A stretch of DNA of 64,000 nucleotides from Tomocerus qinae. Its lineage: Eukaryota > Arthropoda > Collembola > Entomobryomorpha > Tomoceridae. Shown here in pieces: positions 1 to 64,000 of the stretch. Position 1 is the stretch's first letter. Every line of letters begins with the position of its first letter. The notes beneath the pieces are model-generated. The model was given only the letters and a program-made list of their open reading frames with translations. It was not told the origin of the DNA and searched no databases. The stretch is taken from contig CM034550.1 in NCBI GenBank assembly GCA_020055645.1, positions 15,575,001 through 15,639,000 of the forward strand, read 5' to 3'. The position numbers and the translations under genes are program-made.

Positions 1-1014
1 AACCGATGATCATAACTAAAGGTACTCCTCCAAATTAAATGCCCCACTTCATTTCATGCAATATGTTTTCTTTGAACTTTTTGGAATTCTGTTTCCCATT
101 CTCATTGAGATATTGGAATTTTACGGGCATACATCTTCAATTTGCGAATCCGCAACTTTTGCTTTTTACTCGTTCATCTTTTCTTTCATCATTTATGGTA
201 GTTTGGTTTACTATTGAATTCTCGGATTCCAATAAGCTGCTCCTTTGCTTCGCTTTGGTTCTGTTCTATTCACTTTGGCACGTTTTGTACTCTAACGTTC
301 TAAAGATTTCATGCTTTCGTGCATGTGCCAAACAACAACTCTTCAGATCTTGTCTCGAGGATATGCATATTTATGTATGGGAAAAGGAATTTTCCATAGA
401 TATTTCTGATTACTGCTTGATCAATAGTCTCTGATAAAAAACTTCTGGAGCAACAATTTGTGTTTGTTCAGAGCAAACAAATCAAAATGTTTTTTTCCTC
501 TTGTACCTTTCCTTTACCACACATCCCTAGCGGATATTTGCATATTGTATACATTTTAAAGGTACATATCCTAACTCAATTATTAACTTACAATATTACT
601 TCTGACTATGCCCTAATACTATGCTTTACCATGAAAAGCGTTCATCAACGAGCCTAAGCAATTGATGATTTGGTAAGCCACTATTTTTGGAAGTAAATGT
701 CACAAAGATATTAAAAATAGCATTTGAAGCTCATGTGAACTTAAAAATATATCTGCTTGATCATATGCATGCTATTGCGACATACTTCTCCAGGAATAAT
801 CACCTGACACTCCACGTTCTGCTTTTGGCTAAAGAGTCTACCCACTAGACTCAGGGCTACAGCGAGAAAAATATTCAGGTGGATAGCCAAACTAATGTAA
901 AAAGATGGGCAGACCATTTCTCCATTTTCGGGAATGTGACGTTCTGTCTGCCTATTCTTTTCCATTCGAGTTGGCTCAACACCCTTACCCCCGTGGCTTG
1001 CTCTGCGACTCCCA
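1..1014. other. Non-coding flank, nothing recognised
   Basis: AT-rich sequence. A 131-codon open frame on the plus strand (39-434) has no recognisable motif and no splice or coding signature that I can defend. I see no RNA gene or transposon terminus. Confidence 0.5.
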
Positions 1015-2915
1015 TGTCTTATCCGAACGTCACGTTATGGTCGTCACGTTTATGATCTAGGACATATGACATACAATACTTACATAATTTAAGATGTTAT
1101 TAGAAACATCGGGCATTTAGATCTAAAGCTACAGCGCAATGAAAATATTTTTTGTTACTAATGCTGAATAACGACGGAATTAAAGCTTCAGAGATACCCA
1201 AAATAGATGCAACTAAGATCATCACATGACTTTATGTTACCAAACGGTCCCAATTCGGGAGCTATCTACCACAGGATTGCCAGCCAATCAGCCAAACAAA
1301 GACTCTGACTAAGTGACTACCCAGGATCTGATCATCATCTGATCGACACATTACGGTCATCACGTTTATGAAGTAGGCGTTTATGAAATTTAAATACTGA
1401 ATTACTTGGAGCACTATTAGGAGGTTCTCAAAATAGATAAAGATGCAACTAAGATCTTCACATGACTTTATGCTACCAAACGGTCCCAATTAACAATGTT
1501 GGTATATAATTTGATATCTACCACAGGATTGTCACATTGTCAGCCATACTAATTAAGACTCCTACTACCCAGGATCTGATCATCATCCGATCGACACATT
1601 ATAGTCATCACGTTTATGAGTAGGCGTTTATGAAATTTAAATACTGAAAATTACTTGGAGCTTTAGGTTCTCAAAATAGATAAAGATGCAACTAATATCT
1701 TCACATGACTTTATGCTACCAAACAGTCCCAATTAACAATGTTGGTATATAATTTGATATCTACTACAGGTTTGTCACATTGTCAGCCATACAAAGACTC
1801 CTACTACCCAGGATCTGATCATCATTCCGATCGACACATTATGGTCATCACGTTTACGAAGCAGGTGTTTATGAAATTTATCTATATTAAGATGTTTCTA
1901 AACACAATCGAAGTTTAGATCTGTAATGCAATGGAAATTATTACTGAAGTACTGCGCAAATTGGAGCTTTAGATTCTCAAAATAGATGCAACTAGGTCCT
2001 CATTCAGAAAGTTCGTATATAACTTGATTATCTACCACAGGATTGTCAGCCAAACAAAGAGTCTGACTACTCAGGATCTGATCATCCGATCGACACATTA
2101 TGTTCGTCACGTTTATGGAGTAGACATATATGAAATACATATAATAAGATGTTTCTAGACACATTCGAAGTTTGGATCTGTAATGCAATGGAAATTATTA
2201 CTGAATTACTTGGAGCTTTAGGTTCTCAAAATAGATGCAAATGCAACTAAGATCTTCACATGACTTTGTGCTATCAAACGGTCCCAATTAACAATGCTGG
2301 TATATAATTTGATATCTACCACAGGATTGTCAGCCATACAAAGACTCATACTACCCAGGACCTGATCATGCGATCGTCACATTATGGTCGTCACGTTTAT
2401 GGAGTAGAAATATGTGAAATACATCTACAATATGTTTCTAGACACATTCGACGTTTAGATCCTTAGTGCAATGGAAATTATTACTGAATTACTGCTTAAA
2501 TTGAAGCTGTAGATACCCAAAATAGATGTAAGTATAAGATCATTGCATTACTTTATGCTACAGGTCCCAATTCACAAAGTTCATACATAATTTGATATCT
2601 ACCACTACCACATGATTGTCAGACTAATAAAGACTCTGACTGCCCAGGATCTGATCATCCGATCGTCACGTTGTGATCTTCACGTTTGTTATCTAGGCCG
2701 TATGACAAACAATACTTATATAATTTAAGACATTTTTAGAAACATTTGACATTTAGATTCGTAGCTACAGTGCAATGAACATCATTTTCCATACAACTAC
2801 TGAATGAATAACTGCAGAAAACAAAGCTGTAGATACCCAAAATAGATGCAATAAAATCACAAGATCATCACATGACTCGATTTTGTGCTTCTAAACAGTC
2901 GCAATACGTTAAGTC
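1015..2915. repeat. Degenerate tandem array, about seven units of 240-315 bp
   Basis: The landmark CACGTTT recurs at about 1045, 1361, 1609, 1849, 2108, 2392 and 2681, each time inside the same context. That context is a preceding CAGGATCTGATCAT and GATCGACACATTA-like segment, and a following block with AAATAGATGCAACTAAGATC and a TATCTACCACAGGATTGTCAG-like segment. The first and last units are the longest and share an ATGACATACAATACTTA-like stretch that the inner ones lack, so the inner units look internally deleted. No coding capacity is visible; the small ORFs here simply follow the repeat. Confidence 0.85.
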
Positions 2916-3084
2916 CTTATTGAATTTGATAGCTATCATATAGATCGATTTGAGTGCGTCAGCAGGCCAAACTCACATACTTCAAGTCTTCCAAATGTAT
3001 TTTTACATTTTAATTGCCCCGAATCTTATGTAACCCCTCACATGATCAGTCAGGAGATGCACGTCTACAACCCACACATCATGT

Positions 3085-3285
3085 GATCATGAGATGTCCA
3101 GAACCCAGACAATGATATCACGAGATACATCTTCGACCGCACCCATTGTGAGATCATGAGATGTCTTAAACCCAGACAATATGAAATCACGAGATATCGG
3201 AACTATGGAAGATCACGAGATATCGGAACTGGGAAGATCACAAGATATCGGAACTCGAAGATCATAAGACATCGGAACTCGGAAG
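3085..3285. repeat. Minisatellite, 25-bp and 67-bp periods
   Basis: Four units of about 25 bp built on ATCACGAGATATCGGAACT start at 3186, 3212, 3237 and 3260. Just upstream, GATCATGAGATGTC is repeated at 3085 and 3152 with a shared AACCCAGACAAT, which gives a 67-bp direct repeat containing half-diverged copies of the same motif. The region looks like local expansion next to the larger array. Confidence 0.8.
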
Positions 3286-4240
3286 ATTCCGATCGGGACA
3301 TGAAATACGGAGCATCAGACATGAGCAATACGAACAAAATGTTACAAAGTAATGCAATTAGGTGAAAACTGTAGTCTGTAGTGTAGCTCCTACCTGTAGA
3401 AGGTCCTAGCGATTGCGCACTGATGCAAGGCTCATAATGTATATTACTATATTCTTTGTCATACTATAAAGATGCAATGATCAAATAGTCATTCTAAATT
3501 GACAAATTTTGTGCCTGCCTTTCCGAGCTTTGCTTCCAGGTAGCTTGCGGAGCAATGAGTGACGTCAATCACTTCGCTTGCTCCGAAGTACCATTAGATG
3601 AAGTAAGGAAAAGCATTTGTTAAATCCAAAGGCAGTTGAATATTCGGTAGCTTTATACATTTGGTAGAACATATAGAATATTATGCTACAGGAACAGAGG
3701 GAAATAAAATCAATACGTTTATATATACAATTAAAATATGTCACCACAATGACGTATGTAAGTTTAACAGGTCGTCAATAGTCAATACATAGTATATACA
3801 AATAATATACAATTTTTACTATCTACGGGTTGTAATAATTACAGGATGAAACTTTATTTTAACAAAATATTTCAGCCGATATTCGACAAATCTACTATTT
3901 GCATTAGCATCTATGGACACACTTAACTGTACTAACGTTATACATACATTACGCTCTCAATATCAGCACACATGTAAGATTAACATTATGATAATCAATT
4001 TTAACTTTATGATACAGATTTTTAACTATAAAATATTAATTACTGACACTAGTAACAATCGGCCGAACAAAATATTTATAGCGATCACCACTTCATAGTT
4101 CATCAAATTGTACAAAATACATGCACAAATACCACAGCACTCCCCCTGCATTTCTGCTTTGAGTAGGTATGTAAGTATATACAATGACGTTTATTTAGCA
4201 AATGTAAAACAAACAGAAACCAGCAGCATTCACTGCTAAT
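3286..4240. other. Intergenic DNA downstream of CHERP
   Basis: AT-rich sequence after the minisatellite. It may contain alternative 3' ends of the CHERP transcript: minus-strand AATAAA hexamers also occur at 4190-4195 and 3853-3858. No gene is seen. Confidence 0.45.
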
Positions 4241-4246
4241 TTTATT
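4241..4246 (-). terminator. Probable polyadenylation signal of CHERP
   Basis: This is the first AATAAA on the minus strand after the CHERP stop codon at 4510, about 265 nt downstream. Further AATAAA hexamers at 4190 and 3853 could serve as alternatives. Confidence 0.5.
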
Positions 4247-4509
4247 TTTATGTTCTTTGAAGAATAAAAATGAAAATAAATTAGGCAAAAAGTGTCCCTA
4301 ATTGCGCCGCACCATTCTGTGTATAAGGAAAATGTATCAATTACGAGAAAAGGCCAATTTGTAAATCAAATTATTAGATTTAGCTGAACTCTAAATTTTA
4401 CTACGTTTTAACACGAAAATCACAAAAGATATTCATTAAAAACTATCCCAGATTTCATATCGATATTTTATCTTAGCAAACAAATACATACAAACTAAAT
4501 TACGTAATT

Positions 4510-7500
4510 TCAGAGTCTTTCTTCAGCTCGCTGCCTCATTCTCTCCACAAAGGCTTGTCCTTTAGACTTTCGATAGCTTTCGAATGGATCATTCATAGAT
4601 ATTCCAACTCCCTTATACTGATCTTTCTTTTCACGCAGTTCTCCTCCTGAGATAGGGGCTTCAATACCTGTACATAATTATTATAGTTGCCAATTAGTTT
4701 CCTTTTATTTTACAATGAAGTTCGATTGCAACAATACTAAATAAAAAATTATCGCACCTTGTTCGTTGGCGCCTAAGCCAGTACCACCCCAACCCATTTT
4801 TTTCAGCAATTGGTGACCTTTGTTACTTTCATCCAACTTACGTTCCATTCCAAGTCCAACAGTCCTTTAAATATATGCATCAAATTGCAATTAGTACATC
4901 AAAAATAATCTTACAACTTATTGCATTTTATTCCAATGTGTTGATAGCAATCTCAGCAATGTATCGCAATTAAAATAAATTGATTATGTAAACCGTATCA
5001 CTTAAATAATGATTGAATTACCCAAAACTAGGAGGAGTAGGGGTCCGTCTACCAGGGCTTCTTGACTTAGATCTTGACCGCCTGCCTTTACGACGGCGGG
5101 CGTTCGGAGAACGTGATCTTGAACGACGTCGTTTTGGAGGCGTGGGCGATTTGCTTAAGAATAAGAGACGTAGAACTAATGACAATGTTATCGACAATAT
5201 ATTAAAGCTGATAAGTAAAAACTAGTCATTCAATTTACCTCTGATATCTTCGTCTAGGTGGAGATCTACCAGCTCCTGGAGAAGATTCCCTCCTGATGGG
5301 AGTTGGTGATCGGCTCTTTTCTCGTCTGCCTTCCCTGATGTCATCTTCTTTCTTCTTTCTTGCGATATTCTTAGTTTTAAAATATTCATAGAGTCCTAGT
5401 CTTTCCCATCCCTCCCTAAAAAAATAGTAAGTTACATTACATTACAAAAAACATAGTGCTGTGTTCTTGATATATAACATTCTTCCAGCAAATTTACGAA
5501 TAACGCAGTAGTAATGTTTTAAGCGTATTCGCATTTGAAATATTTTAATGAAGTATCCTGATTTAAATAATGTGGAAAATTAATAGCACGGCTAACGGGC
5601 TAACGTCAGGAATCACTTTTAATGTAATAAAAATGTTCTTCACCTATGTTGCGTAACGTCTACGTTGTATTATGTATGCCATGCCAGTGTTGGGATAACT
5701 TTTGATTGTAAAGCGCAAGAATGCATAATTTTTAACTCTCGTCTCAATCTCGAAAGATCGAACCTGTATTCCGTCATATTTGCATGTTTAACTTTAGTGT
5801 TGGAATGTGCATTGGATACACACCTTTGTGCTACTGTGGTTGGCGACGTTAGCGACACTATTCATGACTGTCATGACATAGAACATACATACAAGGTAGG
5901 TAAAATCATACACCGAAACCCTGCCTACGTATACTACCTGGGTACCCCCCCTAGAAAGTACCCAAGAACATTGCCAGGGTAGTACCCCCCCTGAGCCCTG
6001 GCCACTGGCGGTAGTACGGAGGTACCCCCCCTAGGAAGGCTGAGGGTTTCGGTGTATGGGTAAAATTGTTCTATCTCCCAGACCTAAGAATATTTTTAGT
6101 ACTAGTATCGACTTTTTAATAGAGACTTGAGACGGTCCAATTTTTTAAAACTGCTCGTTTGATTTCATTGTGTTAGTTTAGTATTTTGTCATGTTCTCGA
6201 TAAATTGACGGGCTTCTATGTTGGCTGAAGGGTAGTACTTTCTCAGAAAATAATCTAAATCCATAGGTTGATGTTGAAATAGGTAGTAAATTGAGACTTT
6301 ACAAAATTCTCCATTGAAAAATACAAACAACGATTTCTGAACTTCTGCCTTCTGAATGAAGAACTCGTAGAAAGTTTTTAAAATGCTGCATTTATAACGC
6401 AAGAATTACGATTTGTCATTTGTTTCATAAATAGTACTTTTGCTCACTCTCTTGCAACTGAAGCCAATACAAAGAATCGATAAGCATATACATAATAGTA
6501 CTTTAATACCATATACATAAACCATAAGCAATAAACTCATGTAAGAAAATTTCATATTATTTACCATTATTTCTATAAGTTTTGTCATTGCATTAGTTTC
6601 ATTCGAATAGCAAATGACTTTGCATAAAATAATAATTATGTGAATGATAGGCCTGCATAGCAATACTATTCGAAGAAATAACTATCGTGGATATTTTGTG
6701 CTAAATAACGGAAAGTAGGTAGTACTTACGAATCTCTGGGTAAATCATGAGTTGGTTGGGAATAGAAAGCTTCAACTGCTTGAATTAAACGTTCACTAGG
6801 AGGACACGGAGGTGGCAGTCGAATGGCCCTTGGATCAATGGGCTTGTAATTGTCATCTTCATGCTACAACACAATAATACAAAATTAAAACTTATATTTG
6901 TAGTTTTTGTAGATATGTTAGGAGTACAAAGTACTAAAGTAGTAAACGCAATTGTTGTTCAACATAGTAGATAGTAACATTTGAAAGCAGTAACAGTAGC
7001 TATTGTAAAAACTGCAATATTTTAATAAAGCCAACCTCCGAAATTCATTTGAAAGTATAATTCGAAGGACTTGATTTAAAAACAAAATTGAAATACAGAA
7101 ACTTGCTACATAATGCATAAATGTAAATAAAGATGCTTGAATAAACAAGAAAAAATTGAAAAAAATTATAAAAACTTTTGCCACAAGAATTTTAAATACT
7201 AAAAATCTTGGCATAATCTCATTCTGTGAAACCAGTTTAACGGTCAATTCTAGACCTCGCATTTTAGAAATGTAGAATATACAGAAACTTAATACTAACC
7301 TTTACCAATGGAACCATAAGTCCAGCAGGTAGTTCATAATATGGCAAGGATGGGATTAATTCTTTTTCGGGAGGAGGGGTAGGAAATCCAGGGGGAGGTC
7401 GACTTATATCTGGAATGTTCACGTTATTTCCAGAATCATCTCTTTGAGGACCACCTGCTCCCAATTGCTGATTCATATACTGTTGACCTTGTCCTTGTCC

Positions 7501-10024
7501 AGGATATCCTGTCATTAACTGGGAAGCAAGAGTATTTGTGGGTCCAGGAACAATTTGAGTCGGGGCAGGTATATTAACTAAACCAGGTCCAGCGGTGGAA
7601 ATATTTGGGACAAAACTTGGCTCTGGAGGCGCTGCAATTAGCGGTATTTGATTCCTTGCAAGGGCTATTTGTTGCTGAAGCTGCAGTTGTTGCTGGAGGA
7701 TAGCTTGCTGGATTTGTTGTTCTAAAGCCTACACAAATCAATCGTATAATTAAGTTTCGAAAATAAGCAGTTGCAAGTAGAAATAATATTACTGACCTTC
7801 ACACTTGTGACAACATGCTGACAAAACATTTGATGTTGATTTTGGTAATTTTCATATGTTTGCTGCATATTCGCCGCAATTTGGGCAACAACTACTGCAT
7901 GACGTTTCATTAAATCTGCTTGATATTCCAGCCAAGTTTGGCTATAATTCCTTAGCTTTTCTACAGCAGATTTACTAACGTAATTAGACTTTGACTCCCA
8001 TAAACTAAATAATTTATCCAGTTTTGCAACATTGTCGTCGTTAGTAGCTTCTGCAACCTTGGAATAGCAGAACATAGGAATAACCATTGCTTCCAAGACC
8101 TGTTGCAAGTCTTCTGCCCCTTTTCTCATGCTGCAAAACCATTCATATTTTTTAAACATATACCATTGCTTTCATTTAAGTGTATCATAAAGAGTATTTA
8201 CAAAATTGAAGATTATTACCAATGATGCAAGACATCATTTACTAAGTAAATTATATGTAATCTCTTGTTAAAACTGGATTCTGGATCAGTCGTTCTATTG
8301 ATATAAAAAATTGTAAGTCACAAAATTCCGATAGAAGTACTATACAAAAAATCAATTATAGTTCGCTGACGTACTTTCTCAGGAGAAAATTTGTAACTAA
8401 AGTGTAATGTCTCTGGGTGGAGGTGTGGGTAAAAATCCAAGCTTTTCCATTAGATATTGCGTCTTTAGTACAACTTTCGATGATAGGTCCCAATACCGTG
8501 TCGAATTCGTCCATATTGACATTCAATTCCGATGATAATTGCTTTATTTCAGCATCTTGAACAATGCGAATAGACTCCTCAATTTGTTGCTGCTGCTGGG
8601 CCATTAGGACTTGCTGCTGTCCAGCTAAATTTTTTTCCGACTGGCGAATTTGTTCTTCTAATGCCTGTTTTTGAACTTTCAAAGCCTCAATGTTTACAAC
8701 AGGAGTAGGTGCTGGAGGATTCTGTAATAATGTTGGAGCTGGACCAGGCTGAATAGGCTGATTAGGGCCAGGTCTTTCAAAGTTGGTTCCTAAGTTTAAA
8801 CGTTGATCCAAACTCATTCCACTAGAGTTACGCTCAAAGTCAAAACTAGGGCCAGGGCCAGAAGAATTTGGTCTTTCGAAATTAGAACCATTGCCTGAGG
8901 GACCTCTTTCGAAATTAGGTCCACTTCCAGGAGGGCCTCTTTCAAAATTTGGTACATTACCGGGTCTCTCGAAATTGGCTCCAGGCCCTGGAAGTCCCCT
9001 CTCAAAATTAGGACCTCTGTCAAAATTAGGAGCTGATCCAGCCGGTAAATCTAAGTTTGGTCTTTCAAAATTCGGTCCAGGCCCAGGCCCAGATCCAGGC
9101 CGATTAAAATGGCCAGGTCCTGGCCCTTGCCGATTCTCAAAATTTCCTGGTGATGGTCCAACAGGTCCTCGTTGATCAAAATCTTGAGAGCGAGGATCAA
9201 AATTTCCTGGAGGTCGCTGATCAAAATTGGCTCCAAATGGCCGCTGCTCAAAATTCCCTTGGCCAGGTCTTTGATCGTAGTTATTGCCTCCGGGCATACC
9301 CTGTCGCTCAAAATTTCCTGGAGGCCCAGCGTCTGTAAATCCTCCACTTTGGGGTCTGTCAAAATTTTGGAAATTTTGCATTGGAGGTCTTTCAAAATTT
9401 GGAATTGGAGCTCGATCGAAATTTTGCATGGGTCCGGATTGTTGCTGATCAAATCCTCTATCAAAGTTTCCTCCTCCTACCCCTCCTCTAATGCTTTGTT
9501 CAAACATTTGTTGTGATTGTTGAGGTGGTGGAAATCGTTGTTGCATCCCATGCATACCAAAGTTTTGATTGGGCCCAAAATTTTGTGATCCTCCAGGTCC
9601 TCCACCCATTTGTTGTAACTGCTGCTGTCTTGATTGCTTATGCTTCAATACAGCTTGTTCCGTTGTCACTCGGTACATATAATAATTGTAAAACTCTCCT
9701 CCAAATAAGAAAGCGAACCGTGGGTTAGATCTTTGTTTTTGCTTAGTCATGGATTCAAACTCTTGTCCATTTCTTGCAACAAAAACCGCAAGTTTCTCAA
9801 TAATATTTCTAAGGTCTTCATCTAAAATGAAAAACACAACGTATTATTAGACTTACCGACTTACCATATGCACAATGAATATAGTTGATTGTGAACCATC
9901 TAGCTAAGTTCCACGTCCACATACAACTTCGGCATATCTCCCATTCATACATTGAATACAATATAATTCTTAAAACTTGAAATTAATATATATTTATACC
10001 TTGCGGAGGTTGTGGAAGCTCCAT
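4510..10024 (-). CDS. CHERP: CHERP-like splicing factor (SURP, CID, SR-rich, G-patch)
   Basis: Ten coding exons join in phase: 10000-10024, 8375-9821, 8220-8294, 7797-8130, 7300-7728, 6730-6863, 5239-5415, 5022-5153, 4758-4864 and 4510-4667. All introns are GT-AG. The predicted protein is 1005 aa; human CHERP is about 916. Domains in order: a SURP module near residues 10-60 (FAFLFGGEFYNYY), a Gln- and Gly-rich region, an NF[DE] repeat region at 127-360, a coiled-coil-like Gln-rich stretch at 381-437, a CTD-interacting domain near 445-600 (RLHIIYLVNDVLHHC), the conserved PYYELPAGLMVPLVK block near 757-770, an Arg/Ser-rich tract at 835-915, and a G-patch near 930-955 (KGHQLLKKMGWGGTGLGANE) followed by the conserved DQYKGVG tail. 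Members of this family are nuclear U2 snRNP-associated splicing regulators, and the mammalian protein was first tied to ER calcium homeostasis. The start MELPQPPQ resembles the human N terminus, which supports the tiny first exon. Confidence 0.93.
5416..6729 (-). other. CHERP intron 6 (1.3 kb)
   Basis: This intron runs between the exon ending in PTHDLPRDS and the exon beginning EGWERLGLYEYF. It has a GTAAGT donor and a TTTTTTTAG acceptor on the minus strand. It contains the 152-bp MITE; the rest is AT-rich with no other feature seen. Confidence 0.85.
5907..6058. mobile_element. 152-bp MITE with 16-bp TIRs and a perfect 8-bp TSD
   Basis: The left end CATACACCGAAACCCT (5907-5922) is the exact reverse complement of the right end (6043-6058). 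The flanking octamer GGTAAAAT is present immediately outside both ends (5899-5906 and 6059-6066). An 8-bp duplication fits the hAT or P superfamilies; the tips (CATACACC) do not decide between them. The interior has three copies of GGTACCCCCC- or AGTACCCCCC-like sequence and no ORF, so the element is non-autonomous. It lies in the CHERP intron 5416-6729. Confidence 0.88.
6864..7299 (-). other. CHERP intron 5
   Basis: AT-rich intron with a GTTAGT donor and a GTTGTAG acceptor. The 114-codon minus-strand open frame inside it has no coding features and is interpreted as chance. Confidence 0.8.
8767..9468 (-). repeat. Coding repeat in CHERP: 17 NF[DE] motifs
   Basis: Residues 127-360 of the CHERP model carry 17 copies of NFDR, NFER or close variants (NFEQ, NFDQ, NFDP, NFEN), separated by Gly/Pro-rich spacers of about 5-20 residues. 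The codons vary between copies (AAT/AAC, TTT/TTC, GAA/GAG, AGA/CGA), so it is not a fresh DNA expansion. Vertebrate CHERP has proline-rich low complexity elsewhere but not this motif as I know it. The long ORFs on the opposite strand here are by-products of this composition. Confidence 0.85.
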
Positions 10025-10686
10025 TTTTAGTTCAGTCAATTACTTCTTAACGCCCAAAACGTATTATCAGCAGATTCGTTGTTCGTTCTGATTTCATAAA
10101 TCTTATTTAGTAGAAAAAGTTGACTTTCCCTTGTGAATGGTATTGGTAAAGATGCCGGTCAAATTCTGGAATGAGCAGAACTTCTACTTCTTCCTAGTTG
10201 TTCAACCTTCTATCATCTGGAATCTCCTCATGAATCGCTGACGTGTCGGCTATCAAACTACGGCTGGCAATTTCCGCAATTGGCACTTAGCTTCTAGCTA
10301 GCTACAATTCAGCATACTATTTTGTTTCCAATTTTCACCTTTACAATATTTGTTATCCAGGCAAACTGATGGCTTCTCTAAACTGAAAATCAGCTGCACA
10401 AAATGTGATGAGCCATCACAGCCAAATATTGAATGGACATTTTAGAAACCAAGATAGATTTTCATAAAACAAAATTTCTAAAATTGTACCCTTTTTGTCC
10501 GGAGTCGCTAGATTTGATTTCTGTGTGTGGTGAACAAAAACTGATGAAAAGTAAACATCGCTAAAACTCTTTACAAGTGGTTGAATCTGCCGGCTTTGTA
10601 AGCCATGAAAAGTGATTGATCCAGGATAAAGCGCGCGCAGTTCAAACGCATTAACTTTCACCACAAATTAAAAATCTTGTCCACGT
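10025..10686. promoter_or_regulatory. Candidate shared upstream region of divergent CHERP and NSF
   Basis: CHERP (minus) starts at 10024. The GC-richer leader of NSF (plus) begins somewhere after about 10690, marked by GAGAGA-type runs at 10692-10712. No TATA box is evident on either side. A divergent promoter is inferred from layout only. Confidence 0.4.
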
Positions 10687-11688
10687 ATGTATGAGAGAAC
10701 GAGAGAGCTGAGAGCTCACAAGCTTATTCATTGTCATTGTCAGCCCAGCCTTCGAACCGAAGAAGTGAAAGTCTTGTACTCCTCTCTCTTGTTCAGATAC
10801 TCCCTTCATAGGGTTTTATCGATCTGGTTATCAACAGAAGTCACCAGAGTCCAGTCATCCAGTCTATCGAGGCTTGAGCCCCGAGTATTCGCGAATCAAA
10901 CCGGAAACGCGTGTGTCCAAGTTTGCAGGGGTAGTAAGGAGAGTTTTTGGGCTGAGAATTTCAGTCCCCGTCAGACTACTACAAAATAAAGTTGCTGATT
11001 CTGGAAAGCAGTGCAGTAAGCAAAAGGATCCGTTGAATGTTCGTTTATGTTCGCCGATTCTCGACAAGGCAATTCGGGAAGAGCCTACTGCTTGGTGCAG
11101 AAACCGGAGTTCTGGGATAGAAAAATTTGGTTTGTGAACGAAGAACTGTTTCAGTGTTCAGTATTCTGGTGCTGACAGTGAAGCAGAGAGTTTGCTTCAG
11201 CCGATCCTCTGACCGTGCCGGAACGTTTGGAAGTTTCGGAAGGCAACCAGCCAGCGCGGATGGCAGAAGCAGAATATTGGCATCAAGAGAAACTATAGCT
11301 ATACCTGGAGACTGCTACTACTAGGACTTTGGACTAGTCCTCGACAAGTAAAACGTGCTACGTCAAGAAAGTGTTCTACAGTATTCGGCTGAATCGACTC
11401 GGCTTTGGTCCTTGACTTTCTCGTTCGGATGGTTGTTGGTCCTCTCTGGTTGGGTTCTGTTCGTAGTACGCCGTTCGCTCAACGATTCGGTATTTCAGCA
11501 TTTCCAAAACAGAGTGAACTGTAATAATAATATCCAAAAGAAGCTCTTCTAACGTTAACGTAACCGTAACATCGACATCGTTCCTTTGTCCGTGTCCTGA
11601 TATTTTCTCCTCTCTGAAAAATACCCGCATCGAATCGGGTCGGATATTCCCTTCGGTTTCTCTACAGGAGCAGTAGAAAGAAAGCAAC
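10687..11688 (+). promoter_or_regulatory. Probable long 5' leader of NSF with upstream ORFs
   Basis: About 1 kb directly upstream of the NSF start codon is visibly more GC-rich than the surrounding introns and holds several short open frames (from 10687, 11127 and 11355), none with a recognised motif. TCAGT-like initiator sequences occur near 11147-11160. The transcription start could lie at either end, so the leader length is uncertain. Confidence 0.45.
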
Positions 11689-14600
11689 ATGGCTGGACGG
11701 GTTTGTGCGGCAATGGTTCTTGACTTTTTTTATAATATTATAATCATTTCATATTATTTTACTACAGAAAGTAACACGTTTTGTTCAGTTTATTACTGAG
11801 AAATTTACGTAATACTTTTTTTGGTTGATCTCTTCATTTTAATCAGTTTAACCTTGAAATATTTTTTGATCTTCGCAGATGTTTTTTTCGGTTACGGTGC
11901 AGTACAGACAGTTGGTATAAATTGATTAAAGTGTATCTGTAATATATATTTTTTAATTTCCAAAGCCGTGTGCTGAAACGTTTACCTACATTACATCCGG
12001 GTAAAGTAAATTACTTTCGTTTGTATTCTAGATAACTATAGTCGGAAGACAAAACTGACATAATACTTGGCAAGAGACAGAACACGTACTGTTTCATAAA
12101 TCCTGACCTATATAATAACTATTTTTTTGCCTAGAGACATTCTGTTCAGTCAGATATATTACATTGTAATATCCTTATATCACCTCTTGTGTAAATCTTA
12201 CTCTTTCAATTTTTTTCTTTATCCATTTGAGTTACTACATTTATGTAGCATAAATTATTTAATTCTGATAGAGATTTTTGCTAATTTACTATCTGCGCAC
12301 TGCTCGCCTACTTTTATTTCAAAACATTTACAACATAATTTATAACATTCCCCAAATCCTCCATGATTTCCTTTGCAGCTTATTTACTGATCTCGGGATC
12401 AAATCCTGGAAATCTGCAGATAAGCATCACCTTAATACTGACACTAAGCAGTTTTTATTCAGATTTATTATTTAAAAGCTTCTTTGTTTAAATTCCGTCC
12501 AAAATTAAAAGCTTGATTTCATTTTTAAATGTCTTAATATTTTGATAAGTTTTTAATTTTTTGATGTTCATAGTTCATTAATAATTTATTTATTCTTGAG
12601 CTCATTTTGTAATGCCATCATTAGTTTTAACTAAATCCTTCATATCAAAAGTTTTTGGCTAATTACAGATTTATATTTTTACTAGTACAAAATTTGTAAA
12701 TATTATACGTTCAGTATACGTATTTAAATTGATATTTGGTAGACATTTATTTTATGTATTAGTGTAATATCAATATCAATTAAAGATTGCATCAGTTACT
12801 TGTGTCCCTGGCCCGGTTGCACAGAGGCACTGTGAAATCTGTAGAAGAATGTTTCTAATCGTTTATGTTACGTTTGTATATTGTCAATATTGTGTATGTT
12901 CTATTTTTAATCGCTTACGTTTTCTGTAAAAACTATGTCATTGTCATTCATATTCATGATGTGACAGTGACAGCATCATCAATGATGATATTGGTGATTC
13001 ATCACCAGCCAAATCTTTGTTCTTTCGATTTCTATCCACATTCAAAAACAAATTCATCAGGCAGAGTCAGAGTTAAGACGTAAGATGATGGTGACAACAG
13101 ACGATGCGTATAAATTATGCAAATATAACTTTCGAAGGTTAAATATGGTTAAATCATAAAAGTGTAGCTTTTCTCATTTTCCTTTGTTTGTTTAGTGTAT
13201 GAGTCATCATTCACCATCCGTAACATGTTAGCCTTGTCAGTATAAGGTATGTTAGAATAGCAAAAAGGAAATATAAAGGGAAGTTATTTTGCTATTTCAT
13301 ACCAGTATGTGAACGTGTGAGTGAATGTTTGCTATCATTGCTATTCACTACATGACTATATACATGCCGATCTTATCCTTACTGTACCATAATTGTCGCA
13401 TTCTACTAAGGACTGTAGGCTACTGTTAATTTAATAGAAGATCGTAATATGATTTTACCCCATCTTGAATATTAAAGAATAACAGACAAATGTTAGGGTG
13501 AAATAAAGTGGTGAAAGCAGTAGGAGAAAAAGTGGGAATTCGAGGAAAGGGAAGGCAACATAATTCGAATAATAATGGGATTGGACTTTGGGCACTATGC
13601 CTATTTACAGAGTTGACTTGGCTAAGTATCACAGATTCTACTTTGCCTTGTGAGCAGAGTCGTTGTGACTTGTCTTGTGCTTCTTGGTATGTAATGTTAC
13701 GTATACACTTTCTTTACTTATGTACTTGTGTAGCTAGAAAAGTTGTCTGTCTCATTAGAATTCTGTGCACACTGTTCCTCCACTTTCTATCGTATTATTG
13801 TATTATACGGACTCCCGTCGTCCTATCTTTCATTGGCCACTGTAGTGTTTCTACTAGGGGTTATATTATTATATATATTTCACGTCAGATTAGGCCTGTA
13901 CATTTTGGTATGTTGTGTTACGGAAAGATCACAAAAGCATAGTACCGTACCGTCTACTCGAGTGAAACGTAGGTACCACGTACTAGTCTCAGTGCTGCTC
14001 ATACTACAACATAACGTACTAAGATTAGTGTGCACAAGACAGCGGAACTATTATCCTTCGATTCTCGAATTTTATATGCATTCCACATAGATATAGAGGG
14101 AATGAGACTTTCCTACACTAAGATAGACTTACGAGCATTCCCTGGAAATGTGATGCATTACATCAGTTTACACGAGATTTGTATTTGCTCTATAATATTT
14201 ACTTTGTACTTATTGTTGGTTGACTCTAGGTTTATTCTGTCTGTACAGCTTATTGATAGTACTTTTATATATCATGTAGAAGAAAGTAAATAGAAACTCA
14301 TTATGTGCCAGGGGATATGATTATCTTTATCTCACTAATTAGAAGTTGGTAGGCCCTTAAACATTAACCCAAAGTTCCATTACAATGAAAAGTTATTTTC
14401 AGAAAAAAACTATCTTTAGTTGGAATTCGGAGTAATTGTGTAGACTTTCTTTTGGGAAGTTTCAATTTCATTATTATTTGTATTTTGTATTTCTAATGCC
14501 ATTGGAATAGATTAGTAAATGGAAATACTTGAATAGTAAATGCAATGAACAGGTAGAAGAACGCGTTCATTTCGTTACTATTCAACACTTCATGCATGCA

Positions 14601-17600
14601 CGTTTAACATTTGTTTTTTGTAGGTACTACGTTACTACGATAGCGATTAGGAGATAGTAAGTTAACAGATGAGTAATGTGTAACACTTTATAACGATGAT
14701 AATGTAATACTAATGCTAAATATCACAGATTTTTTTGCAACTGTAACAGTGACTTGTCAACGTAACGTAAATGGAGTCCACTCTGTACAGGAGCCACGCA
14801 GGCAGACACAGAGTGATAAGATAAAGCAATAAATAGAAGTAGTTACATGGATGTCTCTTATCGCAATCAGGACTCCCAGTTTGTTATAATAACATTGGTA
14901 ATGCCTATTTTGTCAAAAGATACATAGTACATATATACAAGTCTACTATGTACTTTGTTATTTTTATAGTGTTAGTGTTTGGTACAGCAAGTATTATGCT
15001 ATACATTTAAGTGTGTTGTACTACCTTCATTAAATTTTTATACCTACAGCACAAGGAACTAGGAAATGCTACCCATACTAAATAGTAAAGTGTGCTACTC
15101 CGGAGATAGGTGCTTTAAAAAGGAGTAAAGGAAACATTCTGATGGATGACACGCTTTCGGAATACAAATAAATTTAGTTCATGTTCATATTATGTACATA
15201 AGGAATACTCTTTGACGTAGACTTGAGACTTAAAACATCTTTGAGATTGAGATGGAGTTGTCTAAAAAATCTTTTTGGTTGGGAATACCCAAGTGATTTT
15301 TGGCCAAATCTTAGACTCTTTGAATTATGCAAAAATATTAAATTTTCAAGAATCATCATCTTCAACTCAACCAATTTTCGCCTTGCGCCATTTTCACATA
15401 AGTTACGGGTTTTCTTAATATTTTATCTTTATTTTACAGCTTCTTGAGGCGAACCAGGTAAGCCAATGGCCAATGACAAGTTAACGTTAAAGTACTTTCT
15501 GTACATCTAATATTTTCAAATTAAGTATTTGTACTTCCTTCCTCAATTACTATAACTAGTTTTTTGTATTGAGGTATATGCAGTATGCGCATGAGATCCC
15601 TTTACATTATGCTGTAGTGTTTGATTCATCCATACATGTGTCATGGTAAGAAAGACTTTCTGTCGTACTTGCTAATATTATTAGAGTTTACTAGGGAAAA
15701 GTGCATGACTTCTGCTGTCTTGGGATTATGAAAGTCAGATTAGAATGTTACATTTTTTGTAGTATCAACCAGACTTTTCCTATGCTCTATGATAGATCAC
15801 TCTTCTAAAAATAGAAATAATCTTTGTCTTTCAGTAAGACAAAGCATTCATTTTTAAACTACGATTCAATCTTGAAATACAATGAAGAAATATGTTAATG
15901 CAATAATGCAATTGTTATGCAAACGTACGCTCTAAAATAGCTCAGCGGGTTGGGACGGCGCCCTATTTGGTCTATCTATAGAGTGGGAGTGGTTTAACCT
16001 TGTAAACTTACTCTTTTGCAACCTAAACTTCATAAACCTTTCATACACGTGAAAGAATGACGTGGTGAAAGTCATGTCTTTCACAGGTGAAAGTTTTATA
16101 TGCATTTCAAAATGGTAAAAAGTCAAGAGAGTAGTAATAGAAAGTTGTGCAGGTATAGGTACTGGTAGTTCACCCGAATGCTTTTTCGCAACTCGTTTGA
16201 AATACCAAAGGTTAATTTGTAATGTATAATACTGAACTGTTCTGTACCGAAAACCGAGTAAAACAGAAGATTGTTTTTGTTTATTTTTGCCATACTGATA
16301 CTATAATGATATTTCTATGTTAAATTAGATATATTAGGTAATAATTAGGATTTTTGTGTTTCTTTTAAAAGTGTATGAGTGTATGTGTGAACTTAAATGT
16401 AAAATTTCGGAATGTTTTTAATCTTACAGCGACTACAAGTCGTGCGATGTCCATCAGACCAACTCTCCCTGACGAATTGTGCCGTCGTCAGCCCGGCGGA
16501 TTTCCCCGGAGGGTCCGGGTCAGTCACTTTTACATTTACATTCACATTTTTTATGCCTTTGCTTCGCACAATCTCGCTTTCTAGATTAACAAAGCATGTA
16601 TACGTAGACAAAGCATAAAACAAAAAACAGCTTTCACATCCCCTTTTCGGGTATAACGCGTGTATGTGTAGTTATACCGTCCCTTGGATGCCAAATATAA
16701 TCCTTTTAGCAGATTTAGACTCCTTATTTTGTATCACATATAGTATGTCATATTTATAGCTTAGTACCGAGTGTTCATAACCAAGATTATAATATTATAC
16801 ATACATATCTGTCTTCTTTATCAGTAAACTTGTATCACCATACGGTTGACTTCTGATAAGTTTTGTAGAAGTTAAGGAGAAAGTTATGCTGAAAATAATC
16901 TTTATGTGTGTCAAAAAAGCTTTGTTTCCCTGATATGTTTATATTCTATGTAAAAATGTTCAGGAAATGTCAGTTCTCCTTTTAATAAATAAAGCGTAAG
17001 ATTCAAATGGTGAAAGTGTGTATTGTGTATAGAGTACAGTCTGCAAAAAACGAACCTTCAGATTTGCATTACATTAAATGTGCATATTTTTTAGAAAACC
17101 AACTTAGCAATTTGGCCAACTTGACGTATGTGGTATGTGTATATTCTTAAATTAAAAGAGAAAGCGCGAGACGCGTGACATTAGGAAGAATAGGAGAAAG
17201 TAGATGCTTTTTCCTCATCAGTTTTTGCTTTTGGTAGAGATAAATACCAAGGACAGCAGCTTTGCATTAGTTAAACTTAAGGAAGCAGAAGCATAACTTG
17301 CTGGCGTGATAAAAAAAAGTTTGCAAACAAGTTCAGTTTTTTGTCGTTATCTTTACCACGATAAAAAGCACCGTATATATATTACTACTACGCGAACTTT
17401 GAATATCTCTTAGTGTATATACTGACTAACAAGTCTGGATTAGGATAATAGTGTATCTAATCCACAGTGCACGCTTACTATACACAATAAAGTGTCAAAT
17501 TTAATGTGGTCATTATATTTACTCTTACGATTACTCACAATAATTAAGACCAAGTCTTCTGCAATGAATGATAGTTAAAAATACCAAAGTATATTTTAGT

Positions 17601-20600
17601 ACTTGAGGCAAAACATTTGTTTAAATATTGCAGGTTAAGTAATTTTGAAATTATATGTGGCATGTGGGTTCGATTATATTGAAGGTTTTAAGGACTCCGT
17701 TTTACCTTACACTTCTGACACAGCTAGCTATCTAATTTACTTTTACTACTACTTAGAGCACTAAATTCTGCTCATATACTTTTATTTACACAGGATATAT
17801 TTTGTTACAGCAATAAATTGGACGATATAATGTTAAATGTAGTTTTAATAATAACTATTCAGGTTTGAGTTTCAATATCACAATAACGATAAGTTATAAG
17901 TTAGAGAAAACGGTATTTATATGTTAGCTGCAAGTATTTTCGTTGCAAAGTTTGTCTATACGGTTATTTCCTTAATTCCCAACAGGCTAATGTAGGTATT
18001 TTTCATTTAAAATGGAAGAACGAGGTGTAGGTATTGAGCGAATTTAGACCATAGAACAAGACCAAGAAACCATCGCCATGCATAAGATACATGAATCGTT
18101 AAAGAAAGACTTGGAACCTTGGAAGTCTGTCTTCCACTTTTGTTACAACTCTTACATTCAAAAAGCATGTAGTGAGAGTTGAGAACTTTTCCCATTTTTT
18201 CTTAATCGATTGTGCTTGCTTCTTGCGAACAGCAGCAAAAGAATGCAAAATGTAAAAGACGTCCGGTTCTACCGTTTCCGTTCAGACAATTGTCCAATTC
18301 CTATTAAAGCTTGTAGTATTATCAACTAGAATGGTAAACATTAAACTATAGTCAAAGTTAAGGAAGTATAGTTTCCTTTCCTCTTTCTCCGCTATTTTCC
18401 CTTTTCCTTACAGGATGCAAAATGCAAAAGACAGAAAAATTGTAATTATTTAACCTATGTATTGCCATTGCCCTATCTTAAAAGCCTCTTAACACAAAGT
18501 AAACGATAAAAATGAGGTACAATTTATTGATTTAGTGCTGTCTTCTAATCTAATACCCATATGCATTAGGTATTAAAATATGGCGATACTCTAACATAAG
18601 ACAACTGTAAGTAACAAACCTTTCCAAAAGACTGCTATTATCTTTGTCCAAAAGGATAGGATTTGGATTATCTATAGGTATTATGATTATTGTAGTAAGC
18701 AAACATAAGACAACTGTAGACAATAAACCTTTCCAAAGGGTTAGGATTGGGATTTGAAGGATATGATTCGTTTGGAGCTTAGTTTATAGACAAGGCAAAA
18801 GCAAAATACATAAAATATTAATATTATAGTGTATATAGTATAGTATGAAGGAAAAAAAATACTTGTTTTTGTTGGTTTAATATGTAGTTTTGTAGTAGAA
18901 AATACAAAAAGCTATATTCACAATTTGCAGTTAGGCTGCAAACATTTAATTGTGCAACTGTGGGAGGAAATGCAAAATTGCACCTACTTTTAGTGGTATA
19001 TACACATATTATAGTTTAGGGTACGTATTGGAGAATTTAATATACACATGTATACAATAAATTGTTATTGCTAAGTCTAGTAATAAGTGCTATGATTATC
19101 TCCATACTTGCGGTCGATCGACTTTCTGCCAGCCCATTTTTCGACTTTCTCAATTTTCCTCTGGAATGGATTTATTGTTCCCTAAAAATGAAAAAATGTT
19201 ATAGTAAGCTAGGAAATCAAGCTAAGATTGGAAGTAAAGTAGGTCGTTAAGCAATTTCCCAAGTCTACTATTCAATCATTTTCTGAAATGGGAATTAACT
19301 TTTGATGACGCCCCCGCCCGACGTTCTTTATTTAGCCACTTTAACATTATCATAACACAAGTACTATACAGCATAAACCATAAACTCAATCAAACCTTAC
19401 TGGGACTATTACTGCTGTTACGGCTGCACATCTCCGACTACTTGGTTATTTTTCCTTTCCGTAATTTCCATCTCTGCACAAGATTTTACCTTAATAAATG
19501 GAATCGATTTGGCCGTTTGCAACTAAATATGTTCCATTATATTTCCATAGATCATAAGCAACTTATGTCGATGAGTGTCTCAGAAGTGTGTTGATGGCAG
19601 ATAAAGAGCAAAAGTGTTTTCTATTGCTACGCCAAATATTTCCATTGCATTTCTGTTTATTGCACAACGTAGACTTCACTCTGCACTTATCCGTTCTGTC
19701 GTGTTCGTATTTATTATAGTTGTTCGACAATAGGCACTTATATCATGGAGACATTAAGACTACTACTGTTATCAATGTTTGCAGTGACAGTTACAATTTT
19801 TAGTCGTTTTCGTACTTGCTGATGCCTTTCTGATGTTGCAAGGCGGGTCTAAGAAAATGTTTGCCAATGAAGTTTTATTTTATGCTGTAAAACTGTATTG
19901 CACTTAATAGTTAGCAAAATACTACAATTTTTTGCAATATAGACTTAATATTATAGCATGCAAGCCGTAAGCCCAATCATATGAAGTTTTGATAATAGCG
20001 ACAAGAGACATGCAATAATGTAATGTAAAGCTGTGTAGTATTCTATTATTCATTCCAAGGGGCAACTGTAAACGGAATAAGTATGACGATAACTAAAATA
20101 TACCTGACAGAGTGACACTGTGAATAAGACAATGAAACTAAAACAACTTGTATAATTGATTGCTTCAGTACAAATTCATAGTTTACTTTCAGGTGCATGC
20201 CCAACTTGCGTTTAGTGTAGTAGTTATTTTGCATTATTTCGTCACATGTTTAAAGGTATACCTCACCTGTACGTTAGTATTACTGTCGGTTAGCCTTCAG
20301 AGAACAAAAATTGGGTTGCTTTATGGCGCAAATGAAAGTTCTCTCTCATGCATTCACCTTCATTTCTATTCTAATAGTACAATAACATCTCAAATGAACC
20401 TGTAATAAAACTGGAAATTGTTAGTATTAGGATTCCCTCTAATTGTGCAAGTAGATATACTGGGAATGGGTAGTATTAAGTATTCCGTAAAAATTTTAGT
20501 ATAATTACACTAACAGGACAAAGAATACTGTTTTCAATCTATGGTTGGCTCTAATCAGTTTCATTTAATTCGGTATTCTACAAAAATAGTTAATGATTTT

Positions 20601-23600
20601 ACTGTCCTTATATAACAATGTACAACTGAATATAGGAACCTTTAAAGTTTGTTATAATATAGATGAAGTTAAGTTGAGTACATTAGAATCGAAAAACTAA
20701 ACTACGTATGTGTTATATTCTCGAATTTTCGTTGTGGATTGAAAACGACAATCATTCAATCGATTATATTTGTGCCCGAGAGGCTGTCAATAGAGATATT
20801 TATTTGTAGGTTGCAGATGGGAGCCAAAATGCTGTGTTAATATTAGTTATTTACTTAATGGCTATTTTGTGTCCTATCTACCAATATGCAATACAAGAAT
20901 TGAAGTTTTGTATTGTACTAGCCCGAATGAGAATTCTGTACAATCAAAATAAAAGGCAGCAAAAGGGTTGTGTTGAGATTGAGCAATTAAATTAGTAGGC
21001 CGGTCCCAATACGGCAATTTCTGTTAGTACTAGATAGCCAAAAATATAATATTTATAGCTTGAGTGCCCAAAGAGTGTTTAGTATTTTCTATATGTGTTT
21101 AACAAATCCAAGCGCGATACAGTTTGCTTATTTGAACAACAAAAGACAAACCTTTTTGTATTATTGCAATGAGAGCGTCTGGACAAATGTACAGACACTC
21201 GTAATGGTGACAGAGATTGAAATCTCGGGGAATACTCAGTGTATACATGTACATTATAAACTATGCCTTCAGCGTATTGAGGAATAAGAACTGAAATACC
21301 CCAATGGAAATACTATCTATCTACTGTAATTGTTCTCAGAGTAGGAAGGAGCCTCCGACAAAATTTCAGTTTCTCTCGGTCTATTCTATCGGCAAATTCC
21401 CATGTTTTCAATTGCACGGAAGCACGATTGAAAGTTCTGTTTGGTAGCAGAAACTATCCAAGTTGTAGTTTTTCCATATACCTACTGCTATTATTATTGC
21501 TACCACTAGACACTAGAATTTCGTCTGACAAGTTTGGAATGTTTAATAGAAGAGGGAAAAGAAGATTGTGACTTTCCCTGTTTCATCGACTTATTTAAAT
21601 ATGCGCTTAGTCGACGAGACAGATGAGTGAATTGCAAATTGTAGCGGAAGTGAAAACTTGGGCTTATTTGATTTGAAAGCAGTTGACTTTTTATCAGTAA
21701 CTCCGTTATGCCTTTTATGTGTTCCGCTTTGGTTTTGTCGAGTGGAGACAGAACCAACTGAGAAATCAAATGGGTGCATATAAAGCTATAATGCAGCCAC
21801 TAAGATAATACTTATATGAAACTACGTACTTCAAAACTTATGTACGTAGTTTATACAATAAATTGGAGCTTGGGAATAAAAGTATAACATGTATATAAGC
21901 CATAAGTACCATTTACAGAGTATATATAATTTTATACATTTGAACGAGCAGTAATTTATTTTTTCTATTATCTGATACACAATTAAGTAGGGAGTTACAG
22001 ACTATACTTTATATACCGATAGCAAAATTAAGTTGAATAATCCAATAAAAAACTAAATGTGGGGAAATGGGCATACAGACATTATTTAGATAACCTTCGA
22101 CAATTTATTGATTTGAATTTGTAAGATTTCTTTCATTACCATTATATAGCACTTTAACTAATGTTACAAGGCTCAAACTACGATATTCAGCTGTTATGTT
22201 GGTTTATATCAATGTATATTGGTATATATTTTATAGAAAGACTCCTAGAACGAATTTGAAAGCGTTGAAAACTTTCACCGTGCTTTCTACTGTAACTGTA
22301 TTGTGATGAAACAAAGTTTGCATTTGTGTGGCTTACAGTGGATTAGCTAGCTTTGCATGGCTTTGCGCTTTATTGTGTTGCTGGTAAAGTCTTACAAAGA
22401 AATGAAATCCGTCCTAATTAGTTTTGTGCAATTTAATCTAAACAGGGATCCTCGGAACAAGCAGCATATTCGAATCAGTCCTGCCGGGGTGATGGATCGT
22501 TGGTTTGTCTTCACTATCAAACAGAGTCCCGAGGTGAAGTCGGGAACTATTGGATTGAGTCTTACTCAAAGAAAATTTGCAACAGCTTCCATCGGACAGG
22601 ATATGGATGTTTACCCATATGATTTCGATAAAGGAACGGCCTGTTGTTCGTCACTGTTGCTGGAAGTGGATTTCCTTCAGAAAAAGCAGTAAGTTTTCTC
22701 TCCCCTATTCAAAAACACAAGCAATGGCTTATATTGTAGGTTGTTCTTCGTGTAACTTCTTTTTTAGTGTAATTACTTCTATAGATGTAGGGTGTGGGAG
22801 GGAACTATAAATAAAGAGCAGGTTAGCCGTCAGTATTGTATAACAAAATAGCAAGTACAGTACATGTATAAAGTAGGAGCAATAAATCAGTTCGTTAGTA
22901 GTAGGAGTTGGTAGATGTAAGGTAAGTGTTGGGAAAGAGATAAGTTAAAGTTGGATGTCGGACCTAGGTATTTTGTTTTCGTCCGCATGACTTAGACAAA
23001 GACTAACGATTTTAGAGTTTGTTTTTCTTATTTTCCAAGACTGAAAATGAGCAAAGCATAGGAGAAAGTGGCAATAAATGCTTTCATTAACTTGACTCTG
23101 ACTTTGCGTCCCTGTTATCTGGTTCTGACGTTTGACCATTTTATTGAAGTCAATAAACGGGAAGCTGGTAGATGAGTCAACACTTTCTCCCACTCGGACT
23201 ATTATTCTTTTAGTACTGTTTGCTTTACTTGGAAATGCCTCTTCTTGTGCACCCATCGCAGACTCAACCAACTAGTTCAACTTGATTTCCTTTTTCAGGG
23301 TAGTATCGTTTTATTTAGCCAGGTTCTACTTTCTACTTACTGTAAGTAGATTCCGTCTGTTAGAACAAAATCAAGCAGCCGTGTAGTAGAAACGAAACAG
23401 TAGATAAAGCTATGTAACTCAATGTATATCAAATGGAAGCAAGTCAAAATCAAAGTAAACAAATCTTTATTTTTGTTAGGCTACCGAAGCTTGAGTTGAG
23501 TAGAATCGATTGTGGTAATAGCAGTGTGGTAAAATTTATTGATCTAACTCTATTGATATTGAGTATATCTCTTCTTGGTCGTTATCAGCCCAGATACAGA

Positions 23601-26600
23601 GCGTAGTTGGTATAATTACTGCAGTTTAATTGCATTAGACATTAATACTGCTATAAGGATAAAAATAGATAATAGCAGTAGTGATAAAAATGATGAGAGT
23701 ATATAAGGTGCTTATTGATTGAAGTCTTATTATTATACTAGTCTTAGCATCGGCTTTACTTTTCATTTTCTTTGATTTGCAAGTAGAAAATGATTTAGTG
23801 ACTCAATGTGTTTGGACAATAGCCAAGAAAATAAAACTCATGATAGGATGTATTTAGAGTCTTCAATTCTATTCTACCACCTTTAAGTGCTTTCACCTTC
23901 CTTTACGTTTCAAAGTGTTGGTGTAGTAAAGCCCTTCAAGCCTTGGATATAATCTGGAGTCTAGTTTAAAGGCATTCCAATGTTGTCTGCTGGAAGTTAT
24001 ATAATCTTTTATCTGCTTTTCGTAACACGAAACGATTCCTCGGCATCGCCATTGATTTTCCGTTTTGAAACTGTAACGCAGGTGATGATCAGAGAGGAGT
24101 ATCAAGGATATCATTATTCTAGCTCTCTTCATTTCTCGCTACGACGGATTTCTTGTCCAGTGTAGTGTAGCCTAAAGGATACTATTACGTATTGAAAAAA
24201 TGGGTTGCATTAAAGGTAACCCCCTGAGTACCAAAAGGGATTCCAGATTTTCTCATGTTCATTTTCTTAACATTTTCTGCTCCAAAAGCTGCGCTGACAA
24301 ATGCTGTCTTTTAAACCAACAGTCATTTTTATTATCATTGTAGAACAGTGAAAGACTTTATCTTCATTATGCATTTAATACCTTATGCTTTTATTTACCC
24401 TGAAACGACAATATCCCATTAACCTTCAACAATATTTTACAGCGAACTATTTCATTTAAGGAGGGGTTGTCGTTGCGGCATTGTGAGAGTATTCCCAAAT
24501 CGAATCAATGGCTTAAGTAACCAGAATCCTCTCGCAATGCCCAACGCAACCCCTCCTTAATCCATACGTTTCTCATTTCTTTTGGGTTGAACAATGAAAG
24601 GCAGACGAGCACTAACCTCAATCCTAAAAAGTCATTCATTCTAAGTCATACAAAATTTTTCTGTTATTGAGTACGCTTTAAACCAACTTTCATTTAGTAC
24701 AAGTTAAAGATAACTAACTACTTTCTTAACGAACTAGCCATTCTTAAAGCATTTAAACGAAAGGTTGTAGTAATATTTTATGTTTCAATTTTCTAGGTAT
24801 AATACGTACTTGTAACGCAAGCTTGCAGTAAATAATTCTATCGAGTCAAAAACGTCAAAAGTTATGAGAATGGTGATGCATTCCAACTCAGAACTAAAAA
24901 TTGAAAAAAGTTCGACTTTGACAGTTAAATAGATATGTAATGGACGAAATTCTAAAATAAAAGAAACAATAAATGTTGATGGAATCCTGAATCATTTATC
25001 CGTATATATTTACCGTAGTATTCTGTATAGCCCATAGTATAGGAAAATGGAATAGGGCAAGGTACTTGTGGTTTGCTTGCTCACTCTATACTGTCACGAA
25101 GGCGTTGACGAATAAAAGTAAATAAGTTCTTGTTTAGCTTTTAGCATTAAATGTAAAGAAACCAGAAAGCCACTGACTGTTGAAGTAAAAGTAAAGTTTT
25201 TTTTAGACCAGCCACTACCTATATGTGATGCTATATCTGTCGGTCTACAGTGCGAATGAACGATAAGTAAAAAATGAAAGTTAAGAAAAAGAAAGCGAAT
25301 GCTATGTTAGAAACAGTGTGCAATCAATGTTAACAAGAAAATAAAGTTGAAGGTAAACTCGACAATGTTATTCCTTGACTTGAACTACTTGAATTGGTAT
25401 TGTATTTTTACTTGAAGAATGACTTGCTTGGGACGTGTTTTGTGAAGTAGGATTAGTTTGTTGTTGGTACGGGACATCAAAATACTTTTCTCATAACGAT
25501 TTAATATGAAGTATTTGTAAGGTTTGTTGAAGATTTAGCTGCTGTCAACAAAAAGTTTTCTGGTAGATAGAAGACTGCGGAGAAAGCAAACAGTAACAAA
25601 GAAAAGTAGTCTAGTCAGTCACTCAAAATAGTTTGTACATACATAGTTTTACCTTCATCCAAATACTCCTATTCTATAGGAATTTAGAGGAAGTATATAA
25701 GACCTTATTACTATCTATATAGACTAAGCTTACTATGTTATTGTTATTATTATTTATAATTATAATAACCCAAACTCATCTTTACTAATACATATAAAAC
25801 TTGTACTTTTGCTCCTAATTTTACCTTTCCTTTTTTAATGAATGACAGGTTTGACTTATAAATCCTTAAGCCTGCTCTCCTAATGAAGTAGTAGGTAATT
25901 GGATTATAGTTTGTTGTGCAGTGATTAGGGATCCAATGATAGATATGCTACTACTATAGGCTTTTACATGTAATTTGTACTCCTAAATAAGCTTTAAAAT
26001 GTTATATATATTTCTGTTAGACAGGTTAACAATAAAATGTTACACTAGCTGGTTAGCCCGTCCTACGACAGGGCTCTGTTTGACATCAGCAAAATTACAG
26101 ATTCAAATACATGACTAATCGCAAGCTCAGGTGCAGTGATATTTCATAACCCAGTTTATATACAACCTCGGGAAATCCGTACCCAGTCAACTCAAATCTA
26201 AAAAATTATTTTTTCATTGCCATGCATTCTCCTCCTCCCCGCCCCTTCTCAAATAACATAATTTTTTCATCGACATGTAGTCTCCTCCTCCCCGCCCCTC
26301 CCCAAATAACATAATTTTTTCGTCGACACATAGTCTCCGCCTCCCCGCTCCTTCCCAAATAACATGATTTTTTCACCGACATGCAGTGTCCACCTCCCCG
26401 TCACTTTCCAACTAACATAATATTTTCATCAACCTGTAGTCTCTATCCTTGTCCTTCCCAAATAACATACTTTGGTTAGAGTTTTACTGCTGCTAAAGGT
26501 GTCAACATAGGGCTTTACTAATTCTAGAAGTGTCAACATAGGGTTTTACTGCTTCTAGTAGTGTCAACATTGGTAAAACGTGGGGTGGACATACAGACAA

Positions 26601-29600
26601 ACATACATACTCCCGGAAATTATAATATTGCATAGATTATACTCTGCACTGGAATTTTTTTTGGTCTAGGACAGTGAAGTTGACAAATTAATGTAAGATG
26701 ACCTTAATTTGCATTTTGGTTTTTTGCAGGTCGACTAATGAGCCGTATGACACAGATCTGATGGCAAAAGAATTCGTGTCACAGTTTGCTGGACAGGCTT
26801 TCCATGCTGGAATGCTTCTTGCATTCAGTTTTCATGATAAAAAGTTACTTTCTTTAACCGTGAAGGAACTGGAAGGTGAGTTCACTTTATTCTGAATTAC
26901 CGTAATGTGTCATTGTAATTATGATGTTAAGAATAAGAATGGCTAAGTTATGGTTATAGTCTGTGTGCCCATTTAGCTGAGTAGTGCAGTAGTGTGTACC
27001 GTGTGCCGTTATCTATGTAATTTAACTATGAAATATGCAATATTCTCTTTTGCGGTATATGGTATGCGAAATGGAAACTTAGAAAGAATATGATTGATAA
27101 TATTTATGATTATGAGGACTGTGACTCCTCGGCATTTCGATGATAACATCTTACGTACCGCCGCTGTAGGTGGGGAATTGAAAATACATACATGCAATAG
27201 GACATGACATTTGAACATTTATAATTTACGTTTTTTCGAATGGAAAGAGTTGTGCTGTCACAAAGGAAAGATAACGGGTGAAATGAAGCTATTGAAACAA
27301 GTCACATCGGATAAAACGGGTCTGCATTCGCATTCACATGTACATGTAGTGTGAAGTGAAATTGTAGGATTTCGTGGAGGAAAGAGTAGAGAACGATTTT
27401 TAGCCTTCTTTTCACGTTAAGGCTGTCGTGTGTAAAATATTGCTTGTTGAATATTTTATGAATTTGAAAAGGCTAGTAATATCGATGAAAGTCCGGGCAG
27501 ATCCACTTAAAGCTACGTATAGAAATATGTATAAGTACCAATACATGTAAGTGGAAGCAAAGACTTTTCTTCCTTACCCAATACTTAACAGTACCTACGT
27601 GGAATAGGAAAATGTGTGGAGTGGAATGTGGAAAGAGTGATTCTTACACATTTGGACGTCTCGGTGTGCACGTTGTAAATGTCGCATGTTGAAAATTAAA
27701 TGAAACGTGCGTTCTGCGTCAGTAAGAATAGTAATACTGCTATTCTAGATACTGGCAGTAGGTAGTTATTTGTGATTTCCTAACTGACTAGTAGGAAAAG
27801 CCTATTCATGTCTAGTCCTACTTGTATTACTTGTAGTAATGCTAAGTAGTTATCCAATGTTCAAGTAGGTACGTACATGTTTAAAGGGCGTACTAAAGAA
27901 TAGAATATGTCGTGTCTGGGCAAGCAATTCCAACTACTTCGCTCGATTAACCTGAACGTGAAGAGTAGGATCTGTAAATATTTCATTGGATCATTTGAAT
28001 ATTTGAAAATCCCGTTTTGTTAGTTAGAATTCGTAGTACTAGTCGAAGAGTCCATATGCCTATTTAGGTAAACAACCATTTAGTGTCTAACTAACCTTCT
28101 TACTCAACTGCTTTTTAATAGCTACTATAGTTAGCTGCTATTTCGTTGAGGATGCCAATAATAAAGTTGTAATGATGAAAACAGTAAACATGACAGACCA
28201 GCAGAGATAATATTTGCAATAATAATAATATTTGTATGAACGAGGTTAAAGGCTGTTTTAATAGCTATGTATTTGTTTCAGGTCAGTACCGCGGAAGTAT
28301 ATAGTAAAAAGGTTTTAAGATAAATAAATATATTTTCAACTTTCACCAAAAATTTGTTTGCATTGATTATTATTCAGGTGAAAGTACTTGTGAAAAATAT
28401 GTGGAGAAGTACCTTGTTACATTAAGTAACATGACATTAATATATTCACTATATATACTGAGTAATTTTGAATAAATAGCAAAGAATTACATTATAATTA
28501 ATTAGTTTGTCGTCGGAACTAAGATTTTGTCAGTAATGTTTTTTTTGCATTTACTACCTGTAGTATAACCTTTCTCGAAAAAATTCCTGTCATTTTCAAT
28601 AAATAAATTTCCTGCAACATACATACTGTATGAATACTGGAGAAAGGAGCCAATAAGATTTCATTGGAAGAAAGACTGCATAGACAGCCATTCATTTTTG
28701 AAGATGAGAAAGTAAAAGCACTGAAAGCGTTATACTTGTTCACGAACGACTGAACGACTCGTTAGAATTTTCACAATCAGTGAAGCGCAGCATTGTAGCT
28801 GGAATGTCCTAGTGGTATGAACTACTTTACCGGCTTGGTACTCATACTATGGCATTTAAGAATGGTACCGAATCTAGGTAGGTTTTTGGTTGTAGTGATA
28901 TTATTATACGTTCTATCTGCGTTTATGCACCCAAAGTATCTAATGGCCATTATGTAGGATATAATATAATGGTGTCTCGGGGCATTGTGCTTCAGGTATT
29001 CACAACCTACTTGCACGTGTAGTATTTAATGGCCTTATACATTACTACTACGAATACCAACAAACAACACATATCATCACTATATATCAATGCAGAAGTA
29101 TAGTATAATCATTCTTGGTTATTTTGCACAGTACCATTAATATCTGTAATAGGCACGTTAAGTTTATATGAGGTATAGTCATAGCTTTAGTGTTATAAAT
29201 TCTGTCATCTGTAAAATAAATGATGTTATAGGCACATGAGTGTCACTCAAAAGTATATGCATCAGTTATGACTATACTACTGTCAAATCTTCAATTTAGG
29301 TCACTAAATAGTTTAAAATATGCTATAGGTATGTATGGCATATGAAATGGTACTATCAATATTTTAGAAAATAATTATATTTCTGCTACCTATTTACAGA
29401 CTTGACAATTGCTATTGTCGTTTTGGGATCCCCTCGATCACACCGACCATTCTATTAGGAATTGATAGGGTAAAATACAATTTTGGGAACAATGTTCTTG
29501 TCATACTTGACTAGACATGTCTTTGTCAAGTCGAAAATAGTATGAGCCTGTAACAAAATAGGCACCAACTAGTTAGGTGGTTAGATATTGGTATTTGGGT

Positions 29601-32600
29601 ATGATACCTTACTAAGTATTTTACTTACATTTGTGTGGCTATATATAATGTGAGGAAATGGAAGGAATCAAGAAAGGAATGGAACGTATGTTATTGCAAA
29701 TTTAGCTTAGTTTTGTTGGTTTGGTTTCTAGGATGGTGATATGTGCAAAGATTTTTTTCATGGATGTAGTTTAAAAGAATGGGGACTGTGTGTAATAAAA
29801 ATATGTGTATAGGTTTCATTCGTACATGGAGCAAACGTATTTTATTTCCCATTAGGCTACTGAAGCAATTGCGCTAGTTTGTACGGTGGTGAATTTGGTG
29901 AGCGTATGTATGCTTTCTTGCATTTCCATTGGTTGGCTGGATGAAATGCTCCCATCCGTTTTGAGTTCACCAACCTAAATATAAAATTCAAAACCGGAGC
30001 TAGAAATGGGAAGTTGTTTTATTGAATGTAGGCATACTTTGTTGTGAGTACATTGGTTCAGGATTTTTTCTTGCATCCGTACTATCTATAGTGCTATTTG
30101 TTAAAATGAAAAATTTAAAGTTATTTTGTATTTCCGTGCATTTTGACTAGAATTGGTACCGGTGCAATAGGACATAATATACTTTGGAACTGGAAGGAAG
30201 AATAGATGATGAGGAGAATTGGAATTACTGCTTTACATTTACATTATTACACAGACCTTGTTTTTTTCTACTGCTAATTTTTGGCATGGATATGACTATG
30301 ATATGCTTCGGTGGCTAGCTAGCATTACAAGACATTTTAATAGCAAATCATGAATTCCTTCTGAAACGAAAGTTATAAAAGTGGGAACTTTATAGTTTGG
30401 ATTTTTACGTTTGGTTAAGGTTAAGAAAAAGAAGTTTTGCTAGAGACAGGATTTATTTATGAAGGTTGTGTTCTCTGGTGCTCTACATCCGTTTAAAAAT
30501 GCGAAAGAACATGTTTTTTTTCTTTTAGGAAAGTAAGATAGATGAAGAAAGAATGTTCCTCCGTTGTTTTGCGTTACTTGATGAGTAAGGAAATGGAGTA
30601 CTTAATTGACACTTGTACTATAGTTAATAGTAGTAGTCTACGTGACTTGGAAAGTATCTAGAAGTGTTCGAATGCAAAAGTTTGTCATGTTCTAGTAATC
30701 GGAAACGGGAATTATGTCTATCCCTCAAGTCAAGAAAGTCTGTAATCCTTTGTGAAGACAACTTGACGTTTAAATGTACGCTATCAATTACCCTGCATGC
30801 ATATTCAGAGGGTTAAGGAGGTTTACATCAAAGCGTCAACTCATTACGTTTACATCTTTTCATCTTGTGATGGTAATTAATTTTCGGACTGATAGCGATG
30901 GGCCACAGGGCAGCCTGGTTTGCACATAATATTTCCAGGGCCATAGTAGTTTACATTTACTTACTTTGAACAGGAAACTGGCAATACGTGTATTTTAAGG
31001 GAACGCTGCAATGCAGCATCTAAAACAAAATGCTAAGCATGCAATGTCTGCTCTGCACTGCACAACAAAATGTACTCGAGCAAGTATAATCGCAGAGGAG
31101 ATTTTTGCAAGAAATGAAAACGTAGACAAACTTTTAACGTTTGACACCGTCTTTCTAGCTTTTATCGGACTTTATGGCTTCTTCCTTTCCTATATACTCT
31201 TTACTTCTGTGGAAATCGAATTCAATTTCGTTGGGTGTGGTAATGGAAGCATCACAACTCATAAATAAATCAAAGGAATATGGAATAGACTGACTGGTAC
31301 TGATTGTAATAGTACGTCAGATGAAGTAAAGAAACGCCTATCTTACCATTATTAAAAGCGGATTTTTTTGTTGTACTACCAAAGATGAAGAAATAATAAT
31401 AGCTTTTTTTCCTAATAGTTAATTTTGATCGTAATAAGAATTATAGCATGTAGAACAGTCTGGAAAAAAGAAGGTTTTATTTGTTTCTACTTTCATCTTT
31501 GACCTTTCTTTGAAGTGACAACTCTCAAAGTAGAATTTTACCCCAGAAAAGTTTCTAAAATGTACTAGCACTGAGTAAATTTCATTAGTTCAAACTTCAA
31601 AGTAAATCTTGTGATAATCTGTTTATGAAATCCCATTTTCTATCGAATATGGCTATTTAGGGATTCGGGATTGGAAAACGAAGGTTGCAAAATATTTTTT
31701 GATCTGCAATTCGTAGCATGCTTTGAATTGTCTAGTTGCGGTTCCCAACTTGAGAAATAGAAGGAATTGTTTCTGTTATTTTAGTATACTCCACTGAATC
31801 AGAAGTTCCATTTATTTTCTATTATTGCGTTTCTGGTCCGTTACAGATCGGACTGATTTATGTTCACAGAGCGTATCCTAATTGCATGTATGTATTATGT
31901 ATTTGTTTTATAAATATAGTAGCAGTGATAAAAGAACTATAATAAGTTCTTTTATCAACTATAGAAAAGGGCAAAGCTAGTTGTTAAGACGGAGTTTGAG
32001 GGAATATTGGATTAATTTAATTGAAATGTAGATGAATGAGGTTGTTATATTTATTGCAGTAACCCTGAATGCTTGTTAAATTGTATAATTGCAGTTGCGG
32101 ACATGAATCCATTAAAAGTAGGCGGTGAAGTGCGAATCTCAAAGGCAGAGTTGGGTATGTTACTGCCCGATACGAAAATCGTTTTTGAAAAGGGGGAGCA
32201 GTCTGGAGTGAATCTAACAGGGAAGTCGAAAGGGAAGATGACCCGGCAATCTATCATCAATCCCACATGGGATTTCCAGAAAATGGGGATTGGTGGTTTG
32301 GACAAAGAATTCAATGCAATTTTCCGTCGTGCATTCGCTTCTCGCGTTTTCCCTCCGGAGATTGTAGAACAACTAGGCTGCAAACACGTTAAAGGAATTT
32401 TGTTATATGGGCCACCCGGCACCGGGAAGACACTAATGGCTCGACAAATCGGGAAAATGCTTTGCTCGCGGGAGCCAAAGATCGTAAACGGACCAGAGAT
32501 TTTGGATAAGTACGTTGGTCAATCAGAAGCAAACATTCGTCTTCTGTTTGCAGAGGCAGAAGAAGAAGAAAAGAGACTCGGGCCGAACTCTGGCTTGCAC

Positions 32601-33863
32601 ATAATAATTTTCGACGAAATCGATGCGATATGTAAGCAGAGAGGCAGTGTGGGTGGTGGCACAGGTGTGCATGACACTGTCGTCAATCAACTGCTCTCGA
32701 AAATCGACGGTGTGGAGCAATTAAATAATATTCTTGTTATTGGGATGACAAATCGACGTGACATGATTGACGAGGCTTTGCTTCGACCGGGGCGTCTTGA
32801 GGTTCAAATGGAAATCAGTTTACCAAATGAAAACGGCCGTAAGGAAATTCTGAAGATTCACACTTGTCTCATGAAGCAATATGGTAAGTTGGCAGATGAC
32901 GTTTCTATCGAGGAGCTGGCAGCTTTGAGTAAAAATTTCAGCGGTGCGGAGCTGGAAGGATTGGTTCGGGCGGCTCAGTCAACCGCAATGAACAGACTCA
33001 TCAAAGCAGCATCAAAAGTTGAAGTAGATTCGATGGCAATGGAGAAATTACGAATAACTCGCTCGGATTTCCTCAACGCTCTCGAGAATGATATCAAACC
33101 GGCCTTCGGAACGAGTCAAGAGATATTGCAAATGATGCTGACTCGAGGAGTAATCAATTGGGGCTCTCCTGTTTCACATGTGTTAGAAGACGGAATGCTG
33201 CTCATTCAACAAGCCCGAAGTCCTGAAAGTTCAGGCCTAGTCAGTGTACTTCTGGAAGGAGCACCAAACTCTGGGAAGACAGCATTGGCAGCTCAATTGG
33301 CTAAGAACTCCGACTTTCCTTTTATCAAAGTGTGCAGTCCCGAAGATATGGTAGGGTTCTCTGAGTCTTCCAAATGCCTCCAGATACGCAAAGTATTCGA
33401 TGATGCGTACAAATCATCGGTGAGTTGCATCTTGGTGGATAATATCGAGCGTTTGTTAGATTATGGTCCTATTGGGCCTCGCTATTCAAATCTGACTCTG
33501 CAAGCTCTTCTCGTGCTCTTGAAAAAACAACCGCCTAAAGGAAGAAAACTCCTCATTCTGTGTACATCGTCGAGAAAACAAGTTCTCGAAGAGATGGAGA
33601 TGATTTCGGCGTTTACAGCCGTTCTCCACGTGCCCAATCTGAGCAGACCTGAACATCTCTTAGCAGTTCTTGAAGAATCGGATGTCTTCACCAAACAGGA
33701 AGTGGCCAGTATTGCCCGCAATATTGATGGACGGAAGATCTTCATTGGCATCAAGAAACTATTAGCACTTATTGATTTGTTGAGACAGACAGAAGGAGAT
33801 TATCGTGTGGCCAAGTTCTTATCCAAACTGGAGGAGGACGACGCCATCGAATTACGCGGTTAG
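11689..33863 (+). CDS. NSF: N-ethylmaleimide-sensitive factor, AAA+ ATPase
   Basis: Coding exons are 11689-11700, 16430-16518, 22446-22688, 26730-26875 and 32095-33863. They join in phase to give 752 aa (human NSF is 744). NSF is a cytosolic hexamer that uses ATP with SNAP adaptors to disassemble SNARE complexes after membrane fusion. The N domain (1 to about 200) starts [20 protein letters not shown] and includes [17 protein letters not shown]1 has Walker A GPPGTGKT at 269-276, Walker B IIIFDEID ending at 320, and the [11 protein letters not shown] stretch. D2 has a Walker A-type APNSGKT near 553-559 and LVDNIERLL, in which Asn603 sits where AAA+ proteins usually have Glu (human NSF has Asp). 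This fits a nucleotide-binding, weakly hydrolysing D2. The start codon follows a 5' leader and is supported by the conserved MAGR. The stop is TAG at 33861-33863, where the family normally ends. Confidence 0.95.
11701..16429 (+). other. NSF intron 1 (4.7 kb)
   Basis: Donor GTTTGT, acceptor TTAATCTTACAG. The sequence is AT-rich. It contains a possible tRNA-derived SINE fragment at 15932-16001. A 144-codon open frame at 13508-13942 lacks motifs and does not start with ATG. Nothing else is supported. Confidence 0.85.
15932..16001 (+). mobile_element. Possible tRNA-derived SINE head fragment
   Basis: TAGCTCAGCGGG at 15938-15949 matches the RNA polymerase III box A pattern found in tRNA genes and tRNA-derived SINEs. 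A weak box B-like GGTTTAACC follows at 15991-15999. I cannot fold a complete tRNA cloverleaf and see no poly-A tail or target duplication, so this is tentative. Confidence 0.3.
16519..22445 (+). other. NSF intron 2 (5.9 kb)
   Basis: Donor GTCAGT; the acceptor is the AG of AAACAG just before GGATCC. It contains a diverged direct repeat (AACATAAGACAACTGTA at 18593 and 18702, each followed by AAACCTTTCCAAA) and an 11-bp inverted pair AAACTACGTAC/GTACGTAGTTT at 21819-21852. No gene is seen. Confidence 0.85.
18593..18750. repeat. Local direct duplication, about 109-bp spacing
   Basis: AACATAAGACAACTGTA begins at 18593 and again at 18702. Both copies continue with AAACCTTTCCAAA and later GGATTTGG- or GGGATTTG-like sequence. 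It looks like an old tandem duplication of about 109 bp. Confidence 0.6.
24456..24560 (+). repeat. Long imperfect hairpin (MITE or hairpin-RNA candidate)
   Basis: The arm beginning TTAAGGAGGGGTTG at 24456 pairs with the arm ending CAACCCCTCCTTAA at 24560. The stem is about 37 bp with two single-base bulges, one G-U wobble (in plus-strand RNA) and one mismatch, closed by a loop of about 30 nt. TTAA at both ends could be a piggyBac- or Kolobok-type target duplication, or TA a mariner-type one; the palindrome hides which. The size and bulge pattern would also suit a pre-miRNA on the NSF sense strand. Confidence 0.7.
26199..26471. repeat. 53-bp tandem repeat, about five copies
   Basis: AAATAACATAATTTTTTC-like units begin at 26251, 26304, 26357, 26410 and 26460. 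They are separated by a pyrimidine-rich TCTCCTCCTCCCCGCCCC segment that decays in the later copies. The spacing is 53, 53, 53 and 50. Confidence 0.88.
26490..26580. repeat. 31-bp tandem repeat, three copies
   Basis: GTGTCAACATAGGG-type units occur at about 26498, 26530 and 26561, with TTTACT and TTCTAGAAG between them. They follow the 53-bp array directly and belong to the same insertion. Confidence 0.75.
26876..32094 (+). other. NSF intron 4 (5.2 kb)
   Basis: Donor GTGAGT, acceptor TATAATTGCAG at 32094. An AG 35 bp upstream (TTTATTGCAG, 32059) would bring a stop codon in frame, so the second acceptor is chosen. A perfect 13-bp stem, TGATAAAAGAACT (31926-31938) with AGTTCTTTTATCA (31945-31957), lies near the 3' end. 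An 85-codon open frame at 31011 is unrecognised. Confidence 0.85.
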
Positions 33864-34247
33864 GATTACTGTGGGCCCCCAACCCCCTCGCCTAGCACTC
33901 CACCGAGACAACGAACTGGCTTCACGAATTGGTCTTGTTGGATGAGGCTGGGCGGTGCGGTTTGCGGCTGCCTCCACGATTGCTGGCCGCTAGTAGGATT
34001 GTGCGTTGGCGGAGGGGTTGGAGGGCTCTTTGGCATGGCTGTCGGCGTTGCCGTTGGTCTTACTCTTGGAATCATCGTGGGTCTCATTGTTGGACTCACT
34101 TTTGGAATTATATTCGGATTTATAGCAGGAGAAGTAACTAACGGCAAAACTGATAGTAGTCAGCCGAAAAAGTCCAAGCAAGAGAAAGAGGATGAGGAAT
34201 GGCTAGCTTGGATCATGGCTGCTCAGCAGACCCAAGCGGCTCCCTAA
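33864..34247 (+). CDS. In-frame 127-codon extension after the NSF stop: glycine zipper
   Basis: The NSF frame continues without interruption from GAT at 33864 to TAA at 34245-34247. The first 26 codons are Pro/Ser/Thr-rich (DYCGPPTPSPSTPPRQRTG). Then comes a hydrophobic stretch at 33987-34130 with glycine nearly every fourth residue (GLTLGIIVGLIVGLTFGIIF), long enough for two membrane passes, and finally a Lys/Glu-rich tail ending near EEWLAWIMAAQQTQAAP. The DNA is GC-richer than the 3' flank and looks coding. It could be translated by readthrough of the TAG (context GGT TAG GAT), by alternative splicing, or as a second cistron from ATG 33942, whose -3 base is T, a weak start context. I do not recognise a homologue. 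It is also possible that it is untranslated. Confidence 0.5.
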   Translation, partial: DYCGPPTPSPSTPPRQRTGFTNWSCWMRLGGAVCGCLHDCWPLVGLCVGGGVGGLFGMAVGVAVGLTLGIIVGLIVGLTFGIIFGFIAGEVTNGKTDSSQPKKSKQEKEDEEWLAWIMAAQQTQAAP

Positions 34248-34418
34248 AATAAGAACAATAATTATTTATTCAGTAATTAACTCCCAACAAATCATATTAA
34301 CCATTACAATGTTTGCGTGGAAAGTGAACTGATTATCTGTGTAATGTTTTTATGACATACTAATTACCAAACAACGCCTTGAAACTTAAAAGTATACTTA
34401 TTAAGACTCATTCAAAAC

Positions 34419-34424
34419 ATTAAA
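34419..34424 (+). terminator. Possible NSF polyadenylation signal (ATTAAA)
   Basis: ATTAAA lies about 170 nt after the TAA that closes the extended frame and is followed by a GT-rich TTGATTGCGTTGTAAT stretch. The first canonical AATAAA on this strand is far away at 35447. Confidence 0.4.
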
Positions 34425-37400
34425 TATTATTATGAATAGGTTGATTGCGTTGTAATAATTGTAAATGCGCGCATTCCCCTCATTTTCCAGTGGAAACAAT
34501 ATTTTCTTGCAATATTTTTCAAACAGTAATAAGTTGTATGCCTACTGTATGTCTTACCCTAAACTCCCGAATGACAACAGTCACATTCTGGAGAATTCCC
34601 AAGTGAATGCATTCTCCCCTCCGGAGAAATTCAATTCAATACCACTTGCCATAGACTTTATTCACTTGGGATTTGGGTGACCAGTAGTCCCTGGAATTAA
34701 GCGCGCTGATTATTGAATTGTATGTTCCTGAATTCACAGAAAACAGGCAGGTTTACATTGTGATATTTTATAATTGTAATGAATATAAGGTCTCCAAAGA
34801 CCACAAATCAGTATTCTAATATAATTTAAACTTGATTTTCCTTGCATTTGCATTGTTGTTGTTGTCTTGTGTGTGTAGTGTGATTCCAAGCAAATGAGTT
34901 ATGCGTAAGTGTACCATACATACCAGAGGAATACTGCATTTTAGGTAGGTAAGGTCAATCAAGTATTACAAAGTTAATTTTAATTTGATAATTCGCATCA
35001 CAAGAAATCGAATCAACTCCAGGAGAGATTGTAATGTAAGTATGTCATGTCGGCGTTGACGTTGGCATGTTCCTGACAACTGGTGACATTCCTCATGTAC
35101 TTTCCAGCTGGTATAAATGAGTATAAATCTGAATCAGAGTGTGCATGACTTCATGTGTAGCTCTGTCTCGTATTCTATGTCGTTCTAACATAGGTAATAG
35201 TAATTAGATTAGTCTCCTTGTTGATTAAATTAGAAAAATATGTCGTAGTTGTGTGTCCTATTGTGTCTCGTCTTGTGTAAATGTAAATACAACTAGTTAA
35301 ACCTACCTACCATTAAAATAATTATTAATTATATACGTGTAAGCCTATAAGTACTTGATTCTACTCTCGGGGTACTGTTCAATGGCACATACGTACGTGT
35401 GTGGGAAACCCTTATGAAATTGTAAAGAAAACAGACTTTCAACAGAAATAAATCATTAAACCACAGAATTTCGCCGAGTTAAGTAGTATTACAGAAAGGT
35501 ACACCTCGACCAATTCACTCACACGTCATAGAAAGTGTGCTTGTGCGTGAATTGACGTCAGGCTACCCGCTATCCATATAACACAACAGCCTTTTGATGC
35601 CATGCCAAACTTAATGGTAATAGTCTTAGAGCTATAGAGATATGCGACCTTCTACATACGGAGATAGTCTTTTATGGTATAGATAATGAAGATAGGCAAT
35701 CATCAGCTGTAATTAATAGGGCTTAGGTATATCAATTCGGATATTATGCACCATTTCCCTATTTCAGTCTTATATTACATAATAAATTATGCACTTTCTG
35801 TTGAAACTGCCATGAAATTAACACCATCAAGAAATGGATAGAGAGCCCGTCATTACGGGAATGAATATATTACACTATAATCTGTTTAGAAAAGCATTTA
35901 CTCGTTTTATCTATCACATGATACAAAATATCATGTCTATGTATTCATAACTGGAGAATATCCAGGTATTTACTTATGGACATAGGTACAGATAATTTAC
36001 AGATTTAAGCTGGATAAGAGATCTGATTCTACTAGGATACTACCAGCAATCACTAGTAATTTAATTAACTTGTCTCCTGCTCTGTCTACGTCTTTAATAA
36101 TTAAAGTATGCATTGGTGTAGCCTAAGTCTTTTAACTGAAAGAGTCTGTACTTATACATACCTACCATGAAAAATGGATCAGATCTCAATGTTGATCGTA
36201 AACTAGAAGCGGAATAATCGCAAAAGCCATCGATACTAATTTGTCTGTACTAGGAATGATCGCACTATAATGTCGAGAGTTTGCAATTAGTTTTAATTAG
36301 TAGACAGTACTCTATTTTAAATAGGTTAATCACACTCTCACGGATTTAAAAGGACGTAAATCGCTATAGGTTGTTATATGTGGTTCCCTATTGAGATATC
36401 TAAATGTTTAAAACAGCCAGCAGTATCGGTATAAATTAGTAGACAAGAGAAAGCAAGAGAAAGCTGTCTGTGTACAGGGTATCAGAAATTGAACGTACTT
36501 TTTTGGGGTTTAATTTCTAGTTGAATATTTAAATTTACGTCATTTACTGGGGAAAGTCTATAAGAGATCATGAATTTTAATGTAACAGCCATGTAAAGAT
36601 GAATAATTTTTGGCCCACTATAAGTATAATGAAAATTTCGAAATCGATAAATATGTAGATGATTTTGGTAATGATTTCAGGAGGGTTTCCATGCTGTGAT
36701 CATGACCGATGTGATCATGACCGAAGCAGCGTTAAGACTAAGACTACCTGGTTCTGTTTGTGAATGCCCTGTACAAGAGTAGCTATATAAAACACAACGC
36801 ATCAAAGTAATTGCTTCCGCTAATAATTACCGCCATATCTATTCAAGTGGACCTCTGCCATTACATTGTAGTCAGATAGCTTTCTCTGTGTCTCACAGGA
36901 AAGCTAATTGGACGGTTAAATTACAGATACAATTAAATTAATGTTTCTTTCAACTACTTGCAATTATCTATAGGCAGTTTCAAAATGTAATCCATTGCAT
37001 GGCCTTTGAACAGCTGTATTGTTTAACTCTATATTATAGCTTACCGATCGACTAATTTGAATAAAAGTTTAGTATGCTCATTTCACAGTAGGACTTTCAC
37101 TATGCTTTCTCCGTTGAAAGCAAAGTGAATGTTCTCTTTGGGTTCACATTACGCTTATTATAGGTCTGGAAATCTTTTTTGGCTTCAAGGCTTCTTCTAT
37201 ATAGTCTAATTTATAAAATAAAAAGCTGTGGCATAATTTCATAGGTATATTGTTTTGCCCACTGTATTCTGTCACTTTCAGCTTTCTCCCTACTACAACG
37301 TATAATTAATATAAATGTTATTATTGTGTCTTGTCTGTGTGTTAGTGTCTATAGTATCTGTCTATCTATTTCTCTGTAAATGAAGGATAGATGAGTTGAA

Positions 37401-39324
37401 TGCATGACTTGGGGGAATAGAACGAAACGAAGGAAATGAATTTACCTACCTATATGCAATAATTCAAAAAACATACCTTACATACAATTACAACATATAA
37501 CTACACAAATGTTTGTGTAGTTTATAGCGCAAATAGTAGTTAAATAGTCTGGTAACAAAATGAATATTACCATAAGTAGTATGTAATAGAAAAGCAAACT
37601 AATTATAGATACACTAATAATATAGTTCACTATACACATTAACTAAAATCGAATTATAGTGAAGTTCTCGTATGTACGACAGTGCATACTTAGGGTAAGT
37701 GTAAATAAAGATGGGGATGATCGGAGAAATGATGAAAGATTGACGGTGCTACATTGTGTACATAAATCAGGTAGTTAGTAATTAAATCAATTAAAATTAC
37801 AATACTGCCCACTGCATTAGATGCTACAAACACCTTCTACTAAAATTATTATCTCAAACATAACCATTTTGTCGTATCAAATCTTCATTCTCATTCCTAA
37901 TTTTTTTAACTCACAAAAATCACGCTTTTTTCTTGTAATTTTTATTTATTTTTAGGCTTATTTCAATTTTTTGAGCTTTAATTTAGTAGGTGTGTCCGAC
38001 AGGTATTATTGAAATGAATTTGTGATTAACACATACCTACTGTGCATTGAATCGTAAACATTAAATATTCATGTTAATCGTTATGGTATGTTAATGTAAA
38101 TAATTTAACTAACTACTAAACATTATCGCATTGTACATAAATACTTGTAAATATATTATTATGAGGTATACTACAGGTATATGTCATGTCATATCTATGA
38201 TTCGACATGGTCTTGTCCTATAGAATGCACTGCCTAAAAATCTAAAATTATTGATAATCTACTACCATGTAATATATCCCCGCGTCACTTTAGTGTAGTA
38301 GCCCCACATAAATGTTAGTAATAAAAGTGTACATATTGCCATTATATGATATATAGTAGAATATGGGTTGATGTTACAAATAATGCATATTATTATTGTT
38401 GATGATATAATATAGTTGTTAGTAGTTAGAATGCAATAGTATAATATACCTAATAGGCACATATTATTAGTAAAGTATAAACAGTTAAGACATGATTTAT
38501 TATGTATGTAATGTATCTAAGTATAATCTACTCAATTGTCTCTATTAAGGAAAATAAATCACGGAAGATAAGCAGATTTGAGTGAAGAATTGAATAAAAT
38601 AATGGCAAGAAAATTGAACTTTCACTAATTGGACTTTTGCTGTCAACTGTCTCATTTCCATCCTAAATCATTACAAAAAGTGTTCCATTTAGATAAGTAG
38701 TAATTCGTTTTTATATAAAAGTCAGATAGCATTGAGAATACAAATAGACATATTTCTTCCGCTACAGTTGCTTTGATAAAGAAATTGCCAGTCATCTTTA
38801 AGAGGTTAGAGCGTGAGATAAATAGCCGGAATGATACAAGTTAGATGCTGGCAGAAGAAAGTATTATATTCCGATCAGTAGGTTAAGTAGTTAACCTGGT
38901 ATCTCTTCCATCTGTATCCACAGCGAAAGAGTATTTTCCCCGAGGTTCTGCAACTTCTCCAATCCAGCGTAATGTAAGTATCCACTCAACTGATAAGTGA
39001 GGGGAATGCTCCCATCCTTCATATAAATTATAACAAGTTTTTGTGCTAATGTCTTCCCTTTTGCAGTCTAGATACAGAACATTATAGTTAAGCTGAGTTT
39101 ACCATTTCCTACTTTCACTCTTAGTGAAAGTTTCCTTGAATTCTCTAAAAGCTCTTTTTGATTAGGAGGAGTAAAGTAAAATTCCATCTCTTCAACATTA
39201 CACTGGCATATTTCACTGTATTGTCTTGTTTGTTTTTAGTTGTAATCCACGAGCTCCTTAAAACTCCCTTAACTCGGACTGGGAAACGGAGGAAAACAAA
39301 AATTGGGCTAATAACGCTATCATA

Positions 39325-39645
39325 ATGCAAATTGTAAATTATCAAGGTATGTACAAGAACTGGGGCTATGTACAACACACGCGACAGCTACTACTGCAGA
39401 AATACGAGTCCCAGTTCCAACCTCAACTTCAGCGTGTCTGGCCTGGCAATGCTCAATTTGGCAGCGGAGTGAAAGTGGAAGAAAGGAAAATTGTTAAGGT
39501 ATACTTTTATTACTTTCTATCATGGTACAAATACAAGAGTGAACTGAATAAACTCGTGCAAGGATTTCCAAGTCAAATTGCTAAGTGGATAGGACAAGAA
39601 AACCAGACCAGACGGCTAAAGTTCATTTCTCTACAGTTCACTTGA
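39325..39645 (+). CDS. Hypothetical ORF, possibly an unrecognised exon
   Basis: An ATG-started frame of 106 codons, in a local rise of GC content, includes a Gln-rich segment (HTRQLLLQKYESQFQPQLQR). An AAG|GTATAC site that could act as a splice donor lies near 39498. I recognise no family and see no partner exon, so it may be chance. Confidence 0.15.
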   Translation: MQIVNYQGMYKNWGYVQHTRQLLLQKYESQFQPQLQRVWPGNAQFGSGVKVEERKIVKVYFYYFLSWYKYKSELNKLVQGFPSQIAKWIGQENQTRRLKFISLQFT

Positions 39646-39754
39646 GTTTACAACAGCCTTCACTCAATTCTTGTATTATTTCTCCTATCCTAAAACCCCG
39701 TTGACGAAAGAAAGTAATTTCTTCAACTGACATTTCCTTGCATATATTCGTCCG

Positions 39755-39806
39755 AGTAGAAAACTATGTCAGGTAGCCCCGTTGTTTCTTAACATAGTTT
39801 TCTACT
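39755..39806. repeat. Perfect 15-bp inverted repeat
   Basis: AGTAGAAAACTATGT (39755-39769) is exactly complementary to ACATAGTTTTCTACT (39792-39806), with a 22-nt loop. There are no clear flanking duplications. Confidence 0.75.
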
Positions 39807-42800
39807 TCCTTTCAAATTACATTTACAGGCTATATACTTATCTATTGTACTATCTCCTATATACCTGGGCTTAATTATCCCTACAGTATGGTACATATGC
39901 ACAAAATAATTAGAACTTTCTCCTCTCTCACGCGTTAAACTTTGACCATACCTTACTAACAATCACTTATACAGGTAAGTGAAGGTATACGGGTGAAAGT
40001 TTCTTATATAGTGTAATAGAAGGAGAAAGCATCATGTTTCTTTAGATATTTGTCTTACTGTAGTATTATAATCTTAGTGTGTGTAAAGTATGCATGCGGT
40101 GTCTTGCATGTCGTGTAGTACGTACTCGGCGGTAATTGCATCGCGTGTACAGATATTATCTTATCATATTAACGAATGATTCCCAACGTTTTCGTCCTTT
40201 CAGTGACACAATTAATTCCATAATAATGTTACACAAGGGGATGAGATTCTAATGTGATGTTATGTTTGGGAATACTGGAAGAATGTTCTCAGCATACTAC
40301 GTGATCATCCTATAGGATGTAATAAAGTTATACAAGACAAGGCAGAGTCAATGAACGTTTTTTATGCTACTAGGAAATTAACGTTGGAAACTAAAACTAT
40401 CTAGAGTTAAACACAAGTCAGCATAAAAATTCTAGGAAAGCAAGTACCGAACATTTTTTTTATTCTGGCGTATTTTGTTAGATGCATCACATTGTCCCTT
40501 TGGAAAATGTTTAGTTCAGATCAGTTTCTCTAGACGTATACCTATTATTTATTATAGTGTGCGCAAAGCTCTAGTAAAACTTTTGTAACTTAAGTCAGGT
40601 AGAATTATATAATGTTCCAGAACGCCAGTTGAGAAGGATGAAATAGAATTCAGCAGGCTGAGACCATAATATTGTACTTTGCTCTTTCCCACAGATACAG
40701 TAGTACAGGCTGTAAAGATATAATAGAAAGGGAGCGAGGAAACGACGAATTTCTTCGCAAAGTGAAAGCGACAGAGAGAAAGCTGAAAGTACCTGCCGTT
40801 GTTCTCTGGTTATGTTGAGACATAAACTACTACTAAAGGTTCTCAATGACTAACTTTGCAAGTCTTACCAACCCTGCACGTATTGTATTGTATCGAAACT
40901 CAACTTAGGCATTTTTCCCAATCTGTCTACTTACGCCATTCAGTTTTCTGATTGTGCCCCTATTTCTTAAGCACAATATGTCATTTATTACTACTATACC
41001 TATTATTTCCAATGCTCAACCTACTATTCATCTTACAATGTGCAGACATGTAATCTCCTCGACAAAAAAAGTCCACTCTAGTATTATAGACTTTCTCCAT
41101 ATAAAAAAGTTACTTTCTCCCATTTTATACTATAGACTGAATACCTGAATAATATGTAAATTTCCTATTTGTATTTGGACTTTATAAAGTCTGTCTGAAT
41201 TTAAATACCAAACTGAGTCACATTCTGTGTACTAAAGCTATTTACTTAGATGTATGGAGAGCTAAATGCAATATAAAGCTATAGAGGAAACTGACAAAAG
41301 GGCTTATTTTATCAACCCTCATGTCTCCTCCCTATCCTTTCTACCATACCGAGTGAATCCAATGAAATACATTACAATTGTTAGTGTACAGGGAGTGCAC
41401 ATACTATTTGATATTTCCTTTCAAAAATATTTTACTAGCAAACGGTTAAAGTTCAGCCCACGTTCATATACTAACTCACAGCTCCAGTTTATGGTTATGG
41501 CTTTATTTAAACGATTTATACGGAGTAACACCAAAGAGGCTATAATATGTCTTCCTCCTACCAAAACTAACCAATCTCAATGCATTATTTAGTATTATTG
41601 ATATAGGTACCTCTCTATTCCAATTTATTATCCTATAATATTACAAGTCTTTTCTCGCCAACTTTTCAAGTGAAAACACTTTAATATTTATCTATTGATA
41701 GAAATTCATTTTTTTTGGTGTAGGAAACTAAACCTTAGTATCACGTGCTAAAAATGACAGCTGCATGATTTTTGTAGCTATACCCTGTACTGAGTAAGAT
41801 TTTGTGTTGCCTGTCTGTTCAAATTCTCCCGAAAGCCGTACGAGACAAACGGACTTAATATGTTATCCTTTATACCCACTTTAAGATGCTGCATGTGATT
41901 TTATGTTGGAGGTAAAAAGTCTTGGGTTGGGTTTTGCGATAATGGTAGATCGTGCAATAAAACGTATATAGTAGAATAATAGTGATGATGACTTAATGAA
42001 TTAAATTGGTGTAGCAGCTGGTGAGTTTTCATTTGCTGTTAGTCTTGTGTCTATACAATTGAGTCGTTTGCCCTATTTATTACGTTCGACAGTCCAACCC
42101 ATGGGATTTTATTGTCTATTCAGCGTCATCCCCAAGTGAATGTAAATAAGTGTACCTACTAGTGTACATAATATAAAGAGTATAACGATCCTCTAAATTA
42201 CATACTCACTCAAGGTATGCACACACATGGTCAAAACATATGTAGACGCCAGTAGTAGTAGTATAGTGGATTGTACAACCAAATAGTAGGTTTGATGCAG
42301 ATATAAAAGTACATGTGTAGATCTATGTACCTTATGTCAAGTTCTAAAAGGGAAAAAAACTTGCAGATGATGTTTCTTCGATCGACATTCGGCACGTTTT
42401 CCCAATCCTCTCTCTCTGTCTCCTGATACCACTATATGTAGCAATGGTAAATATGTACGCTACTGCATAACCATGTGTAGTACTTTTATCCAAGTGGACT
42501 CGTTTACACTTCTTTCTCCTTTGGCTCCACTTTATACCTTATATACACCAGAATTTATTTAGAACCTTATATACTCGAAAAAAGTAGCCTTCTATATCCC
42601 TTTCTATACAAAATAATAAATGTGAAAAATGTAATGATGACTGCCATGTAGAGGTAAAAAAGTTCCAATCCTAGCAAAATATACTGGTTTCCTGCTACTA
42701 TATACTTCTACGTGAAATATTGGAAACTACGTTTGTTGGACTTTGCCGGTTTCCCCTACAATAAATATAGCTAGGCTCGTTTACCAACACTTACCGCTCT

Positions 42801-45800
42801 TTTCGCGTCACCTTTTTATTGCTGATGCGGATTAGTTTTTGCAAACATAGAAGCCCTACTGTCTCTTGCTATTGTCATAAGGTGAGGTACAATATTCTAT
42901 ATAGCCAACGCTTTTTGCAATAAATATTTTCCTACATTTTGACTTATATTACGAAATTTTAAATGAGATTTATTGTTTCCGAGAAAAAATTGTTTATACT
43001 TTTCCAAATAATTAAAAATGAATTTTAATAGATGTAGTTTGTGGATAATATTGATGTCTACATAGAAAAGAGTTTGTCTGACAGTTTTATTTCATTAGTG
43101 AAAGCTATGTCGTTATGCATTTGAAATGAAAACACGTGTATGCGTATAGAATGTAAGGATGAGGCAAATTGGTGAATGAGGCAGGGAGAAAAGCCGCATG
43201 TCAGGTTAACGTCATAAAAAGAGTTTGTTGGGAGACGAGAGTAGTAGATTGGTTAGGATTGCCTAAGGAATTTGCTTTCTCTAAATGACAAGAGGAGAAG
43301 AGTAATAGTAGGTTGTTCCGAGTGCACCACCAACTGTGTATGTACGAATGCATGAGTAAAGTATTTATATAAATGTACCTCATGTTCACACTGCTACTGT
43401 ACGCACATAATTTAATGCAGAAGTGTATATGCAATAATGCCCACTTTCCCCTCCTTTCTACGTACAGAAAGAAAAGACTAAAAATAGGAAATTCTCACTT
43501 GCTCCTTGCTTTAACACTTTGTGCAACTCTAAGACCTTAGAAACTACCCACGTAAAATGCAATCTGAAAAATAAATAGTGTTATGAAAGGTTGAAAAGGT
43601 AGGAGAACAAATAGGAATTTGTAAAAGAGAGCAAATAAGGTTGAGCCTTCGCTTTTTTCCTAAATTGACAATGAGAAAGTCAGGTTGTTTGTTCTGCACT
43701 GTGGGTGAATGATGATAAATCTTTAATTATTCAGTAGACCTTGTTTTATTCTGTCAATATTTCTCCGTCTGTCTGGATGACTGCAAATGAGGTACACATC
43801 AGGTTGCGAAATAAATTAAACAGGCTCTTCTCTTGTTCTCATTTACAGTCCTAAGGAACAATGCACGTGCAGGAATCCCCTCTTGTATTGTCATACACAA
43901 TGTCGCTCTACTTCAATGACAATGATCTCTATCCCTACGTAATTAATTTCCACTTTTGATACACAATATACTAATACCACTACCGCAGATATTTTTTCCT
44001 AATTCATATTATTTTCCTGTTGTAGTTAATAATTGCAGATAACGGCCAATAACGTACGTCTATTCTAGCTAATGATTTTCACAATACAAAAATCAATTTG
44101 TGTTTTAAGAAAATTTAGATCCATTTTCCTCTGGTATGTATTTGTGTATGTATCAAAATACAAAATAGTACTTGCGATGCAAATATGTGAGAAATATATA
44201 ATCTCCACAGCCATTTATTTACGGAGGAAATTTCCAATTTGGGAAGTTAAATGCTGCATAACCCTCTAGGCAGACGTTATCTCTCTCAGCGAGAAATGAA
44301 TAGCATTTCAGAGGAGATAGCAATATGGCCATAATGTAAAAGCTGACTCTATTCCAGGAATGATCACATAAATATTAGCATATTAGTGTCGCACTATGTC
44401 CTCGGTGAGTATTTTGTGCCTGCTCTATAAGTGTAATGGACCTTTAGGGCAAAGTTATAGTGGACACGCCCATCTAGACAGAAACATTTGTTATACTACT
44501 GCTATAAGAGTTGCATCCCAAAACGGTGCTAATATTTATGTTCAACTTTACAACTAGTAACAAGCCAGCCAGAGAAAATGGTATTTTTTTTAAATCCTTG
44601 CAGGTCACTGACCACTAAATATTTGAAACTTAAACCTTCAGGTGGTGAAAATAAATCACGTGCAGATAGCATTTTATCCTACATTCTTTATGGAATTTCT
44701 ACGCCATAAATCTACAACCAAGGCATTTGTCTTCATTAAAGTGAATTTCCACGCAATAACTAATTTAAGTACTTAGTACATGGGAAAAACTTATTTGTAA
44801 TGCCTATATGATGTTATTGGTAGAAATACGTCTCCCAATTATGCTTTAGGTACTATAAATATGTACTCTGCTGTTTCCAGCTCTTAGGCATTTTATATTT
44901 TATTTTGCTTTTGTACAGTTGCTTTTTATCTTTCATGTAGTAAACATTCTTCAAAATATACAACAGCATTACATGTAAGAACGAAAGTCAATTCTGGTTG
45001 GGAATCTTTGTAAATTGTGTTGTAGGAAGAGATCCTGTCATGCATATTGTTCTTACAAAGGGAAATAGTAATTTCATCACTCAAGGTTCAAGGAACCGAT
45101 TGGGATGGAAAACTCGATAGGAATTTTAAAATAGGCATGTGAGCAGAATAGGAAAATAGTGTATGGGAAAGTTGCCCAGAGGCACTTACTTTAAGTACAG
45201 AATTCCTTACTGACATAGATAGGTATGTTAAATCCTAGTCTGTAGTCGTGCGGTTTTGTGTGATGAAAGATTAAGGTGGAGAATTGGAGAAAGTTCTAAT
45301 AATGTAAAGACACTACTTGACCTACTTCCTTTAAACTAAAACTTAATTATGATGAATCGCAGTACAAACAAGATGGTTTCTGTCCTCTAACTTTGTTTAG
45401 ATCATTTATTAATCCGCTAACTTACTCAGAACAAATATTCATCTTCTTTAAACCCAGCATAATGTAACGGTGTTCCACTCCATTAGTCTCCATTATACAC
45501 TACCAGAACATACGTCGAATATTTACGGAATGTTTTGCAAATTTTAACCTTTGTCAGTAGTAAAAATTCTGCATTTTATATTTTTAAAAATAAACTGGAC
45601 TGTCTATTGTTGGTGCTGGATAATCACACTCAAATATTATCTGCTCAAATATTATTAACCGGTATTGCTACAAATTGTAGATTAACGGTTTTCAAAGAAG
45701 TTTTTAAATGTAGTAAGTCAATATCGTAAGTTTTAGGTGGGTAATTCTGAAAAGTACATATAGTGGCATCGAATTATTATTGATTACCAGTTTCCATTAG

Positions 45801-46899
45801 AGAAATTGTCTTTTATCTTGATTGTAAGATAGAAGGATGAGATTCTTTAGAATTTGAAGCAAAAGGAGTTTGTAAAATTGTCTTTGCGGCTTATTGGAAG
45901 TTGCGAACGTTTTCAAAGTTGTCAAAGTAAGAATTTGCGGTTTTTGCCTTACTTTGTGTGTCTTAGATATAAAATACATTGTGCATTAGCAGATGTACAC
46001 AAATTGCATAGTGGTCCTTGGTATCAGATGTTTTCCTGTAGGCAGCAGCGGTTTTCCGTGGAAATCATTGAAAAGGACCTATATTTTGTAATTCCGCAAT
46101 GTACCTACCCTAATACTAGATATTGTGGTTCCATTTCCATATCTTTTGGAAAGAAACAATACATGAGACATCAGAAGAAGAGCAATAGTACAGAAAAGGC
46201 TTAGAAGAAACGCGGGTATTGGGTAATACTTTATATTTAGGGTAAGAAACTTACAAGTGGTTTTGCATTTGTCATTTGTCTTTTAATCTCCAAAGGGTTT
46301 TTGTTGTTTGTGAGTAGAGTAAATTCGGAGGATACAAGATCCAACAAAGAGAAGCCAGAAACGTCTCTCTTTGTGTCTTATTCATGTCATTTCGTTAAGA
46401 TTAATTGCTTCAGAGGCTTTGGGTTTTCCATTTCTTACAGTTAACTCAAGAAGTCGAGTCGAGATCAGCCACCAAGCTTTCTTATTTTCTTCCTCCTCCT
46501 ACAATGTATTGTGATTGTATTTTTTTCTACACCAAAGTGTATACAAACGCAATGTTTTTTCTTCAGCTGCACTTTGGTTTTGACTGGAAAAGATGGTACG
46601 CAACAAAGATGAAGATGTTTTTATCGAGACTTACTGTAATGTCCTTTCATAGCACTCAGTTACTTAAAGTAATATTCTTGATGGTCCATTACAGTTCCGG
46701 AGGTGAATGTGCTAAGTCAACCATCCGAAACTTACACTAGCATACAAATAACCACTAAACTGTATACATGAAAATTTTCAAAGAGTCGGAAGGACTTTGT
46801 GTGCTAATACACTATATATCTTAAGAAACTTGGAGAAAATGTTAAGTCAACTAGCAGGCAGGTAACATTACGTATCTTTATTAGAACTATAATATACAT

Positions 46900-47270
46900 C
46901 TAAGCAGGCTTTTGGGATTATAATCCCATTCCCCCCAAAATCTATGGAAAAGCTTCAGAAACTGGCTAAATAAACCCTTACGATGCTTTTTTTCAAAGAT
47001 ATAATTTTGTTCTGGGATGTTTAATATTTCCCGCATTTTGTGTGCTGATACAGTGTAGAACTGAAGAATGTAATAAAAAACTGTAAAGGAGGAACTAGTG
47101 CTAACCCCTACTTTTAACAACTACATCTATGGAGATTTTCGGGATTTCCCTCCCCCCAAAATTAAAATCTAGAAAATACTTTCAGAAACTGTTTAAAGAC
47201 CCTGTAAGCACTTTTTCCAAATACAATTTGACATAATTTTGACCTAAAATGTGTAAATATTTCTTTTTTT
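46900..47270. repeat. Diverged direct repeat, two copies about 230 bp apart
   Basis: Both copies begin with a C-rich run (CCCATTCCCCCCAAAA and CCCTCCCCCCAAAA). They continue with CTTTCAGAAACTG- or CTTCAGAAACTG-like sequence, then CCCT..AAGCACTTTTT-like and AATATTTC segments. It resembles two fragments of one interspersed family. Confidence 0.55.
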
Positions 47271-48183
47271 TTCGAGTTATTTGGATTGAATTATCCCCTT
47301 CTTAAATTCCGTTGTAAATACGACCCCCTGCGTGGTAAGTGCAATGTATGAGTGTATGAAGTTAGGTACTTTTGTAGTGTGTAGGTACTTAGCACTAAAA
47401 TAAAAGATATTTTTCTACTGCTGACATGCAGAAGTCGGTTTGTGTCCTGTCGTGTTGTAGAAAGGTTGTTCTGTCAGATAATAATACTTTATTGTGTGTA
47501 AGTACGACTGCTTTAAATCTACCCGTCTGCTATGCAGCTATACACTTTTAATATCGCTATGCATATACTTATGCAGTATATAGTATACATTACGCTGAAT
47601 ATATAACTGTATTTATCTCTAAGATCGGAAGAATGCGAATACGTGTATATGTAGTCAGTGGAGAGTTAAAAAGGTAAAGTTGGATTTGCCAGCAACCATT
47701 TGGCAAAGAGAAAACAAGCATCTTTTGACTTTTCTTGGCTTGAATTGACTCCCTTCACACAGGATAAGAAAGCATCATGTACTGAGACTGTGCTACTTAC
47801 ACTTAAAACCTCTTCCTTACTGTAATATGTAGTTTATTCTTAGCTCTTCCTGTCCTTTTCTCCTGGACCCTGTCACTTTTATCCCCACGAGTCGCTTTTT
47901 ATAACCTGTGACAACATTACAATGAATTTTATCTATCAACTCTTCAAATATTTGACAAATAATTTTAGAAACATTAAAAATACCTGGAGAATTTAATAGA
48001 AATTAATACCGACCACTTGAAAAATCCATAACCCAACAAATCTCTATATATTGTATATAGCAGATGTCCCAAAAGTACATATGATCCATATTATACTTAT
48101 TCAGTTTGGCCCACTTGCTAGGTTGGCTGCCCAATCTTGAATGGTATCTTATTATGTGATATCAGATCACGATGGGATGGGAC

Positions 48184-48379
48184 CAGTGTTCAGTGACCGG
48201 CCATTTTAACCAGCCAGCCGGCCGGCTAAAATGGCTAGCCGGCTGGCCAAAAAGCTTGTTAGCCGGCTAAAATCGAACTATAGGGTTCGGAGACCGGCCA
48301 TTTTAGCCGGCCGGCTGGCTGGCTAATGTGACTAGCCGGCTGGTCAAAAAGCTTTTTAGCCGGCTAAAATAGAACACTG
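48184..48379. mobile_element. hAT-type MITE, 196 bp, perfect 8-bp TSD
   Basis: The ends are CAGTGTTC (48184-48191) and its exact complement GAACACTG (48372-48379). The octamer GATGGGAC flanks both sides (48176-48183 and 48380-48387). CAGTG tips with an 8-bp duplication are characteristic of hAT elements. The interior is made of repeated, partly palindromic blocks of the type TTAGCCGGCTAAAA and GACCGGCCATTTTA, so it can fold extensively. It has no ORF. Confidence 0.9.
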
Positions 48380-49183
48380 GATGGGACAGAAGGGAAAGCT
48401 AAAATAGTAGTCGATAGTATATGTAGAGGAGATGTGTGTGGTTATAGGGGTAAATAGTAGGTAGGATCTTTTATCTTTTCCTCTTTGTCTTCCTGTGCTC
48501 AAGTATGTTTCTCGAGCAAATCCGGAGTAAAGAAATACATATTTGATAGGTACTGGTGTCCATAAAGTCTCTATGGGGGTCGGTCGTTGTCGTTACACCA
48601 TTACTCTTTCAATAATAGTGCACAATGTTGGGAGACTATAGATTCATGGCAATAATGTATGTTTATTCACTGCAGTATACAGACTGCGACTCTATTCTGA
48701 ATTGTGACTGAAACGCTGACCTGGCTACCTAGATCATCCGTATCATCTTCTTGTCTGTCACTGAATGCTAAATATATAGCCATGTGTAATAGCTAATGTA
48801 TGCTAATCTCCAAATGCCAGACAGAACCTAGAGTATCGAGTAAAGTCGTAAAAGACTCTTCGTCAAAAAAGACAAGTCCCCACAAGTTTTTTCTCCTTCA
48901 AGTCCAAGTTTTCAATGTGTCTTTCTTGGAAAGGCGAAAAGTCAATGGACGAATAACAACTAAGATACTCATGTGTTCATTCAGCCAAGTGTAAGCTGCT
49001 TCTGTCTGGCATTGTACATACAATGCGTACTTTTTCATGCATACTGTGCTATAGTTTCTTTCACAGAACCTTTTCTTAACAATATGTTACACTTTTTCAT
49101 GCATTCGTAAGATAAATTGAGACAGTACGAGGATTATAACATAAGACATGACAAAGAAACGTTTTTCGCAATTTTAAACCATA

Positions 49184-49189
49184 TTTATT
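49184..49189 (-). terminator. Polyadenylation signal of the apolipophorin gene
   Basis: This is the only AATAAA on the minus strand within about 600 nt after the stop codon at 49791, implying a 3' UTR of about 620 nt. Confidence 0.65.
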
Positions 49190-49790
49190 AGTTATCACCC
49201 GTTACACCCACACACACCTGCTTTGATAAATTAAATACAATACGACCCTGGTTGACGTTGACAGTAACATATAAAATTCAAAATACATTGGTATTATGCA
49301 TATTATATCAGTATTTTGCTTGAAATTGATGGATAATCCAAATTCTTTACGCTTTTGTCTGATAAATGAATTTTGTAACAATAGTTGCATCAATTAGAAT
49401 CGAAGAATAAGATTTGTAATTAGAAGAGTCTCTAATTTTAGAAATTACATATACACAAATATACTTCTTAAAATTAAGGACTAATATTCTATGACATCAC
49501 ATTAGAAAATAAGTTCAATTACTGAACTTCACCACAATCTATAATTTTTCACATTTGACCACAATCATCATAAAATATAATCATTCTTATTTTTAACTGC
49601 ATTATTTTTGGTATAGGTAATATAAATTCGTATAATATTCTGTGCTTAAGCTACCTACATAAAAATTTTGTAAAATTACCAATCCTCTGCAAATTGTCCA
49701 TGTTTTTTTCAATTTTCTAGGAATTTTATGAATGTGAATGGAATTGGTAGCTAGTCATAGTTGTAAGCGCTTAATATAATTCAATACAAT

Positions 49791-52700
49791 TTACACTGAT
49801 CTGCATTGCTGTGGAATTTCAATAGCAGCATTGGACAAATAGCAAGCCTTGGAATATCCTACTGCAGCCGTACAAACAGATCGTTGGGCATCATATCCCT
49901 TTTCGGTACTTAATCTCTCACAAATATGTTTGTACTGTTTGGTATCCACAACTCCGTAGCAAGGCCTAAATATAAACGTTAAAAATTGAAATTCATGTTC
50001 ATAAGTTTATGTAGACTAAAAATCTGTTTCAAAGTTTTACCTGAGTGACGAATTACGACCTTCGAACGCATCAGAGCATTTTGACTTTACAGAAGAAGAG
50101 ACAGAGACAGGGTGTGCTGGGATTGGATTCTCACGGCATTGATTATCCAGCTTCCATTCTTTGGCGAATTTCTCAACATCTCCTTCAATCTAATTATTCC
50201 CAATGAATACATTAAATGATGCTGGATAGGAATTTCAATTTTATAATTGTCAATAAGAATGCAAACATACCTCTCCATTTGGAGTTCTGAAGTCGTCGAA
50301 TTGCTCGTTGTTGTAAGTTCCGAGAAGACCTGCTACCTTTCCTTGGTAATATCCATTAATAGACACAGCACAGACATCAGCTTTCCTGGAACATCCGAGA
50401 ATAACGGCACCATTTTCTGCAACAATCACGGTGTAATCGGATTTCCTGGCCACTACCAACTGTCCGACTACTTGCTCATCATTGATTTCAGTGGGTCTTT
50501 GGTTGATGACGACCTATTTAAAATTTTAATCAAGTGAGCATTATACATTATAAGCCTTATGTTACAAAAACCATTGCTAGATCATTAGATCAGATAAAAA
50601 ATGCTTACAGTCTGGTCAGGTTTAATTGCTACAGTATCTTCGCCATACTTAAGAATAACAGATTTCTGGACTTCGGAACCAGTGTTGTCATAATCCAAAA
50701 CAACGCTGAAGTTTCCATCGATGAAATCAGAGGCGAGCAAATATTGGCAGTTTCCTTCGAAGTGGTAGAATTTTCCATCGAATGTTCTGTAGTATTGGGA
50801 TCCAACAACGATACCGTATGCTAGAGTATATAAAAAGAATTTAGTATTTTAGCAAGATTTTCTTTTCATTCCCTCAATAAAATTGTCACAATGATTATGA
50901 GATATATTATTACCGCGGAAGGGTGGAATGATGGCATCAAGAGAAGCTCCAGCTTTGAGTTTGTTGTAAGATTCAGTTAATCCATACTTCATAGATGGTA
51001 CTTTCATCAGACTGAAAGTAGGTGTACGGACCTTACTCCATTCAATGTCAAACAATTTGACAACATCAGTAAGATTGTCAATGGATTTAGGCAAGGGAAT
51101 CTGAAATGCAAATATCTACGATTAAGTATTTTATTCCTTGTGATATACATGGTACGTTTTGAAAACGGATGCATTACCTGAGCGAGGAAAAGACCGTTAG
51201 CCAAGTCGACAGTAAAGATTTCATTTGCGACCTTCTTAACAGCAGCAACCAGCTTGTTGTAAATTTCTTTCTGGGCAGCAGCATCGTCAACAGGGCTTTG
51301 TTTAGCTTTCTTTTCAACGTACTCAGCGATGGTTGCAACGAGTTCTTGAATTTCTTCTCCAGGTAAAATGGTCAAGATGTACTTTCTGAATTCATCAGCT
51401 TGTTCCTTAGCATCCTTGATGATTTCTGCTAGGAAGTTCTTGTAACGAACAATGAGTTCTTTGACGAGATCCTTCACAGTTGGATTTTCAAGAATATCGT
51501 TGGTCGATTGCTTAACAACGGTCCATACTTGAGTCAGTTTTTCCAAAGCGACGACCAAAGTCTTTTGAACAACTTTACCGATTTCAATTGAAGACTGAGC
51601 CAACCAGGCCAATTTTTCAGCTAGAGCAGGACTATTTTCAGAAATGCGGTCGATAGTTTCCCATACTACAGTCATTACAACTTTGACAGCTTCGCCCAAA
51701 GAGTCCAATGAAGAGTCTACGGCTTCTTTAAAGGCTTCGACTGTTCCTGGAAGTCTTTCGAGGATCTGTGCCCAAACGGCTGGTAAAGTTTCTGCTTGAG
51801 CAATCAGGGCATCGAGAACTTGAACAGCAGATTTTTTCAGATTTGCTGCGATTTCCTTAAGAATGTCGATATGTTCACTGGTGAACTCGTGGACAAAGTC
51901 ATAATAATTGATCAACTGTTGGGTATCTTCATCAGCTTGAAGCTCAGTCTTGAGATCAGTCATTTGTTTCTTGTAAGAATCGCAAACAGCCTTCAAATTA
52001 GGAGTAGCAGTTTTCAAACTGGAAATTAAATGTTTCACTTCGTCAATGGTTTCTTGTCCAGAGGTGCGGGAGATTTCCTTCAATTTCTGAGTTGTTCTCT
52101 CAAGACGGGCTTGAGCCTTATTCTGTAAATATAAAATTCATATTTATAATCATCTACGTAAAAACGTTCTAAAGTATCAGATTAATAGTTTTCAAAAAAG
52201 CATAATTACCACAACGTTTCTGATGTTCTGCAAGTCCCAGTCGCTCTTAACGAAAAGGACACGACTAGTGTTCAAAGCAACATTCAAATCAGCCAATACA
52301 TTATTTTTCTCAGCCTCATGATCGTAAACTCCAACAACGAAATGTTTATCATTCTTGAATCCTAAGTATGCTTCGTAGAATTGTCCAGGAGCACTTGAGG
52401 AAGTGTATGTTTTCCATTCAACATGATGGGGGGACACAGTGGAGACCTTAGTTTGGATGATGCGGGTATCTTCCATGCCTGGAAGCAGAATTTCTTCACG
52501 GATTTCATAACCGGTGGCGTGTTTCTCCCATTGAGCAGAAAGAGCCACGATTTTGCTTTCTGGACCATTAATGTGGATATGAACACGGTTTCTGGACAAA
52601 GCTGCGTCAATCTTGGAAGATTTGATCTGTCTATTTCTGTTTTCATAGGTGACTTCAGAACGGTAAGAGATTTCATTGTCAGATCGGCTAATTTCTCCCT

Positions 52701-55700
52701 TTGAGACAATGTTGATATGCTGACCCTAAAAAAATCAAAGTTTATATAAATAAATATATTTCCAGGATATAAAAATTGTTTCGTGTTCAATTTTTACCTT
52801 TGATACAATAGATCCAAGACTCTTAGCTTCCCAACCGTGAGAGAGCTTATGCATGTCCACTTTGTATCCCAATGTAATTTCCTTGTTAGCTTCGAAAACA
52901 TCAAGAACAAGCTTGCCATCAATAACTCCAGATTGAGAAACTAGTCCGTATACGTAGTTGGCGCTGATTTTCATATCCTATTTGCATTTAGAAACAAGCA
53001 TCAATATGTGCCCTTTATATTAAACAATATGATTGCATCAAGGAAGATAGATATAGGGTGAGCATAGGTAAGGGTTGTATAATATTGTATTATTGGTATT
53101 ACCTTGTTGAGATCTGGATGGTGGAAGACCACAGCAACTTTAGTTTCTCGGTTGTTATCAGAGTTGACCTTGTTGAAAAGATCAAGCACGACATTGATCT
53201 TTCTGTTGGGTTGCTTGGTTTTGTCGATGTAGAAGCTAAGATCAGCCTTGATTTCGTCGTTCTTCTTTTCAGCAATCAAAACGGTGGCAATAACTCGTTG
53301 TGGAAGCAAAATTTCAGCACCCATTTCCTTTCCATCTTTTCTATACACTCTGTAGCCGACTGGATGTTTCTTTTCTTGACCCATAATGAGTTGTGCAGTA
53401 TTTTCGAATTGGCGGCCATTTTCAGTTCTTACTGTGCTGACAACAATAGCATTGACATCAGAACGTTGTCCGTGATTGATAGTTTCGACGGCGGCTCTGA
53501 ATTTGTACTCTAAATCTCCATCCTTTTCGTGAGCGTGTCTCAATTGAATATCGGCAACTCTGCATTCTTCATCTCCTTCATTGCAGAAGGAAGCCTTCAG
53601 TCTCTTTTCAAGGTTGGATCTCTTCGCCAAGAAAGTCAACTTGAGAGGAAGTTGTTCCGAAGAAAGATTGACATTACCGCTGATCTTGCGACCTTCTTCG
53701 CCATTATCTCTTGCTTTATCCAAAACTGTGTCTTCAACGCGGAAATTTCCACTGAACTGAAGAGGTTTGGTTTCAATCTTAACGGATCCATCATAAGTCT
53801 TAAGATCTCCGGAACGTTCTTCCTTTTTAGCGTAATCAACACTGAGTGCTCCTAACTTCTTGCTGTCAGATTCGGCAGACAAAGCAACGGAATGGCGACC
53901 AGCGACTAATTTCTTCGTGACACGGATGCTCCATTTGTTGGCATTCAAAGCAGGGCTGTCTACATTGACATCAACATCAAAAATTTCACCGGACTTGACT
54001 AATTTGCCTTTGCCGTGGAGGTATTTATCTCCATCTCCCCATCGACCCTTTCCTTCGATAGTGTAAGTATCCTTTTCTGTCTCAGCAACAAGCAGGTATA
54101 ATTGGCGGGAAGGTTGATCCGCAACGACAAGAGTCAAATCGACAGATTTTCTTTGAGGGAATATCTCCAATTTGTTGGTAATTTTGGCACGGGCATCGTT
54201 AAGTTTTGCGACAACATCAGTATCGAAGGTTTGTCCATGGTTGGTAGATTTATGGATGACTTTCAATTCGAATTTCTTCACGCTTTCTACGGCAGTTTGT
54301 CCACTGATTTTGAAATCTACATTGGGGAATTCGTAGTCAGCCTCAATGTTGATTTCAGACTTTTGACCACGGACAACAGACGATGCAGATCCGGAGATTT
54401 TCTTTCCGATTCGCTTTCCATTGGCTTTAAGTTGGATCAGAGATTCGTCTCCAACATTGACACTGTAGACAGATTTTAATTCATTTTCGAGGACAATAAC
54501 TGATGAATCCCAAACGTATTGAGGAGCGTCGTTAACTTTGGTTGATCCATGGTCGGAGATCTAGTTGGAGAGAAATAATAGTATTTAGATATGATGAATG
54601 AATTGTAAATGCAAAATGATAATTGAAAATGCAAATTTACCTCAAAGTTTTTCCAAGATTCAAAGAAAAATCCATACTTTAACTTTCCTTCTAAAGCTCT
54701 CAAAGCTGTGAATGGAGTGTGCAGTTTGTAATCGATTTGCAAGCGTTTCTTAGGGGTGAATCTATCGAGATCAATTTTAACATCAATATCGCCTTGACGG
54801 CTTCCTCGGTTTCCAGATGCAACAATTTCCAAGCGGCCAGTTTTGACATCAGTTTTGAGATTAAGTCCAACAGGTTGAGCAATTGCATTTCCATTTGCGG
54901 AAAACTGTGTAACAAAATGAAGAAGATGTTAAAAAACGTTAAAATGATAGGGTTAAATCTTTATTACAAACAAATCTTACTTGTCCAGAGAAAGATCTGT
55001 AGTTTCCTGGAAGAAGGGAATTGACTTCTGTATGAATATTCAGGTTCTTCTCTCCCTTGTAGTTAAGTTTCAAGTCAGATAAGATTTCGAAGGTGCATTC
55101 CTTTGTGTCCAAGTTGGCCACACGGTTTTCCCAATCCAATACATATGGAGCAGTATTAGGGAGTTCTACTTTAATGTGGGTCTTGGAAGATTGACTCTTG
55201 GAGTGTTTTTCTAAGATGTTAGATAGGGTAACTGTGTATGTTTTGTCCTCATTTGTTTTGACACTAACTTCAGCAGAATGTTCTCCGTTGAGGATATCCT
55301 TTGCTATGCTGCCCTTCAGGTTCAATCCAGTGTGAGTTCCAACAATGGTAATTTCATTTCTGAAAATAAAATTATGAATTTAAAACATTTTCCCTTGAAT
55401 TTTCCCTTTAATCTAATGTACTGATTGACAGTTGACTTACTTGGAATCGATGGACCATTGACCCTCAGTATAAACATTGGTGCTGTGAAGAGAGGCAGAT
55501 TTGCTAGCATCTCGTTCAGCGTCCCATTTAAGATCAGCATTGAGATTGTAAAGGGAGTTTTCATTTTTAAGATCTGATTGCAGAACAATGACACGTCCAG
55601 TAGGAACCCATTTAGCATTCAGTTGGAGTGTGCTCTCTGGTTTAGAGATACTTTGAGTCAAACTGGATTCCAAATAATTTTTCACGTTCAATTTTCCTTG

Positions 55701-58700
55701 GACGGTAGATGGCTTTCCAGCTTTAGAGATTTGAATTTTGTTTTCCAAATGAATGTAATTTGAACCCTTGGCATCGACTTTCAAAATTGCTCCATAAACA
55801 TCCTTCTTGGCGACAACTCCGGATTTGAATCTACATTAATATTTAATTTTGCCATTAGAAATGAAAATTCAGGGATGATAAACTGAATTTTTCTGAGAAA
55901 TCTTACGTGACAGGGTGACTAAGTTGATCAGATGTGATTTTGGTTGTAAGTTGAGATTTGATATCGTCCTTTTGGTATCTATGAGTAAGTTCAGTATCAG
56001 CTTCATACCAGAATCCTGGAGATACGGCAAGACGGGTCTTGAAAGTTCTTAGTTCTGGAGATGTTTTCTTGGATACTTCAGAGAATTCATAAGCTTTTCC
56101 TGAAAGTTGGGCCTGCAAAATACAAAAGGAATTTAAAACCCAGTTTCAAACGATTTTCTGCGATTTGAAAAATGATTGAACTTACATCAGCCTTAAGGCT
56201 GTAATCGGACAGATCGGTGCCTCCAGCGGCATATTTAACCACAGCATTGACGGAATTTCCAGCTCTGAGGGTAATATCAGCACTGCGTTCAGCTCCTGGC
56301 TCGCTCTTGGCACTAGTTTTCAGATCCAAATCAATATGGAGGTCGGGATGAATAACTGCAAAAAACAGACACCTTGTAAACATTGAACCAACTATTTAAG
56401 AAGATAAGAATCATAGAGAAATAATCATACCTCTGAGTTCATTGTACACATCAAATTTCTTGTAGGAGTCTACGACAACGCGAGCTTGTTGAGAGATCAC
56501 AACTTTGCTGCTTTCTTCCAATCCGCGGGTGTACCGGAAGAAATTTTCCCAAGTGTTAGCTGCGTGTGAGCATTCACTGTCCAAATCGAAATTGAGGAAG
56601 GTACGACGAGAAGAACGAGATTTGATTTGGAGTACTCTCTTGTCATCAGAAGGAGATCCTACCTTTCCTTGAATGCTAAATGTGTGTTCGTAATTTTGAC
56701 CATATTTTGAGGTTACATCGTAAGTGACCACTTTGCTGACTCCAACGTTTCCGTCCAAGGATAATTTTCCCAATACATCTGATTCAATCTTAAGATCCTT
56801 AGATGTGTACGTGGTATGATCAGCATCAGGGTGATCTACTTGTAGAGTTCCTAAATATTCAGATGGAAACAATTTAATTAACATGGTATACTGCATCAAT
56901 CTTTTATCGATCAATTTTTTTACACTCACCCTTTAAGCTTGCTCCAAGAGAACGATGGGCTCCGCCAGTTTTGAGATCCAAAATAATTTTCTTTCCAACT
57001 TCTCTGGTGATTTTGCCTTCGAGAAGCTTGACAGGAGATCCGTTGGGAAGAGAATATTGAACAAGAGGTTCCAAATCGTATTTGCCAGCTCCTTGTTGAG
57101 TTCTCTTTACTTCGGCCGTTCCTGTGTACTCTTCTCCATCATTTACAATCTTCACTCGGGCTCCTTTCAAATCGTCAGTATTGGATCTCAAATCTAAGTA
57201 TATAACAAAGCATTATTATCCATGAAAGTTGTAAAACCACTAGATTTTAAATGAATTATGCAAGTACTTTTAATAAACTTACAATTGACAGAGAGTTTCT
57301 TGAATGGAGAATCAAGTTCGAGCTTGATTTCAGGTGTGTTTGATCTGAAGTTGAGGTACTTAGCTGTTGCGGTAATCTTGCGATTAGTTCTTGATCCAGG
57401 AGTGTCCAAAACAACATCCAATTCTAAGCTGTTTGAATCTAATTAACAGAATTTAGAATTAGTCGTATAGTTTTGTTATCTCAGTGTGTTAAGAAAATAT
57501 TGATCTGAAATGTACCTTCAGGGTTGGTTGCAACTTTAAGATAATATCCTTCCATGGATGGTTCGACCTTTTCAATAGAGAGTGAAAATACACTTGGTCC
57601 ACTAAGTAGTGGGAAAGAATTGGCAGAAAGTTGAGGAGCTTTAACATCAGCACACAGTTTAAGACCCAAAGCCTTGGAAAGTGTAGTCGTACATTCTCCA
57701 TCGACGATAACTCTGAAAATATAATACAAAATCTAAATGCCACTCATGCTATGCCATCAAAATATCAAAATTTCATAAAATATTTTTACCTTTGAGGAAC
57801 ATTGCTTTTCATTGGAGTTTTCTTTTCAAGTTGGTCTGCGGATTGTTCAACCCAGTACAGATCGGAACGGATATCAATGATTTGGATTCTATCTTGGGGA
57901 ATGTTGAATCTAACTTCGACCTTTCCCTTTTCTCTGTTGATCTTGAGGTCAACTCCTGATGCAGTATGAATTTTTCCTTCAAGTTGGATTCCAGACTCAA
58001 TAGGACCGCTTCCGACACTCATTTTAGCTTTTAAGAGAGTAGCAGCGCTGGGCATGATTCTTGTTTTCATATCTGTGGCATCTCCACGCACCAAAGCATT
58101 GAAGTCAAAGTTTCCTTGCATTTGCAGAGACAAAATGCTAGTTCCCTCAAGTTGAAGATTAAGAGGAAGACCAGAGATGGTTGGCAGAATGATTTCGTCA
58201 TCCAAGAATAAAATTGGTTCGGTCAAATCGCATTTGTGTTCTTTGGCTCCTTCAACCAATTTTTCCATACCACGGAGAAGACGCACAGAGATGGACTTTT
58301 TGTCTGCGTTATGAGCGCTGGCAGTATCAGCCAAAATGGTTGTTCCAAGCACACGCAAGTACAAGTCAGTAGTTGGTTCCTTTCTGTAGTTAGGATCAAT
58401 GACGACCTTGGATTGGATATCTTGAAGACCATTCTGATCGACATCTGTGCGAACGTCGCGTCTTACACGGTTGTGGAATTTTCCAGAGAAGGTAGCCCAA
58501 CGATTCTTGGAATCCTTGACGATTTCATTAAAGTTTACTTTGCTGACTTCCCCACTTGGTCCGAAAAACCTTTCGATGAGTTGTTCATATCCTTCTCCAT
58601 ATCCTCCTAACTGTTACAAAATAATGCATTAATACATTAATTATTTTGGATCTAATAATATTGCATAATATAATAATAAAGACAAGAAAAACTTACTTCC

Positions 58701-61700
58701 AAAACGTTGTAGGATCTTCCGAAAGCCTGGAAGGTAAGATTACCAGCAATGATACGTGGGATGTAGGAATCTTGAGAAAAGATGAGATTTCCTTCAGCGG
58801 AAAATCCAAGATTTTGAGCCGCACTGAAACCAGAGATTTCGTCATGACGAGAGTAAATTCTAGGATCAAATGGCTGTGGAGATGGTACTTTCAACTGCCT
58901 GAATGCGCTTTTTAAAATTTTGTTGCTTGGGCTGGCACTTTTCAACACGCTGCGAATATGAGACTGGACGAAAGATCCAACTGTAAAGGAAAAATAATAC
59001 GTTTATAATCAAGATTGAAGACAATATAAAAAATAAAATGATTTTGTTTCTTACGTTGGTTAGATTTTTCTACATTTAAGATTTTTTGAATTCCATCAAT
59101 ATCTTTTTGCTGAACACATCTGGCTAAAGCTAAGTAGGCTTGGATTCTAACTTCGGAAGTGATTCTGTTGTCGCCGAATATTTGCAAAGCTTTGTTTTTC
59201 AAATTTTCTTGGCAAGGGTCTCGTCTAAAAGCATCCAAAGCTCGGATTTGAAGTCTGGAAGGAACGGATTCGCTCCTCAATACGCTTGCGATGGCGACGA
59301 TTGCGGTAGGTGTCAAGTGATTAAGATTTCCCAAAGATTGCAAGGCCCCAATAGTCTTTTCAATGCCAGCTTCATCTTCAACCAAACGTACATGTTGAGC
59401 GATTCTGTTAACAAGGGAATAGTATTCGTTGGTAGAAAGACATTTGGCGTTGGTATTTCTGCAGTATTGATAAGCTAGACCAGAAGCGGTGAGGAGGTAT
59501 TCTGTTTCAATATCACTTTTGGAAATGAGCTTTTCTAAGGCTTCAAGAGATTGGACTCCTGGGTGGGGAGCGAAAATTGTGTAGATAAGGAATGTCTGGC
59601 GAGTTTCTTCGGAAACTTGTCCATTGGCAATGACTTCAGCGACGAAAGCAATGCTTCCATCGGTAGCTGCCAAAGCTGTAGCGTCCAAGTATAATTTTTC
59701 TAATTTTTCCTTTGCGTTTTGGCAAAGACGTCCACCGGTGATTTGGTCGTACATCAATTTCAAGTCATCTTTTCTGGTATATTTAACAGCCTTTTTCAAT
59801 TGCAAGAAAAGTCCGGGAACTTTAGACGAAACGGTACCAGTTTCAATTTCACTGCAAATTTTGTTCAAGAGATCGACAGCTTTGGACGCGGAGGACTTTT
59901 GGCGTTGGACTTCTTCTACTTCAGCATAATCGTAAAAAATGGTTGAAGGGACGGTGGGTACATTTGCCTTGGCTCCTTGAAGACCATCTTGAGTAGAGAC
60001 TAGGTTCAGTGTGGATTTTACTGTTGTGTGAATTATTCCGGATTTTTGAGCAACGGGAGCCAATTTATGATCTTCAACGCAAGAAATGGCTTGGAAGACT
60101 CCATTGTTTACGGTTTGTTCGCAGTTCAACAAGGATGTTATTGCTGGGACTGAATTGGCTTTCTATTTGAAAGTGGGAAATCACAGAATTAAAGAGAGAA
60201 TTTTTTATGTAAATAAAAAATAAACTCTGATTTTTTTCTACTTACGGAGGAAACTTCATAAGGAACTCCTTGCAAAATTGAGAGACCGCCACTACGTTGG
60301 GTGCAGCTGTTCAAATCCTTTGACTTGGTATATTTATTGCCAGAAATCTTGTAAGAAGTTGGGCAACGACCGGAAATATCAACCTAAATTGACATTCCAT
60401 TAATGTTAATAAACACCTTTCCATGTCACAATAAGATACAACTTTAGTATACTTACTTCAATGGTTTCGCTATCGCCAACGATTTTATCAGCCTTATTGG
60501 ATAACAGGGAGACAACAGCTCTCTTGATATTGGCAGACCAAGTAGAGTCGCTATCGGATAAGCAAACAGTTTCAATAACACCATCTTGATAAGCAAATCT
60601 AACGGACGATCCTTCAATATCGTCAATCTTGCTGATGGCCTGTGAAATAAAAAATATGGTCATAATTTCTCTGCTTTGATTTTTAACACTTTGTAAAATT
60701 TTTGCCAATATATTCAAAAAATATTGATTTTTTTCGGAGAAATTTCACTATAATGATTTTATAGGTAGTAATGGAGTAAATTATAGATAGTAGAGCAAGT
60801 ACTATTTTCTATACGTGCAGCATACCATTTGAAGCATTAAATCTGTCAAATTAAGTATGAATTATTACTTTACAGTCAATAAACAAGTGAATTTAAGGTA
60901 ATTAATGACGGGTCATAATCTATAATCATGGACAGACATCTCTTATTGAAAGGTGATAACATAATAAAAAAATTCTTATCGAAAATTATACGCGTTTCAT
61001 GATATACATATAGAGTACTACAGAATGCATTAAATTATCGTTAAGCCTTAATTCAAGATGTATAATTTAGAAAGATCAACCTGTCCACTTGGAGATTGAA
61101 TGGCAACTTGTTGCAAAGTCAAGACAAAGTCGCAGGAGGATTGAGCAGCTAAAATAGCTTGACCTTTAACTTTTATCCGGCTGCTTTCATCAGAGGAACC
61201 TTCCACCTGGGTCACAACCTCAGTCTCAAAAGCGTACACGTAAGATTTGCCTTCTTGGTATTGCAATTTTGAATCTTGATCTGCAAAAATATTTTATCAT
61301 CAGTAACTTATGAATAAAGATCATTATTCTCAATATGAATTCAAGAATCAATCAATTTTATTTCATGCACTGTGCATTTTGCAATGCCTACCACACCATT
61401 TAGTGAATACTAAATTTCGTAATAATTATGAGTGACTAATAATTACTCATCATACTTCATACATAGAATTGCAATTAGGATCAATGCTCAATTTCTCCAT
61501 GCAATTTTTTGTGGCAGACATAATTTACAAATGTCTACTGACTATATCGATTATATGGGCTGTCAGAATTGTCAAGACGTAAGAGATAACTATACATTAT
61601 AGGCATAGGGTATTCATCATTCATCATCATGTAGAAAATATTGACAGTTATGATGGAGCGAATGGCGAAAAACAAAGTTGCAAAATGAATTCAAAGGCTA

Positions 61701-63502
61701 AACTTGGCATATAGAAATTTATAGGGGTATGATAGCAAGTGAAAAATATATCTTAAGGTCAAGGTGGAGATATCCGTCACTCTAAGTCAAAGAATTTTGA
61801 GTTTGACTCATCGTAGATATCAGAGTGACAGAAGATATCATTGTTTTCACTCAAGTTTGTTCAATAAACAAGGTTATTTTTTTTAAACTTGTCATGACCC
61901 GTGGCTACTTTTAGGTTTTAATTTTAATAAATGGCCTTGCTAAAAGTCAGGAACCTCAACTTACATCAGAAATCTTATATCGATAATCCGAACAAAAAAT
62001 CAAGTTATTACTCTGGGGAAGAAAAGTGTTAAGGAGAAACTTTCCATTCCTCTTTTTTACTTTCTTAAGACATCCCCTCTGAAAGTTACCAACAGCTTTG
62101 CTTTTGGTTACATTACACAACTAAATAGATATCAAGATACTCGTGCAAAAGAAAAAAAAACAAAGGTAAACAAAGGCACGTCGGAGAGACGCCGAATCAA
62201 AGTCAATTTCTTTGGAAATCTTTGAGTGAACTTTGATGTTGACTTTGTTACTCATCTAAGCTACTATTACTTACACAAAGATAACAATCACCACCAACTC
62301 AGAAAGAAATCGAAAAAAGACTTAAATGCTACCATTCAAAATGCATTTACAGCTAAGAAACAATCTTTGACACAACTCTAACAAATAATAACCTCTTGGA
62401 CCATTAGATTAATGATGGTAGATAGTACTTACTTCTTCTGCAGGTCGGTGAGCAACTTTGAGGAACGGCAGGAGCTGTAAAATAACAAGAAAATCATGTC
62501 AAATGTTTAGATCCCACTTACAGTAGCAAATTTATCACTCAGTATTCAAAATATTCATCAGAATTTAAATTCAAACCATGCCATGACCATTTCCCATAAT
62601 ATTTAATTTACTGCTAAAACCTATTGGCTTTCAATTCATTACGTGTCAAGTATCAAGTAGGTACTGTTGACGTCTTTTCTTCCTTTCTATTGTAACCTAA
62701 CTAGTTAACTATTTGTCTGGCATTGCCCTTCGATATACTCATCTAAGCTATCAGCTTTCTTTAATATTAACTAACTGAGCGGTTAAGTTAATGTTGATAA
62801 AAAATCTATCTTGTAATTTTGTAGGTACTTTGTATAGTCAATTGGAAAACCACATGCATTGTATACATGGCATCTGAATGGAAACTTAACACTAATCTGC
62901 ACAAACAGCAATAAAACAACACCTATAGGTATACATAAGGAGAAACAATAAAGTTGTTCACTACCATTACTAGTGTGTCTAACAGGTTTTCTTGTCAATT
63001 AGGAAACTGCAGTGCACTAAACTAACCAACAGCATTTAAATTACAATGACATTAAAGAGATCATGAAAACCAGACGAATTAAAAATTATAACACAATGAT
63101 GCATAACAAACTATTGCATTTCATCATAAGGATAAATAGCATTATGCCACCGGAAATATGTCTATTCAATGATTTCCATATCCATAATATATAACACATA
63201 ATTGGATATTTACAATTTAAAATTGTGCTAAAAGGATAATAATGAAATATTCTTTAAATTATGAATGTTACTACCTAAGGGAATATATTGCACTTCAAAT
63301 TATTAATATTCTTCACTATTTACAGGTCGAAAATGCAAAAGCACGGAGCTATAAAATTGTATCTGCAAATAAAATGTCTTAACCTATCTAGAAAATTATG
63401 ATTTGCTAGAAAAAACAAAAATGGAAACATACCCGAGAAAGTTGAAGGGAATAAAACGGCAATTAAAGCCAATGCCACCGCGAATCGCGTGTGGAGATCC
63501 AT
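49791..63502 (-). CDS. apoLp: Apolipophorin precursor (apoLp-II/I), large lipid transfer protein
   Basis: There are 26 coding exons: 63433-63502, 62433-62474, 61081-61280, 60457-60639, 60246-60383, 59055-60162, 58697-58980, 57790-58610, 57516-57712, 57283-57438, 56930-57193, 56431-56850, 56186-56355, 55907-56112, 55441-55830, 54981-55359, 54641-54904, 53103-54560, 52798-52977, 52210-52725, 51178-52122, 50914-51100, 50609-50820, 50271-50513, 50041-50189 and 49791-49965. They total 9357 nt, giving 3118 aa; known apolipophorins are about 3300. The protein is secreted and forms the scaffold of lipophorin, which carries diacylglycerol and sterols in haemolymph. It has a signal peptide (MDLHTRFAVALALIAVLFPS), a vitellogenin-type N domain (from about residue 40 to 600), a furin-type RVRR at 723-726, a long beta-rich and amphipathic middle, a VWD domain (about 2863-3011) and a Cys-rich tail. 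ATG 63502 is the only plausible start; the frame upstream has no ATG. Confidence 0.95.
50271..50820 (-). other. VWD domain of apolipophorin (two exons)
   Basis: Exons 50609-50820 and 50271-50513 encode a von Willebrand factor type D domain. It opens with GSQYYRTFDGKFYHFEGNCQ and closes with KVAGLLGTYNNEQFDDF. The GLLGTYNNE motif in place of GLCGTYN is typical of arthropod apolipophorins. Two more exons (50041-50189, 49791-49965) add a Cys-rich C terminus. Confidence 0.9.
58458..58469 (-). other. Furin-type cleavage site RVRR in apolipophorin
   Basis: RVRR at residues 723-726, followed by Asp, fits the R-X-[KR]-R furin consensus. It lies where insect precursors are cut to give the smaller apoLp-II (N-terminal) and the larger apoLp-I. 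Confidence 0.8.
60640..61080 (-). other. Apolipophorin intron 3
   Basis: Donor GTTGAT after SPSGQ, acceptor TTATTTCACAG. The donor is weak; the phase and the continuing N-domain sequence support it. Confidence 0.75.
61281..62432 (-). other. Apolipophorin intron 2 (1.15 kb)
   Basis: GTAAGT donor and TTTTTGCAG acceptor. The sequence is AT-rich with no element or ORF recognised. Confidence 0.85.
62475..63432 (-). other. Apolipophorin intron 1 (0.96 kb)
   Basis: GTATGT donor after the signal-peptide exon, TATTTTACAG acceptor. No further feature is seen. Confidence 0.85.
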
Positions 63503-63602
63503 GATTTGCTTCTTTAGAGAACTCAATGGATATCCAGAATTTGAGGAGGTGAGTGGTGATGAGAAATGAAAGAGTAAAAGCCCGATTGAAACGAGAGTCT
63601 CT

Positions 63603-63612
63603 CCTTTTTATA
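63603..63612 (-). promoter_or_regulatory. TATA box of the apolipophorin gene
   Basis: TATAAAAAGG reads on the minus strand about 100 nt upstream of the start codon. An initiator-like TTCAATC lies at about 63583-63589, roughly 25 nt downstream, giving a 5' UTR of about 85 nt. A strong TATA box fits an abundantly, tissue-specifically expressed fat-body gene (inference). Confidence 0.75.
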
Positions 63613-63619
63613 GCCAACC

Positions 63620-64000
63620 TATATGCACTTTGATCTTAGTTACTAATCTCCATACAAATCTTAAGTCCAAGTCCTCTCCTTATAGAAATAGTTGAGATGG
63701 ATTCCGTTCTGAAATAAGAAATAAATATATAATATTATACTAGTATAGTAAGTAAATGTCGTATCTCTCGTTATGTCAAGTTACACATTGATAATAATTA
63801 CGTTAGCTATCCTTAAGCAAACGAAAGCAATATAAAACAAATAAAGCCATTCATTTAAGATTGTACACGTTTGATATAAGAGGAATAAAATTCTTAAATG
63901 TCATTTCAAATGATGAATATCTGCACAAGAAAATTATTTCATTGATGTCACTTGTTAATTATAAGTTTTACATTTAAGAGTTATCTATGCTAATTCATAT
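63620..64000. other. Upstream flank of the apolipophorin gene
   Basis: AT-rich sequence beyond the TATA box. Nothing else is recognised. Confidence 0.5.

Follow-up and report, generated by a model that had tools for sequence, protein, structure and literature searches.

The NSF gene at this locus raises the question of what lies behind its stop codon: downstream of the TAG at 33861-33863 the reading frame of NSF continues, and the continuation could be an extension of NSF, a separate protein or a product of chance. Here, the window is the whole 64,000-nucleotide stretch of Tomocerus qinae DNA that was analysed, and the tail is the open stretch behind the TAG, with its codons numbered from 1. 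The NSF frame is open from 33864 to 34244, or 127 codons, and closes with a TAA at 34245-34247; a preliminary description of this DNA had the frame open to 34247, and its coordinates are right. A second ORF in the NSF frame directly behind the stop is the arrangement found in readthrough genes. Whichever frame is read, the first ATG after the TAG is codon 27 (33942), 78 bases on, and it lies in the NSF frame. The 26 open codons ahead of it (33864-33941, forward strand), as described before, lack an in-frame ATG and translate into a Pro-rich sequence; they also contain a C-rich tract and an AG at 33894-33895. The +1 frame behind the NSF stop (33865-33945) is likewise open, to a TGA at 33943, and outscores the NSF frame over codons 1-26, probably by chance.

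Four forward-strand exons of NSF join in frame, with phases 2, 2 and 1. The first (16430-16518, start of the N domain, donor phase 2, with an alternative donor at 16512 that also fits) we take to be NSF from its likeness to an NSF sequence pattern; the second (22446-22688, N domain, donor phase 2) matches the NSF N domain at 2e-14 in phmmer, and the third (26730-26875, remainder of the N domain, donor phase 1) shows 54% identity to NSF at 4e-12 in a tblastn search with a piece of NSF as query. The coding part of the last exon (32095-33863) encodes the D1 and D2 ATPase domains, has Pfam matches to AAA and NSF_ATPase_lid, and matches vesicle-fusing ATPase at 7e-259 (phmmer), the alignment extending to residue 742 in a chain of 747. 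Because the match reaches this far, the TAG is taken as the usual end of NSF, as previously claimed. The first ORF thus has the N, D1 and D2 parts of NSF, the D2 lid and the full C-terminus, and the gene itself looks intact and appears to end where NSF should. The start-codon exon, expected upstream of 16430, was not located in the window. A processed NSF copy is ruled out by the introns with matching phases. The D1 and D2 domains both lie in one intronless 1.77-kb exon (32095-33863), whereas the N domain is split across several exons with multi-kilobase introns. NSF is generally regarded as a soluble recycling ATPase, and the best solved NSF chain has no domain like the tail, since the chain ends within five residues of the match.

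By length, the open frame is moderately striking, a modest signal in itself, and the strong part of the signal is its content. For one given frame, simulations (20,000 each) put the odds of 127 open codons at 0.0043 with the dinucleotides of the tail, 0.0028 with those of the NSF exon, 0.0001 under the make-up of the 3′ flank and 0.0002 under that of the whole window; among 3,000 dinucleotide shuffles the proportion was 0.003. Stop-to-stop ORFs of at least 127 codons number 23 of 7,726 in the window, several of them within recognised genes. The preliminary description had drawn an argument from the 26 ATG-less codons, namely that a chance ORF would not need them to be open, and this argument is weak: a stretch of that length is open by chance with a probability of about 0.3 at tail or NSF-exon composition, 0.16 at the mean composition of the window and 0.15 at that of the 3′ flank. 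One hypothesis is a chance open frame within a G+C-rich 3′ UTR. Openness alone has p of about 0.003-0.004 at the tail's own composition, three further stop-to-stop ORFs of at least 60 codons overlap the same G+C-rich patch (33866-34159 and 33990-34202 on the reverse strand, 33896-34141 on the forward strand), and a weak 24-base tandem repeat at 34052-34098 could have seeded the glycine pattern described below. That glycine register, the codon score and the preference for a single frame all contradict chance, which we consider quite improbable. Base composition changes where the ORF stops, with G+C falling from 0.505 (34141-34247) to 0.268 (34248-34400).

The most distinctive part of the tail is a glycine zipper at codons 45-89 (33996-34130, forward strand), an uncharged stretch at about whose start the coding signal begins. 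Codons 45, 49, 53 and so on up to 89 all encode Gly, giving 12 residues in an unbroken i+4 register; the second-longest such run in the six frames of the 64-kb window has 4. The earlier claim of a GxxxG-repeated hydrophobic stretch with varied codons is borne out by this register and by the mixture of Gly codons (7 GGA, 3 GGC, 2 GGT). GxxxG occurs 13 times in the tail against 1.25 expected, and a run of 47 residues is free of D, E, K, R, H, N, Q and P against 9.2 expected; neither value was reached in 3,000 shuffles. A comparison of the two 24-base units (codons 65-72 and 77-84) shows 7 differing bases; 5 fall at third positions, as expected had the protein sequence been maintained, which argues against a chance repeat. 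Behind the zipper, a K- and E-rich segment (34131-34244, forward strand) corresponds to the charged tail noted before and has a predicted helix at residues 105-120. In a single-sequence AlphaFold2 model, this second helix follows a long one at residues 22-93, for which the block means of pLDDT are 94 (residues 61-70), 97 (71-80) and 86 (81-90), the whole model having a mean pLDDT of 66.5 and a pTM of 0.33. The product of the tail would, on this prediction, be a glycine-zipper membrane helix. The 47-residue uncharged run is too long for one straight crossing, and the helix is therefore likely to be tilted, to form a hairpin, or to pack as an oligomer on its Gly face, while the K/E-rich tail should stay in the cytosol.

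Codon usage provides a separate view of where the tail resembles protein. Eight long ORFs from the window (2,594 codons, NSF exon included) served to train the codon model, four of them Pfam-supported; five of the eight were searched, and 51007-52137 was without a Pfam match. For the synonymous-only score of the whole tail and for some of the segment scores, those of codons 27-57 among them, seven of the eight ORFs were used. The whole-codon score takes in amino-acid make-up and is drawn from one genome only, and stop codons were dropped from the non-coding controls of 44 and 83 codons. Shuffle p values are not specific, as p ≤ 0.05 was obtained in 51/150 non-coding 44-codon windows and in 35/200 non-coding open 26-codon windows, and weight is therefore placed on calibrated z. 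For codons 45-127 the whole-codon z is 5.16, a value that none of 250 non-coding windows reaches (highest 4.46), whereas coding controls average 4.99, with 17/28 at or below 5.16. Over the same codons the six frames score 5.6 (NSF frame), 2.7, 0.9, 0.7, 0.5 and -1.0, and in sliding windows whose starts run from codon 39 to codon 78 no other forward frame exceeds z 1.6. When the whole tail is scored by synonymous choice only, another forward frame equals the NSF frame (-7.7 against -8.2). The coding-like score is already present at codons 45-57, to which the synonymous p of 0.005 for codons 27-57 is due (whole-codon p 0.142), and extends into codons 94-127 (p 0.001-0.002, or 0.034 against dinucleotide shuffles). 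We conclude that codons 45-127 are very probably coding; with z 5.16 and the 12-Gly register, the earlier premise of a coding rather than a chance tail very probably holds.

The point where coding begins is what separates the possible mechanisms. The sliding whole-codon score is high up to the NSF stop, drops to z -0.65, -0.67 and 0.31 in windows from codons 0, 13 and 26, and is back at 2.75 in the window from codon 39. Codons 1-44 as a whole have a z of -0.84, as low as which are 0/54 coding and 7/250 non-coding windows, so that the stretch is unusual even for non-coding DNA; over these codons the NSF frame is the lowest-scoring of the six. Taken in parts, codons 1-26 have a whole-codon p of 0.67-0.69, whereas none of 96 coding 26-codon windows is so poor, including eight Pro-rich ones (p up to 0.14), and 17/200 non-coding open windows of this length have p ≥ 0.68. 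Codons 27-44 have p 0.80, and 0/140 coding 18-codon windows reach 0.7. Synonymous choice is less discriminating: codons 1-26 give p 0.10-0.13, and the p of 0.296 for codons 1-44 does not separate the cases, as 23/105 coding windows also have p ≥ 0.1. By the whole-codon score codons 1-44 look non-coding, the Cys-rich part having no matched control: it contains more Cys than any of the control windows, among which the highest count is 3 per 44 codons.

These results bear on readthrough, in which the TAG would sometimes be decoded and a minor isoform made of NSF plus 128 residues (the TAG and 127 codons) would carry the membrane helix; an NSF hexamer would then have up to six anchors. The tail continues the NSF frame without a break from the stop onwards, and codons 1-18, one of nine segments examined, are coding-like when synonymous choice is scored by itself (p 0.01). 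Readthrough is also abundant in insects and longer proteins are likelier to gain it, according to the text of PMC5100048 and PMC4528330. The first of these places TAG second among the stops favoured for readthrough in flies and mosquitoes, and the annotated extensions described in the second are mostly 8-300 residues long, a range that includes 127. The missing signal in codons 1-44 (z -0.84) argues against a tail translated from the stop onwards, although non-conserved readthrough regions found by ribosome profiling are described in PMC4528330 as intermediate between coding sequence and 3′ UTR, and such a character could explain the gap. The stop itself is TAG followed by G, whereas the text of PMC5100048 gives TGA as preferred and a following C as a sign of readthrough; this context is favoured, not obligatory. 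Further points against readthrough are the in-frame ATG at codon 27, which lets the domain be made without NSF, an RNA structure behind the stop that is unremarkable (z -1.47, with 15/200 shuffles as good), and the absence of CAGCAGCA from 33864-34600. Weighing these, we regard readthrough as possible yet doubtful. The preliminary description had proposed an NSF isoform with a membrane anchor; the zipper helix of that proposal is supported, and its attachment to NSF is not established in view of codons 1-44, the TAG-G context and the codon 27 ATG.

NSF would also be extended if A-to-I editing turned the TAG into TGG (Trp). An amber/W switch by A-to-I editing is known from hepatitis delta virus, the TAG is editable in principle, and NSF acts in neurons. 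Of the four stretches that were folded, one has the A at 33862 paired with a probability of 1.0 and the other three with only 0.06-0.13, and an edited product would again run through codons 1-44, which are not coding-like by whole-codon score. Editing is extremely improbable on this evidence.

Splicing is another possible route, joining an upstream exon to an acceptor in the tail and bypassing both the NSF ATPase domains and the TAG. There are two candidate 3′ splice sites on the forward strand: an AG at 33894-33895 with a C-rich tract (12/15 pyrimidines) and a TAG at the site, and a weak site of tandem AGs at 33992-33993 and 33995-33996 (9/15 pyrimidines). The exons ending at 16518 and 22688 (phase 2) are in phase with the former, and the exon ending at 26875 (phase 1) with the latter, a junction that would place the N domain of NSF on a membrane anchor. 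The codon signal starts at codon 45, just where the tandem-AG site would open an exon, and a non-coding stretch ahead of a predicted 3′ splice site is treated as a sign of a splice variant in the text of PMC5100048. Against this, one in three phase comparisons should match anyway, the tandem-AG site is poor in pyrimidines, and the gene's remaining acceptors are rich in A+T. Of the donors in 33300-33900, the three with at least 6/9 matches are all of phase 0 and match none of the five acceptors listed; a GT at 33815, picked by eye, has a phase that suits AG 33894-33895, but only 5/9 donor matches. An alternative last exon is accordingly an unlikely source of the tail.

The reading towards which we lean, narrowly and tentatively, is that the tail encodes a small membrane protein in its own right, produced separately from the NSF polypeptide; an independent product and readthrough are close in probability. 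The proposed ORF occupies 33942-34247 on the forward strand, with 101 codons from an ATG in weak context plus the TAA. It would lie on the NSF mRNA, and this mRNA probably holds it because no AATAAA or ATTAAA occurs before 34419: there is neither hexamer between the NSF stop and the tail ORF, the first ATTAAA behind the NSF stop is at 34419-34424 (forward strand), and an AATAAG stands at 34248, just past the ORF end. The ribosome would start at codon 27, the only ATG between the NSF stop and the zipper, in one of two ways. By the first, the ORF would be a second cistron on the NSF mRNA, reached by resumed scanning or internal entry; by the second, it would have its own mRNA overlapping that of NSF. 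A dicistronic mRNA had already been put forward as an alternative, and with the in-frame ATG and no poly(A) hexamer in between it is kept as one route of the favoured reading. The product would have 101 residues, with a Cys-rich N-terminus, the 47-residue uncharged glycine-zipper helix, which may pack on itself or on partners in the membrane, and a charged tail in the cytosol. If co-expressed with NSF, it might have a role in membrane traffic.

Several observations count against such an independent ORF. The codon signal does not begin at its ATG (codons 27-44, p 0.80), and the ORF shares the NSF frame, open up to the stop, a coincidence expected by chance about one time in ten (1/3 × about 0.3). 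The start context at 33942 is poor, with T at -3 and A at +4; the ATG at codon 58 (34035), inside the zipper register, has a better context, and is not the sole start because the register begins at codon 45. Reinitiation behind a long ORF is also unfavourable: the text of PMC4705651 predicts, from a single viral mRNA, that the limit is 55 codons. In favour of an independent ORF, the text of PMC4528330 counts 159 dicistronic pairs in D. melanogaster; polycistronic transcripts there carry 350 genes, and readthrough genes number 328, so that the dicistronic and readthrough kinds appear about equally common in the fly. Most of the dicistronic pairs described there do not fit scanning, and internal entry may be common.

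Comparison with known systems shows what is familiar and what is not. According to the text of PMC4528330, readthrough and dicistronic genes are known kinds in insects. Like the Drosophila dicistronic pairs treated there, the locus places a second same-strand ORF after one that is complete; unlike them, it is known from DNA alone, with a poor start context and a second product without a known family. Compared with insect readthrough genes as the texts of PMC5100048 and PMC4528330 present them, it shares an in-frame second ORF at the stop and a length in the usual range, and differs in its TAG-G context, in having no whole-codon signal beside the stop, and in encoding a membrane helix where many of the longer extensions are disordered. 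The first ORF, with its N, D1 and D2 parts, resembles NSF or vesicle-fusing ATPase. C19orf12, a transmembrane glycine-zipper protein, also has a Gly-spaced hydrophobic stretch, whereas the tail has an unbroken 12-Gly register, and no shared sequence is shown. Neither glycine-zipper nor C19orf12 families occur among the Pfam matches of the tail at E up to 1, and its best matches in Pfam and NCBIfam (E 0.076 and 0.011) are all below curated cut-offs, placing it in no known family there. A PDB search gave 7 matches, the best at E 0.79 and not meaningful, and phages and plasmids gave none at E 0.1. Pattern matches were confirmed in 0 of 18 cases for the tail against viral contigs, 0 of 10 for the NSF exon against viral contigs and 0 of 42 for the NSF exon against genome contigs. 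From M27 onwards, the tail had 340 pattern matches in genome contigs, of which one was confirmed; this archaeal sequence (L001; 30 residues at 50% identity), of which 300 of 4,087 bases were inspected, was rejected as a relative and judged to be convergent membrane sequence. Missing relatives say little about orphan status, because the collections cover prokaryotes, viruses and plasmids, not animal genomes.

Literature searches that paired NSF or vesicle-fusing ATPase with readthrough found no paper, and in a further search no title concerned an NSF isoform. Neither NSF nor comt is mentioned in the main text of PMC5100048, and neither comt nor Nsf2 in that of PMC4528330. Within the literature searched, the attachment of such a domain or ORF to NSF would be new.

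If NSF were membrane-anchored, or a small membrane protein firmly tied to its expression, membrane traffic would gain a further point of control. It is possible, if somewhat short of probable, that readthrough or splicing anchors NSF, or just its SNAP-binding N domain; the zipper would then gather the ATPase, or an ATPase-less decoy, into clusters on membranes. On the plainest reading, the tail is a candidate membrane microprotein whose Gly register is long enough to serve as a clean model of helix packing, and NSF and its tail make a good test case for readthrough versus a second cistron.

Other genes and ORFs were observed in the neighbourhood. On the reverse strand, the gene at 7264-9843 has a Surp module and Pro/Gly/Phe-rich repeats, along with a sub-threshold CID match, and is presumably CHERP-like. 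Also on the reverse strand, 51007-60162 contains ORFs of a large lipid transfer protein, with Vitellogenin_N at 58945-60162 and Vit_open_b-sht at 57789-58613 and no Pfam match at 51010-52137, which we take to be apolipophorin-like. A 127-codon stop-to-stop ORF at 39262-39645 (G+C 0.41) is protein-like without a Pfam match, possibly an exon of an unrecognised gene. Finally, a patch of elevated G+C at 10672-11157 (0.46 in one ORF) has several open frames, which include both strands.
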